Part shown: piece by piece, positions 1 through 64,000 of the stretch | How the letters are laid out: every line of letters begins with the position of its first letter | Numbering within the stretch: position 1 is the stretch's first letter | Origin: Auricularia sp. M13 | Lineage: Eukaryota > Basidiomycota > Agaricomycetes > Auriculariales > Auriculariaceae | Assembly (NCBI GenBank): GCA_037042915.1 | Contig: CM073195.1 | Coordinates: forward strand, 62,001-126,000 | DNA: 64,000 bases | Direction: 5' to 3' | The notes under the pieces: generated by a model | Databases searched by the model: none | The model's input: only the letters and a program-made list of their open reading frames with translations | What the model was told of the DNA's origin: nothing | Program-made: the position numbers and the translations under genes

Positions 1-25
1 GGCGGGGATACAGCAGCACAAGTAC

Positions 26-210
26 TGTCAAGAACTGTCGTTGGACAGTGACGCGTCGCCTGGGGCTCGGGTCGTTGGACGCTGTGAGCAAGCCGGCGAG
101 GGTACTTCGTGATCGCGGCAAAGACTACCTACGGCACATTCCGGTGTACTATACAGCGAGCGGAGGTTGCCGAGGGCACTACAAGCACGCAACCAGAAGA
201 CATTCTGACA
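26..210. repeat. Left LTR of the TRIM-like element
   Basis: This 185-bp terminal repeat matches 1231-1415 with an offset of 1205. Only two differences were seen, a T/C near 146 and a G/A near 161, so the insertion is fairly recent. Confidence 0.85.
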
Positions 211-1230
211 CCCTCCCTCGAGCGAAGAGAGTGCCGAGGCAAGAACGGCAAAAGAAAACAAACAAGCGAAGCAACAGGAACGCAGAAGAAAAGAACATGG
301 CAAACAGAACAACAAAACCCTCCCTGAATCCAGCAACCCTCCCTGAAGGTGCATGGAGTGACCAGAGGCGGTCACGGCCACAATGGCATGGCGGCAGTGT
401 TGGCACCAGTAGCAGGCACAGCGGGCAGCGGCGACAACAGCGATGGCAGTGGCGATGGCAACAGCAGTGGCAAAGGTATTGGCAGTGGCGGCAATGGCGG
501 AGGTGCGCTGGTGGTGGCCGTGCAGGAAATGCCAACGGGCTGGACTGGCTGGCATTAGGATGACTAATCAGGTGGCAGTGCCAATCCTGATGGACTGCAG
601 GTCCAAGGGGCAAGCAGGGAGTCCAGGCCAAAGGAGGTCAAGGTGGGGCATAACGGCCCAAGGTTGCCGGCGTTGGTGGATGCTGACGCCGAGCAGGGTT
701 GGCAACGGGATGCGAGGAGGATGCCGCGGGCAAAGGCGCAGCAAGTCGAAGTGGAGCCCAAACGAGTGAAGAGGAATGAGGGCAAGCAATGGGCAAGTGG
801 CGGCCCAGAGAGTGTCGTGAGTCAGCAGGTCCAGAAGCGGGGTGCTGACTGCGGAGGACGACGGGGGGATGGACGAGGTGGCGGAAGGGACTGCCAAAGA
901 ACGAGGTGCAATCTGGCACCAACGCGAGTGACTGGCCAAAGCAGGGCGAGTCGATGTGCCAAGGGCACAGAATGTGCAACAATGCACAGTGGGCGCACAA
1001 GAGGGCGCGGATGTCGGGACAACAAGTCAACCAACCACTCACATAGAGTCCGACGGCATTTAAGGCGCATAGCCCCTCCCCAACAATCAGGAGGCTACCT
1101 GGCTTGGTAACGCAGTGTGGCCTGAGCTGCGTCCGTGCGGTCAAGCAACGGAAGACACGGCGGTCAAGCCGAGGAGGTTGGTGTGCAGGCCTCACTGCAC
1201 CGCGCTGGGTGGCTGGTCACCGGCCGCGAA

Positions 1231-1415
1231 TGTCAAGAACTGTCGTTGGACAGTGACGCGTCGCCTGGGGCTCGGGTCGTTGGACGCTGTGAGCAAGCCG
1301 GCGAGGGTACTTCGTGATCGCGGCAAAGACTACCTACGGCACATCCCGGTGTACTATACAGCGAACGGAGGTTGCCGAGGGCACTACAAGCACGCAACCA
1401 GAAGACATTCTGACA
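1231..1415. repeat. Right LTR of the TRIM-like element
   Basis: Second 185-bp copy of the terminal repeat, ending TGACA and followed at once by the AGTAC target duplication. Confidence 0.85.
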
Positions 1416-1907
1416 AGTACGCACCGTTGCGGACGCGGGCCTGTCTACAAGCTCGCGTCGAAGCCTTGATCGGTTGGGCGTCGTCAACAAGGTTACATGC
1501 AGCACCGAATACGGGGTACGGCTCTTGGAGTGGAACTCTGGGCTCGCGCTGCTGTTGCGCTCGTCGATGCCCTCCACCGTCAGTAGATTGCCAATGTCCT
1601 CGATGCAGAACTCCAACGATGCTAGAGGTACAACACAGTACACTGGCGTCGAGAAGCTCTCGTCGGCGCGCGGCACAACTCAGTGCGGGCACGCTGGGAC
1701 GTGAGGGGCAAGATGCGGCGCTTACCGCCGGGCGCAGATATGCCTGCGGTCGGCGCTCGAAACAGCATGATAGCGCCGACTCAACGGATCGGCAGGCTGC
1801 TAACATGATCCCTGGGTGATACTCCCATAATACCAGTTGTTATTTCACTCCACAGACTCGTGTGCCAGGCCAGGAAAATACCAGGGAGAAACATGTGCAG
1901 TCGCAAC
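1416..1907. repeat. Dispersed repeat unit, interrupted copy
   Basis: With bases 1-25 this forms a unit of about 515 bp that matches 14542-15053 almost perfectly; I noticed two substitutions. Homology stops abruptly after TCGCAAC at 1907. Open frames exist on both strands (plus about 1474-1704, minus 1233-1676), but I cannot tell which, if either, is coding. Confidence 0.8.
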
Positions 1908-1981
1908 GACTACCATAAAACATGAGGGCATGTAGGCATAGATGACGACATGGTAAGCTAGGTGATCACAAGGGAAGCTAG

Positions 1982-2245
1982 CTAATCGGAAATAAATTCA
2001 CAGGGGTCGGGGGAGGGCTCATCGTGGTCGTCGTCACGGCGTTTCTTGGACTTGCCCTCGGACTCCTTCAATTCAGCCGGCGCGTCTCTGACAAATGTTT
2101 TCGACAGGTACGTTCTACGGGCGACCATGCGTGCGTCTTCAACCGGAATACCCTCACCTGCCAGGCGACAAGAAGGTCGACCAATCCACGATCACCGAGA
2201 CTGGCGCCGGCGGCATCGGCTGCTCGAAGTACTTACGAGGCGTAC
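1982..2245 (-). CDS. C-terminal exons of an unrecognised gene
   Basis: Two exons on the minus strand can be joined. An exon from about 2245 ends at 2158. An intron 2157-2115 (43 nt, GTGAGG..TAG) follows. The last exon 2114-1982 ends at a TAG stop. The join keeps phase (AG|A) and gives a tail with a basic KSKKRR stretch followed by acidic DDDHDE residues, which is unlikely to arise by chance. A stop lies just upstream of 2245, so another exon must precede it, but I could not place that one. The basic patch suggests a nuclear protein; the function is not recognised. Confidence 0.45.
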
Positions 2246-2585
2246 GGTATCACCCGTAAAACCTGGGACACCCCACTCACAACACGGGGCAATTATCCCA
2301 CAAAGAGACCGAAGCGGATAAGCCTAGATCACGGAGGTCGCAGCACTTGCCTGCCTTTCAGCCTCCGCCTCTCGCGGGTTGAAGACTCTGCGTTGGTACC
2401 TTTCACGAGCTTCTTTTTTCCCCATTCCCTCGCGACTAGTCCTACTGATCCAACATTGGCTGCGCTGGACGGCTGCCGCCTGCTATGGCTTTCAGCTTAC
2501 TCTGGCTCTCTCTACTTCTGACTGGCTCCTATTGTGGGTGCTTTTATTCTTAGCTGGCTCGGCTCGGCTCGGCTCTCGTCTTAAG

Positions 2586-2725
2586 CTGCTTTCTCAGGGC
2601 ATCTCACGGTAAAAGACGTTGCGGAACACATTCGGGCACACTGCATATATCTATACTGCTTTCTCAGGGCATCTCATGGTAAAAGACGTTGCGGAACACA
2701 TTCGGGCACACTGCATATATCTATA
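2586..2725. repeat. 70-bp tandem duplication
   Basis: Two adjacent copies (2586-2655, 2656-2725) differ at one position (C/T in the CATCTCAYGG stretch). No gene was recognised between about 2250 and 3210. Confidence 0.9.
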
Positions 2726-3212
2726 CTGCATGGTTACAGAGCTGTTATCATGGGGCGCGTTAGGTAGGAACTCCGGCTGGACGATAGTTATCCGCTGTTA
2801 GACCGAGAGCTCTACGCCATCGGTCGAGGAGACTATTGTGACCTGTCAACCGCAGTGCCGCGACACCGCCTAGCTCGTCGAACGGTAACGTATTGTAGGA
2901 TTTCCATAGAACTCGATCCCAACACTGGGAGCGCTGTGATAATCGGCATATTGCGTACAACGCGTGTTCGGAGGCTAGTAGAACTGTGAAAGTTTGTACG
3001 GGTGTAGTGCATGACTTACAGCATATCACATAGATGAGCAGCGAGGCCACGACACAACGTATAAGGTGGCCTAGCCAGCGGTTCGATCTGGCTGGATGCC
3101 ACAGTGACACTACTGGGGTGGGGCAGGGTACCGCAGATACCCGGATTGCATCTCCAATGCCTGCCGACGATCGCTCATAATCGGTTTCCTGATGCGCCAT
3201 TTAGGCTCAACT

Positions 3213-3828
3213 CTAGCAGAAAATGGAAATAAAATTGCGTACGATTTGGTGCTTAGTGATGAAAGCGCTCTCGCCTCCGGGTGATGATTCCCGAATATCA
3301 GTGTCGGCATTCATGCTTTCAGGTCCATCGGCTGCATCAACGGGCCGCGCTCGGACATCTTCCAGCGCCTCTTGGATAAGCGATAGATCTGCGCGCAAAG
3401 CAGCATTGGACAGGCGTATATTGAGTCCTTCATGCTCGAATCGCGCTTGTCGAGCATGGGCGACTTCCACAGCAAGTTGGTTGGCCCTGCGTTGCGCCCT
3501 ACATGCGCGCGCCTTCGCCTAAGCGGGATCACTATGCGGTTGAGGCTTGACACGCAGAGACCGTAACACTTACAATATTGACGCATGCGGACAATTCGGC
3601 TGCATTCTGTTCTGCTTCTTGGACTTCGGCATTTTTATGGCGCAGCATAGTGCGATAACCTTCGTCCTCCTCGCATTGAAGTTCGAAAGCGTTCTGTAAC
3701 CGAGATGATTCTGCGTCAGATTCTTCTAGCGATTGGAGCAGTGTTTCCTTCTGGAACTTGGCATGCGCGAGGAGCCCATTATTCTCGAGCTGAGCAATGT
3801 ACGAGGTATTAGCACCGGACTGCTGCAT
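3213..3828 (-). CDS. Coiled-coil protein, two exons
   Basis: Exon 1 is 3828-3574 (ATG at 3828), the intron is 3573-3519 (55 nt, GTAAGT..TTAG), and exon 2 is 3518-3213. Phase is zero across the join, giving about 186 aa. The first 85 residues are rich in Q, E, L and K with heptad-like spacing (AQLEN, LEESDAESSRLQNAFEL), and the second exon continues with LSLIQEALEDV, so a coiled coil is likely. No catalytic domain, signal peptide or membrane segment is seen. The ATG could be inside a longer gene whose upstream part is separated by the MITE at 3915-4717. The function is unknown. Confidence 0.55.
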
Positions 3829-3914
3829 GTGACAGTATTTCGTACCACTACAAGTAGCAGCAATTTGTTTTCATGTCGCGAGACTGCCCCCTCCGCTGTG
3901 CATTCTTTGATGTA

Positions 3915-4717
3915 CAGTGGGGAAACTTGAGAATGCCGGTCGATAAAATCGCATATACCACGAAATCTACTGCATGGAGGACTATGGTGTATATATGAGA
4001 CTTGTAGCTCTCGAGGAGCTCTATCGGGTGGTATATGATTACTGGCCAAAGGGTGCAATCCGGGGGTGAGAGAGAGGATCCGATGAAGAGGTCGAAAATC
4101 ACATCGCCAGAAACGCGTCCTCCAGATCATTTGAGGTTGGCCTCTTATTCTATACGTAATTCTGAGGTGGGTTTATTATTTGAGTCAAGGTGGTTGAATA
4201 TCCCATTCTGGAGCAATTCCTCAATTAACCTGGATTCCATGATTTCTATATCCGGGAATTGAATGACCTTGATGGCCAACCAAGGGTCAGAAACTCCTTC
4301 TCACAGCCTAAAACTACATATAATGTACTCTAGAGCATGTCTTGGTTCAGGGAAATGCAGTTAGGTAGGCCATTGGCTGTTTGAGAGGTTGAGCAAGCAG
4401 AAATTGCAGGTGCACTAGCTCCAGAATTGGATATCCAACCACTTTGACTCAAATAGCAAACCCACCTCAGAATTACGTATAGAATAAGAGGCCAACCTCA
4501 AATGATCTGGAGGACGTGTTTCTGGCGATGTGATTTTCGACCTCTTCATCGGATCCTCTCTCTCACCCCCGGATTGCACCCTTTGGCCAGTAATCATATA
4601 CCACCCGATAGAGCTCCTCGAGAGCTACAAGTCTCATATATACACCATAGTCCTCCATGCAGTAGATTTCGTGGTATATGCGATTTTATCGACCGGCATT
4701 CTCAAGTTTCCCCACTG
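3915..4717. mobile_element. MITE with about 300-bp terminal inverted repeats
   Basis: The left end begins CAGTGGGGAAACTTGAG and its reverse complement ends at 4717. The inverted arms run from 3915 to about 4212 and from 4717 to about 4420, leaving a spacer of about 200 bp. TA flanks both ends (3913-3914, 4718-4719). A TA target duplication and a CAGTGGGG end fit the Tc1/mariner (pogo/Fot-like) superfamily. No transposase is encoded; open frames here are palindrome shadows. Related pieces lie at 57391-57509 and near 55556-55620. Confidence 0.8.
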
Positions 4718-5331
4718 TATCTCTGTAAAGCACTCTTTTCTCGTTCGTACCAAGGAGCGGTCATCGGAACGGGGTAGGCCAGACACACAAGAGAATTCGG
4801 GGACACAGCACAGTTTTAGGCTTTATATTTATGGACCGCTTATCGTGGTGGTCAAAGCGCGCCTTCTGCATTTACGATGGTTCGGTCTCTGACGACGACA
4901 GTGGCACGTCCATGGTGTAAGTGGTTTGCGCCACGCAGAATGGCCAGTGATCAGCCAGTGATGCACGCAAGGTCGGATAGCGCGCAGCCGTGATAAGCTC
5001 AGTTGTTTGGTTCACCTTCACGTTGAGCACGAGGATCACGCGTCACCTGTGCTCTGCATACCGCTTCCTTCCCAATTGGCACGCGAGCAGGCACACGACA
5101 CGAACAGACCGGGTCGGCGAGCCGTCAAGCTCCTGGCCGATGAGGCTCAAGCTTTTGCCCCAGCGCGCGCTTGCCATCGAGATTCTGAGTCGGCGACGAG
5201 TTCAGGACGATCCGATCAGCTTTTCCTAGCATGACCGGGAGGCCGCAAAACACTGCCAGCTCATATCGAATAGTGAAGGCATCGGCGCAGGGAGCAGACT
5301 CAGAAATGTGAGTAATTCAGCTCCGATGCAT

Positions 5332-6728
5332 GGGCTAAAGTCGCGACTGCTGGGAGGTTCATGCATCGAGGCATCAGGAGTGCCGAGGCTGGCGCGCGAG
5401 TATCATAGAGTCGCGATCGGTGGTCGTCAGACCCCGAAATTCGGGAGAACGAGATAGCCGTAGCTCGTTGCGTCGCAATGCGTGGTGGTGTTGGGAAATA
5501 TCGCAAGCAGCGCCTAGGCGGCGGTACATACGAGTGAGAGCTCCGGGAAAGAACGGGAAGGCTGAGGGGTGGTGGTCAAAGAACCATATTTTCGATCGAG
5601 TTTATGGGCGCAGGAATCAGGTGTCGAGTTGTGGCTGGCCAAGAGGGGATGGCATTCGAGAATCGCGGCTTGTGGTGGTGGTAGCAAGACACTGGCAGTG
5701 CTTCGTGGGTATTCCCAGCCAAGTGCCAGACGGGTAAACGTCTCGTGAATGAAAGCAGCATGCTGAGGGTGGACAGGCATTGCGGACACATGGTACTTGT
5801 CGCAGCACTATACAGGGACACCCTCGGACTTGAGGGCGCGCGCTGTGATGGTGCTCTGGCAATGCCGCAAGGACGGCTGCGCTGACGGCGGGCAGCTCTG
5901 GGTGCAGATAGCCGCGTGGACCACCGAGGCACGCAGAACCCAGGCGGCTGTCACGGTGCGCACAAGAGAAGCAGCAGGAGCCAACACACGGTCGGCTGCG
6001 AGCGGCATTTCCATACCGGGACATCGCAACGTTTGCGAAAGCTCGCGGTTTCCCGATTAGGATCCCGTCATCGGCCCTGCACCGCCACTGCGACTCTTCC
6101 CTGGCGGTCACGGTTCCGGCTGGGATCACCACCACGAATCGCAATGCAACGCCGCCACGGCGGCTCTCTCGCTCTCCCGTATCGCGCACCATGGATCGCG
6201 AGCTGAACAATCTGCGCTCTCTCACTCGCACCGCAATCTGACGCACTCGGGCTGCCTGACGTCTCGGCGCCGCTGAGATCTCGCCGCTGAGATCTCGCCG
6301 CACGATTCCTGAGCCCACATCCCAATCCTCCTCACTCGCTCAGATCGCTTTAGTTCTTTGGCAATCACCGATCGCAGATTCACCGTTACGGATCTCGCCC
6401 TCGTATGCACCGCCGCCACGTCGCTGGACGGGATTGCGCCTCACCGATCCCCGCACCACCACGATTCTACGGATCGCAATCCAATATCCTACCGGTCTCC
6501 CATTGTACTCATGCTGGATCAGGAGACTCTGACAACCCCTTCCGGCCGTTTCTGCGCGTCCCCCTCGGTAACATGACGATGCGCCGCCATTTTCTTGCCA
6601 CCACCACGAATCTCTATTTGAAAACTCCCTGCCTCCTTTCCTCCCATTGGATCTTTCGTCTCACGTGCCGATCAGACAACCACGGATCGCATGCGAAGTG
6701 GCCACGGTTTTCCCGTTTCTCCCGGATC
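5332..6728. repeat. 1.4-kb dispersed repeat, copy 1
   Basis: Nearly identical to 9694-11092 (offset 4362), with only a handful of substitutions. It begins at GGGCTAAAGTCGCG in both copies. Weaker homology continues to about 7000. Inside are shorter diverged repeats about 545 bp apart (for example about 6235 and 6781) and a 15-bp tandem duplication of GCTGAGATCTCGCC near 6269-6298. Several long open frames on both strands are conserved only because the copies are near-identical, and none resembles a protein. No TG..CA ends or target duplication were found. Confidence 0.8.
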
Positions 6729-6979
6729 GCGCACCACGGATCGCGAGCTCAGGTATGAGGTCGCTTCTGCACTCTCACACTCGCGACGCAACACTGACGC
6801 GCTCGGGCTGCTATCACGTCTTGCCACCAGCGTCAGCTCCGCTGAGATCACGCTGCACGATTCCTACTCCTATAGTCAATCTTGTCGCCATGGTATACGG
6901 AGTCCTTGCGAATGTGATGCCACAATAAGCGCGCCGCAGACTTGGTGCCCTTTGAGCCCTAGGTAAAGAAGCCCAGTTT

Positions 6980-7860
6980 CACTCATGGACTTTGAACGTA
7001 GTTTCCTCCTCACACCCAACCTCCGGAGCTCTCGCACCTCTTGAGCCTGGGCTAGCTTTTAACCAGTAATGGCGAGCACTGCAAACACGTTGATCATGTA
7101 TTGAGATGGCTATACCTTGTCGACGCACCGAAGCATGCGGACGAAGAGCATCGCCTGCGAACGTCGCAGACTTCGGCATTTAACACGCGAAATATGGGCT
7201 ATGAGACGTTGGCGTGGAGTGTATATAGCGAACTGTCGGCGGTGCAGGATTAGAGCGTTAAAGTGATTCGGAGACGGGGAACGGGTAAATCATCAGTGAG
7301 CCTTATATATCGTGCTCGTCTGGTGGCACTGAGCGCCACATACTGCCTTTCCCAATTCCATGAACCCAAGTGGCGCAAGGTCCAGTCATTGATAGGTGCG
7401 TGGCACAGGCGGCACCTGTCAGCTACTTGCCGCGCGTGACCGTAAGCGGGGGGCCGCGACCAGAAAGCTTATCAATCACGACAGACTGCTGCAGCAAACC
7501 TAAAGGGATAATGGCTATGTGTACTTGAGTACTAGTGTGCCTTTTAATCATGAGTGCATAGCGACAAAAACCCAACCAGAGCTTTTACGTGCGGTATTCT
7601 TCAGAAGAGTTCGCCGGACGTCTCTCCGAACGTGACTTGCACGAGGGAGCTGCTGGACAATGTTGCATCATGGCGTCAATGTATAACCGTACTCTTCCGT
7701 ACGCGAATCCAAACGGCGGCAATTCCGCCTACACGTGCATCTTCATGGAAAGCCTCTGGGTGAGACCGCTTCTCAAGGCAGTCCGATGTGTATAGTCTGG
7801 TCGCCTCCTCGTTCTGATTTTAGCTTTCTCTGCCGTCACAGTTTCCAGCCCTTCATTAAA
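6980..7860. other. Intergenic, nothing recognised
   Basis: Short open frames only, with no convincing splice chain, motif or repeat. Confidence 0.4.
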
Positions 7861-8006
7861 TCACCACCACCAAATCCATTCCGCCACTCCCTTTAGTGCC
7901 GCCACGGTGGCGTTGCAGCTCATAAGTTCGCTGAAAGCCCACAGGGACTCGCCAGAACACCAACGGAAACCCGAGATCCCTTCTCCACGTCTGGCCGCCT
8001 CTGAAT

Positions 8007-8431
8007 ATGCCTCACAATACAGCCAACTGCCCAGTCGACACGGGTTCTCAATCGGCTTCTTCATCTGCGTCCTCAATTATACCCAGATCCCGGTCACCCC
8101 CCCTTCTTACGCCTGAGACGCCACCATCGACGCAGACTCATGCGCGGACCCGATCTGCGCAAAGCGCGAGTGCCGTAGACTTCACTCCCGACGGAGTGGC
8201 TTCGAATCTCCACCCCACGGAAGAATGGCTTGGAATTAGTAGGTCTAGCGGCTGCACGCAGAAATGCCATACTGACAGTCCACAGGGCTATCAAATTTCC
8301 TGCTTTTCATTGACATTGCCGTCATCCTGATAGTAGTGGGCTGGGTGTACGACGCTTCCGAGGGCATCATATGCAACGGTTTTCGTATCTTGTGCCTCCT
8401 ATGGGCGATTTCCCCTCTATTCATCTTGTAG
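8007..8431 (+). CDS. Small membrane protein, two exons
   Basis: Exon 1 is 8007-8238, the intron is 8239-8285 (47 nt, GTAGGT..ACAG), and exon 2 is 8286-8431. The join restores a 125-aa frame. The N-terminal 75 residues are rich in S, T and P with an SPPLLTPETPPST stretch. The second exon encodes two hydrophobic segments (FLLFIDIAVILIVVGWVY and ILCLLWAISPLFIL) that would span a membrane, ending just before the stop. The sudden switch from polar to hydrophobic exactly at the splice junction supports the model. The family is not recognised. A more distal stretch (8509-8532) is one copy of a dispersed motif. Confidence 0.5.
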
Positions 8432-8832
8432 AAGCCGGCGTATTTCGTACATATACGAGAATTTTCACACGCGGTTTCCGTACCTGCCAGGACCCTGTCG
8501 CAATCGACGCAAAAGCTCGCGGATTCCCGATTAGGATCGTACCCAATCCAGCTCCCTGTGAGTCTCGGCAGAGTCGCGCATACGCATTCCCAGTTCATGC
8601 GATCAAAGCCTGGATATCGAAAAGCAAGTGCTGTTCGAGCATTTCCAGCCTTCTTTCCTTCTTACCGCGCTCATGCATTGTGGGAAAAACTCGAACCCCG
8701 TTGAACGGCAGCAGCTACACCATATGCAGACTGAGCCCGGAGTGATAATTCCAAAATGCATATTTTCTCCCGCGTAGAGAGACTGTTCCCGAGGAACCCA
8801 TGGATAGCGGCGGACCTCACCTGACGATATTG

Positions 8833-9341
8833 TCACACAACCGCAATACCTACTAGCAGGTCCCAGCCGCTCCCGTTGCGCCGAAGGAGCGCTACAAGAG
8901 ATTGAAGGCCGGCCTGTACGCTGGTCTTGGATTGTACGCGAAACTCCGAGTCAGGGCCTTCTGGCTCGACGGCATGCTTTGCATGGGGAACGTCCGTCTC
9001 AAGGCCCGGAGTGACTCTCGAAGACACTGACAAGGAGATTCGATTGCTGGGCCCAAGGCCTCCATAACGTCATGACCGGCTTGCGTCGTACAGGCGACTT
9101 TGGATCCGAGACCATGTTTTGCCTTTCATGTACATAGGGTCTCACTATAAATGGCGCAAGAAAGTGGTAGTACCTTACCATTATTCATTTCTTTTTGCGC
9201 ATTCTCGAGCTTCTCCAACCTGCGCCCGATGCTATTCATCGCCTTCGTCAGCGTCGCATCGTTGCGATCTTCGTTGCTATAGGTATCGACGCATTTGCCC
9301 CGACACACAGTCGCGCGGGACAGCTTGTAGTTTGATTTCAC
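8833..9341 (-). CDS. Candidate gene fragment, coiled-coil
   Basis: An exon ending at 9179 encodes a charged helix (ATLTKAMNSIGRRLEKLENA). A GTAAGG donor follows. An acceptor at 9027 opens an exon 9026-8833 with the phase kept (G|TG). The implied intron of 152 nt is long for this window, and the 5' end is unresolved: a Cys-x2-Cys and Lys-rich frame lies upstream near 9390-9300. The function is not recognised, and the whole model is tentative. Confidence 0.3.
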
Positions 9342-9693
9342 GGGCCTTGGGCTTGCGTCCTACGCAGTTAAGGCATTCGATGTTAGAGGCGAGAAGTTAG
9401 ATTGCAGCGGACGAAGTCTTCTGGCACGTCTGCCAGTCACTCCACTGGCTCAAAGCCCACTTGAAATTGGGTAGTCTCGTCAAGAGCGTTCTTGGGAATC
9501 GTGCAGCGAGCAGGAACCATGCTGAGAAAATCAAGCGAACATTAGAGTCGTACGGCACATTTACTCCGAAATTATCTTCGAACACAAGTCTGCGAAGGAG
9601 ACTATAACTTGAGCTAGACAGGTTGCACTGGTGTTGAGACATTCCATGCGTTTACAATCCAGCGGTGGTAAAGGCCCAGGAGGATAACTGAAC

Positions 9694-11092
9694 GGGCTAA
9701 AGTCGCGACTGCTGGGAGGTTCATGCATCGAGGCATCAGGAGTGCCGAGGCTGGCGCGCGAGTATCATGGGGTCGCGATCGGTGGTTGTCAGACCCCGGA
9801 ATTCGGGAGAACGAGATAGCCGCAGCTCGTTGCGTCGCAATGCGTGGTGGTGTTGGGAAATATCGCAAGCAGCGCCTAGGCGGCGGTACATACGAGTGAG
9901 AGCTCCGGGAAAGAACGGGAAGGCTGAGGGGTGGTGGTCAAAGAACCATATTTTCGATCGAGTTTATGGGCGCAGGAATCAGGTGTCGAGTTGTGGCTGG
10001 CCAAGAGGGGATGGCATTCGAGAATCGCGGCTTGTGGTGGTGGTAGCAAGACACTGGCAGTGCTTCGTGGGTATTCCCAGCCAAGTGCCAGACGGGTAAA
10101 CGTCTCGTGAATGAAAGCAGCATGCTGAGGGTGGACAGGCATTGCGGACACATGGTACTTGTCGCAGCACTATACAGGGACACCCTCGGACTTGAGGGCG
10201 CGCGCTGTGATGGTGCTCTGGCAATGCCGCAAGGACGGCTGCGCTGACGGCGGGCAGCTCTGGGTGCAGATAGCCGCGTGGACCACCGAGGCACGCAGAA
10301 CCCAGGCGGCTGTCACGGTGCGCACAAGAGAAGCAGCAGGAGCCAACACACGGTCGGCTGCGAGCGGCATTTCCATACCGGGACATCGCAACGTTTGCGA
10401 AAGCTCGCGGTTTCCCGATTAGGATCCCGTCATCGGCCCTGCACCGCCACTGCGACTCTTCCCTGGCGGTCACGGTTCCGGCTGGGATCACCACCACGAA
10501 TCGCAATGCAACGCCGCCACGGCGGCTCTCTCGCTCTCCCGTATCGCGCACCATGGATCGCGAGCTGAACAATCTGCGCTCTCTCACTCGCACCGCAATC
10601 TGACGCACTCGGGCTGCCTGACGTCTCGGCGCCGCTGAGATCTCGCCGCTGAGATCTCGCCGCACGATTCCTGAGCCCACATCCCAATCCTCCTCACTCG
10701 CTCAGATCGCTTTAGTTCTTTGGCAATCACCGATCGCAGATTCACCGTTACGGATCTCGCCCTCGTATGCACCACCGCCACGTCGCTGGACGGGATTGCG
10801 CCTCACCGATCCCCGCACCACCACGATTCTACGGATCGCAATCCAATATCCTACCGGTCTCCCATTGTACTCATGCTGGATCAGGAGACTCTGACAACCC
10901 CTTCCGGCCGTTTCTGCGCGTCCCCCTCGGTAACATGACGATACGCCGCCATTTTCTTGCCACCACCACGAATCTCGATTTGAAAACTCCCTGCCTCCTT
11001 TCCTCCCATTGGATCTTTCGTCTCACGTGCCGATTCATAGACAACCACGAATCGCATGCGAAGTGGCCACGGTTTTCCCGCTTCTCCCGGAT
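9694..11092. repeat. 1.4-kb dispersed repeat, copy 2
   Basis: Second copy of the unit at 5332-6728, direct orientation, about 99% identical by eye. Relative to copy 1 it seems to have lost about 20 bp between two GGATCGCG repeats at its right end. A diverged tandem continuation runs to about 11450, and a diverged inverted relative lies at about 33.0-34.0 kb. Confidence 0.8.
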
Positions 11093-12204
11093 CGCGACCT
11101 GACCTATCAGGCTCTCGTACGTACTGGCGCTGTGCCATCACGTCTCGCCACCAGCCTCAGCGCAGCTGATATCTCTCCGCCCAATTCCTGAGTTCACATC
11201 CCAATCCTTCTCACTTGCCCAGATCGCCCTGGTTCTTTGACAATTACCGATCGCAGATTCACTGTTACGGATCCCTCCCCCGTATCCACCGACGATCCCG
11301 TCTCATTGGTCCCAGCAACACCGTCACGATTTTACGAATCACGTTTCAATGCTTGTCCGCGGCTCTCGCAATACGGTTTACTGGATTGCGGGATTCTTAC
11401 AACCACGGATCGCGACCCCCTCACACTGCCGGCCCTTCAACCTGTTGGACTGGACGGACGCATCAAGAACTGAAGTACCGAGGCAGAAGTGCTGCCTTTA
11501 GGGCGAGATTTCAATGTTGGCATACACCTCGCAGCATACTGTACCATTTCGACCGTAGCTTCGTTCCCACGGTTTTTATCTAATCTGATCGAGCCCCGAT
11601 AGTGAAAAGCGGCCTATTCCGCACATCAAACCTTATTTAAAAAGGTGGGCATTACACATTACATGAAGCTATGGTCGAAATGGTAATGTCAGAGCGCAGG
11701 TATATGGTCTGTTTATCTGCAAATTTCCACGCACGGAGACGCCCTTCCGGGCGGAAAAGGAGACGAAAGCATCAGGAAAGATGGCAGCTAATTGCGGCTG
11801 CGGTGGCGGCGAATACTGTAAATGCAACATAAATACAGATGCAGCGACCACCCCGCGATTCCGAAAGGTGGTGGAATAGTACCTGGAAGCAGCCACGCGC
11901 ACAGCCTGGCCATGGGCGAAGAACCACTAGCACCGTTCAGCATTCCTTCTCTACCGCACCGTTTGCGCTACGTTTGCGCCACAGAGTGCAGTTTCGCCGC
12001 ACTCTCGCACCACGATTCTGACGAAGTGCGTAGCGCGCGTAGCATAGAGGTAGACCAATCCATGCATGGACCAGGTGGACATTAATGCACTCTGGTCCAG
12101 CGTCACCAGGTCATGCAAGGAACGGCCGACGGTTAACTCCATTTGGAGATATCAATATCCCCATGATGCCCCCTCGCTTGCAGTGATTTCCCCGATCATC
12201 CCTT

Positions 12205-12475
12205 TCTCGTCCTCAGCCTTGACTAATCGCGATTTGCAGCTATGACGATCCTTGAGGCCTCTCGTCTGGTGGTTCCATACCTTCATCGCGATCGCGTGGC
12301 GTCCACACATATCCCGTTCCCTGACCACCCCCGACTACTTCTTGACCTACTCAGTCCCGCCTCGTGCCTCAGCCTCGACCAATCGCGATTTAAAATATGA
12401 CGATCCTTGAGGCGTCTCGTCTGGTGGTTCCATGCCTTCATCGCGATCGAGTGGCGTCCACACGCATCCCGTGGT
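12205..12475. repeat. 155-bp tandem duplication upstream of a gene
   Basis: The segment around ATGACGATCCTTGAGGC occurs at 12242 and 12397, with the surrounding 100 bp or so also conserved. It lies just 5' of the gene starting at 12536, so it may duplicate promoter or leader sequence. From about 11450 to 12200 nothing else was recognised. Confidence 0.75.
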
Positions 12476-12535
12476 GGTGAGTGGACAAGCTTCTACATTT
12501 ACACGTCCACCACAGCCTACTGCTATGATATACAT

Positions 12536-13740
12536 ATGAAGTCACACTACGAACAAACCGCACCCTCGCCCCAATCCCCCGGCATGGACAACTTTAGTTC
12601 CTCCATCGCCCTCGTGCTTGTCACCGTTGTAACGGTCGGTGGCATAACAATTTCGGTTCCTGGCACGTATCGAAAGGCGTTGACGGTGGCGATCTGCGCT
12701 GCCGTAGGAATGTACCTAACATTGCAGTGGTTAGCAGAGCTTGCGGAGCTCGCTACACAGCTGCAGGCATCCGCCTGCATGCTGCCCCTCGTCTCGACGC
12801 TCCTCTTCTGCCCTCACGTCGTGCCAAAAGTATCGACTGCACCCAGCCGCAAGCCCCCAAAGCTGCTGTTGGACCCCATCACAGTGTGCAACATCTTTGG
12901 CGGGGTGCTCGCACCGGCAGACAGCATTGCGAACTACATGCCCACTATGACTTTCACAGGCAATCTCGCAACAAACATATCTCTTTGGTCCCCGTCATCG
13001 CCAGAAAGCTCGCGCGCAGAGGCATCCGTCATATCCTCTAAGTCAGCATTGAGTGCCGCCTTGACTGGCCTCAACAATATGCTCCATCAGAGTCACGGTA
13101 CATACGAGCTGTGAGTGTGTTCTAAGCTATCCTTGCGCATAGATCGCTGATTTATCCTCGTTTCAGTGCGGAGTCGACGTTTTCTTTATGGATCGACATT
13201 ATAGGCGACGAGTCTGATCCTGGATGGTTGCCTGCGCGTGTTCATCAAGCGCTGAATCGCTGGCGATATTGCCTCATCCCTCGACTCGCGGACAATCAGA
13301 AAGAAGAGCTCCTGCAATCGCTGGCCTCGCTGCGCCGGAACGTCCTCGATACAAAACAGTCAATGGTCGGCCACTTCACGCGGGTTACTGAGCTGCACGC
13401 AGCATTCGCGGAGACGTCACACATCGCTTGGAGGGAGGAATGGTCGATCTCCCTGGAGGCTAAGCGCGCCTGGCTCCCGCGATCGGCTGCAGATATCTCC
13501 GAAGAAAGTCTCAGGCGAGAGGTCAGGCTACAGTCCAGTTATGCCACATGCGCTTTGGATTATGCTTTGTACACCCTCCGCCGGATGTCTTCCGCTTTGC
13601 TGGCACTGGAACGACTATCAAGGACCATGAAACTGGACGCGGCGACCGACTTCACAATCGCGCTGCGCACCCTTCGAATGCGCGCGGTGGCACTGAACGA
13701 GGCAAACATGGGCTTGCAGCGCATGCTCGACATGATCTAG
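12536..13740 (+). CDS. Multi-pass membrane protein of unknown function
   Basis: Exon 1 is 12536-13110, the intron is 13111-13166 (56 nt, GTGAGT..TTTCAG), and exon 2 is 13167-13740. The joined frame is 382 aa and complete. Near the N-terminus there is a hydrophobic segment (IALVLVTVVTVGGITISV, residues about 25-42), a second (ALTVAICAAVGMYLTLQW, about 50-67), and a weaker third around residues 80-95. The rest is soluble and helical with many Leu and Arg residues (LASLRRNVLDTKQSM, LRTLRMRAVALNEANMGL), probably coiled coil. I chose the ATG at 12536 because an open stretch upstream has no better start and the hydrophobic segment follows soon after. No family was recognised. Confidence 0.7.
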
Positions 13741-13872
13741 ACGTCCCAAGTACTTCCACCTTGTAACTATGTTCGCTTGACCCGATATGATCTTTCCATT
13801 TTGATGTATACTGAGGCTGCGTTCATCATGTCCATTTGGACTGTGTATTCCGACCTTCTTGAAGTTCTTGCT

Positions 13873-14566
13873 CAACCAATACAAGTCTAACTACCGTTGA
13901 GCGTTCGCAAGCGGGCGGCACAAACCAGTGCAAGGCGCGCTGGCGCTCGAGCTCGACGAGGATCAAGTCATGGGCGATGGATGACGGGGATACAGGAGCA
14001 CAAGTACGCACCGTTGCAGACGTGGGCTTGAGTTTGCGCCAGTCGTGCGCGTTCGGGTGTCTATGATATTATGAGCAAGGGATTCACGAACGCGAGCAAC
14101 GCTGCTGGACGATCCAGATCGACGGCCGAGTCGTCAACATCGTCAGAGGTACCAACCAGTACAAGTCTGACTGCCGTTGAACCTTCGCCAGCGGCGGCAC
14201 AAGCCAGTGCAAGGCGCACTGGCGCTCGAGCTCGACGAGGATCAAGTCATGGGCGAAGGATGACGGGGACGCTGTAGTACCAGTACGTACCGTTGCAGAC
14301 GTGGGCTTGAGCTTGCGCCAGTCGTGCGCGTTCGGGTGTCTATGATATTATGAGCAAGGGATTCACGAACGCGAGCAACGCTGCTGGACGATCCAGATCG
14401 ACGGCCGAGTCGTCAACATCGTCAGAGGTACCAACCAGTACAAGTCTGACTACCGTTGAACCTTCGCCAGCGGGCGGCACAAGCCAGTGCAAGGCGCGCT
14501 GGCGCTCGAGCTCGACGAGGATCAAGTCATGGGCGAAGGATGGCGGGGATACAGCAGCACAAGTAC
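13873..14566. repeat. Tandem repeat with 279-bp period, about 2.5 copies
   Basis: Copies start near 13873, 14152 and 14431. Each contains CAACCARTACAAGTCT and the GGGATTCACGAACGCGAGCAA block. The last copy runs into the unit that hosts the TRIM insertion near position 1. A plus-strand frame starting at 14350 (166 aa, Ser-rich) spans the third copy, but there is no independent evidence that it is coding. Confidence 0.85.
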
Positions 14567-15053
14567 GCACCGTTGCGGACGCGGGCCTGTCTACAAGCTC
14601 GCGTCGAAGCCTTGATCGGTTGGGCGTCGTCAACAAGGTTACGTGCAGCACCGAATACGGGGTACGGCTCTTGGAGTGGAACTCTGGGCTCGCGCTGCTG
14701 TTGCGCTCGTCGATGCCCTCCACCGTCAGTAGATTGCCAATGTCCTCGATGCAGAACTCCAACGATGCTAGAGGTACAACACAGTACACTGGCGTCGAGA
14801 AGCTCTCGTCGGCGCGCGGCACAACTCAGTGCGGGCACGCTGGGACGTGAGGGGCAAGATGCGGCGCTTACCGCCGGGCGCAGATATGCCTGCGGTCGGC
14901 GCTCGAAACAGCATGATAGCGCCGACTCAACGGATCGGCAGGCTGCTAACATGATCCCTGGGTGATACTCCCATAATACCAGTTGTTATTTCACTCCACA
15001 GACTCGTGTGCCAGGCCAGGAAAATACCAGGTAGAAACATGTGCAGTCGCAAC
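14542..15053. repeat. Dispersed repeat unit, uninterrupted copy (empty TRIM site)
   Basis: Matches 1-25 plus 1416-1907 with the 1.4-kb insertion absent. A single AGTAC lies at 14562-14566. Confidence 0.85.
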
Positions 15054-15374
15054 TGAGGCACGACCCTGTCATTGTTAACTTCACGCAGTCGTGACTTCCG
15101 TACGAATTTAATGCTACAATGGTAGTTCAGATCACCTGTCGCGACGGTCCCCTAGCGATCCGCAACATGGCATCTGTGCGGGCTCACGCTGCCGTCGCTG
15201 CAGTAAATACAGGATGATGACCGTTAAAGCTACCATCAATAAGAATACTACTAGTAAGTGTCCGAACTGCGCAGCGAAAGAATGCGGAGGAACTTGGTTT
15301 GGAGGCGGCAAGACCTTGCGTTGTGGGGTGGTGCGTTCTTCGGACGGTTGCTGTGTGATCTCCTCTGTGAATCG

Positions 15375-15988
15375 TTAGAGATAGGCAATAAGAACACCAT
15401 TTCTTTCACCTTTTGCGACGACGCCTCTAGGAGTCAATGGCCGCGGCACATCCGAAGTGAAGGATGTGGCAGAGTCAGACACAACTCCCGCAGCGTCTGG
15501 AACGTGCGCTGGTTCCCCTGCACCAGAGGATCTGTCACGGCCAGGAACATGTATCGCATCATAATGATCACTACTATTAACGTGAGTGCATTCCTCTGCA
15601 TGCATGAACGAGCGCACCTTGGACCGGGAACGGAGTCGCAACTAGTCGCGACGGCGAAGCTCTTCTCGGTTGTGGCCCCCGACCATGTGGGACTTGGCGG
15701 AGGTGATGGAGAGCACGACATGACACCAGTGGATGTGCCATTGCCACAAAGTTCCTTGGAAGAGACAATTGGGGACTCGATCATACATAGTCGATCGACG
15801 GCTTCTCCGAGACGGTGCATGGGCGCGTCGTATGCCTCGAGGATAGCACATGCGCTGGCTATGTCTTGACCAGCTGATTCGATGAAATTCTTGACCTCCT
15901 TTGAGTAACGATCTAAGCTGTCTAGGGCCATGGCTTGCTGCCTGTTCATGATGGAAAGAAGGAGGGCAAGAACAAAGGACCTAAACAA
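15375..15988 (-). CDS. Unrecognised small gene, two or more exons
   Basis: Exon 1 runs to 15618, the intron is 15617-15532 (86 nt, GTGCGC..ACAG), and the last exon is 15531-15375. The phase is kept (AG|A). The first exon encodes helical sequence (LDSLDRYSKEVKNFIESA) and a Cys/Pro-rich stretch; the last is Ser/Pro/Val-rich. No ATG opens the frame at 15988, where a TTTAG acceptor-like site precedes it, so either translation starts at an internal ATG near 15949 or a 5' exon exists. The function is unknown. Confidence 0.45.
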
Positions 15989-16735
15989 TAAACAAAGCGC
16001 ACGTTAGGCTGCCACCCCAGGTTCCGGCGGAGAAACAGGTCGGACGAACCGGAACGATGTTAGTAAGTATTCGGAGGAGTGAGAAGACTGTCTGGGGAGC
16101 GCAGTTGCACGAGCGAATCCGCAACCGGCTCGAGCAGCATGTCCAAACCGGGTAATCGCAAGCGGCGCGAAAGCTCGCGGATTCCCGATTTGAATAATTT
16201 TGGGCAATTCTTTCAGGTCCTGACTGCGCGCCGTACTGCTGGGCTTCCGTCGTGCCACTGATCGTACGATGACGTCGCATCGCTCTACATCTGTGATCGA
16301 CTGTCCCCACAACGTAGAGTCCGCAGGACCGCAACGAAGACTATCGCATCGCCAAATTCACCCAACCACCGTCCATACTCGCGCCAGGCATCTCCACGGC
16401 GGGTGTTGTTGATTCAGTGGATTACCCCGCTACAGACTATGTACTTAATTACAGTGTCAAGACGCGGCGAACTCGGGAATACGAGAACCAAGACAGTGTG
16501 TGAGCAAATGAGGACGAAGGACCGATCAGGCAGAGTACAAGCAAAGCTTCAGGGCGCCACATGGGTGATGCTGTAATAGTGTAGGCAAGTTCCCACCACG
16601 GCGGTGCCGAGATCGCGATTCGAGGGACACGTATCGATATCGCGGCGTGCATAGGATGTTATTTTAAGGCGGGGAAATCCCTTCATGTGTTAGCTACAAT
16701 TACACGCTGCAGACACCTATTCTAGGAATATGCGC

Positions 16736-19700
16736 TCAGCGCTTTCTCTTGTTAGCACGTCCACTTTTTCCGACAGATCGAAGCGGGTTGCCCGACTCCT
16801 TTTCGACCTCTTTTGAGACTTTCTTGACGATTGCGTCGACGAAAGGGCGTTCGGCTACTCCGTCAAGGACGTATGGTTGCGTCGTTTGGTGCTCCTCTTT
16901 CGGAGCAAGCTCTTTGGCTCTCCTCAATACTTGGTCACTTGTTCGGAGGATATGCGCAATGGGCAATGTCGGAAGCGAAGGTATATAAGCCCCCGGGGCA
17001 TCCCAAGGCAGCTCACTTCTGTCGTAAGAGGCGAGCTCGAGCCTATCTTCTGCGCCAAGCCTGTGGACAAGCAAACGCAGAACGACGGTGCCGATCAGAA
17101 AATCCGCAAACTCGTCTTGTTCTGCGGCGGACAACGAGCCGCGGCGGTATGCAGGTGGATGGAATTCGAGCGCGGATCCCGGGTCCTCATCTGGATCGCT
17201 CCAATTGCCGTCATCATTGTTGCCTACTGGAAGCAGCGAGTAGTTGGACCGCTGAATGGGAAGCTGCGGTTCGCTGCCCGCCGATAACTGGGAAGTATTG
17301 GGACGGACCAAATATCGATGTGGAGACGAGACCATGCGAAACAACGAGATTAAAGACCTCTCAGAGACGCCTATATAATATATTAGAATGCGCGAGTCGA
17401 TAACAAAAATAGACGTACCATGGAAAAAAGGAGCTAGCGGGGTGGAAGCATCAAAGCCCAAACTGAGAGACATCGCCATTCTGGCCAGCAAACGGGATGC
17501 CGTGTCGTGGTCTTCATTCGTCGCAACGTGATTATAGTCAATGTCGATTAGACGGGCCATCTCGGTGAGATGTAGAGCCTGCCAACAATAGAAATGCCCG
17601 CCCTTGACGATCGACCTTTCTGCTGTATATACGCGGTGAACGAGATTGGGTGGCTGAATGCTATACCGGACATTAGATCCAGAGAGATTTGTGCGAGCAG
17701 ACGCAACGTACAGAACATCTCCCGGTTCGAGTCTTGCGGTGAACCATGATCCTTCGACTACGGGCTCCGGGGCGAACTGAGCGGAAACGGCGTTTAGAGC
17801 ATCCTGCCAGCTAGCCATGCCTGCGGGGACACGCTGCCAGGACCATAGCTTGACACCGCATTGCATCCAAATATAGGTACAATAGCCACAGCTGTCGTGG
17901 TGGCCGGCTGTGTAGTAACCTGAGTGCGCCATAAGATACCAGTCGAGCGGGGTGATCATGTCCATGTCGATCGCGGAGAGACCTCTGGAAAGAAGACCTT
18001 GATTATATGTCGCTTCTAGAGCGTCCCGTTCGGCCAATATTGGCCTGGTTTTGGTCAGATGTCGACCAGGAAGGCTTGAAAATGGTGACATACAATAGAA
18101 ACTTGGGTGCAGACAGTCGGCGCGAATTGCAATCAAGTAGATTGTAGCACTTGCTTACATCCGTGGACGCCTCCACGAACTCACGAAATGGCATCCGTTT
18201 GTGAATGTCGTAGCCGTCGTCCTCGGGGTCTTGGCAGAGCCGTCGCGTTTGGGCTGCCGAATTTATGAGTTCTCTCTAACAAATTACTCGGACACTCACA
18301 ATGCGGCGTGACGATCGTTTGAGGCCGTTGGATAGAATACGCGTCGTCCCAGTTGAGAAGGCCCTCGCCGTTGTAGTTGCGCACACGGACAACACAATTA
18401 CGTCCTATCGCGTCGGCGATCTTCCACGGAAGATCCGGCTCAGTCGCCTCGAATGAAACGAAACCAGCGAGATCGAGTTCAGGGTCTTGTCCACCGACGA
18501 CAGCCCGTATCTCGCGGTGCATGCTATCCTGCTCACGGAAGGTAAGCATGAACACAGCGAATAGACAAGGAAGAAACTCCGTACGTACAAAGTTGGTTTT
18601 AGCATGCTCGCGCTGGTACAGAGCACGAGAAATGTGCGGAAGGCAGACGTGAAAAATTTCGCCGTCTACTCGCATAGGAATCACATTAGCATTTGAGGGA
18701 AGCTCTGAGCCGCGGATGGCATATCCACCGCGAATCTTCGAGGGTCGCTCTGGCGAGGGAGTTGCCGTTGGAGAGTGCCCAGCGCAGTTCGATGGCGTAG
18801 CGACAGAAGGATCGTTGGCCTTCAAAGTTGTTTTTAGTGTCGCAGCGGAAAGACGATCGCTTATCAGCTGCGAGGAGCCAGAAGCATCATGTAGCGTCAC
18901 GATAGGTTGGTCAAATGCGTCGAGAGTATTGCCATAGGCCGGAGTATTGTCCAACTGCGGGTGGATATCGGCGGGTGGACAAGAACTGCCGCTGTCCTCG
19001 TCGCGCGGAGCACCATGCATCAATGGAGAAGAACTCTCTTCTGGGGCACCGCTAGCGCTCGGTACCTGAACTGCAGGCTAGGGCGGTGATCAATGAATTG
19101 GTTGCGATGCTGCGAGAGTAGACACACGTTTGGTTGCTGACTGACCTGTCTTGAAGACTTCATCCTTTTACGATGCCGGACGCTATTGTAAGCACTTGAA
19201 GTAACGTATCTAGGTGCCGCGTCTCCGTGGGAAGGCCAGAATCGGAGAGCCAAGAGCGGTTTGGCGGTAGGATGGCGATTGGTATTGGCAGTCACATGCA
19301 TAGACATGTCGAGAGACTTCCAAATCCCGTATGTCTGGAGCTGCCATATTTCAACTGGGGTAGCAGCAGGCGTCCAGTAAATATCGCCAGGAAGAGCTTC
19401 GGGGATCACTGGTGGTGGGCTGGCACTGCCCGAGAAAAGACGCCAGTAAACAATGTCAGAAACGTTTTTAACGCCGTGCACTTCGGAAGGCAGTGATTCA
19501 GGTCCAGTCGTAAACGAGGGGGGCGCCAAACCAGCCGTCGAGCTACCAGGTACCGTTGGATGGGTGGTGGGGCCGTTGGGAATCAGGAAGGGCGTGTCGC
19601 ATCCGTCCTCCAAAGGGGGTCCATGAAGGGGTAAATGAGACGAAGAAGAGGCGCCTTGAGCATAATATAGTGGTCCGACGTGGTTGCCCATGGGTGGGTT

Positions 19701-19754
19701 GCGGTATTCCCCAGGCGTATTGACAATGAACGTGAAATCGAATTGATCATCCAT
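16736..19754 (-). CDS. JmjC-like 2-oxoglutarate/Fe(II) dioxygenase family protein
   Basis: The model has eight exons: 19754-19146, 19065-18300, 18253-18159, 18101-18094 (an 8-nt microexon), 18044-17712, 17660-17419 and 17370-16736, seven by this count with the microexon, separated by introns of 46-80 nt. Phase is kept at every join, giving about 895 aa from an ATG to a TGA with no defect. Residues about 541-543 (GHHD) supply an HxD iron-binding pair in a context typical of agaricomycete JmjC-like proteins (SGYYTAGHHDSCGYCTY). The later DVLIQPPNLVHRVYT, reading across the 51-nt intron 17711-17661, supplies the distal His. A GGHFYCWQALHLTE segment follows. The C-terminus is basic and nuclear-like (SGRANKRKR). 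The N-terminal 450 residues are Pro/Ser-rich with an IVRVRNYNGEG-like motif. The substrate is unknown; histone or other protein demethylation is possible but not shown. Confidence 0.8.
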
Positions 19755-20711
19755 AGGCTATCTGAATGGGAAACATCAGTTTTATGATGTATCATGACGA
19801 CACAGACCAGCCATTGCCCTGTGGTGCGAGCAGACGACGCAGTCGTGAAAGAGCAACACGTACAGAAAGACTAGAAACAATAGCGCTACGCGTAGGTCAT
19901 CAGAGTGACAAGTAACGCGGACGCTGCTCGAACCTTGCTGTGCTTTCGTTGCGAGCTCTAGCCGATTCGATGTGGGCGGTGCTAGCAAGGTGCGGGACGG
20001 AACGCCATTACAAACTCCGCTTCATCAGGACGAGACTGCAACGGGTAATTAGCATCGACGCAATCTCGCGAGGTGACGAAGTATGAAAGCCCACCGAAAA
20101 TGCAATTAAATTGAAACTTTTTTTTCTCTTGAACTGTGGGAATCGCCATGGCCGCAAGGCTAGGAAGGACCCGGGAAAAGTCCATATAGGGTTCGATCCG
20201 CGGGCCAGATTTTTGGCTGAGCTCCGATACATGGGACCACCGTCCGAGGGAAATTTTTTGGGTATGTCCGATCAGGCTGGGACCAAACTGTGCCCAGATG
20301 CATAGGGCTCGGAATCAATCCTTCCGGATGTATATGCCAGCGCGAAGCGCCGGAAGCTCCGATCCTTCGGGACCATCGTCCTGGACGATTTTCGCATGTC
20401 CCATCCCGCCCACTCTTAGCCTGGATTAGGGACCATCGTCCGGGGGGGGGGTCTGCGGATCCTCATATGGACCTTTCCCGGGGCTATGATTGGCCGGCCG
20501 TCGCAGTGAACAAGATATACAACGCTCGACCTATGCACTGGACTCTGAATTTTTTGTACATACCAGTCGTGCACAAGCATTCCAGGCGGCGGTGAGCGGC
20601 AGCGAATAGGCTGGGTGTCCATATCCGCATGTAGAAGCAGTACGTAGTGAGTGCAATGAGAACAACCAATCAACAAGCCAAAGCGGGTGTTCAAATCAGC
20701 AGCGGCATTGC

Positions 20712-20991
20712 ATGTCCATGTTTGTCCACAGCGCGTGCGCAAGCGTCGCGAAAGCTCGTGGATCCCGATTTGGATACGGTAACTGGATTAGCCTTGCTAA
20801 CACTATTACTCCTACTACTACTACTACCACAGCTACCCACTCGCCGACAGTGAACCCGTTTGCGAGCCACTATGAGCCTCAGTCACCGCCGGCGCATCAC
20901 TCGGATGCTACCTGTGCACAGATTCTCAGTCCCCAGATGTTGTGTCGACTGGAATCGCATGACTCGCATCGTGCGCAGCTGTTGCACAACT
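20712..20991 (+). pseudogene. Reading frame split by the gypsy insertion, left part
   Basis: A Thr/Pro/His-rich frame runs up to the left target duplication (20987-20991). If the element and one CAACT copy are removed, it continues in frame at 32595 for 16 more codons to a TGA at 32642-32644, about 109 aa in all. It contains a CTA-type microsatellite coding for Thr near 20804-20830. No family was recognised, and it may be only the end of a longer gene. Confidence 0.35.
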
Positions 20992-21310
20992 TGTAACGAG
21001 CGCGGGCAACGCTCGTTGAGGTACGCGTGGGAGTAGTCTAACTAAGTTCCGCGAGGACCGTCAGAGGTGTATGCAAACGGCGAGCGGCGCCGAGACGGTA
21101 ACGTAGACGCGACTACGCTTCTAAGCGTGGTAGCGTATGAGTGGAAGCCGGCGAGGGGTTGGGAGCCGCGCAGTTCGCGGTTCCCGATTCAGGCTACTCT
21201 GCCTGAGTGAGAGCGAATGAGCAGTAACGAAGAGAGTAAGATTGCGATTCAAACAAACATCAACAACGAGCGTGAGTAATCCTCGGAGCTACCCTAAAGT
21301 ACCCCTTACA
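20992..21310 (-). repeat. 3' LTR of the chromovirus
   Basis: Identical to 32271-32589. Its first bases provide the stop codon of the extra ORF. Confidence 0.95.
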
Positions 21311-23693
21311 GAGCCCCCCCTCCGAGGGTTGCTCCAGCGCTGTACCAACTAGTGCGAGCCGCAGAGCGCAGAGCACGCTTCCATTCCGCCGTGCTCATCA
21401 GTCCTTTCGCGTCGCCGTCCGAGTCCTCCCTTTTGCCGTAACGCAGCTCGCGCAGCCGCTTGTTGAACCAGTCCTCGATTTCGTTCGACAGCACGCCCGC
21501 GTAGAACTTGTTGAACACGATGACGGGCGGCAGCAGGCTCTTCTTCGCCTTCGCGTGGGGGAACCCAAGGAGCAGCGCTTCTTCGGCTTCCGAGAGCCAG
21601 TCGTCGTGCAGGACGCGTCCGTCGACGGTTATCGAGCAAGGGCTGCCGTATCGGAAGACGGATTCGGTCGGGCGGAGGGGAAAACGCAGCTCCGCGAAGG
21701 CGCGGATGACGAGACTCAGGATACCGCCCCTTGCGAGCGCGGCCCTGGTGAAATGCGGGCGACGTTCCACGAGAATCAGGACGGACATGTGCCAGATGCG
21801 GTACTGCTGGGCGATGGGAGCGTTCTCGTCGAACCACATGCCGTTATCCACCTGGTGCAGATGCGAGGCTCGGAGCGGCGCTGGCGCGGTGACTCCAATT
21901 CCTGTCGAGAAACGCATACCGTTCTCGATGAGGAACTCGATGAGGTCGAAAACGTCCTTCACGATGCCTTGAGCGAAAACGTGGTCCAACACTCGACGGA
22001 CGAGGCCGTCATCGTAGATGAGGAGCGCTGGCCCGCCGAGTAGGAACGCGTTGGCCTCGTGGTTGACGCCCGCCAGCACGCGGTTGCGCGGCGGCACGAG
22101 CTCGTCCATGAAGTTCGAGTTGTCTTGCAAGAGCCGCCGTACCTGGCTGTCCACGCGTTTGCACGGCACCGAGGTTATGTCTTCTCCCAAGCGCGTGCTC
22201 AGCCGCGAGCTGTGGACGATACGGAAATGGTAGCCTTCGGTGGGAAATAGAACCTCCGGCTCGCTCTCGTCCTCGACCTCTCGCTCCTGCGTTGGCGGGG
22301 CGGAATTGAGCGCGCCGATACCTACGCCCTCTATCTCGTCGAGGGTATCCGCGATGCGGCTCCACGTAGCTTCGTCGGTGGAATCATCCATGGGGTCCTC
22401 CTCCTCGACGCCAACTGGGCCTATGCGGTCCAGCAAAGATAGCGACGCGGAGGGGGCTGGTTCCTGCGCTAAGCTTGCGGTAATTTCGTCGACCGATCGA
22501 GCTTCGTCCTCCGAGTGTGAAACGGACGCGTTGTCTTCCTCGAGCGGTCCACCTTCGTCGCGCTCGGCGGTAGCCATAGGTTCCTCGTCCGCGTAGACCA
22601 GCCTCCTATCGACGGGCGCGGGCTCCCAAGCGTTTATTCCCAACCTCAACTTAGCTCGCGCGCCCGCGGGCATAGCTAAGGTCGGTATCGCTTCCTCGAG
22701 CTCAGGCGTCCAGAGGTAGAATACCGGCACCCCACGTAGCACTAGTTCCAGCACTTTCACGCGGCGAGCCCATGCGTCAGCGAACCACGCCCCCACAGCG
22801 CCCGCGTCGAAATATCCTTCGGCGACGATATTAGCCCACGTCAGCGGGTCGCGGTCCTTGATGCGCCTCCATTCCTCGCGCGCGATCAGGCGTTCGATGT
22901 TCTGCGCACGACGGTGCAGGACTTGCAGGACGTAGCGGGCCCACCCCAACTTCATGGTGGACTCCTCGCGAGCGACGGCGTTGTGCATTCCAGAGCTCGG
23001 ATAGGTAGGTAGACCTAGCGCACGGCGTACCATATCGTCCACCTCGTCCGTCATGTCGAGCTGGTTGCGGAAGTCTGCGGTCCAGTGATATACGTCGCCA
23101 TCGTGGTACACCCAGCTGCTCTCCCATTGCGTCAGGAAACCCGGTTCGAGGCGTGCGGCGCAGGGTCCTGCTCCTGAGAACAGGTCCGGAGCGTAAGGGC
23201 GGTAGAAAAGCCTGTCCGTGTACTGAGCGGCTTGCAGCGGGTAAGAATTGCTGAGCAACCCATAGCGGCCGTCGGTATTCCCTGTGATGATGTCCGGGCA
23301 GGCGCAGACCACCGGCTCGGTTATCGTGGGGGGCGGAAGCATGAATGGCGAGTGGCTGTTTCTAGCGATCCAGATACGACGATACCCTTCCTGCCAGACA
23401 ACCGTGTAGAGGGGTCTGTACTGGAAAGGCTCGAACTCGGGCCGCCAAGGCTGGTCCTCAGCGATCATCTCGTCGTCGGGCGCGAGCGAGTGGCAGTCGT
23501 CGCGCGGACGCGCATCCGAAGCAGCCAGAGCAGAGCCGCCCCCTGGACCGGTGACGAACAGTCGCCCGTAGCGCGACGTGGCGATAGCGACGAGCGAAGC
23601 GAGGGGTTCGAAGGGGTTGATCATAGTTCGAGTGAAGCAAAGGGAAAAAGCGGAGATCGAAATAAAAGTGGGAAGATAGGAATTAGGACTCAT
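21306..23693 (-). CDS. Extra ORF after pol in the chromovirus, function unknown
   Basis: A 795-aa intact frame with an ATG at 23693 starts about 95 nt after the pol stop. It is not an obvious envelope: there is no clear transmembrane anchor, only a mildly hydrophobic start (LPTFISISAFSLCFT). From N to C it shows a DGRYGLL-like segment (about residues 150-160), a hydrophobic ELVLRGVPVFYLW core (about 325-340), an acidic Ser/Glu-rich linker (about 375-490), and a C-terminal domain with GGPALLIYDD, LSEAEEALLLG and NEIEDWFNKRLRELR ending in TAEWKRALR. From memory this resembles a large agaricomycete family of hypothetical proteins, and its N-terminal half recalls the gene at 40598-44484; neither link has been tested. 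The stop codon TAA lies in the LTR. Confidence 0.75.
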   Translation of the reverse strand: MSPNSYLPTFISISAFSLCFTRTMINPFEPLASLVAIATSRYGRLFVTGPGGGSALAASDARPRDDCHSLAPDDEMIAEDQPWRPEFEPFQYRPLYTVVWQEGYRRIWIARNSHSPFMLPPPTITEPVVCACPDIITGNTDGRYGLLSNSYPLQAAQYTDRLFYRPYAPDLFSGAGPCAARLEPGFLTQWESSWVYHDGDVYHWTADFRNQLDMTDEVDDMVRRALGLPTYPSSGMHNAVAREESTMKLGWARYVLQVLHRRAQNIERLIAREEWRRIKDRDPLTWANIVAEGYFDAGAVGAWFADAWARRVKVLELVLRGVPVFYLWTPELEEAIPTLAMPAGARAKLRLGINAWEPAPVDRRLVYADEEPMATAERDEGGPLEEDNASVSHSEDEARSVDEITASLAQEPAPSASLSLLDRIGPVGVEEEDPMDDSTDEATWSRIADTLDEIEGVGIGALNSAPPTQEREVEDESEPEVLFPTEGYHFRIVHSSRLSTRLGEDITSVPCKRVDSQVRRLLQDNSNFMDELVPPRNRVLAGVNHEANAFLLGGPALLIYDDGLVRRVLDHVFAQGIVKDVFDLIEFLIENGMRFSTGIGVTAPAPLRASHLHQVDNGMWFDENAPIAQQYRIWHMSVLILVERRPHFTRAALARGGILSLVIRAFAELRFPLRPTESVFRYGSPCSITVDGRVLHDDWLSEAEEALLLGFPHAKAKKSLLPPVIVFNKFYAGVLSNEIEDWFNKRLRELRYGKREDSDGDAKGLMSTAEWKRALRSAARTSWYSAGATLGGGAL
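21311..21325 (-). other. Polypurine tract
   Basis: On the minus strand the sequence GGAGGGGGGCTC abuts the 3' LTR, as expected for the plus-strand primer. It also encodes the Gly-rich end of the extra ORF. Confidence 0.7.
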
Positions 23694-23787
23694 CGGGAGG
23701 TGCGAGAAAGGAAAAAGAAGAAAGAGGAAGAGTAATAGTAGTCAGACGGCTATCGTAGTAGAGTAGAAGGAGAATGCGGCGAGAGTG

Positions 23788-26700
23788 CTAAAGATTGTGG
23801 GCGCGCCGGTAGTCTAGCAACCGCGCGGGCGCGTTGCGTAACTCTCGCGCGGTGAGCCATTCGTCGTGAGCCGGCCCGTACCCTTCCCAGCGTACCAGAT
23901 ATTCAAGAAGACCTTTCTTGCGGTTCCTTCGGTGGCTGACGATGCGTTCTACTTGATATTCCTCGGAAGCGCTCTGGTCCCAACGTGGATACGGAAGCTT
24001 GGTACGTTCTCCGAATTGTCCTGGAGAGAGCTCATACTTCCTGAGATGGCTAATGTGAATGACGTTCGACATCGGGAAGGAATCCGGCAAGTCAATCCGG
24101 TAAGTCGAGTCGTTCACCCGTTCTTGGATCGCGAAGGGTCCAAAAGCGCGTTGCACCAGCTTAGCACCTTCGCCTTTCGATTCGACTAACTGCAAGGACT
24201 TCGGGCGTATGAGGACCAACTGCCCAGGTTCAAACACCAACTCGCGCCGCCGCGTGTTGTAAGCTTGAGCTTGCTGGTGCTGTGCTAAAGCGATGGCGTC
24301 GCGCGCCGCGCTCCTGCGCGCCTCGAAGGCTTCTAGGAACGAATCAGCTCCAGCGTGCGCAGTGATGCCTCGAGCCACGGAATCGCCAGCGGCGCGCGGA
24401 ACGAGCAGGTCGGTCGGTGATTTGGGCTTGAACCCGTAAAGCAGTTGGTACGGCATCTCGCCCGTTGAAGCGTGTACGTTGCTGTTGTACGCAAACTCGA
24501 TAGCCGGCAACCAATCAGACCAACTTTTAGGGTCTGCAGTGGCATAGCTCCTCAACATCGTTTCCATGGTCCGGTTCGTCCGCTCGGTCTGACCGTCGTG
24601 TTGCGGGTGGTGCGCGGACGACAACAACATGTGAACGCCCAGTTGTTTGCACAAGGCTTCGAAGAACTTGGAGAGCCAGCGCCCGTCTCGATCTGCTACC
24701 ATCTCGGACGGGACACCAAACCTGCTGACCACGTACTTGATAAAAAGCTCGGCGAAACGCTCGGTGTCCAATCCCGTATCCGTGGCGATAAATTGAGCAT
24801 GTTTAGTCAGCACTTCGACGATGACTAGAATGGCGTTGTACGATCCCGACAACGGTAACCCGGTGACAAGGTCGAGGGAGATGCGTTCGTACGGGTTGCG
24901 AGGAATGGGCTGCGGTTGCAGCTTGCCGAAGCGCGTGAAATTCGGGTCCTTGGACTTCTGGCAGACGTCGCACGTCCTGACGAAAGCCTCGACGTCCACC
25001 TTCATGCGCGGCCAGTAGAAGCGGCCCACGACGTTCAGATAGGTCTTCGCGGGTCCCGCGTGGGCGGACTCCCACTGCGACTCGTGGATATGTTGGATAA
25101 GGTCCTTCTGTTCGGACTTTGGAACACAAAGACGTGGCATTAGGTCCGCATCCCGGAAGAATAGAAGACCTTCGCTGTCTCTGTAGAACCTGTTCCCAGG
25201 GTACCACGAGCGCTCGTCGGAATTGAATCCTTTATCCTTGAATGCGGGGTCCTTCGCGTATCCTTCTACGTAGCGCTTGCGCATGGCTGGGCTCATGGAA
25301 ACTAGTAGCGTGGGTGGCGGATTCTTTGCTTCCCAGTCCAGCCTATCTTCATAGCGTAGCTTGCTCGCGTCGTGGTTCGCTTTTTGTCCCTTCCGGCCCG
25401 GTAAAGTACCCCTTACAGACGTAGTTGGGATCTCCGCCGCACGTTTCGCCGCACTGCGCGTGACCGCATGTGCCTCCGCCGAAACTGCGGGCGCCTCTTC
25501 TATCAGGTCGGTCAAGTGGAACGCGAGGTCCGCGAAAACCATCCGCTGAGCAGGTTCGCCTGCGGCCGCTAGCTCGCGGAGTTCTGCAAGATTATAATCC
25601 GTGTGTATCGCCGGAGTCGTGTCCTTGGCCGGCAAAACGTGTGCGGGCGCTCCACGCACTCGTTGTGAACGCGGGTCGCGCGGTAACCGCGACAACGGGT
25701 CGACATTGCTATGCAGGCGTCCGGCGCGATGTACGATCTCCAAATTGTAAGCGCTGAATACGAGGCCCCACGCGGCGAGGCGTCTATTCGCGTTCTCGAA
25801 CGTGCGAGCCCATTGCAATGACGAGTGATCTGTAATGAGAATGATCCTCTCTCCCTCGATGTATGGCTGGAATTTGATTAACGCGTCCTTCGCAGCGAGA
25901 GCTTCCCGCTCAGTGGCCGAATAGTTCCTTTCAGCGCTCTTGAAGGTGCGGCTCCAGTAGGAGATTACGCGCTCCGTTTCGACGATCGTATTGTCGAAGT
26001 CGTCCGCCCAGGTTAAGTCAGAGCGGACATCATTCGTGCGGGCGGATACTTTGCTGCACAATAAGGGGATCGGTTCCTTCGCTTCGTAGGCGGCACGCAG
26101 ACGATCATACGCCGCCGTCCCAGCGAGATCGGCCACTCGAATCTCCTGGACCTGTTGCAAGCAGGCACCCAAGGCCTCGTCTGAGGCGTCGGTATAGAGC
26201 CGGTACGGTCGGCCTGCGACGGGATGTCCGAGCACCGGTGCAGCTTGCAATGCGTTCTTGACTTCTTTGAAAGCGTGCTCCTGCTCCTCGCCCCACTCCC
26301 ACTTGACGCCCTTCTTCAGCAACCTGAAGAGCGGCGTCACAATGAAAGAGTAGTACGGTATAAACGCCTGGAAATAGACTACCATGCCCAGGAAGATTTG
26401 CAACGTCTGGACTTTCGTAGGCCGCTCAATCTCCATGATGGCGCTGACCTTCTCCTCGTGCGTCGATAACCCTAGTCGTGAAACTTTGTGCCCGAGTAGC
26501 AGGATAGAGGAATACATAAAGTGGCACTTTGTCGGGGCTAGCGTCAATCCCGAGCGCGCGACCGCACCCAAGACTTTGTCGAGGTGTTCAAGGTGCTCTT
26601 CGTACGTCTTGGAGTAGACGACTATGTCGTCTATATAGACCAACGTGAACATCCACAAGAACGGGGACAGAATGTTCTGCATGACCCTCTGAAATATTGC

Positions 26701-29700
26701 TGGACCGTTACGTAGTCCGAATGGCATTCGCTTGAATTGAAACAAGCCCTTGTGCGTGCGAAAGGCCGTCTTCTCGACATCTTCAGGCGCGATATTCATC
26801 TGATTAAACCCGGCGAGCGCGTCGAGTGTAGATAAAACCTGTGAACCCGACAACGCGGACAGAACGTCTGCTTGCCGTGGAATAGGGAATTCGTCACTTA
26901 TCGTAGCCGCGTTCAGCTTGCGATAATCCACGCAGAAACGAGCTTTCCCGTTCCGATAAACGATGACGACTGGCGCGCCCCAGGGACTAATCGACGGTTC
27001 GATCACACCCAATTTGAACCACTTGTCCAATTGCTCCTCGATGACTTTCCTCTTCTCAGGGGACGTGCCGTGCATGGGGAGCGAGATCGGTTCGGTGTCT
27101 GGTTTTGTTCGTATCTTCGCGTTGGCATCCAGCTCGCCCAGGCGCCCATCTAGTCCGAACGCGAGGATGTGCTTACGGAACAGCTCCAAAGCCCGCTTGC
27201 GGTACACGCTAGGGACGTCGGGCGATATGTCCAGCAGTTTCTCCAGCTCGGCTGAGGAATACAACTCTGGGTCAGGCGCCTCCGCCAGCGCAGGAGGTTG
27301 CAACTCGTCGGCCGTGCCGGAGTCCAAAGGCTGCGCACTCGGCAGGTCCAACAATTCCTCCCTGCCAGGTGCGCCCGCACGAGCTCGCGCTCGCTGCTCT
27401 AACACGCTCGCGGACTGTAGGCCCGGCGCTTCCGCCTGAACCGTAGTCGCAGGAGCGCCTCGAGTGCTGGCTTCCTGGGTACCCGTGGAGTCCTCCTGCA
27501 TTTCTTTTGCTAGAGACGAATATGTTTCTGCTTTGGCGCTGAACTCCAACCACTCCTTCTCGGAATGCGGCGCGTCCAAGAACCCTTGCGGGTCCTTCGC
27601 GTACCCTAACAGGGTACCAGCGCGCAACAGGCGTGGGATCTTCGTAGGGTTCGAGACTGGTAGTCTGCTGCAACGAGCTATGGATCCGGGCTCGACTCGT
27701 CCCGCGTCCTGGGTGCGTAAATCCAGCAGCGTATTGGGTACGGTCAAGAACGTCTCATCCGACTGCGGAACAAGGAAGCGTTCCACGAACCACTCACGGT
27801 CCTGCTGCAGGTCACCGGATACCGTTACCAGCTTCGAAGTTTCCGGGGGAATAAGCACGTCCTCCCAAGCGAGCAACGCGCCGTTTGCCGTGGCTTTCTT
27901 GCGCCTGAGTCGGTTAGCCTTATGCCGACGGTGTTGCTTCGCTGCGACAAAAGGCGGCAGCCCTTTCGGAATCACTTTGTAACTCTGAGCGAGCTTAGAA
28001 GCTGTCCGCACTTGCTCCTCCGCGCCATCCGCGGTGGAGAACGCTCTGAAGGAGAGGCCAGATTCCCCCAGCAGTACTTTGGTGCCCAACTCCACGTTGC
28101 GCAGGACGTTCATTTCGTAGCTGAACTGGAAGTCTTCGCCAAGTAGAACCGGTACCGTCATGCCGGGCACTACATATAGTTCCGCGTGTAGCACTATCGT
28201 AGTGTCGTCCTCCGCCTGGATGCGCACTGGCAGCGTGACATAGCCCTTCAATCGCGGGGACTGATCGGTCAACTGCGCGATTTCGATCTTGAGACCGGTC
28301 CGAATCTTTGGAGGATCCTTGAGCTGCTTGAGATACTCCTCGGCGATGAGTGAGATGCTCGCGCCCGAATCCAACCGCAGCGTCACTGTATTCTCTTTAT
28401 CAGATACGAGCTTGCCGGGCACCGACAGCACTCCCATGCCCACGGAAGAGTGTCCGTCAGGCAGACGACGGCGGGGAACCACTTCCACCTCGCGCCGCGA
28501 AGGTAGCTGCGTGGACTCCGCGTTGAGGGCCGCGGTGAACATCGCTGTCTGTGCTCGATAACAACGCTCCACATAGCCGTCGCCATCCAGCTCCAGCAGC
28601 TCGTCTTTGGCTTTGGGAGTCGACTTATACCAAACATCAAACTCGTCGTCCACGACTAACACGTCGCGGCGCTGATCCACCGCGAAAACTCTTGCAGGCA
28701 GGGTCCTCGCTGAAGGCGAGGGTTGGTACCCATGCGTGTAGTCGGGTAGCAACGGCTTAAACGAAGGCAAAGCGGTCGGAGACGACGGCGGTGAGTGCAA
28801 AATCACGCTGCGTTCTGGCGGCGCGCGCGAGTGACTCTGCGGGGATGGTTCGCGGTAGACAATGCGACGAGGTTGTTGGTCGAGGAGGACCGGCGCGCTC
28901 GAATCCTTTAGCCTTTCTGTGCTCCTCTGCCAAGACACCCACGGATCCAATTCCTCGAACACCGTCGGTGCGCGCTCCGCACGGACGTGCTCAGGCTCCA
29001 GAGACGACGGAGCGATCCATCCATCGCCTGGAGCAAGATCGGGGTCGCACTCGAGAAGGTCACGCAGTGAAGCATAAGTGGAACGCGATGGCATTGCTGA
29101 CCCTTCAGCTATCGAGTACAAAAGGTCTTCATCCGGAGCGAGATCGTGCGCGACTAGCATTGCAGTACCCTTCTTGCCGCCCGCCGGGTTGTGGATACAC
29201 TCCTTATGCCAATGCCGCCCGCCACAGAAGCGGCAATCGAATGGTGGAGGAGGTTTACTCACTAACTCATATTTCGGGAACTTGTATCCTCCTGGCGGCG
29301 GACCTTTCTTCTTCGAAGCGAGGTACGCGTAGATCTGGTACGCCCGCTCTGTATCGGGCAACGGCTCCGAAGACGACTTGAACACGTCGTAGTGTTGCGC
29401 GTCATGTTCCTCCTCCTCCAGCGCGACTAATTGACTCGGAACAGCGTATTGCTCCGATAAGTCGATGAGGGCGCGTTCGTCGTCTGCGGCGGCAAGGTGT
29501 GCCCGAGCCGGAGGGGGTCGCTGATAATGTTGCGCGTCGCGTCCAGGATCCGCAGCCGGCGTCCGCCTCACAAATTGACGACCGGCGGGGCGCGCGTACT
29601 TCTCCAGATGCATTTGAATACGGCGATCCAGCTCCATCTCGGAGACGGCGGCTTGAACGAGCTGCGGTTCTTGCTCAGCAGCGCGCTGCAGCAGCTCCGC

Positions 29701-32175
29701 CACGGTATCGATGCGACGGTCGCCAAGCGTGGCGATCCACGGAATGGGGGCCTTGCTTAGGATGTACGCAACCTGCTCCTCCTCCGAGAACGTATAAAGC
29801 GCGTTGACTATAATCGCGCGTCGGCGGAAGAATGATTGTGGAGATTCCTTACTGTACCCCGGCTGTCGGAAGCTCATGGAGTTACAGTAAGCGGTAAGGT
29901 CGCGCACCCAAGTGCGCGTGAGCAGTCCTTGCCGGATTCCGTTGATCAAGGAGTAGACGTCCTGCCGCAAGACTTGTCGATCCTCCAGCGAGATGGCTTC
30001 CCACCATTCAGCGGCGTCGTGCTTGAACCTCAACGGAGCGAACGTTCCCAATTGCTGCGGGATAGAGCCCCCCAGCTCAGCCCATCTGCGCAATTCTGCG
30101 AAATAGGTCAGAGCCGTGCTCGCTTGCCCGTCCCACGCTGGCAGGGCGTCTATGCGGAATTTCGTGTCAATGCGCGGCCCGTCCGCCGGATGGGCATTTG
30201 CAGCGGGAGGTCCTCCTCCGCCTCCGCCGCCCCCGCCGCCGCCAGCGGGAGGTCCGGGAGGCGGTCTTCCTTGTCCAGCACCTCCACCTGTCGGAGGATT
30301 TCCACCTGGACCCGGGGGACCGCTACCGCCCGTGCCTGCGGGAAAGAATCCGCGTGGGGCGCCGCCCTGAGGAGGTCCGTGCCTGCCGCCGTTGGGGGAA
30401 CCGTCGCCATTGCCCCCCGGGGGGCCGCTGCTAGCTCCTTGCGTCGTAACGAAACGGCCTCTCGCGAAGAAGGCGCCCCTGCCGTTCGAACCGTGCTCAT
30501 CGGCCATCTGGCGCGCACGCTCTCCAATTGGGTCGTCGGCGTCGTCTTCGATACCGAGCAGCGCCAGAGACCGTTCCAATCCGGCGCACGACGAGCGCGG
30601 CGAAGCCGTAGCTCGTTGTAGCGCCAACTGTCTGGATACTTCCTCTCGAGAAGCTTCGGTGGATCGGACATGAGGCGGGGAGTCGCGCCAAGGGTCGTGG
30701 GGCACGAGAGCAGGACGCGCGGCCGCGTCTTCTACTGCTGCTCGCATGGTCATCTGCGCCGCGGCTTCCTCCGCGTCGGACTGCCTGGGCTTGCGCCGCA
30801 CATGCGGCGTTCCTATGCCGGCCAAGAGGTCGCCCTTGGCAGGAGCGCTCGTCTCTGTCGTGAAGTAGTTAACGGTGGGTCGTTGCGGTATCGCGAAGCC
30901 GTCCTCGTCGACTGTATTCTGCGCCCACCGTACAGGTCTGGTTGGCGTCGGCGCAGTAAGCGGCTCGGCAAGCGTGACTCGGCGAGGATTGACGACATTG
31001 CGAGAAGTCGTGCGGGTGTAGAAGTTATCCTCCGAAGCTGGGGTTCCAGTCTGGAGCTTCCTCCAGATTTCCTGATCCTTCGGGGTCCATTGCCTAGCGT
31101 GGGTAGTCGACGGCGACGCTTGAAACTGAGGGTCGCTGCCCTCCTCAGACGTCTTTTTGCGCGCGGGCGTTCCAAAGCTGGCGTAGTGATCCAATCCGCG
31201 GCTGAACGTCCGTGGTCGCGGTGGCACCGAGGAAGGCTCGCGCATCCGCAAATGTACCTCCACGATGCCGGCGATGTGGTCAATCCAACCTTGCGCTGTG
31301 TTGAACGCTCGAGTCAGTTGCCCTACCGTCGAGTACGGCTTGGACAAGCTCGCGATGGTATTAGCGTACCAATCCTCTGAGGGCCACGGAGCAATCCCCG
31401 CCCAAGGTAACTCGCTGAAGCAGGATTGGAGCACTTCAGTCAGGCTGTTGGCCACGTTCTCGAATAACGCGTATGCGCCCTCCTTCAGCGCGGGGCCTCG
31501 CAGGACGTCCGGGTCGGTGTACTCGATTAGACGCGACGAGAACGCCATGTCGCGTAGCATGGTAACGCGGTCTTGTAGAGTAACCAGCAGCGGTTCGGCG
31601 CCGCCCTCGGCTGACGAGCCGTCGTCCCTTTCAAAGACAATAATGCCGTCCTCGTTCAGGTCGATGAGCTCGCGCTTCCGACTGTACGACGCGAGCAGAG
31701 CTTCGTACGCCGCGCGAACGTCCGCGTTGGATTGTAGCATAGTCGAAATATCCGCCACCGTGAAAGAAGTAGCGCTGTGTTCGGGGGACAGCTCCTTCCC
31801 ATGCGCGTGAGCACGTTGCCTTTCCATCTTGGCCGACAGCGCGACCACTGTCGGGGAATGGCGGTTCGGCGACCCATCGACCTCGCCGAACACGAACGTG
31901 CTTTGCGGCGCCCGGCCCATGCCTTGTGAAACGGCAGAACCTTGCGTGACGGTTCTTGAGCTGGAGCCACCGCCTGAGGCGTGGATCGTCGATTGGTCTG
32001 GCACGATGGATTGCGCGCTCTGAAACGGCGACGGAGGAGCAGTGGACTGGCGCGAACCGCCGATCCTCGTGCTGCTCGCTGACGAATCTGGGTCGGGTGG
32101 TCGCCCCCCGGGCTCGGCGTCCGGTGGTAGGCCTCCTTGGCCTGAACCAACGACGCGCTGTAGGAAATTCGACAT
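23788..32175 (-). CDS. Gag-pol polyprotein of the chromovirus
   Basis: A single frame of about 2,795 aa from the ATG at 32175; an in-frame GTG lies 23 codons upstream. Approximate positions, counting from that GTG: gag to residue 1000 with a Gly-rich run near 670; a zinc knuckle CRFCGGRHWHKEC near 1002, which is CX2CX3HX4C rather than the common CX2CX4HX4C; protease DSGAS near 1291; RT with YIDD near 1870; RNase H TDAS near 2018; integrase HHCC near 2385-2430; the DDE triad near 2458 (LDLVTG), 2515 (ADRDGRW) and 2553 (QTERTNR); and a chromodomain at the C-terminus (YLVRWEGYGPAHDEWL, about 2760-2815). Gag and pol share one frame, as in several fungal chromoviruses. All catalytic residues looked for are present. 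Confidence 0.95.
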   Translation of the reverse strand: MSNFLQRVVGSGQGGLPPDAEPGGRPPDPDSSASSTRIGGSRQSTAPPSPFQSAQSIVPDQSTIHASGGGSSSRTVTQGSAVSQGMGRAPQSTFVFGEVDGSPNRHSPTVVALSAKMERQRAHAHGKELSPEHSATSFTVADISTMLQSNADVRAAYEALLASYSRKRELIDLNEDGIIVFERDDGSSAEGGAEPLLVTLQDRVTMLRDMAFSSRLIEYTDPDVLRGPALKEGAYALFENVANSLTEVLQSCFSELPWAGIAPWPSEDWYANTIASLSKPYSTVGQLTRAFNTAQGWIDHIAGIVEVHLRMREPSSVPPRPRTFSRGLDHYASFGTPARKKTSEEGSDPQFQASPSTTHARQWTPKDQEIWRKLQTGTPASEDNFYTRTTSRNVVNPRRVTLAEPLTAPTPTRPVRWAQNTVDEDGFAIPQRPTVNYFTTETSAPAKGDLLAGIGTPHVRRKPRQSDAEEAAAQMTMRAAVEDAAARPALVPHDPWRDSPPHVRSTEASREEVSRQLALQRATASPRSSCAGLERSLALLGIEDDADDPIGERARQMADEHGSNGRGAFFARGRFVTTQGASSGPPGGNGDGSPNGGRHGPPQGGAPRGFFPAGTGGSGPPGPGGNPPTGGGAGQGRPPPGPPAGGGGGGGGGGGPPAANAHPADGPRIDTKFRIDALPAWDGQASTALTYFAELRRWAELGGSIPQQLGTFAPLRFKHDAAEWWEAISLEDRQVLRQDVYSLINGIRQGLLTRTWVRDLTAYCNSMSFRQPGYSKESPQSFFRRRAIIVNALYTFSEEEQVAYILSKAPIPWIATLGDRRIDTVAELLQRAAEQEPQLVQAAVSEMELDRRIQMHLEKYARPAGRQFVRRTPAADPGRDAQHYQRPPPARAHLAAADDERALIDLSEQYAVPSQLVALEEEEHDAQHYDVFKSSSEPLPDTERAYQIYAYLASKKKGPPPGGYKFPKYELVSKPPPPFDCRFCGGRHWHKECIHNPAGGKKGTAMLVAHDLAPDEDLLYSIAEGSAMPSRSTYASLRDLLECDPDLAPGDGWIAPSSLEPEHVRAERAPTVFEELDPWVSWQRSTERLKDSSAPVLLDQQPRRIVYREPSPQSHSRAPPERSVILHSPPSSPTALPSFKPLLPDYTHGYQPSPSARTLPARVFAVDQRRDVLVVDDEFDVWYKSTPKAKDELLELDGDGYVERCYRAQTAMFTAALNAESTQLPSRREVEVVPRRRLPDGHSSVGMGVLSVPGKLVSDKENTVTLRLDSGASISLIAEEYLKQLKDPPKIRTGLKIEIAQLTDQSPRLKGYVTLPVRIQAEDDTTIVLHAELYVVPGMTVPVLLGEDFQFSYEMNVLRNVELGTKVLLGESGLSFRAFSTADGAEEQVRTASKLAQSYKVIPKGLPPFVAAKQHRRHKANRLRRKKATANGALLAWEDVLIPPETSKLVTVSGDLQQDREWFVERFLVPQSDETFLTVPNTLLDLRTQDAGRVEPGSIARCSRLPVSNPTKIPRLLRAGTLLGYAKDPQGFLDAPHSEKEWLEFSAKAETYSSLAKEMQEDSTGTQEASTRGAPATTVQAEAPGLQSASVLEQRARARAGAPGREELLDLPSAQPLDSGTADELQPPALAEAPDPELYSSAELEKLLDISPDVPSVYRKRALELFRKHILAFGLDGRLGELDANAKIRTKPDTEPISLPMHGTSPEKRKVIEEQLDKWFKLGVIEPSISPWGAPVVIVYRNGKARFCVDYRKLNAATISDEFPIPRQADVLSALSGSQVLSTLDALAGFNQMNIAPEDVEKTAFRTHKGLFQFKRMPFGLRNGPAIFQRVMQNILSPFLWMFTLVYIDDIVVYSKTYEEHLEHLDKVLGAVARSGLTLAPTKCHFMYSSILLLGHKVSRLGLSTHEEKVSAIMEIERPTKVQTLQIFLGMVVYFQAFIPYYSFIVTPLFRLLKKGVKWEWGEEQEHAFKEVKNALQAAPVLGHPVAGRPYRLYTDASDEALGACLQQVQEIRVADLAGTAAYDRLRAAYEAKEPIPLLCSKVSARTNDVRSDLTWADDFDNTIVETERVISYWSRTFKSAERNYSATEREALAAKDALIKFQPYIEGERIILITDHSSLQWARTFENANRRLAAWGLVFSAYNLEIVHRAGRLHSNVDPLSRLPRDPRSQRVRGAPAHVLPAKDTTPAIHTDYNLAELRELAAAGEPAQRMVFADLAFHLTDLIEEAPAVSAEAHAVTRSAAKRAAEIPTTSVRGTLPGRKGQKANHDASKLRYEDRLDWEAKNPPPTLLVSMSPAMRKRYVEGYAKDPAFKDKGFNSDERSWYPGNRFYRDSEGLLFFRDADLMPRLCVPKSEQKDLIQHIHESQWESAHAGPAKTYLNVVGRFYWPRMKVDVEAFVRTCDVCQKSKDPNFTRFGKLQPQPIPRNPYERISLDLVTGLPLSGSYNAILVIVEVLTKHAQFIATDTGLDTERFAELFIKYVVSRFGVPSEMVADRDGRWLSKFFEALCKQLGVHMLLSSAHHPQHDGQTERTNRTMETMLRSYATADPKSWSDWLPAIEFAYNSNVHASTGEMPYQLLYGFKPKSPTDLLVPRAAGDSVARGITAHAGADSFLEAFEARRSAARDAIALAQHQQAQAYNTRRRELVFEPGQLVLIRPKSLQLVESKGEGAKLVQRAFGPFAIQERVNDSTYRIDLPDSFPMSNVIHISHLRKYELSPGQFGERTKLPYPRWDQSASEEYQVERIVSHRRNRKKGLLEYLVRWEGYGPAHDEWLTARELRNAPARLLDYRRAHNL

Positions 32176-32270
32176 GCGCGTAGGATGCGGCGGTCCGTCG
32201 GGATCCGCCGTGAAAATTTCCCTTGCAGGAAACGCGGAATTCACAGACTACTCCTCACAGTGTCCACCTC

Positions 32271-32589
32271 TGTAACGAGCGCGGGCAACGCTCGTTGAGG
32301 TACGCGTGGGAGTAGTCTAACTAAGTTCCGCGAGGACCGTCAGAGGTGTATGCAAACGGCGAGCGGCGCCGAGACGGTAACGTAGACGCGACTACGCTTC
32401 TAAGCGTGGTAGCGTATGAGTGGAAGCCGGCGAGGGGTTGGGAGCCGCGCAGTTCGCGGTTCCCGATTCAGGCTACTCTGCCTGAGTGAGAGCGAATGAG
32501 CAGTAACGAAGAGAGTAAGATTGCGATTCAAACAAACATCAACAACGAGCGTGAGTAATCCTCGGAGCTACCCTAAAGTACCCCTTACA
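32271..32589 (-). repeat. 5' LTR of the chromovirus
   Basis: Identical 319-bp copy followed by the CAACT duplication at 32590-32594. Confidence 0.95.
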
Positions 32590-32594
32590 CAACT

Positions 32595-32644
32595 TCAAGT
32601 TGTTCGCTGCGACACATCCTCGACTCAGCTCAAAAACTGAATGA
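32595..32644 (+). pseudogene. Right part of the frame split by the gypsy insertion
   Basis: Continues the frame of 20712-20991 after removal of the element and one CAACT copy, and ends in TGA at 32642-32644. Confidence 0.35.
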
Positions 32645-33079
32645 CTTTCACAATGAGCAAGATAGCGACTAAGGTGCACGGTATATCAGGTGTTCTCATG
32701 CAATAATGATCAGTTTTCTCCTTCAGTACAGTATCAGATGGGATTCCATCGTCCAAGGAGTCGGTGACTGCCGCGAATCCAGCGGCGCTACGATGGTAAA
32801 ACCGTTCCAGATTCCCGTCGGTAAAATCACCGAAAGTTCGTAAACTTTCCTCTAGGTTTCCTGTAATCGGGTTCACGGGCCAGACATGTGCCTCCGCCCG
32901 TACCCTCAAGCTGACCTGCCAGCAACGCCTTTTCTCCAGAATCGCAGCAGGCTGGAAGTGAAAGAGAATGCCACATAATCATATTACGGTAAGGCAACCC
33001 GCGCGTCTGGCACATCGTACAGTAGGGAAAGCGGGTATATACACCTCGACAAACTACGTAGTGGAAAGGATAGTGTAGA

Positions 33080-34010
33080 CTTAGCTGCACACAGACTCCG
33101 ACAAAGGGGGCCACATGTGGTGAAGTCGTGATTTGTGGTTGTCTGTGAATCTGCACGTGAGAAAAAAATCAGCGGCAGGAAAGTAAAGGCATTCCCAAGT
33201 CGCGTGTCGTGGTGGAGGTGGTGGTGGCAAGACATTGGCGGTGCATCGTAATATTGTCGAGGGGAATGGCGCAGAAACGGCCGGAAGTCGCGATTCGTGG
33301 TTGTCAGAGTCTCCCGATCCAGCATGAGCATGGCGCGAGACCGTTGGGCCATTACTGACACGCGGTCCGCAACATCGTTGTGGTGGTGCTGGGATCTCGT
33401 CCACGCCGCCGTGCATACGAGGGAGAGTCGCGTAAAAATAAATCTGCGATCGATTTTTATCTCAGCGAGTGGGAGAGATCATGAGGATTGGGTGTGAATT
33501 CCGGAATCGGGCGGCGAGATCTCAGCAGCGCCGAGTGACAAGACGTCATGCCAGCCTGAGTGTGTCGGATCGCGGCGCGAGTGCGAGAGCCTGATAGGTC
33601 AGGTCTCGATCCGTGGTGCGCGATCCGGGAGAATGGGAAAGCCTTGTCCACTTTGCAAGCGATTCGTGGTTGTCTGTGAATCGACACGTGAGAAGAAAGA
33701 TCCAGCTGGAGGACAGTAAGGCAGTTCTCAAGTCGCCATTTGTGAAGGTGGCAAGAAAACGCCGGTGTACCTTGTTATTATCGATGAGGGCGCAGAAACG
33801 GACGGCACTGTCAGGGAGTCGCGATCTGTGGTTGTCATAGTCTACCGATCCAGCATGAGCATGACGTGAGATCCGTAGGCCATTGAATTGCTATTCTTAA
33901 TGAAGCTGTGACCCAATGATCACATACGTCCAGCGCCGCGGAGGCGGTTCATACGAGGGAGACCCGTAAAAATGAATCTGCGATCAGTTATTGTTTAAGA
34001 ACCAGCGCCA
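33080..34010. repeat. Diverged inverted copies of the 5.3/9.7-kb repeat
   Basis: Stretches such as GATTCGTGGTTGTCTGTGAATC and the CCGATCCAGCATGAGCATG block are reverse complements of sequence at about 6480-6740 and 10840-11100, but much more diverged and partly tandem. No gene is seen from about 32650 to 34250. Confidence 0.65.
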
Positions 34011-34198
34011 TCTCAGCCGTGGGAGAGCTCACTGGCAGGAGGGTTGGGTTGTATGCGCATGAATCGGGAGACGCGATAGCAGCCGCTATGGGATTGGGCT
34101 GATTGTAGCAGAACGCAAGATCATGAACCACCACCAACCACCACATACCACTTGACATTCGATCTCCGCCGCGCGGCCACCACCACCGCAGACCAGGC

Positions 34199-34207
34199 TT
34201 TTATAAA
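34199..34207 (+). promoter_or_regulatory. TATA box
   Basis: TTTATAAAA lies about 50 bp before the ATG of the three-exon gene at 34258. Confidence 0.5.
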
Positions 34208-34257
34208 AGCAAACCCTCAATTCTGAGGCCCCATACCTCCTATCTCAGCGTTCAATC

Positions 34258-34784
34258 ATGAGTCCGACGACAATCACCATCGATCTTTCTATTTCCTGGT
34301 CCAGTACGGGTTCCTTACCCGGGCGCGTCGTCACGATTGCGACCTCTGTTTCCGCGGAAGGTTTTACTCCTCAGAGTGAAAGGTCAGTTGATACGTTTAC
34401 TTTGTATCTGAAACTGAAGAAATAAGCAGAGAATGGACTACGGCTGTCCTCTGCGAGAATGCTGGCAATCAGCAACCGACTCCAAATGCGACAGTCGAGT
34501 AAGTTGTTCCGATTGTACCAGCATCTGTGTTCATCTCCCGCGTCAGAGAACCCCCGGCCGCTGCGCATACTCAATGCGGGAATGTAGCCAACGAAATCGA
34601 GGCTTTCCCCGACGGCAAAGAACACGACGATGAGGACCAAGATGCGCAGCTAACTGAGTGTGAATGTGAAATGGAAGATGAATGGGAAACTGAGAGCGCA
34701 CGCGAAAAGCGGTATGAATGGATAAAAGGGGATGGGGAGGAGGACGAATTGGCCGGGGATGACACAGACATTGTAGATTTATGA
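34258..34784 (+). CDS. Small acidic protein, three exons
   Basis: Exons are 34258-34382, 34430-34498 and 34547-34784, with introns of 47 and 48 nt that have GT..CAG ends. Both joins keep phase (AG|A and GA|A). The result is a complete 143-aa protein. The first exon is rich in S, T and I; the last is strongly acidic and charged (EHDDEDQDAQLTE, KGDGEEDELAGDDTD). A TATA box and two phase-preserving introns make the model convincing. No domain was recognised. Confidence 0.65.
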
Positions 34785-35198
34785 GCCAGTGTTTGAAACC
34801 CTAGTCATCATTGATACATCGTGCTGTCACAAAAGGCGCAATGCAACTGTGTTAGCCAGCTGGAGTATCTGCTGATAGAGACTGGACTGGCAATCGAAGG
34901 TGGGAGATGCCTTCCATGATGACCCACCAAGCACAGATGTTTTTGAGGCACAACGCCGTCCAATGTTTCTCGTACAACTCGCTGTACATCATGTTATTGT
35001 CGCAGCGAGTGGACCTTATTGTCGCAGCGAGTGGACCGATGCCAGCTCCGTCCCCATGTACAAAGCAATTTGTGCGCTTCACGCAGAACTTTCTCTATTC
35101 GGCCAGCTCAAGGCCTTATCCACAGCAACACAGACCGGGTAGGTGCGCGAAGGCACATCATATGTCGATACCATTCTCCCAAGTAAATAGATACAATA

Positions 35199-35347
35199 GG
35201 GGGTGTCACAGTGGTCGCAACGGAATCCGCAACGCAAGTCGCAACGTCGCAACGTGTCGCAACACGTCGCAACAGACCGTTGCGACCTGTTGCGACTTTC
35301 GTTGCGGATTCCGTTGCGGATTCCGTTGCGACCACTGTGACACCCCC
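35199..35347. mobile_element. 149-bp palindromic MITE built from GTCGCAAC octamers
   Basis: Starts GGGGGTGTCACAGTGGTCGC and ends with its exact reverse complement. The outer 36 bp are a perfect inverted repeat. Most of the interior consists of repeats of GTCGCAAC or GTTGCGAC. TA lies on both sides (35197-35198, 35348-35349), consistent with a TA target duplication. It has no coding capacity. Confidence 0.75.
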
Positions 35348-35718
35348 TAATGTCCATGCGGGCAGTGCAGCGCGGGAATGGTGGTCACGACGATGTTGAG
35401 TGTGGATTTTGGTGGGGGCATGCTCACTGAACCTTAATTTCACTGCTAGAAGTCGATGCCCAACACGCCCTACCAGAAATGTATGTCATCCGGAAATTGT
35501 ATGCGATTCGAGGACAGGACTGGGGTGGGGCGTATGGAGAGCATCTGCAGCCGGTCTGCGGTTTAGAGCGTGCTTCTGATTCTCCTGACGGCACCCAATT
35601 GTTCGCTCAACAGAAAGGTCTAAAATATGAAATGAATAAGTATTATTCGGACTAGCTACTTTCACAATGATGACTAACCGAGGCATAGAAGCGTACAATG
35701 CGGTAGGCATTCATCTGG

Positions 35719-35746
35719 ATAGGATAGGATAGGATATTTATATAAG
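35719..35746. repeat. GGATA microsatellite beside a TATA-like stretch
   Basis: About four copies of GGATA are followed by ATTTATATAAG near 35741. A possible coding stretch (Ala/Ser/Thr-rich, about 35850-36015, plus strand) lies downstream, but no start or gene model could be fixed. Confidence 0.5.
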
Positions 35747-36139
35747 ACGGGGAGGTCCCACTTGGGAACGACCGCTCTGCGTGTGTCAATACTCACTTGA
35801 ACACCGCAACTGACGGACTCTTCACGATCGCAGCACCGCGAGCCGTCCAGGCCATCGTAACACTGAGTTCTTCATCTCCGCGCTGCGACATGCGCTGGAT
35901 GACATTATCCTACAGTCGGAAACAGTCGAGTCGACGCTGTCGGCGATTGAGGCCGCGACGCAAACGACAGCACCCGCATCCAGCGCCGCTCAAGGCCCAG
36001 GACCGGCGACACAGGTCAGCATGCAAGCCGCGCACAGCAAGACGTCCTTACCTTGATTGCAGGTGGATCGGGCGCCGCCCCTAATACAGGGAGGAGAAAG
36101 GATCACAAAAAGAACAGCGGATTGCGCGCGGAATGCACA

Positions 36140-36560
36140 TGCTCACCCTGATGACTTGCCGCTGGCGATGACATCGAACTCGAGGCAGATGGGCAGCGTG
36201 CTCTCCGGGTGAATACACGCGACCGCAACGTAAAGCGACAGCTTGCCGATCGAGATGGGCATGCTGTTGAAGCCGAGATCGCCCAGGCCCAGGATGCGAG
36301 TCGTCGGTGACGACGGCGATGCGGGCCTCGTCGCGGCGCGGCTACTGAGGACCTGGATCCCGCGCCTTTTCCTTCCGGGTGTCGAACTACGTGCAGGTCT
36401 TCAGCAATGCTCGGACATACGAGGCCCTCCGGTCGTCGGAAGTTGGCGGGGCGCGTCTGCAAGGCGACGGCGTTAGCAGATTGTAACGGGCACTGGGCCT
36501 GCTGCGCCGTATCATTCAGCCCGGGAAAGAGTTCCACGGGGACTACGTATGCGCTCGAGT
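36140..36560 (-). pseudogene. Malic enzyme relic
   Basis: On the minus strand one frame reads [20 protein letters not shown], then [20 protein letters not shown], then TLPICLE. These match the strongly conserved malic enzyme core (the [24 protein letters not shown] and P-ICLD blocks). A second frame just upstream reads FRRPEGL, another malic enzyme motif, so a frame change separates the two. The similarity stops soon after ICLE. The active-site and NAD(P)-binding regions on either side are missing. A functional enzyme oxidatively decarboxylates malate to pyruvate; this piece of about 140 codons cannot. Confidence 0.7.
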
Positions 36561-36927
36561 TCGTGTCTGAAGCCCATGTCGCTTGCGACGCCTGTATCTT
36601 CCCCTAGGGCAAGTTGTGAGCCCGCCAGCAAAGGTCAAGTGTAAGATACGCACCTAATGAAGCCCACGAGTCCAATGTGCATTAGCAATGTTGCAATATA
36701 GCCATGAGCAAGGTCCTCTAGGCGTGCTCAGTGCTCCAGCCTTTGGTGCGAGTGCGACATAAGTACCTATTAGTGATCATGACGGGAGACATTTCTTCTT
36801 TGATCAGTCGCTTAATCTAGCGCCCAAGGAAACAAGAATGCTAGCGCTGGAAATGCGTACAGGTGGTCGGTAGCGTATCCAGGCGGATGTTTGGCGTCAG
36901 CGGCATTTGCTAGATCGCGCCGCTGGG

Positions 36928-36965
36928 GCGCGTGTATTCCAGCATAATCCCTGGAATACGCGCGC
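36928..36965. other. 15-bp inverted repeat hairpin
   Basis: The arms GCGCGTGTATTCCAG and CTGGAATACGCGCGC pair with one mismatch around the loop CATAATCC. Confidence 0.7.
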
Positions 36966-37530
36966 TGGTTCAGTGATGGCGAGCGCCGCGGCGAGGCTAC
37001 GCGTAGCGGCGTGGCGCCGGGCACAGGTGGGCGGCAGGCCTAGTAGTAGGACGAATTGCCGGTGCGCCGCCTTCCTGGGACCAACCACTTGCGACATGCA
37101 AATGAAATAAGTATAAATATCGGTGAAAAAGCTTCTCCTGAGAAATACCTATCCCGTATTATAGCGAAGGGAGAAATGAAAGGGATAATGAGCAACGTGG
37201 GAGATTCAGACCCCCTCTTTAGTTTTCGGGCACTCGAGCTCCGGAGCAGCGCGCCGGAACCGGTGCGGTTTGGCCCGAACCTAATTGCAGCCGGGTTATT
37301 CCCCAGGCATAGTCCTCCCTATTAGTGATGGTAATGAACCAATGCAGAAAAATGCGACACGTAGGCTCACCATATTCAGGCCGTATGTAGAGAACACAAA
37401 TGGCATCCACCACTCATACAAGCTTTACGCAGTGTCGATCCGGACGTTTAGCATGCGGAAGCATTACACAGGCACTGGTCCCGGGCCGGCGGTGGACAAA
37501 CACAAACAGCCTTTCCCTCCTCCCTCACCA

Positions 37531-38572
37531 ATGAGTGACGACACTTCGAAAGGGTTCAGAGGCACGTTCCAGCTTGATACCCCGGGGCGGGTATATGTCT
37601 GGCAGGGCCTTTCGAAGTCGCGCCATGTCGAACAGGCCTTACCTGTCATTCTTCAAGGCGTGGCGTCTTTGAACATAGACACCGACCCCCCGCAGAAGGT
37701 CTGCCACTCCGGGCATTGATACGAGTGACTAATACTCTCAGAAGGGCCCTGCGGGTGTGCATCCTATTATTTCGCCAGATGAGGAACCGATGCCATCGGC
37801 GAGTAAAGGTTCCGCCGACAAAGGAGAGTCCCAAGTTTCGGTATGTTCGTCTTCCCTTCATGTCAATCCTCCGGACTATCATGCAAGCATTGAATATATC
37901 CTGTAGATGACGCAAATGGTTGGCCGCCGCCTGTCGCGAGCCCAAACGAGACGCAGAAATTCACACAATGAAACGAACTCGAAGAACGGAAGTGGTCGCG
38001 AGCGAGTAGAGATACAAAGCGCTGAATCTCCACCTCCCCCTGTCAGTACCAGTATCTTTCTGCAAGGCCTGCGGGAGGCATTGACGCACGCATCAAGCGC
38101 CCTGAGGAGGAAACTCTCGTTGGCAGGAAAGATGGTCGCAAGTCACGCACCGTGCAGGTCGAAGATGAATCGGACGAACTTGATGACCAAGTAAGCAGCT
38201 GATGTGAAAAATTTGGCTTTCGCGTTTATGCGATACCAGGGCATCACCCGCAAATTCAGATGGGTCTATGGCGTCAAAATCACGTTTTACGCATTATCCG
38301 GCGAAGCTCCGTTACTGGAGGTCCCGGAAAATGTCAAAGCCGAAGGGAACGACCACGTGTTTACGTACAACTATGTGGGCGATGCCATGCATGCTGCCTG
38401 GGTCGCGAAGGATGGCAGATGGATCAAGGCCAAGACCGGTGACACCGCGACGACGCTCAGGGACAACGAAGGGCAGCTCATGGTCCTTCGTCTCTTCGAA
38501 CCGAGCACCAAAGCAAACGGCATGGCAAGCTGGGTCAAAAGCAAATCGTTGAAGAGATACCAAATGAAGTAG
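37531..38572 (+). CDS. Multi-exon gene of unknown function, partly resolved
   Basis: A likely first exon starts with ATG at 37531 (MSDDTSKGFRGTFQLDTPGR). A GT donor at 37692 and acceptor at 37739 lead to a Pro/Ser/Lys exon ending about 37840. A GTATGT..TGTAG intron and a basic exon follow to about 38038. An acidic stretch (VEDESDELDD) sits before a GTAAGC donor at 38191. The last exon, from about 38260 to the stop at 38572, has a well-ordered alternation of hydrophobic and polar residues (VKITFYALSGEAPLLEV, GQLMVLRLFEP). One frame change near 38040-38070 is unresolved. No family was recognised. Confidence 0.45.
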
Positions 38573-39209
38573 TCAGCAATATAATCGTTACAGTCGTCGG
38601 CGTAATTGCAATCGTAGTCGTTCAAGCACGCGGACCTACAGTTCTACATGATTCCTTTGTCTACATTTATAATCATCTCTTATGTCTTCTCAAGCTATCA
38701 AGCGACTGGTTTCCGCAAGCAGAACCCTCAACTTGGTCAGTAACACGCCCCGCGCGCGGAAAGGTACAAAGCACCGTGGCCTTGGGGGCCGTGGGCCGAG
38801 GAGTGCCACCCCAGCCCGAGCCGCACATCAGCTCACGCGTAATGCGCCACCTTACTGTAATCATAGACAGAAAGCGGTCTAGCCACACTGCATATTGTGC
38901 GCTCGTCATGACTAACGGCGCATATCCTCACTAAGGCAGTCGCTCTCCAGGTCGGGATACGGCACAATATCATAGTATGCTGCATGGATCTTTGATTTGT
39001 GTCTCGTCGCCAACTAGCATTGATTGTATTTTATTGTTGTGAGTTCATCCAGAATCCCGTGAACAATAACAAAGCTTCCAGCCGCTACCACCACAGATTT
39101 GTAACCGCCACCTTGAGAGCTTAAATTACGGAGATTCGTTTCCTGTCTAAGAAAGTCAAGTCGCTCGCGCGCCTCGGGTCGAATCCTGGCTAGCTGCCCA
39201 CAAGTTCCC

Positions 39210-39497
39210 ATGCAAACCGATCCGGAAACCTTAGAGTTCCAGTCACTTGTCTGGGACAGGCATACGTCGGGAGAAACACTGCGAGAATCGCCCGAATTCA
39301 AGACCCTTCAGATCCAGCTACGACATCTCGTGAGTCTGGTGGCGGATATCATAGCCCTGAAAGTAAGCAAAGTTCAATTCTCGATTTCCGCGCAGACTGA
39401 CTTCAGGGCGAAAGAACAGGGCAAGAACGCTGATCGAGGATCTTCTCGCCATAGAAGGTCTTGCGCCTCGCGCTCAAGAGATATGTGAGTGTAGTAT
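39210..39497 (+). CDS. Candidate small gene, splicing unresolved
   Basis: An ATG at 39210 opens a helical frame (EFKTLQIQLRHLVSLVADII) ending at a GTAAGC donor near 39363. A downstream stretch reads LIEDLLAIEGLAPRAQEI before a GTGAGT donor near 39484. The two lie in different frames and no phase-correct join was found. From 39560 to 40330 nothing else was recognised. Confidence 0.25.
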
Positions 39498-40335
39498 GAC
39501 AAAGGAATACGAGCTGAAATGAAAGTCACAGTGGGTGGAATGCTAGATGATGTAGACTCGCGCACGGCATTCCTGGGGCCCCAGTAATTCCTAGCTTTGA
39601 TGTATCCCAGGCATCGCGGTGGTCATGATGCCGTAATTGAAACTTAGTGTTTGCCACTTCATTCAATCCCGCCGTGCCGCCGATGGGAACGGTTAGAATC
39701 ATTCATCCGACATGGCACCCACATGGATGCCTATTCCCGTGTTCAGGATATAGACACACATGCGTCCAAGCTCGGAGATGAGGTCTTCTACCAGTTCGGC
39801 CTGTCGGGCAGAAACACTATGTGCCGCCTGGTTCATCCGTACAGTCGTATGCACCAAGTCGGCGTGATATAGGAGCATGGTCAGTGAGCGTGATTTTGAA
39901 GGCCAGGTGAGGCTAGGCGAACGATTTTATCGAATACCGCGACTGCAACCCGAGCCACAACGAACCTTGTTATATTGCCGGTCGCGCAGCGGGGAGTACC
40001 AAGCGGATAGGCCGCACCAGAGTCGAGGTAACACGTAATACCACCGGGGTATAAGTAGAACCGCCGGACCAACTTTGCAGTAAAATCGGCTGCCGCGGGG
40101 TATCGAGTAGACTGGGGGTCGCTGCGAGGCGAGCTGGACGGATGATGGCGGCGGTGCGCGTGGGGCGCTATTGAGAACGTCGGATGAAACTGCTATGCGG
40201 GGCAGCAGAAGATGTGTTCACTTTGAGACCATACTGTATTTCAGGTTTCGTCGCAATGATAGAGCGAAACGTAATGCAATTTCCGATGAACCGTAATGCA
40301 TCCCCGTTCAGATATGTTAGACACTTGTATTTTGG

Positions 40336-40505
40336 TTTGCTACTCCCAGCTCCCAGAACTCCCAGGTCCTGACTTTGACTGCTCCTGACTCCTGAACCCG
40401 AGACTTGTACTCCCAAAGTTAATGGTGAAATAAAACTTGTACTCCCAGAGAGCAACTTGTAAGGTGGAATAAAACACAAGTCACTCCTGACTCCCAAAAT
40501 GGTCA
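40336..40505. repeat. Degenerate CTCCCA/GGGAG repeat
   Basis: About ten imperfect copies of ACTCCCA/CTCCTGA words. The style matches the tail of the SINE-like insertion at 55188-55470. Confidence 0.55.
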
Positions 40506-40597
40506 AAGCAGAGCAGATGTATTGCGCGAGTTGTGTGCGAAAGATACAGTGTGTCGAGATGAGAAAAAAACGAGCTACGATACAGCTATAATACAAC

Positions 40598-43500
40598 TTA
40601 TGCTACAGCTACAGGCAATTCCGGACGAAGGTGAGGCACCGGCGGCAGTCTGTGACGATAGTCCATGAAGGACTGGGCGAAGCAATGCCAAACGCTGCTC
40701 TCCAGATTATAGAAGAGCTCGGACTCGCAGTTCACGGAGTGGATGTTGCCGCCGATGGCGACGAGCTCATCCCACGGTTTGAGGAACTGGTCAGCTCGAG
40801 GCCAAGGGCGCATGAACGTGTAGAAGTTCCACAGGCTCTCGAGGCGCTCGGTGCGATCGACGACGGTCAGCTTGTTGATCGCATTCCGGTCCGTGCCAGG
40901 GACAAAGTCGGAGCCACCCCAGCAACCGCGGCATTGTCTATATCGCTGCTTTGCGTCGAACTGGAGTGGCGCGTGGTCGGGGTGACTCTGCCGGATCGTG
41001 AGGTCGAGGTAGAAGAGCTCATAGCGGAACTCTAGCTCCGTCAGTTCCCACATGATGTACCTGCGCCAATCCAGCGACGGCCAGACAGCATCGTCGTCCT
41101 TGCCCGCCGTGAAGGGAGGAAGCTCGTAACCGTCAAAGGTCGGGTGGTTGATTCGGTCGATATATTGACCGATGCGCTTCAGCGGCTCGGCGGGCGGCAT
41201 CTCGACGGGCGGCTCAGCAGGCGGCTCGGGCGGTGTCTTGTTGGCGGGGGGCTCAGCAGGCGGCTCAGGCTGCGTCGTCAAAGGCTTTGGACCAGCAGTG
41301 GGAGGTGGTTCGAGTCGTGACGAGCTCGACGGCACCGCTGGCGGCTCGGGCCCGACAGACAACGGCGGCACAGACGGATCCTCGAAACGCGAACGGCGCC
41401 ACTCGACGATGGTGCCAAGGGGGCCCATAACCGCAACGGGACCCTGCTTGTTGGCCTTTGGTTGCGGTTTTTTGACACCCGCACGTTCCCAGCATCTACA
41501 ATTTCATGAGTGATTAATGACTGAGCACAACTGCGGACATACCCATCCCAATCTGCCCGCCAAATCCGTCGCGATCGAGGTGCCAGTCGCGGATGGTCAT
41601 CGTTTGTCCGCCACTCAATCGAGTTCTTGAGCAGCTGCTCGCCTTCGAGGTACTGCGTGGACAAGGGCAGATAGATGATGCGCTTCGCCTTGTAGTCCCA
41701 CCACTCCGTCATGCCGCGCTTGATGTTGTGGAAGTCGCGATGCTTGCGACTGATCAGCCAGAACGTTGGGGCGTCGTCGTTTGCCTCATCCACGCTGAAG
41801 TACCACACAGTGTAGTACGTCAGCGGGCGCGTCTTCTTGCTCTTGGGCTCTGAGATATACCAGGTCTTGGGTTCGACCTGGCGCCGCTCAGCCTCGCTCC
41901 GTCGAGCTACTTCGCCTTGTTCGGGTTCGTCGAAAAGGTCGCGAATGAGCGTGTCCTTGAGCTCAGAGACGGTCTTTGCCTGGACGGGGGGACTAGGCGG
42001 ACCGTACATTTCGTTCATTTCCTCCTCGCAAGAGTCAGAATCTTCGTCGATGTCGAAGACTCTCGCCGGCCGTGGACGGTTCAGACGGGGCGGAGGCGGC
42101 GGCGCAGGCTGGGGTGGAGGCGGCGGCGGATGCGGCGGCGCTGGCGCATGTACGGCTTGACCGGACTGTGCAGCAGACGGTTGGGATGCGGGCGGTAGCG
42201 GAGCAGGCTCGTCTTCGTCCTGCACACTATCATCCACAGGCTTGGGCAACGATGTGACCTTAGGTGCTGGTTGCGGCAGGCTCGCGTCCAGACCGAGCAA
42301 GTTGACCATGCGAGCGACATGCTGCTCCGGCACGACCAACTTCAACAAATTTCGCCAATGAGGCGCGGACATGCCTGGATTCTGACTGGCATCCGTCGTC
42401 GCCAGTCGCCGAAGAAAATAAGGACGGATCTTGAGCCAATGCAGCAAGGGTTTAGCGGTATTCAAGTTTCCGCTCTTGACTTCCTGGGGCCGCGTGGCAC
42501 TGGCGGGGTACACCGCCCTTGCCCTTGCGTAAGTTAAAGCCGGGCTCCTTTGCGGCCTTCCAGGCGTTGACGAAATACGATGCCAAGGGGACCTTGTGCA
42601 GCTGCAACTTGCCGATGTTCGGCGGCACAGGCAGCACGTCGGCGGTCATGAGGTCCAGCTGCCGCTCCCGCGATACATTCACGCGCCCGGAGACGTTATG
42701 AGCGGGCATGAATACCGTTGGGAACCAGTGCGGCCGCTCCGTGCTCTTGTAAGCCGAAATCCTGTCTGGCGCCACGAGCACAATGTTGTCCAGGCCAATT
42801 GTCGAGTTCTTCCCTTCGAGCAGCTTCGCAGTCGTTCGCGGTTGCGCTTCTTTGGCGGGGCATCCGCGCTGGAACCCGGGTCTTTGCAGTTCTGGTCAGT
42901 AACCTATCATGAGAAATAGCCAACAGATACATACCCTGTCTTTTGCGCTTGGACGACATGCCCGACCCTTTCGCGCCTGTCGATGGCCCGGCTGCTGACA
43001 GCTGCGGCGCTGGAGGCAGATGCCCTGCAAGATGCGCTGGCGCGGGAGGAAGATGCGCTGGCCGGGGAGGAAGATGCGCTGGCGGGGGAGGAAGATGCGC
43101 TGGCAGGGGAGGAAGATGCGCTGGCGGGGGAGGAAGTGGCGCTGGCAGTGGCGGCTTAGCCAGCCTCGGGTCATGGCTCGTCGAACTCGGACCTGCAACG
43201 CCGCTCGACGAGCTTGCGACGGGTACAGGCGCGTTGTCCTGGAAGCCGACGTCCTCGGTGCCGTTCCAGACGGACTCGGTGACGGCGACGTTTGATCCAG
43301 AGAAGGTCGTGATGTCGCTGACGGGCTGCGCCTCGACATAATGGTTGCGCTCGATGTCGTGTATATGAGCGCATTGCTGACTCCCGTACATCCTGTACAT
43401 GGCTCGTCGGATGACTCCCGCCTGCTGCTTCTCAAGGAGCTCGTTGAAGTGTGCTCGAGTGAAAGGCAGGAGCTGCCACACAGGAATGTCTCGCGATGCG

Positions 43501-44484
43501 TAGAACATGGCGAACTTGTCACTGGTGGTGAAGCAGCCCCGATAAGGCGCGACGTGCCGAGTAGCCTGATATATATGCGCCCGGCGAGCAACCTCGTATG
43601 ACGAGACGGTGGGAATGTATGCGTCCAATCCCGCCTCGAGGTCGCCCGTCTTCTTCTCCAACTCCATCCAGCCCCGTATCTCGTTCAGACAGCGCTGCCA
43701 CTCTGCGAAGTTGACGTGACAGTCCCACTTCTTTAACGACTGTCGTCTCAGGCTGCTTGTGAGCTCAACGAACTTGTCGTACCGCTCTGTTGGAATACGG
43801 GCCAACGCAGTCCTGCGGCCTGGCTTCTCCACGGCTGCCCGCCAAAGGGGTGTCGTCTCCAGCTCCGTCGTTTCGATACGATTTAGAAGCAGCGTGGGCA
43901 ACTTGAAGAGCTCGCTGCCCGCTGGTCGGAGGTGCTCGTCTTCGAGACGATACCAACCCAAGTCTCCGAGCATGTCGGTGTGCCGGAGATTCCACCAGGC
44001 GCGGCCAATCTGCAGCAGAACTTGTGAGCCCACTGGCTTGAGCAGCGGCACGAACGCCATGTGCAGGTTGTTCTCGTCGTGCATCTGCGGCAGTTGGCTT
44101 GCCTCGTAGAGACCGAAGCGACCGTCGACGCAGCGCGTTGGGTCGACGACGGGGTAGTCTGGTATCTCGGGCACAACGTCTCGATTCGTCCGCACGATGT
44201 ATCTGGCCTCCTGCAGGCTGGGCCAGGCGCAGAAATACGGCAGAGCGGTGAACGAGGGGTCCTCCCTGAACGAAGCCATCAGAGGCTCGTCTGCCAGTAG
44301 AAACATCTCGAGAACTCACGATTCATTCTCGTCGATGTCCATCTGGACGTCGACAGCCTGTGCCTGCGCGTTCGGATTCGACGCTGGCTGGCTGCGAGGT
44401 CGTCAGCATCAGATCGAGACGGCATACTCGAAAAACTCACGCATTGTCGACGTCCATGTCGACGTCTCGAGAGTCCACGTTCAT
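40598..44484 (-). CDS. Large lineage-specific gene with a one-base frame break
   Basis: Exons are 44484-44441, 44391-44320, 44265-42935, 42891-41543 and 41495-40598, with introns of 49, 54, 43 and 47 nt. Total exon length is 3,694 nt, one more than a multiple of three. The frame changes once near 42510, where dropping one G in GGGCGG would make the protein continuous at about 1,230 aa. The N-terminus is acidic, with several VD/MD pairs. Next come TRCVDGRFGLYEASQLP and a DIPVWQLL core, then a Pro-rich run with five PAHLPPx repeats, an NLS-like KRKR, another Pro-rich acidic linker, and a C-terminal domain (MWELTELEFRYELFYLD). From memory the modules resemble agaricomycete hypothetical proteins, and the N-terminal part resembles the extra ORF of the chromovirus. 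The function is unknown. It is either a recent pseudogene or an assembly indel. Confidence 0.7.
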
Positions 44485-44689
44485 TTTCGTTTGCCTGAGC
44501 GACTTGTAAATAAAAATTGACATGGTTTCGGTATAGATGGCTCACTGAAATACGAGTTCGAGAATATCTACTAGTGGATCTGTGGATGATTTCTATACTA
44601 CGTCTAATATACGACAGGCTGAATACTTGGGACGATTCTGAGTGGTGGGAGGGGGTGGAGAGAGACGGACGGTACAGGCGGTGACTGTG

Positions 44690-45084
44690 CGATGCACGAA
44701 CGAACGGGACGCTTGAGCGCTGATCGCGGCAAGCTCAACAGCCACGTTCACTGATGCGTGAGCGTGGCGCTGATTTATGTTCACTTGCGAGGGACAGACG
44801 GACTGGGGGTGCGCAGGCAGCGTGACTGTGTGATGCACGGACGAACTGGACGCTTGAGCGCTGATCGCGGCAAGCTCAACAGCCACGTTCACTGATGCGT
44901 GAGCATGGCGCTGATTTATGTGGAGGTTCGAGGGAGAGACGGAATGGGGGTGCGCAGGCTGCGCAGTACAGGCGGCGATTGTCTGACGCTCAAAGACGCT
45001 GGTGTCACTGATGCGTGAACCAGGTCGATGGTGCAGGAGCTCCCAGTAGCGCGTCCAGCTACACGTTCGCTGACGCGCGAACGG
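44690..45084. repeat. Hairpin array 1 with constant six-base loop
   Basis: Four hairpins have loops TGATGC or TGACGC on the plus strand: arms 44741-44751/44758-44768 (GCCACGTTCAC), 44882-44892/44899-44909, about 44999-45008/45015-45023, and 45064-45070/45077-45083 (CGTTCGC with GCGAACG, perfect). The first two lie in a 141-bp tandem duplication. The array is 0.2-0.6 kb upstream of the ATG of the large minus-strand gene, so on that gene's sense strand the loops read GCGTCA or GCATCA. Confidence 0.8.
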
Positions 45085-45239
45085 TCCACTGGCGCGATAC
45101 TCTGCGTCGACTGACTCGTCTACGCAGCGAAGGAGAGCTTGGAGAGCGCCCGGCGGCAGCCGGCGGCTGACTCGGGCACTTCGAACTCCGCTCAGCCAAA
45201 TCGGTCGTCTAAGTTGTCGAATGGCCTTTCCTCAACGCA

Positions 45240-45480
45240 GAGGCCGAGAATAAATTTACAAAATTTCGAAAAAAAATGATAAAACTACAACAAGTTTAAA
45301 TGAGCACACTGGAATAATATCTCATGAAATTTCCGCTGTGCCCTTCCTGTCTCACACTCCTGACTCAACCTCATGGCCTGAGATAGCATTATTTTAACTG
45401 AGAAACCCTCAATTTAACTCTCAAAGGGGTCTTGTAGATTAGTTAAGTCATCTTGAGCCCTGCATTGGCTGAGCTTTCAT
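45240..45480. other. AT-rich intergenic stretch
   Basis: Markedly richer in A and T than its surroundings, with A and T homopolymers near 45255-45280. No gene is seen. Confidence 0.5.
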
Positions 45481-45509
45481 TTCCAGAGTTCGCGTTCCCG
45501 AACGGGACA

Positions 45510-45521
45510 CGTCACGTGACG
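45510..45521. promoter_or_regulatory. Palindrome CGTCACGTGACG, possible upstream element
   Basis: A perfect 12-bp palindrome combining an E-box core (CACGTG) with TGACG half-sites, with two more TGACG words within 20 bp. It lies about 570 bp before the dioxygenase gene. Regulatory use is a guess. Confidence 0.3.
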
Positions 45522-46084
45522 CTGTTGACGGTGACGCAATGAGCAGTGAGACGCGACTGCGACCGCACGTTGAGGATCCTGGCCCGGATACTTGCCGCAA
45601 TATGTTCGGAATAATATCTTAAATACAATCCGTCGGTCGTGGGCGCGGGACGGACGCGTCGCGAGCGACGGACGCATCTCGCACCGACGACGACGAAAAG
45701 GGTATTCAACCGCTGCTCTGGCTGCCGTTTGCGACCACCCTGAGCTGCCGCAACGGCGTCACTGGCTTATGCTAGGACCCTAGAGCTCCCTCAAGCCGCA
45801 GCGGCGAAGGTTGCTCCGGGGTATGCGGCCAGAGCAGAAGTTGAACACGCGGTTTAAAGTCCGCGCGTTCGCGGCTTCTGCGCGCCGGGTTGCACGCACC
45901 ACGTGACCTGCATTCCCGATATGGCAACGATTCCGTGCCTGCACCGGTCCGCAAAACACGCGCCGCACATGATGTGCTGGCGTTGCTCTTATCGATCCTC
46001 GATCTCTCCCTAATAACCCACGTCGCAGCGAGCACATAAGCCGTGCTTTTTCCGCAGCCGATCTCGCGCACATCCGTCCTGCCC

Positions 46085-47664
46085 ATGGCCGACACTCCAG
46101 GTGCGCAATTCATCGTTCTGGCCATTGCGACTCATCAACTCGTCGGTAGGACCATATCCCGAGAATGAGAGTATCCCGGTGGACTTCGCCGAGTTATTCC
46201 AGAGAATCGTGCAGCAGGCACAGCTCAGCGGTGGGGAAAAACTGCGAGATCTCTTTGGCATTCAACGCAACGGTACGGAGGAAGCTCTATCGGACGACGA
46301 TGCTGGACAGGTCACTGAGCAACCTGTGACTCCGGTACAAGCTGCTGGGACTCTCGCGGCTGGCGAATCAGCTGCTGAGCCGCTCGCGGAAACTGGGACA
46401 AAAGCTAAAGGCCGCAAGCATAAGTCAGCATCGCCTGAACACTCACGCACTTGCTCTGACTTGCCACGAAGGAAATCCAGAGCACTAAATCCCGAGAAAC
46501 TCGAGGCGAAGATGCTTACAAGCTGGCATCGTCTCAATAAGAAGATGCTAGAGACTGCGCTGAAGCCCGGGAATATACGTACGTACTGTTGAGAATACAT
46601 GCCCTCACCAACTCCTCCGTACAGACCGCGTTCCCGAGCTCGACCTCGCCGCGCTCGTCGACAGGAATCAAGAGCGCAACAGCAAGCCTTACCCCGCCTT
46701 CGAATCTGTGACGGCCAGGGTCAGCGATGAGCCTTTTGTCCTCGTGGACAAGAAAGACGTACCTGCTGTCATCGTTTTCCCGAACTGGTTATCCAAAGCT
46801 AGTCATGTGCGTCCGCGCTGCTGCGGAAACTCCTACTCACGTGCGGAATAAACTCAGGACATCCTATTCAAGAGTCTCATGGACTTCGGGCGCAGTGTCG
46901 GTGTGAAAATTCGCGCTGGCGCAGATCAGAATGCGAGAGACGCGGAAGAATGCTATACTCGGCAGGAGCATCAAGACGAACTGCACGGCGTATTCCAGTT
47001 GGTATCCATCTGGAGGGCCCTCGGTCGATCGGTGAGCTCAGATGATCAGCCTAGAGTGTGTGTGCTCACCGGGTGAAGGCGAACAATGGCCCTGCGGGGC
47101 CCGCTCGCGATCTCTTCAAGAAAACAGACAACCTCAACACGGGGCTCGCGTTGCTTCGAGAGCTGCGGCTCGTGACCATGCGACTCATGGACATGTTCCA
47201 GCTCATCGACCCCGAGCAGTACAACCTCTTCAACGATGCCTCGGAGAAGTTGAAAGCCATGTACCCCGCATATGCCGCGCTGGCCGCTGCCGACCCCCTC
47301 CTTCCTCCACGGGAGAAGTCTCATCTACAATCGAGAGACCGGCGAACACACTGACCGCCGCGATATGAAGCTCGCATGGACGCCGATTCTCACAGTGGGT
47401 AAATACCGCGAAGGCACGCTTCGTGTCGCGGGTTCGGACATTAACTATCTCCCCGGAACACTTGCGTTCATTAGAGGGGGCATCTTGAAGCACTCTGTTC
47501 AATTCGCAGGCGGTCAGCGCATCGCGATTGCGCACTTCATGCACAAGAATGTCCTTGCGGAGGTCGGTGCAACGAAGGTCAAGCTTTTCACATACAAAGA
47601 AATGGCGGGCTATAAGCCGCCTTTCGACGAAGGCAACGGTGACTGCGATGAACCGATGAATTAG
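46085..47664 (+). CDS. TET/JBP-like 2OG-Fe(II) dioxygenase with a one-base frame break
   Basis: Exons are 46085-46100, 46150-46578, 46625-46806, 46858-47001 and 47055-47664, with introns of 46-53 nt. All joins keep phase, and the total of 1,381 nt is one more than a multiple of three. The single frame change lies at 47290-47312, in a C5 run followed by CTCC repeats, with no room for an intron. Removing one C gives 459 aa. The C-terminal domain has HTD (about residues 355-357) as the HxD metal ligand, a YLPGTLAFIRGG strand, distal His in ILKHS (about 403) and the 2OG-binding Arg in GGQRI (about 412). This layout fits the oxygenase domain of fungal TET/JBP proteins, some of which oxidise 5-methylcytosine; activity on DNA is inferred only. 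The middle contains a Lys/Arg-rich linker and helical segments. It may be a pseudogene. Confidence 0.65.
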
Positions 47665-47848
47665 TTTCTGAAGAGCGCATGTATTCAACTCACCCTGGCA
47701 AGCATATATGCACTCATATCTCACCTTACTAATTTTCGGGCACTCATTCATCATGAACAAATGAAAGCATTAAGATTGGCGGTTAAGAGGGTCAAGGACA
47801 GGCTCATCGAGATTACAAAGTGATTAAAATAAATTAAGGGAAGGGTAT

Positions 47849-48934
47849 TCAAGCCGAACGAGACTTCTTCGTCACCGGCTGGAGTTCCTGCTGCTCATCG
47901 ACCTCGCCCTGCATGTCTCTCTTGCGCTTGTCCCTGCTCGACGGTGCCGCGGGTGCCTGCCTGGCACTGGCGACGTTGCGGCTCTTCGACGGGCTGGGAA
48001 CGGGCACCGGGGTGGCGAACGGGTTAGGTTTGGGGCGGCCATTGCGGCTGGCCGAACCAGCCATTGGCCGCTGCATGATTGCCGTCCCGCTGGCGGCGCC
48101 ACCGCGGAGGCCAGCGTTGGCGAGGGGAGTGGCAGCGGTGGCGGCGGCGGCGGCGGCAGCGGTGCTTCGCGGCACGGTGGCGGGGGCAACGGCGCGTTTG
48201 GTGCGTGGAGGGGGAGCGGTGGTGGTGGGCACGTGAGCGGGAGCGCCGGTGGCAGCGGGGTTGGTTCGTGGAGCGGCAGCGGCAGCGGTGCGGGCGGGAG
48301 CGGCAGCGGCGGCGGGGTTGGTTCGTGGAGCGGCAGCGGCAGCGGTGCGGGCGGGAGCGGCAGCGGCGGCGGGGTTGGTTCGTGGAGCGGCAGCGGCAGC
48401 GGTGCGGGCGGGAGCGGCAGCGGCGGCGGGGTTGGTTCGTGGAGCGGCAGCGGCGGCGGCGGTGTCGCCAGGTAGTATCTCCGGGATTCGGGTTCTCGGT
48501 TGGAGGATAGGATCTGGCAGCTCGGATCCGCTGTACGGCCTGCGCACAAGCCGGAGCTGTACGACGATGGACATGCCGTCACAGTCATGGCCATCCCGGC
48601 CCATGTCCATATCGTCGCCTTCCTTCAGGTGCGCATAGCGAGGAATATCCTCACCGTAACTTGGGTGCACCTGCAACACCTCGACGAACAAGTTTTTCTC
48701 CCAGTCGTTCAGGAGAGAGAGCACGGTGGGCGGCAGCTCGTCGTAGCTCAACCACCGGTTGAAGCGCGGCGTGTTCACGATGATCGTCTCGCCAGTCTGA
48801 TTGACTTTAGTCTCGCGCAACATAAGAAAAGCGCGGCGGATAATACGCACCACCATCTGACAATAAAACTGCCACTCGCCGTTGGGGCGGGTCGGTTTGT
48901 CCGGTAGAGAGTAGAGCGGAAGCTTGGGGGGCAT
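47849..48934 (-). CDS. Ala/Pro-rich basic protein with 19-aa repeats
   Basis: An intact 361-aa frame with an ATG at 48934. The N-terminal 130 residues look folded (GEWQFYCQMVVRIIRRAFLML, NRWLSYDELPPTVLSLLNDW). Residues about 155-235 are four near-identical 19-aa units (TAAAAAPRTNPAAAAAPAR), encoded by a 57-bp minisatellite at about 48246-48460. The tail is Arg/Lys-rich with NLS-like patches (RDKRKRD, TKKSRS). No enzymatic motif is present. It is transcribed away from 49192-50849 across a 257-bp gap. The function is unknown; nuclear location is likely. Confidence 0.7.
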   Translation of the reverse strand: MPPKLPLYSLPDKPTRPNGEWQFYCQMVVRIIRRAFLMLRETKVNQTGETIIVNTPRFNRWLSYDELPPTVLSLLNDWEKNLFVEVLQVHPSYGEDIPRYAHLKEGDDMDMGRDGHDCDGMSIVVQLRLVRRPYSGSELPDPILQPRTRIPEILPGDTAAAAAAPRTNPAAAAAPARTAAAAAPRTNPAAAAAPARTAAAAAPRTNPAAAAAPARTAAAAAPRTNPAATGAPAHVPTTTAPPPRTKRAVAPATVPRSTAAAAAAATAATPLANAGLRGGAASGTAIMQRPMAGSASRNGRPKPNPFATPVPVPSPSKSRNVASARQAPAAPSSRDKRKRDMQGEVDEQQELQPVTKKSRSA

Positions 48935-49191
48935 GGAAAGAGGATTAAAGAGCGGGGTAATGTCAAGTCTGTAACTGCGAGACCCAGACGCTTAAGTACG
49001 TCGCTGCGCGGTCCCACGATCTGGACCCAAGAATATTCCGATTGGATAGAGGACTTGAAACGTGAAAGAGCTTCCCTCGCGTGGATCGCAGGCCATCACC
49101 GCATGACCTTCACCTTTTACTCATTTCTTTGAGGACGCGCCACCCAATTTTATCCCTTGCTGCGCGAACGCGACGACGGCCAGCAAATCCC
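48935..49191. promoter_or_regulatory. Shared divergent promoter region
   Basis: Only 257 bp separate the ATGs of the minus-strand gene (48934) and the plus-strand gene (49192). No clear TATA box was picked out. Confidence 0.45.
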
Positions 49192-50849
49192 ATGTCACCC
49201 CGGACTACTCGCAGCGGCCGGAGCGCGATCGTTCAGCAAGCTCCAGCGCAGGAGACGATCAAGAGGGCCTGCAAGCGTTGCTCTGCCGCACAAGGCACGA
49301 AGGTCAGAGCCCATGGAAGAGCCCGTTGCCCGGTACGACGCTCGCGGTACGCGCTGCCCACAAATGCTGAGCAATTTCTTAGCTCGCGGCCGATGAAGCC
49401 GCGAACCATCTCGAGCGGAAGCAGGAGTACATGGAGGCTACGCGTGCTCAAAGAGACAAGCTCGTTGCCAGCCGTCGCACGAAGGTCGACGAGCAGGCTT
49501 CGGATTCTGACGCCGAGCACGAGGGCGACACAACGCTCGACGAGAGCGAGAACGATGGCGATGTGACCCGAAGCACCGCCGCTACCTCCCTCATGGACGA
49601 CGAGCAAGAGCAAGACGTTGCTCCTGCCTACGACGACAACGAGCACGAGCAAGAGCAAGACGTCGCGGACGAGCAAGAGCAAGATGTCGCTCGCGCCTAC
49701 GACGACGACGAGCACGAGCAAGAGCAAGATGTCGAGGACGAGCAAGAGCAAGACGTCGCGGACGAGCAAGAGCAAGATGTCGCTCGCGCCTACGACGACG
49801 AGGGCTTGCAGGACGACGGCGCAAGCGTCAGCTACGCCGGCAGGAGGCTCGACGACAACAACTTCTTCAATAGCGAGGATGGGCTGTATGCCGCGCCGCT
49901 GATGCATGAGCCGCAGAACTTCGACAACGCCGATGCCGTTGCCTCTCAAATCGACGAGTTCACCGAGCAGGCCACGCACGAGTCTCAAATCGAGGACGCG
50001 GAGAACCAGGGCGACGACAATCAGACCTCTGATGAGGACGAGGACGACAACCCGTACACCGAAGCCAAAATCAAGAAGATGGCTATTCACGAGCTCGGGT
50101 CGGCGCTCGCGTACATCTGGAACTCCAGCAAGGACCGCAAGTCCAAGATGAACGAGGCCGTGCAGCATATTGTACAGGTGCGGGAGGACGTCGACACGAG
50201 CTCGTGCACGATACCAAACCTGTGGAAAGGCACGAGTACCGCGGGGGACTTCATTACAAGTAAAGTCCTTGCGCATATACCGTGCTTCATTAACGTGCCG
50301 CTCGCAGGTATAAGTCACGCCTCGGACGCCACTCGCCAGAGTCGGGTCCTCACACAGTGGTCGAAGAACGCCACGAGCACCAACAGGTGGCACGACACCC
50401 TCCCCAACTTCGGCAGTGTTTGCCTGAAGGTGAGCCCTGTCCGCGCCGATGTGCTGTCCACTGCTGACGCGCGCACCTCGCAGATGGAGAAGCTTGCCGA
50501 CTGGTGCCCGTCGTGGGCGTTCATCGCCTTCCTGCCCAAGGACGGCAGCGGGCAAATGTACACTTGGGTCTCTGAGTCGATCGCGGACGAGAAACCCGAG
50601 CTGGCGGAGGCCATGCGCAGCACGATGTTCGAGCAGCTGTACAACCTCCGCAAGCAGCGGGCTGCTGAGGACATGAAAGCCCGCGCCGATCTGACGGCGA
50701 GGGCTGAGGCCGCCGAGGCATGGATGATGGAACAGCAAGCAAAGTTCGACGCGATGGAGGAGCGGCTGGAGCAGGCAGAGCAGGCTCGCAAGGAGCTCGA
50801 GGAGGCCGCGCAGTACTGGCGGGAGAAGGCGCAGAAGCGTTCGAAGTAG
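49192..50849 (+). CDS. Acidic repeat and coiled-coil protein
   Basis: Exon 1 is 49192-49302, the intron is 49303-49382 (80 nt, GTCAGA..TTAG) and exon 2 is 49383-50849. The join keeps frame and yields 525 aa. The first 40 residues are basic (RTTRSGRS, KRACKRC). Residues about 105-180 are repeats of DEQEQDVA and ARAYDDDEHEQEQDV, encoded by a minisatellite at about 49600-49800. A folded middle follows (SALAYIWNSSKDRKSKMNEA, DWCPSWAFIAFLPKDGSGQM), then a C-terminal coiled coil (about 440-525, MEERLEQAEQARKELEEAA). No known domain is seen. It pairs divergently with the basic-tailed protein; the opposite charges may hint at interaction, but that is speculation. Confidence 0.7.
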
Positions 50850-51239
50850 CAGTATCGCAGTACAGATACCTCGATACCCCCACATTCCTTTCTTTTTCCT
50901 GGTCTCCTCGTCACACATCCGTCCGTCCGATTAATATCAGTCACTCGTTATCGCACTCGCCCACCGCTCCAGGAAATGCAAACAACAAATCATTTCATTG
51001 CACCACATAACAGGAAAAGTAGATCAGAGAGCCTGCTCCGCCGTGTCCCAGTGCTGCATATATGCATGTATGCTGATAAGCGAGCATATAGCGTGCGGTG
51101 GTACTTCGTCAACGCCGTTCCGTTCCTGGACGTCTGAACAACACAGAACATAAGAAAATAGCACCTGATGCTCTTCAGGGAAGGGATCTTCCAATGCTCG
51201 AGCATATCTTCTGACTGTGGGCGCAACACTGATTTCGTC

Positions 51240-52372
51240 GGGGGAATGGATGCGAGGAACGGGAATGAGATGTCCAGGGACGCCAAGGAGGGTATATTGA
51301 CGCATATACCCTCCTTTGACCGCCCACGCTCACTGATGCGTGAGCGTGTATGCGGGTGGCGTCCTTGTGCGAGCCGGCGATAGCGTCGGGGGGAATGCAT
51401 GCGAGAAACGGGAAGAAGATATCCAGGGACACCAAGGAGGGTATATTGACGCATATACCCTCCTCTGATCGCCCACGCTCACTGACGCGTGAGCGTGTAT
51501 GCGGGTGGCGTCCTTGGGCGAGCAGGCGACTGCGTCTGGGGGTCTTGGGGGAATGGCTGCGAGGAACGACAAGAAAATGTACAGGAGCACTCTGAGGGAC
51601 GCCAAGGAGGATACATTGACGCATGTACCCTCCTCTGACCGCCCACGCTCACTGGCGCGTGAGCGTGTATGCGGGTGGCCGTGCAGGTACGCCTAAGCGA
51701 AGAACCTGTCCCCATCATCTCGCCTATGAGGAGAACGCCGAGAAGCCGCTCACTGACGCGTGAGCGGCCTCGTCACAGGCCCGCAGTTAAGCGGGCCTGG
51801 CCGTGCTGTCGGACGGACACTGACCCGTGGCGTCGACAGCAGCGGGCGGGCGGTGAGTCTGGGTCGGAGTTCGAACGGACTTTGGTCTTTCATCCGCCCT
51901 CCCCTCCTCCGCACACCCCCATCCCCGTCACCCACCCGCCTTCCCCCTTCCCTCCTCCCTCCCTCCGCTCCGCCGGTGGCAACGCGTCAGTTGCCATCCA
52001 GAGCTCAGGTCGTTGGTGAGCGTGGACACGCGTCAGTGTCTGCGCTCTCTTCGGCCGTCCCTCCTGCCCCACTGAATACATCGTATAACCCCCTAGTGCC
52101 AGGCATAAATTTTCTTTATACTCTACCTTTGCCCATTCCCCTCCGTGGTAGTCAACGCGTCAGTTGTCTGCCCGGAGAATCGTCGAGCACGCGTCAGTGT
52201 CCGTACGCCCCACCATCCTCAAATTAAATAATAAAACCTTGCCCATTGCTCTCCATAGCAGCCATAATCTCTGATTAATAATTTCTCTGTGTCCATTCCC
52301 CTCAGTGGCAGTCAACGTGTCAGTTGTCTGCCCGGAGAATCGTCGAGCACGCGTCAGTGTCCGTACGTCCCA
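51240..52372. repeat. Hairpin array 2 with constant six-base loop
   Basis: At least twelve hairpins. Loops TGACGC, TGATGC or TGGCGC on the plus strand sit at 51298-51303, 51334-51339, 51447-51452, 51483-51488, 51617-51622, 51653-51658 and 51754-51759. From 51984 the loops read GCGTCA (51984-51989, 52030-52035, 52157-52162, about 52191-52196, about 52317-52322 as GTGTCA, and about 52351-52356). Stems are 7-13 bp and differ in sequence. The first six lie in three tandem units 149-170 bp apart; the last four in a duplication offset by 160 bp. One further perfect 9-bp hairpin (51776-51799) has a different loop, AGTTAA. A Pro/Ser-type pyrimidine-rich stretch lies at 51890-51970. The array ends at the KDZ gene start. 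Confidence 0.85.
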
Positions 52373-52385
52373 AATCCAGATCCTC

Positions 52386-55160
52386 ATGGCACGCGATATC
52401 TTCGTCGAGCCCACCTATGTGCGGCGGCGAGGAAAGAATAAGACCTCGCAGCCCACGAGCTCGTCAAGCGCTGCTCGCAAACGCAATTCCACGAAGGCGA
52501 CAGCGGCGGGCAAGCGGGCAGCACCTGCTCTCGACGTCGACCGTCCCGTGAAGCGGCGCAGGATCTTGGCGTCCCAGCACGCTCCAGAGAGCGTTTATGA
52601 AGCCTACCGGGAAGCGGTCGATTCGCGTCGACTCGCCTTCTTCCACATCGATACCTCAACCTGGGTCGCCGAGATATGCGACCTCGACACGTTGGCTGCG
52701 CAAGGCAGTTGCGTCAACGGCTGGGCTGTCCTGCGCAGCGAAGTCGACGAAGCAGAAGCCGTGTCGTATAACTGCACCTGCCCCGACTACCTTCGCAACT
52801 CGGACGTCGACCAACGATACTGTCTTCACACTATGCTGCTTTCGTCGGACCATCGGCCGCCGTTCAAGTTGTTCACCGAGAAAGGTACGTTGACTATCTG
52901 TAGTGTCGTCGAGCCTCGCACTGACTGCTGTAGACAATCCCTCCTCCGTCTTGTTCGAACATATTCCAGCTACACCCCAAGCACCCGCCCTTTCGTTCTT
53001 CGTCTCCTTCGTCCCAGGGCACAGCAGACAAATCGTCCAACATTGCGGGCGATCCTCGAACCAGGGTCACTGGACTTGCGGCAAGCATCGCGACAACAAC
53101 TGCGTGCACATCAAAGCCGCTCGTGCCCGCGACGCGTTGAAGTTACTGCTCGAGGAGGCGGAAGTCGATGAACACGAGGGTGACGATCTAGCTGAGAGAG
53201 CGCGACTACGAGGTGAGCTCGCGTGTTCGATGCTTGGCCGGCCGAATGCTAATGGCCCTGCAGCCGAAGCCAAGAGTCTGAGGGATTACGATGATGAGCG
53301 GAGCGTATCCCGCCTCAACGTCGGCCCACCGGCGTGGGCGCGCATTGCCTCAGATTCTGACGAGGATGCACCCACGTTCGCTCTCGTTGATCCTATCCCG
53401 GACTACTTCTGCCTTGGCAAAGATCCTCGTTGCCGCTGTGGGAGTGGTCCGAAGGAATCGGCGCCGGTCAAGGTCATCGACTGCATCGTATTCGGACTCT
53501 CGTCCGCGTGCGCTGCCCAAATCGAAGTCCAAGTCTGCAGCACCTGCGAGCCCCAAAGCCATCAGAATGCCGGGCCAGACCTGCGCGAGTTCGGTATCTT
53601 CAACTTCAATAATTCCCGCCTGTACACGCACGAGCTTCTCGACAAGTACACTAGCCTCATGACGCTCGCCGAGGTTCCCTTCCACGCGTTCCATATATCC
53701 GTTTGTCGAGATTATACCAAGTCGTCAATTCCCTTCGTCTGCGAGCGGACGTTCCGAACAGCATATTTTTCGTTCTCCAGACTCCAGAAGCTGGACGTTA
53801 GCTTCGTCTGCGACATCTGCGGTGAAGAACCCGAGGTCGTCGTGTGTGATGGCGTGACTGCTGGCTTCAGAGCCGACTTGGTGACGGAGTCTCTGCGACC
53901 TCCTACGACCATCGATGCGCACGCGTCATCGATACTCAGCGTGAAACCGATGCCGGGGAGACGTCGTTGGTGAACGGCGATGTCAGAAAGCGCGCCCAAC
54001 AGGCAGTTCGATGGCGCCTGAAGTTGCGGCAGGGAAAGACGCCTCTCGCTCCGGGCGACGATTCGGAGGAGTCCCTTGACGAAGATGTCGATGCTGAGGG
54101 AGCGGAGCGCGTGGCGAATAAACGACGCAACAAGAGAGATGCGGAAGATAAGGCCATGAGAAAGAAGTTGCCTGGGATTGTGGACGAACTCGCGAAGCAG
54201 AGCCGTGAATTAGCACAGATGTTCGGCATATATGTAGCGACCGATTTGAAGAGCCTCGACAGCACTGTCTTAAAGAATTACTTGCATCTATTGGAGCAGG
54301 TGGGTTCGTTTCCTTTCCAGGGTAATGTTGTCTCTAACGTCGTATTTAGCTGCTGGCATATGAGTCGGTGCTACAGTTCGCAAACAAATCGGCGTGGCCC
54401 TTTCTTGACATGCTCAAGGACGGCGACGCGGAGGGCATCCTGCCGCTACTCTCACTCGTTCCCGCCCTCGCCGTCGTCGCTCGGTATGAAGTGAAGACGA
54501 CGAAACAAATCAGCTCTACACTTCAAAGCGTCGCGGGATTTGTTCTTGACCGTTCGCAAACGGTCTTCGCGTCGCTTTCGCACCACCACCCGGATGAACA
54601 CCTGATCGAAGAGCATGAGGATTGGCGCGAGGTTCGTTTTTATAATGATCCCGGACAGTGACAAAGTTAACACGCATTTCAGACTGGCACCTTCTACGGA
54701 CGGCCCCGCATTCGAAACAGATCGGTGTACCCCAACATTCCCGGAGACGGCGCAACCGATCGCGCGACGGTCACGGCGTCGGGCGGGAAGATGGCGTGCT
54801 CCAAGTTTTATCAGACCTATGGCAAGAAAGGCTTAACGGGCGGCTTAATGGCCATCTGGTGCCCGCACAGTGTCTGCTACGGGTTTCACTGCATCCCGAA
54901 AGGCGAGGGGCGGAACGACGTCTTTTCCGCGCTGTACACTCACTGGGTCCGGCCACCCAAAGTCGTCGTGTACGACTTCGCCTGCGCGCTGTCCCCATAC
55001 TGCATGATTCGGGAACCCATCTACTTCGGCGACACCCTTTTCGTCATCGATGGCTTCCATGAGCACGACCACTCCCGCTGCTCGCCGGCCTGTTTCCTCA
55101 GCGCGTATCTGGAATGGTCTGAAAAGTATCGGAACATCAACTCGAGCGCCGGCCACATAT
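52386..55160 (+). pseudogene. KDZ-type transposase, truncated at the 3' end
   Basis: Exons are 52386-52884, 52934 to about 53970, on to 54299, 54350-54631 and 54683-55160, with introns of 49-51 nt. Modules in order: a basic N-terminus (KRRR); a SWIM-like CxC..CxH zinc site (CTCPDYLRNSDVDQRYCLH); a second Cys/His cluster; further cysteine clusters (CRCG, CSTC, CDICGEEP) of the CxC type that accompany KDZ transposases; then the transposase core with CPHSVCYGFHCIPKGEGRND, VVVYDFACALSPYC (first catalytic Asp), LFVIDGFH (second Asp) and NINSSAG. The frame changes once between about 53880 and 53970: either a 59-nt intron (53881-53939) or one lost base near 53965. A donor GTAAGC at 55161 is followed by repeat sequence. 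The exon expected to hold the catalytic Glu and the RIRK-type tail is absent, so this copy should be inactive. Confidence 0.85.
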
Positions 55161-55187
55161 GTAAGCCTCCCTTCCTCTGGTATACTG

Positions 55188-55470
55188 GTCCCAAGTCCTC
55201 CAGTACTGAGAGTTGGGACCCAAATCCCAGCTTTCATTAGCACATAGGTCTCAACTTCTACTGGAGGTCCCAACCTCTGGAGGTCCCAAGTTCCAGAGTC
55301 CCAGATTTGGTAGTCCCAACTTTCAGGGGGCTCACATGCGACTTAGGAGTGGATTCATCTCAATGCGCAAGTCAAAATGAATTCTGACCTGCACAAGATT
55401 TGAACCCTCAACCAGCCGCCAGTGCCAAACCCATCCATGCTTTAACCACTAGACCAGGGAGGAGATGATA
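55188..55470 (-). mobile_element. tRNA-derived SINE-like insertion with GGGACC-rich tail
   Basis: On the minus strand a box-A-like TGGTCTAGTGG (complement of 55446-55456) and a box-B-like GGGTTCAAATC (complement of 55397-55407) are spaced as in a tRNA. The acceptor and T stems do not pair, so it is not a functional tRNA gene. The downstream body ends in degenerate repeats of TTGGGAC and CCTCCAG words (55188-55338). It lies inside what should be the last part of the KDZ gene. Confidence 0.55.
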
Positions 55471-55555
55471 GTGAGCTCCATTGATGGCAATATATGGTAA
55501 GACTCAAGCACCTCTGTTCAAAAGAATGCAAATAACATTGAAACTAAGAGGCCAA

Positions 55556-55620
55556 AAATTATGAAGTATATATGATTATTGTAGCTCTCAATGGGCTCTA
55601 TAATATTATGTCTTAGTGAA
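55556..55620. repeat. Degenerate MITE remnant
   Basis: The TATATATGATTATTGTAGCTC stretch and the following GGGCTCTATAATAT resemble the inner arm of the MITE at 3915-4717. No gene is seen from 55470 to 55870. Confidence 0.4.
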
Positions 55621-55874
55621 GATAATATATCTAAGCCAGAGAGGAAGAATGGATGTCCAAGCATGATTTGGTATGCAACTGTCACAGCAAAGCACTTCAC
55701 TCGTGCTCAGACAGGTTCAGGAGGATTCTGGAAGGAAAATATGAGCAGTACAACTGATTATATCAAATTAAGGTACATTGAACACAATTCCAAGCAGATA
55801 CATGTCACAGTACATGGCGATCATGCCCATATGCTCCCACTGGATCTGTTTTGCCACTGTGAACGCTTCTTCTT

Positions 55875-57291
55875 GTCATGGCAGAGTGCTCGTCACTCAC
55901 CAAGACTGACACCCAAGAGAGGAGGTTGGCGCACTGTCTCCCCTTGGACTGAGACTTGGCCAGGGTTGCACACCTCAGGCTGTTTGTCACAGTGTGCTGC
56001 ATACAGGACCGACCAGGAGGTATAGTCGACCAGGAAGGGTACTCAGGAGGAGAAGGTCAAACACATAATAGACCAGATCCAACCTAGGGTACATCCGAGG
56101 GCAATCGCCGGTACATATAGTCCGATCAGAGGCCAACCGGATCCGAGTGCTCCAGACGACAGAGGAAGCCAACCATCACCAAAGGGAGGTCCGAAAGCAA
56201 TGGGGAAAGACATCGGGGAAGTGACCAAGGGTAATCTGGAGCCAGTGAAAGTAATGGGGGTCAAGGGAGTCAGGGAGGGTCGAGAAAGAGTGAAGCGTCG
56301 CGCCGAAGGCGCAGAACGACTCCGGACGAAGGGGATAAAGGATGTCCATGCCTATGGAGGGTATCGGGCGGGTATCCCAGACAGACCGAGGTGTCCTTGC
56401 ATGTATGCACGCACTGACACCGGGGGAGAAAGGGGGCCGACGCAATGGCGAGCGCAGCAGTGAGCGCAACACATCGGCAAGCAGTACAAGCGCACCACCC
56501 AACAATCGAGACTCCCAATGTGTCCAGACATCCTCCGGACCATGGACAGTACCGAGTGCGGACCGAGGAGAGTGTGGCAGCCGAGGTCCGAGGTACTGGA
56601 GCAGTCGAGCATCCATGGGACAGAGGGTGAAGGATGGACGTCAGCAAGATCGTTGCAGCTTTGCCTGGACTCCCCGCGCGGACCGGCAATGCAGGGCAAT
56701 GCCTAAGGTGTGATGTGCTGCATATCTGAAGGTGTAGGCCGTAATGTGACACCAAGGAGACGGACCGACAAGCGGCTACATGCTGGTTGAAAACCAACGC
56801 AGCAGTTGTAGAGATTGCTCCGTTCTTGGCAATCTGTCGTGCCTGCCCGCCGCGCGCTCCGGCACCACCTGATTCATGCACATCAGTGCTTATCCGGCCT
56901 GTATATAGTCGCCTTGCCCGCAACCTGATACCCTCGTGCGTTTGCCGGGGTCTTCTGCTACTTCTTCTCCGGACTGCGAGTCCGTCGTGCCGCTCGGATT
57001 CCAACAGCAGTGGTCGACGACAATGGCAATGGCGTGTTGCATCCAAGGACCGAGGTTGACAAGGGTCCAGACACCGAGAGAAGGTATCCAAGGTGCCAGC
57101 AGTCCGCAGAGGCATGCGGGACGGGTATATTGGTCAGACAGAGCGGGCAAAACGGCAAAAGAGATCCAACGGAAGCGACGTATGGGCGCAATCACCGCGC
57201 ACCGCAATTGTACCTCTTGTCTGTTCTTCCTTGTCCCTCTCTCCTCTCTTGGGCATCAGTCTCAGCAAGTGATGAGCACTCTGCCGTGACA
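55875..57291. mobile_element. Element or pair bounded by 52-bp inverted repeats
   Basis: The left end starts TGTCATGGCAGAGTGCTC at 55875. The reverse complement from 57291 starts TGTCACGGCAGAGTGCTC. Over about 52 bp roughly eight positions differ and all are transitions. This could be a non-autonomous DNA transposon of 1.4 kb or two LTR ends in opposite orientation, since TGTCACG is a common LTR start. No target duplication was found. The interior has only weak frames. Confidence 0.5.
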
Positions 57292-57390
57292 CTATCACCC
57301 CCTAGTTGGATAGAGGACAGCAAGTAGATCATATTGAGAGCTGACCAGCCCAGGATGCACCCCTGGCACATGGTCTGAGGCAGGGAGATA

Positions 57391-57509
57391 CAGTGGGGAA
57401 ACATGAGAATGCTGGTCCATAAATTGCATATACCACGTAATCTACTGCAGGGAGAACTATGGTGTTAATATGGGACTTGTAGCTCTCAAAGAGCTCTATC
57501 AGGTGATAT
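57391..57509. mobile_element. MITE copy broken by the second gypsy element
   Basis: Begins CAGTGGGGAAACATGAG after TA, as in the MITE at 3915. Homology stops at about 57509, exactly where the gypsy LTR appears to start. Confidence 0.65.
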
Positions 57510-58477
57510 TGACGAGCCGCATTCATGGCGGCATCGCGCGCACCGTCAAACTCGACTCGCGCACATCCTCGGAGACGCACAGCCACCGCCAATCCGTCGA
57601 TCCCACCGCCGCGCACTTGCATCCTCGACGCCGTGCGTCTGTCACACTCTGCCACGTCTGGGATACATTCCCAGACGACGCCTTCGCTATCTCCGGCCAG
57701 CAGTATGGTCTGATGGAGGTTCTAGGCCGTCACCACAGCCGCCTCCTATCAGGGTCCGCTGCTCCGTCTCTCGCTCGACTTCTCACTGCTACCTCTCCAT
57801 CCTCCCGCTCTTACCACGCCGTATTGCACACCATTCGACTCGCGCGACGTAGGATCGGCCAGATCTCGGGCCGCCCTGGAGGTAGAGAATGGGGATGAAC
57901 TCTCTCACCTGGCCTCGTCACTCTCCTCTCGTTACTGTTCCGTCTCGAAGCTCGTACCTGGTCAGTCAGCTTGCTATGTCAGCTATCTCCATGCGGGAGA
58001 CGCTGCGCTGCACGCTGCGGGAGCCCCGTTCTGGAGATATGCAGCCTCCAGCTCATGTTCCCATCCTCTGCCAGCTCATTCCTCAGTTACCCTAGTCATT
58101 TGAACTCTTGCATAGCCTCGTCTCTTTCGTGTATATAAGGTCTCTCAGAGGTTCAGGATGAGGGCAATCAAGCAGCTCAGTTCTCAGTTCGAGTTTGAGG
58201 TTCTCAGCAAGAATCTCAAGTTCTCCCTCATTTCCCTCACTCTCTCTGAGTCAGATTGGCGGCCAACCAACTCTGCACTCCCTTTCCCATCTCTCTCACT
58301 CGATTCTGACATTATCAAGGGGATTAAGTCTCTGTTACGGCGCTGCGGACTAGTACTCCTACGGTCCCTGACCACAGCTAGCTCCTCCTCCTCCTACGGA
58401 ACCTGCGCGTCATTGTGGTGACCACCGCAGGGACCTAGTAGGTAGGTCCGCACGCAATCAGCGCTCACAGCGAGCAT
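57510..58477 (+). repeat. 5' LTR of the second gypsy element (ends approximate)
   Basis: The left end is set by the MITE break followed by TGACGAGCC; the right end by a CA shortly before TGGCGCCCAAGTGGGA, a typical primer-binding start at 58484. A TATA box (GTATATAAGG, 58131-58140) sits inside. The 3' LTR is outside the window, so the ends are not confirmed. Confidence 0.6.
58131..58140 (+). promoter_or_regulatory. TATA box in the gypsy LTR
   Basis: GTATATAAGG lies about 350 bp before the primer-binding site, a usual place for the LTR promoter. Confidence 0.55.
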
Positions 58478-58483
58478 AGACTC

Positions 58484-58501
58484 TGGCGCCCAAGTGGGAT
58501 C
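58484..58501 (+). other. Primer-binding site
   Basis: TGGCGCCCAAGTGGGATC begins with TGG, the complement of a tRNA CCA end. It lies just after the inferred LTR. Confidence 0.65.
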
Positions 58502-58575
58502 CGAAAGCACCGCCGGCGAAAGGAACACGTACTTTATATTCTCGTGATACTTCAAATACAATCAAGCGTCCGCGA

Positions 58576-61275
58576 TTGTCGCAGGCCGCATCAACATCTA
58601 ACGAAGGAGCGTCAACCTCTGCGGCCGTTCCAGCGTCAGCCCCAAAGCCACCGTCGTCGCGAGCGCTTCCGTTTCGGCACGCGCCAACTCCAACCGAGCG
58701 CGCGCTTGCGAAACGTCGCGCAACCGTCTCACAGCCTCCCTCCCCGCGAGTCGCGCCTTCTGTACCACGTCCACGCTCCCGCTCGTCTTCTGAAGGATCT
58801 CAGCATCCAGCGCCAAACTCGCGCTCGCGTTCGCCGACACCTACCTGGAATTCGATCCGGAACCCCTCGCCGTCTCGTTCGCGCCGATCTAGTGGCCCAT
58901 CCGCGCCAGCTGACGCCGAACAACTTCCCGAGCAACCAATCGAGCCTTTAGCGCGACCTCTGCAAGCAGAACGAGCCCACTCACCGGTTCGGTCTATAGC
59001 GGACATCCTCGCTGCCGCTGCTGCCCGCCTCAGAAGAACCTCGCCTCCGTCGAGTCCTCCGTCGCCTCCGCCTCCATCTCAACCACCGCCTCAAGCGCCA
59101 CCTCAACCACAACCCAGAATGGCCGATCCAATCCCAATGCCAACGCCCGCGGAGCGCCGCGCCCCGAAGTTCGAGGGCGACGGTCGCACCCTCATCCAAT
59201 TCCTGCGCGATTACAAGCGCTGCGCCGACGCGGCCAAGTTAACCGATCAAGAAGCAATAGAACAGGTCGTGACTTACGTTTCGAAGGCAGTACGCGCGGA
59301 CATCGAGCAGTTTGACGAGTACGAAGATGCTGCGAAGACGACATGGGACAACTTCAAGAAGCGTTTGCTGAAAGACTATCCCAATGCCGTCGCGCCAAAA
59401 GAGTACACGAAAGATGAGTATGCGAAATTTGTCGAGGGATGCGCGACACGCACCGTCACAACCGAGGATCAGCTCGCCGAATTCACGCGCGAGTTTCGCC
59501 GCCACAGCAGCAAGCTCGTCAAGAATGGTCGCATTACGGCCGAGGACAGCCAGCGCGATTACTATCTCGTCCTGTCGCGCAATCTCGGACAGCGGCTCGA
59601 GTTGAAGCTGATGATGAAGGACAAAGACAAACGCACCGATCAGTTCACAATTGACGAGATCTTCGGCGAGTCGCAGACGATTATCAAGAACAATCGTCTG
59701 GACAAGGCGTCCATTGCGACGTCGCCTGCAACGCAGGCACAAGAGTCATCAGTCAAGAAAGAAGACGCAATGCTCGTGCTACTCACCCAAATCAAAGACG
59801 AGCTCGCCCGCCGCCAAGCTCCTCCCGTGCAGCAGAATCGATCTGGTGCGCAGGGTCAGTCCACTGGGGGTGCTGCGAATCCGGCGGCGACATACTCGAT
59901 GGAGGGCTGCTACTATGATGCTGGCGCGCATCCTATGCGCGACTGCCCCGCGCTGAAGGCAGACCTCGAGTCTGGGCGCTGCGTTCGGAATGACCGGGGC
60001 AAGATCGTCTACCCGAATGGGGAGATGATCAGAGGCGGCCCGGGAGTCAAGCTGAAGGATCGTATCGACGAGTTCCACAAGCAAAATCCCGACTTCTTGA
60101 AGAAAGCTGCGAAACCAGCTGCATCGGCGATGCTGGTTGAGATCGACGAGTCTTACTTCGACAAGGCGACTGTAAACGTGCCGCAATTTGAGACTGAGGA
60201 CGCCGAGAACGCATGGTATGCGGTCATGAGCCAGACGCTGACGGCGATCGATCAGCGCCGCGCCGGCCTTGACGGGGATGCGTACTCAGTTGTACAGGGC
60301 GAACGCAGGCAATACGGCCTCCGTAGCAAAGGTCCAGTACCTGGGAACCTAGGAAAAGTGAATCCAACCGCTAAAGATCAACCACCGCACCTCGAGAAGG
60401 GGATTGTCGACAAGATGCCACCGCGGGCAGCGACTCCGGCACCAGCACCGGCCGCAAAACCAGCCACTCGCCCGTCAGCCACTATCGAGGAAGTCCAAGA
60501 CCAGGACGCACCTGCTGCTGCGCCGATTCCGCGAGTTCCACTCCCGCATGTGCCTGCTGTTGCGACGCGCCCGCAGTTCAGACTGCAGTCCCAACTCGAA
60601 AATGACGGACTCACCAAAATCATCCACGACCGAATCCTTGAGTCCAAGGTTGTGATGACCGTCGAAGAGCTCCTTGCAATTAGCCCCAGCCTGCGCAAAT
60701 ACTGGAAGGAGCAGTCCGCAACAAAGCGGGTGACGGTGGGATTTACAGGCACCGGAGCGGAGATTGATCCGGCATCCGGTGCGGAGATTTTCCAGTACCG
60801 CGCCACTGGCAGTCTCTCTCCTTCGCGGGATCTAATCGCGGCCGAGCACGCGCTGCCACTGCGCTACTTGGACTGCGACATCGCGCAATACACGGTCGAG
60901 GGCGTCGTCGATAGCGGTGCCATGCTCGTCATTATCAGCCGCCAGCTCTGGGAAGATTTGGGCAAGCCGATTGACGTCTCGCGCCGTATGTCTCTGGAAG
61001 CCGCGAATAACACGACCGCGCGCACGCTTGGTCTCTGCGCAAATCTCGAGGTCAAGGTCGCCGGCCTGACCTTCTACCTGCAGGCGCACGTCGTCGAAGA
61101 CGCGCCGTTCTCGCTGCTACTCGGTCGGCCGTTCCTTTCGCTCGCACAGGCCTGTGAGGAGCATCGTGACGATGGCATGTCCATTATCACGCTCCATGAC
61201 CCCAACTCGAACCGCGCCGCTCGCATCCCAACTAAAACACGCTCGCGTCGCGCTGAGCAAGCCCAGGATTTTTGA
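58576..61275 (+). CDS. Gag and protease polyprotein of the second gypsy element
   Basis: An open frame of 899 codons ending TGA at 61273-61275. It has no ATG until 59119 (about codon 182), so the start is unresolved. The first 180 residues are rich in S, P and R with SRSRS-type runs. The gag core follows (about 190-390, RRAPKFEGDGRTLIQFLRDY). A knuckle-like site near 445 (CYYDAGAHPMRDC) lacks the second Cys of CX2CX4HX4C. An aspartic protease motif VDSGAM is near 777 and LLLGRPFL near 860. Gag assembles particles and the protease cleaves the polyprotein. The missing Cys could mean impaired RNA binding or a lineage variant. Confidence 0.8.
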   Translation: MSQAASTSNEGASTSAAVPASAPKPPSSRALPFRHAPTPTERALAKRRATVSQPPSPRVAPSVPRPRSRSSSEGSQHPAPNSRSRSPTPTWNSIRNPSPSRSRRSSGPSAPADAEQLPEQPIEPLARPLQAERAHSPVRSIADILAAAAARLRRTSPPSSPPSPPPPSQPPPQAPPQPQPRMADPIPMPTPAERRAPKFEGDGRTLIQFLRDYKRCADAAKLTDQEAIEQVVTYVSKAVRADIEQFDEYEDAAKTTWDNFKKRLLKDYPNAVAPKEYTKDEYAKFVEGCATRTVTTEDQLAEFTREFRRHSSKLVKNGRITAEDSQRDYYLVLSRNLGQRLELKLMMKDKDKRTDQFTIDEIFGESQTIIKNNRLDKASIATSPATQAQESSVKKEDAMLVLLTQIKDELARRQAPPVQQNRSGAQGQSTGGAANPAATYSMEGCYYDAGAHPMRDCPALKADLESGRCVRNDRGKIVYPNGEMIRGGPGVKLKDRIDEFHKQNPDFLKKAAKPAASAMLVEIDESYFDKATVNVPQFETEDAENAWYAVMSQTLTAIDQRRAGLDGDAYSVVQGERRQYGLRSKGPVPGNLGKVNPTAKDQPPHLEKGIVDKMPPRAATPAPAPAAKPATRPSATIEEVQDQDAPAAAPIPRVPLPHVPAVATRPQFRLQSQLENDGLTKIIHDRILESKVVMTVEELLAISPSLRKYWKEQSATKRVTVGFTGTGAEIDPASGAEIFQYRATGSLSPSRDLIAAEHALPLRYLDCDIAQYTVEGVVDSGAMLVIISRQLWEDLGKPIDVSRRMSLEAANNTTARTLGLCANLEVKVAGLTFYLQAHVVEDAPFSLLLGRPFLSLAQACEEHRDDGMSIITLHDPNSNRAARIPTKTRSRRAEQAQDF

Positions 61276-64000
61276 TTCGGGAAGGACGACTTGCTACGCA
61301 CGCTGCATACCCCGATACCGTGCCGTTTCGCCTTCCCGCTCAAAACCTCTCCGTTTCCGCTAGCCCCACATACCCACATGCCTCCCCCAACTTGTTCCAA
61401 TATACGCTTGCCGTCTGCCTCGGGTTCTCGGCCTGTCTCTGCTACTTTCTGCTGCCCGTTGAATATCATGCCCCGCTCCTACTCGTCTTCACTCTCTCCT
61501 CTCTACTCTATGCCACTCTCCCAGAATCTTACCATCGGACTCTGTCTCGAATCTCTTGCGCTTGTCTACTAAATAGTTTTACAGATCGTTACACCGCTAC
61601 GCAATCTATGACCGGCATCCCTCTGTACTCGTATCGCGCTACTTCGGCGGCAACTCTGCACGAAACTACGACCCGCAAACGAATCTCAACTGCCCCGGAT
61701 ATGTCTCGCGGTCCCTCTGCACCACGCTCTGCTCGCCACAGCCATGCCGCGCTGTCGCCTGTTTTCACCGGCCCATCCGCGCCCTCCCTCGATTCCTACG
61801 GCCCATCCGCGCCGCCGCTGTTCTCCTCCGGCTCATCTGCGCCTCCACTGTCTCCCTCTGGCTCATCTGCGCCAAATCACCTTATTCACGACTACGCGCG
61901 ATCACGGACTGGTTCTGCTGCACCTGTGTCCGCTCTGTTCTATGCTGTCTACTTCGGGCCACCGCAGGCTCGCCCACCGGACTGGCCGCACGTTCCGGAT
62001 CGTGAGAATGAAGTCGTCTCACCCATCGAGGGTGACGACTACTTGTTCTTCATACAGCCCGACGATGGTGTGACGGACGCGCACGCCGCGAGCGCGTACA
62101 CAGAGATTGCGATCGAGTATGCTGAGAACGGCGCTCGACGCGTCCCTCACGGTCCAAAGCCTGATAACGGCCGCCCGAAGAAAAAGTACAAGCCCGTTGC
62201 GAAGAAAGTGCGCCCGCTACAAGAACAACTGCCGCAGGAGTTTCGCATTGAGCGAAACCGCCCCGCGGACTGCATGGACTCTTTACCCGACCTGCCAGTG
62301 CTACCTCCGACGTGGGAGCCGACTACTGCGCATCTCACGCGCGAACGCATGGACGGATTCAACCTCGGGCGCGATGACTTTCTTTTGCCCGAGGAAATCA
62401 AGCTGTTTCAATTCCTCATTGACCATCACCAGGCAGTATTCGCCTGGACTGAGACGGAGCGCCGTCGGTTCAAGGAGTCTTATTTCCCTCCAATTCGATA
62501 TCCAGTCGTGCCACACGAACCGTGGGCGGACAGGAATATTCCGGTTCCTCACGCGGTGCGCACGCGCTTGATCGAGTTGCTAAAAGAGAAGATCTCAGCT
62601 GGTGTCTATGAACCATCCAACTCGGCTTACCGCTCGGGGTGGTTCTGCGTCGTCAAGAAAGACGGGACGTCGCTGCGCATTGTTCACGACTTACAACGTC
62701 TCAACAGCGTTACTATACGCGACGCTGGAACTCTCCCATCCCCGGACGACTTCTCAGAACGTTGCGCTGGTCGCGCTTGCATTGGAGCTCTCGACCAGTT
62801 CAGCTCTTACGACTTGCAGCTTGTACACCCGGACTCGCGCGACATTACGACCTTCCAGTCTGACGTGGGACCACTGCGCATTGTCTCACTGCCCCAAGGA
62901 TGGACCAACTCAGTCGCGATACAGCATGGAAACTTGGTCTTCATTCTAGCACCAGAGATGCCAGAGCATGTCGACGCGTTCGTCGACGATGTACACCCTC
63001 TCGGGCCGCGCTCCTTCTATGTCAACCCCGACGGCAGCTACGAGACAATCCCTGGCAACACTGGGATCCGCCGTTTCATCTGGGAATATGCTCACGTGCT
63101 GAACCGAGTGCTGCAGCGTCTCAACCATTCCGGAGCGTCGATCTCTGGAAAGAAGGCGGTGATTTGCGCGCCGTCTGTCACAGTGGTTGGATATGACGTC
63201 TCGTTCGCTGGTCGTCGACCAATGCAAGACCGCGTTCAGCGGGTTATTGACTGGCCCGCTTGCGAGTCTGTTAGCGACGTCCGCGCTTTCCTGGGGACCG
63301 CGGGCCTGGTTCGCATGTGGATTCGGAACTTCTCCTTGACCGCACGACCTTTGACGAATCTGGTGAAGAAGGACATTCCTTTTGATTTCAACGACGCCTG
63401 CCACGACGCGATGATCAGACTCAAAGAAGCTGTAGCCGCGGTACCATGTCTCAAACCGATCGATTACACCTGCGGTCGGGACGTCATCCTGGCTGTTGAT
63501 TCTTCCATCTACGGTGTTGGCTTTGTTCTCATGCAACTCGGCGAGAAGGGCGAGCGCTGCCCGTCCCGCTTTGGCAGTATAACGTGGAACGAGGTCGAAT
63601 CACGCTACTCTCAGCCCAAGATTGAGCTGTACGGTCTCTGGCGCGCTCTCCGGAACATGCGGCTTTACATCTTCGGACTACCAGTCCTTCTCGTGGAGGT
63701 TGATGCGAAATACATCAAGGGTATGTTAAATAACCCTGACACTCAGCCAAATGCGACCATAAATCGCTGGATCGCGGGCGTGCTGCTATTCAACATCAAG
63801 TTGGTGCACGTACCTGCCGATCGACATACGGCCGCCGATGGTCTCTCACGACGCAAACCTTCGCCGGACGACCCACAGGAGGATGACGATGCTGAAGAAT
63901 GGCTCGACTCTGCGCTCGGACTCTGGCTCTCCATCGCATTGCCACGCCCGCCGCGTTCGCTCCCTCCCGTCGGCTCCCTTGGACACCGAATAGAATACCG
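61257..64000 (+). CDS. Pol of the second gypsy element, cut by the window edge
   Basis: A continuous frame in the -1 register relative to gag, open from 61257 (the preceding TGA is at 61254) to the end of the window. The first 250 codons are of low conservation and include hydrophobic stretches (LAVCLGFSACLCYFLLPV) and SAP/GSSAP repeats. The RT follows (LRIVHDLQRLNSVTIRD; active site FVDD at 62979-62990), then RNase H (ILAVDSSIYGVGFVLMQL, KIELYGLWRALRNMRLYIFG, ADGLSRR). Integrase would lie beyond the edge. No internal stop was found. It is probably expressed by frameshifting at the end of gag or from an internal ATG. Confidence 0.85.
61267..61275 (+). other. Probable -1 frameshift site between gag and pol
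   Basis: GAT TTT TGA at the gag end includes T5 (61269-61273). A Phe tRNA could slip back one base just before the stop. The gag and pol frames overlap by only 19 nt (61257-61275), and this is the only homopolymer in that overlap. Confidence 0.5.

Follow-up and report, generated by a model that had tools for sequence, protein, structure and literature searches.

Why should a short stretch of a fungal genome hold many hairpins that share a loop and differ in their stems? The question is posed by positions 51240-52372 of a 64,000-nucleotide stretch of DNA from Auricularia sp. M13 (hereafter the window; contig CM073195.1, positions 62,001-126,000), where a sequence-only reading had noted at least twelve inverted repeats around the loop TGACGC, with unrelated stems and a closing pair that was nearly always C-G. 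It had suggested a recognition site for a transposase or other DNA-binding protein, or a structured RNA leader.

Hairpins with a TGACGC loop exceed random expectation

The pattern of TGACGC-loop hairpins in 51240-52372 is real and well supported. Nine of the ten six-base-loop hairpins in this interval with a net stem of at least 7 have TGACGC (with at most one mismatch) as their loop, while 1000 dinucleotide shuffles of the same region gave a mean of 0.001 such hairpins (maximum 1) and, at the same stem threshold, a mean of 0.112 six-base-loop hairpins with any loop sequence (maximum 2). Across the whole window 12 of 19 six-base-loop hairpins (net stem at least 7) are of the TGACGC type, compared to means of 0.03 and 7.4, respectively, in 60 shuffles. 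When all loop sizes are pooled, the window is not unusually rich in perfect hairpins (51, compared to 26-47 in ten first-order shuffles); it is the six-base loops that are in excess (11 vs. 3.2 in shuffles).

To tell pairing apart from mere repetition of the core, a stricter test was used in which the loop and the two innermost pairs were held and the outer flanks shuffled 300 times, each arm separately. Sites matching TGACGC with at most one mismatch number 49 in 44660-45140 and 51240-52372 together, and 30 of the 49 have a closing pair. Sixteen of these 30 fall in the best 1% of the 300 shuffles: 12 in 51240-52372 and four in 44741-45127. The other 14 are mostly off-register or chance matches and include weak-stem copies of the motif at 45112, 52191 and 52351 (the last two within 51240-52372). 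The count of at least twelve hairpins is therefore borne out, the stems that had been listed are correct, and the comparison with shuffled sequence that had been called for places the hairpins far above both dinucleotide and flank shuffles. Loops of the twelve read TGACGC in eight cases and TGATGC, TGGCGC, TGACAC and TGACCC in one case each. Their closing pair is C-G in nine and T-A in three.

Organization of the hairpin clusters

The array is the middle one of three hairpin clusters in a DNA transposon of about 18-19 kb. Two copies of the element (c5a and c9) show hairpins at 4.4-4.8 kb, 10.9-12.8 kb and 15.5-17 kb along its length, and the clusters are situated between or beyond gene candidates. 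Mechanically called ORFs overlap all three clusters (120-190 aa in clusters 1 and 2, and long frames over the GC-rich repeats in cluster 3); we judge these to be chance or repeat frames, and the arrays to be noncoding.

Cluster 1 (44741-45127, plus strand) contains five hairpins with the stems gccacgttcac (twice), tggt(g)tcac, cgttcgc and ctgcgtcgac and the loops TGATGC, TGACGC and TGACTC, and lies partly within a 141-bp tandem repeat. Four of the five are in the best 1% of flank shuffles; the hairpin at 45112 ranks 25 of 300.

Cluster 2 consists of two halves between which the direction of the loop flips once, from the plus strand left of ~51.84 kb to the minus strand right of ~51.98 kb. The left half (51285-51841, eight hairpins with the TGACGC-type loop on the plus strand) comprises three related units of two hairpins each, followed by a GCCGCTCAC stem and an interrupted GCTGTCG..CGACAGC stem. 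The right half (51977-52370, TGACGC-type loop on the minus strand) repeats a 160-bp unit that holds two motifs; the window copy has four strong and two weak hairpins here. Near the flip, a palindrome scan identified a perfect 9-bp palindrome with a different six-base loop (CAGGCCCGC-AGTTAA-GCGGGCCTG, 51776-51799), which all 11 aligned copies of the element keep, with one base changed in copy c7. Because part of the cluster is tandem repeats (149-bp and 160-bp units), its twelve hairpins are not twelve independent events. By eye the stems fall into five to six unrelated families: AAGGAGGGTATAT; CACGCTCAC with GCCGCTCAC and CCACGTTCAC; TGGCAAC and GGCAGACAAC; GAGCGCAGACAC; CTGCGTCGAC; and, in other copies of the element, CGTCCGCCTTGCGC. 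Exact TGACGC is dense along the element: the 18.9 kb of copy c5a hold 45 such sequences, 18 of which have a net stem of at least 4. Some TGACGC sequences in cluster 3 have no stem.

The motif itself resembles sites of host regulators, RCTGACGCGY containing an ACGCGT (MCB) or a TGACG (CRE-like) core. If the arrays were sites for a host cell-cycle or bZIP factor, then the stems would be incidental. Many motifs do read ACTGACGCGT, but ACGCGT is not constant (the sequence is ATTGACGCAT in the 12-13-bp family and GCTGACGCGC in cluster 3), and the outer stems are left unexplained: we consider a host factor highly improbable.

Fourteen bases separate the end of cluster 2 from the first ATG in the transposase frame. 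The cluster could be transcribed, in the leader of the transposase or as a noncoding RNA, and act as RNA structure. The left loops would then read UGACGC and the right loops the complementary GCGUCA, so that kissing contacts between them, or reading by an RNA-binding protein, would be possible. Folding of the plus strand is significant (z -7.85 for the left half, -5.70 for the right half), and the first unit of the 149-bp type (51272-51372) is predicted to form a T-shaped structure of ~100 nt (-62.3 kcal/mol as RNA) in which an outer stem, AGGGACGCCA/TGGCGTCCTT, encloses both hairpins; this outer stem closes in the first two units. Both stem flaws of the hairpin at 52018 are G.U on the plus strand. 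However, folding of the DNA strand reaches similar significance (z -8.35 for the left half), wobbles are without clear strand bias (8 on the plus vs. 5 on the minus strand, with 9 other mismatches, in 36 distinct hairpins), and clusters 1 and 3 are away from the transposase leader. A role at the RNA level appears unlikely.

A KDZ-type transposon with a CxC4 domain carries the array

The host element is a large, recently mobile fungal DNA transposon. Alignment with other copies and searches for its ends place the window copy, a KDZ/CxC4 element, at 40309-55153 on the plus strand, where it is interrupted; its right end lies outside the window, at C3:133392. The element begins with CAGATATGTTAG and ends with GGCCATAACCC. 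End searches returned 13 left-end matches (two being pieces of one interrupted copy) and 12 right-end matches. Full-length sequences were read for c9 (18.0 kb) and c5a (18.9 kb), and both ends for 11 copies. A perfect 8-bp duplication of the target flanks seven of these 11 and is missing from the window copy and from c12, c3a and c10. The element is hence a mobile unit with defined ends and a target duplication, as is characteristic of the KDZ superfamily.

The transposase gene starts at 52386 (the first ATG of the open frame, a candidate start) and is cut off at 55153 (plus strand). It carries the cysteine cluster of the CxC type (CxC4, PF18717, 128.3 bits; cut-off 26.9), after which a match to the KDZ domain (PF18758) is placed that scores 18.8 bits in the window exon and 24.1 bits in the exon of copy c11 (C11:3050433), both below the cut-off of 26.6. 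The break at 55153 is inside the gene, at a point where other copies continue; to its right is an ORF (58576-61275) with an aspartyl protease domain.

The element also contains a gene for a TET/JBP-like dioxygenase, as expected of a TET/JBP-carrying transposon. In the window its exon (47055-47661, plus strand) scores 25.8 bits against a cut-off of 34.9, and the frame is broken. In copy c9 (L017:3478-4083) the exon is open and scores 29.2 bits, also below the cut-off, with this being the sole family found there; an HTD triplet is present in the frame. Of 19 Tet_JBP matches in the genome, nine are within element copies (nine of 12 copies), and all nine are below 34.9 bits. Two further candidates for accessory genes have no family match: 49431-50849 (plus strand), with a product that appears by eye to be acidic and coiled-coil-like, and 42696-44306 (minus strand), upstream of which cluster 1 is located. 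Searches for relatives of both proteins found none at E <= 0.001, and family and relative searches gave no DNA-binding domain in either. The structure predicted for one of them has a mean pLDDT of 34.7, too low to be usable. A search with PF20515 gave 0 matches, as did its control.

At the termini a different array is found. Coordinates carried over from c5a put a subterminal ACTCCC array at approximately 40342-40490 (plus strand) in the window copy; c5a itself has five ACTCCC in its first 200 bp and 11 GGGAGT (the mirrored form) in its last 400 bp. Comparison by eye of 200 bp from each end of c5a shows a short subterminal stretch around TGGTTTGCTRCTCCCAG that is shared in inverse orientation; within those 200 bp no long terminal inverted repeats, of the kind that characterize Zisupton and KDZ1, were seen.

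Elsewhere in the window, a long open frame at 23788-32244 encodes reverse transcriptase, RNase H, integrase and a chromodomain, and corresponds to a Ty3/gypsy-type retrotransposon. Two minus-strand ORFs of 233 aa (5617-6318 and 9979-10680), each with the same 14-bp tandem repeat, are 4.36 kb apart and are possibly a direct repeat.

The hairpins appear specific to one element family

Searches of the genome with CACTGACGCGTG gave 98 matches vs. 11 for the reversed control, and by our own count 70 of the 98 are in arrays of this element family; GCGCTGACGCGCGC gave 48 matches (39 in the family) vs. five for its control. Solo CACTGACGCGTG sites at L006-L008 have no TGACGC-type hairpin with a net stem above 4, and a scan of IMG/VR for an 18-base hairpin returned 0 matches. 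Six CACTGACGCGTG sites lie ~9.5 kb apart at G000:C1:7802229-7849764; this spacing, the sole basis, would fit one site for each repeat of an extended tandem array, ribosomal DNA for instance.

Because the array moves with the element, a free-standing feature or a host-gene promoter was rejected as an explanation. The suspected association with KDZ and TET/JBP genes holds inside this element, for the KDZ-type transposon to which the hairpins belong has a TET/JBP-like gene as well. As a general feature of KDZ elements it is unsupported, for no TGACGC-type hairpin with a net stem of at least 5 was found in the 7-10 kb (stretches short of whole relatives) around four of the 27 CxC4 places outside the family (L032, L046, L047 and L048; CxC4 exons 36-51% identical). 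At a looser threshold L032 shows four TGACGC-like loops with net stems of 3-4. L032 also has some ACTCCC/GGGAGT motifs, and L046 only four GGGAGT.

These data bear on the proposal that the hairpins are recognition sites for a transposase. If they served excision and insertion, then opposite loop directions would be expected towards the two ends, and the left and right parts do differ in this way; it also fits that the array adjoins the transposase gene and that cluster 3 is within about 2-3 kb of the right end. However, the flip and both halves of cluster 2 are located mid-element (in c5a the distances to the left and right ends are ~11 kb and ~6 kb), and the stretches read around relatives that have this kind of transposase are free of the hairpins. 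Since the termini carry their own, different motif in inverted ACTCCC/GGGAGT arrays, recognition of the ends by the transposase is the less likely use of the hairpins, and we now regard the proposal as weakened and improbable.

Pairing and variation among copies

In an alignment of 20 chosen hairpins, 90% of pair cells are standard pairs vs. 57% in shuffles, and changes on both sides affect 57 cells vs. 17 in shuffles. Two-sided change is evident at all nine pairs, which 13 of 500 shuffles equal. All 20 had been chosen among sites resembling hairpins, and units related to one another are not independent. That loop and pairing are kept while stems differ, as had been claimed, is therefore supported by the proportion of paired cells and tempered by the choice of rows, by the relatedness of units and by the persistence of mismatched ones.

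Cluster 3 illustrates both sides. Its stem cgccTtgcgc/gcgcaAggcg shows a T-A to C-G exchange, but over 31 sites (the five commonest forms) the variable pair is T-A in 14, C-G in six, T.G in four, G.A in four and C.A in three, i.e., 11 mixed pairs. Because broken pairs stand beside compensated ones in this cluster, selection for pairing would be loose at best.

The array is present in all 11 element copies read (interrupted or shortened in two of them). Unit number varies: by our own count the right half of cluster 2 has 3 to 8 CACGCGTCAGTG matches per copy in 11 copies. Ten hairpins followed through the alignment of 11 copies are kept in most of them: copy c12 is without four hairpins owing to a deletion, and c3a, c9, c11, c7 and c1 have one altered pair each. 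As to compensation between element copies in cluster 2, these copies are too alike for the ten hairpins to tell, and in a diverged copy (C1:2346904, 92% protein identity) only the gene part was found. The loop variants TGATGC, TGACAC and TGACGT each differ from TGACGC by one C-to-T type change at a CpG, which is compatible with decay through methylation; the arrays show no depletion of CpG (observed/expected 0.98-1.59).

Could the pairing be without function? The arrays may be a mutational palindromic minisatellite, in which a stall or nick at TGACGC leads to a template switch that copies one flank into the other, so that palindromes arise and are spread by tandem duplication. Palindromes of other families, variable in their centres, occur in the 3' region – for example cgacgtcgagcccgTTGCcgggctcgacgtcg and acgggcagcgcg..cgcgctgcccgt, with arms of 10-14 bp – so the element appears to make palindromes in general. 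The coexistence of broken and compensated stems and the absence of the array from the relatives looked at agree with this explanation as well. It accounts less readily for the constancy of the loop, which remains close to TGACGC in all three clusters and in five to six families of stems: this needs a focal trigger at TGACGC, and thus still a recognizer. Also against it is that the ten aligned hairpins are kept in most of the 11 copies, though the copies are too similar to prove constraint. On balance we think a purely mutational origin somewhat unlikely, albeit the strongest of the competing explanations.

These other palindrome families, seen in the 3' regions of copies c5a (L026) and c9 (L018), differ in their loops and occur in many repeats close to the right end, with constant arms of 10-14 bp; one of them shows a G-C to A-T exchange adjoining the loop.

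Discussion

A fixed TGACGC loop on differing stems suggests a shared recognition tag. The reading that we favour, and hold tentatively, takes the hairpins for a binding array that is specific to the family and spread between the genes of a large, TET-carrying KDZ-type element, probably with a regulatory or anti-silencing role. It draws support from a loop that changes little between the five to six stem families and from the presence of a stem around most motifs. A protein encoded by the element – the TET/JBP-like protein with a partner, an accessory protein, or a transposase that regulates itself – would read TGACGC. The self-complementary flanks would allow the site to extrude as a hairpin or cruciform, either displaying the loop or keeping nucleosomes away. 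Where motifs are dense, ahead of the transposase gene and upstream of the gene on the left, they may recruit this factor, which could in turn keep promoters active or unmethylated, as VANC proteins do on the motif arrays of VANDAL elements. A TET/JBP-like gene in the same element makes an anti-silencing role attractive.

A regulatory array is favoured over recognition of the ends because the hairpins are so far family-specific, evolve as tandem repeats, and lie between genes and apart from the terminal motifs. Relatives without the array are as expected of a fast-changing address, unlike core sites of transposition. The combination of conserved loop and free stems implies either that the loop is read in a paired frame, or that something acting at TGACGC gives rise to palindromes again and again. 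Against a binding array, a protein that binds duplex DNA would not need the outer stems; three weak-stem copies of the motif in the window, stemless TGACGC sequences and mismatched pairs in cluster 3, accessory proteins in which no DNA-binding domain was found, CpG that is not depleted, and a flip in direction that VANC arrays lack also count against it.

A stronger form of the binding hypothesis is that the address is coded by structure, the tag being loop sequence plus pairing with the sequence of the stem free. An element factor, perhaps together with the element's own TET/JBP enzyme, would then read the CpG-containing TGACGC only on an extruded hairpin or cruciform; some units would be T-shaped double hairpins, and the transposon would tag its own promoters for anti-silencing. 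This we judge quite unlikely.

Sites with conserved loops and variable stems are familiar from rolling-circle origins, REP/IS200 hairpins and integron attC sites, where the reader is an HUH nuclease or a tyrosine recombinase. The present hairpins share with them a structure that is kept, a stem whose sequence is free, and key bases in the loop; Pfam scans of the ORFs given found neither an HUH nuclease nor a tyrosine recombinase.

With KDZ transposons the element shares a CxC-type cysteine cluster, a TET/JBP-like gene and large size, and its transposase has a match to the KDZ domain that is below cut-off. According to PMC12730594, TET/JBP-carrying KDZ elements occur in many mushroom-forming fungi, and the Kyakuja families of Laccaria have 7-bp target duplications and CA..TG ends. 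Here the duplications are 8 bp, as in KDZ1 and Zisupton, and the ends are CAGATATG..CATAACCC, so that the element does not have the Kyakuja features. Nor were long terminal inverted repeats seen in the 200 bp read by eye from each end of c5a, whereas those of Cryptococcus KDZ1 measure 241 bp (PMC12810828). The word "hairpin" is absent from the main texts of both papers.

The nearest functional parallel is the VANC target array of VANDAL transposons. According to PMC5735166 and PMC10398659, VANC proteins act on motif arrays in Arabidopsis VANDAL21 and VANDAL6. The likeness is in a short, dense, noncoding motif (noncoding status being a judgement here) that is specific to one large transposon family, sits in tandem repeats that grow and shrink, and is absent or different in sister families. 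Three differences are apparent: VANC motifs are in one orientation (PMC5735166 and PMC10398659), while here direction flips once at ~51.84-51.98 kb; VANDAL elements are a different transposon class from the KDZ-type element; and neither "hairpin" nor "palindrom" occurs in the main texts of these two papers.

No eukaryotic structure-coded array of this kind was found in the literature, with open-licence papers searched. As far as that search reached, the fixed-loop arrays are so far an undescribed variant within a TET-carrying element of the KDZ group. An array with a fixed loop and free stems offers a concrete candidate for the target sequence through which the TET/JBP enzymes of KDZ elements may find their own element. 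Were the pairing without function, the arrays would be a natural record of palindromes arising repeatedly around one short sequence; if it is functional, they would represent an uncommon case of eukaryotic DNA that is read by loop sequence and structure together.
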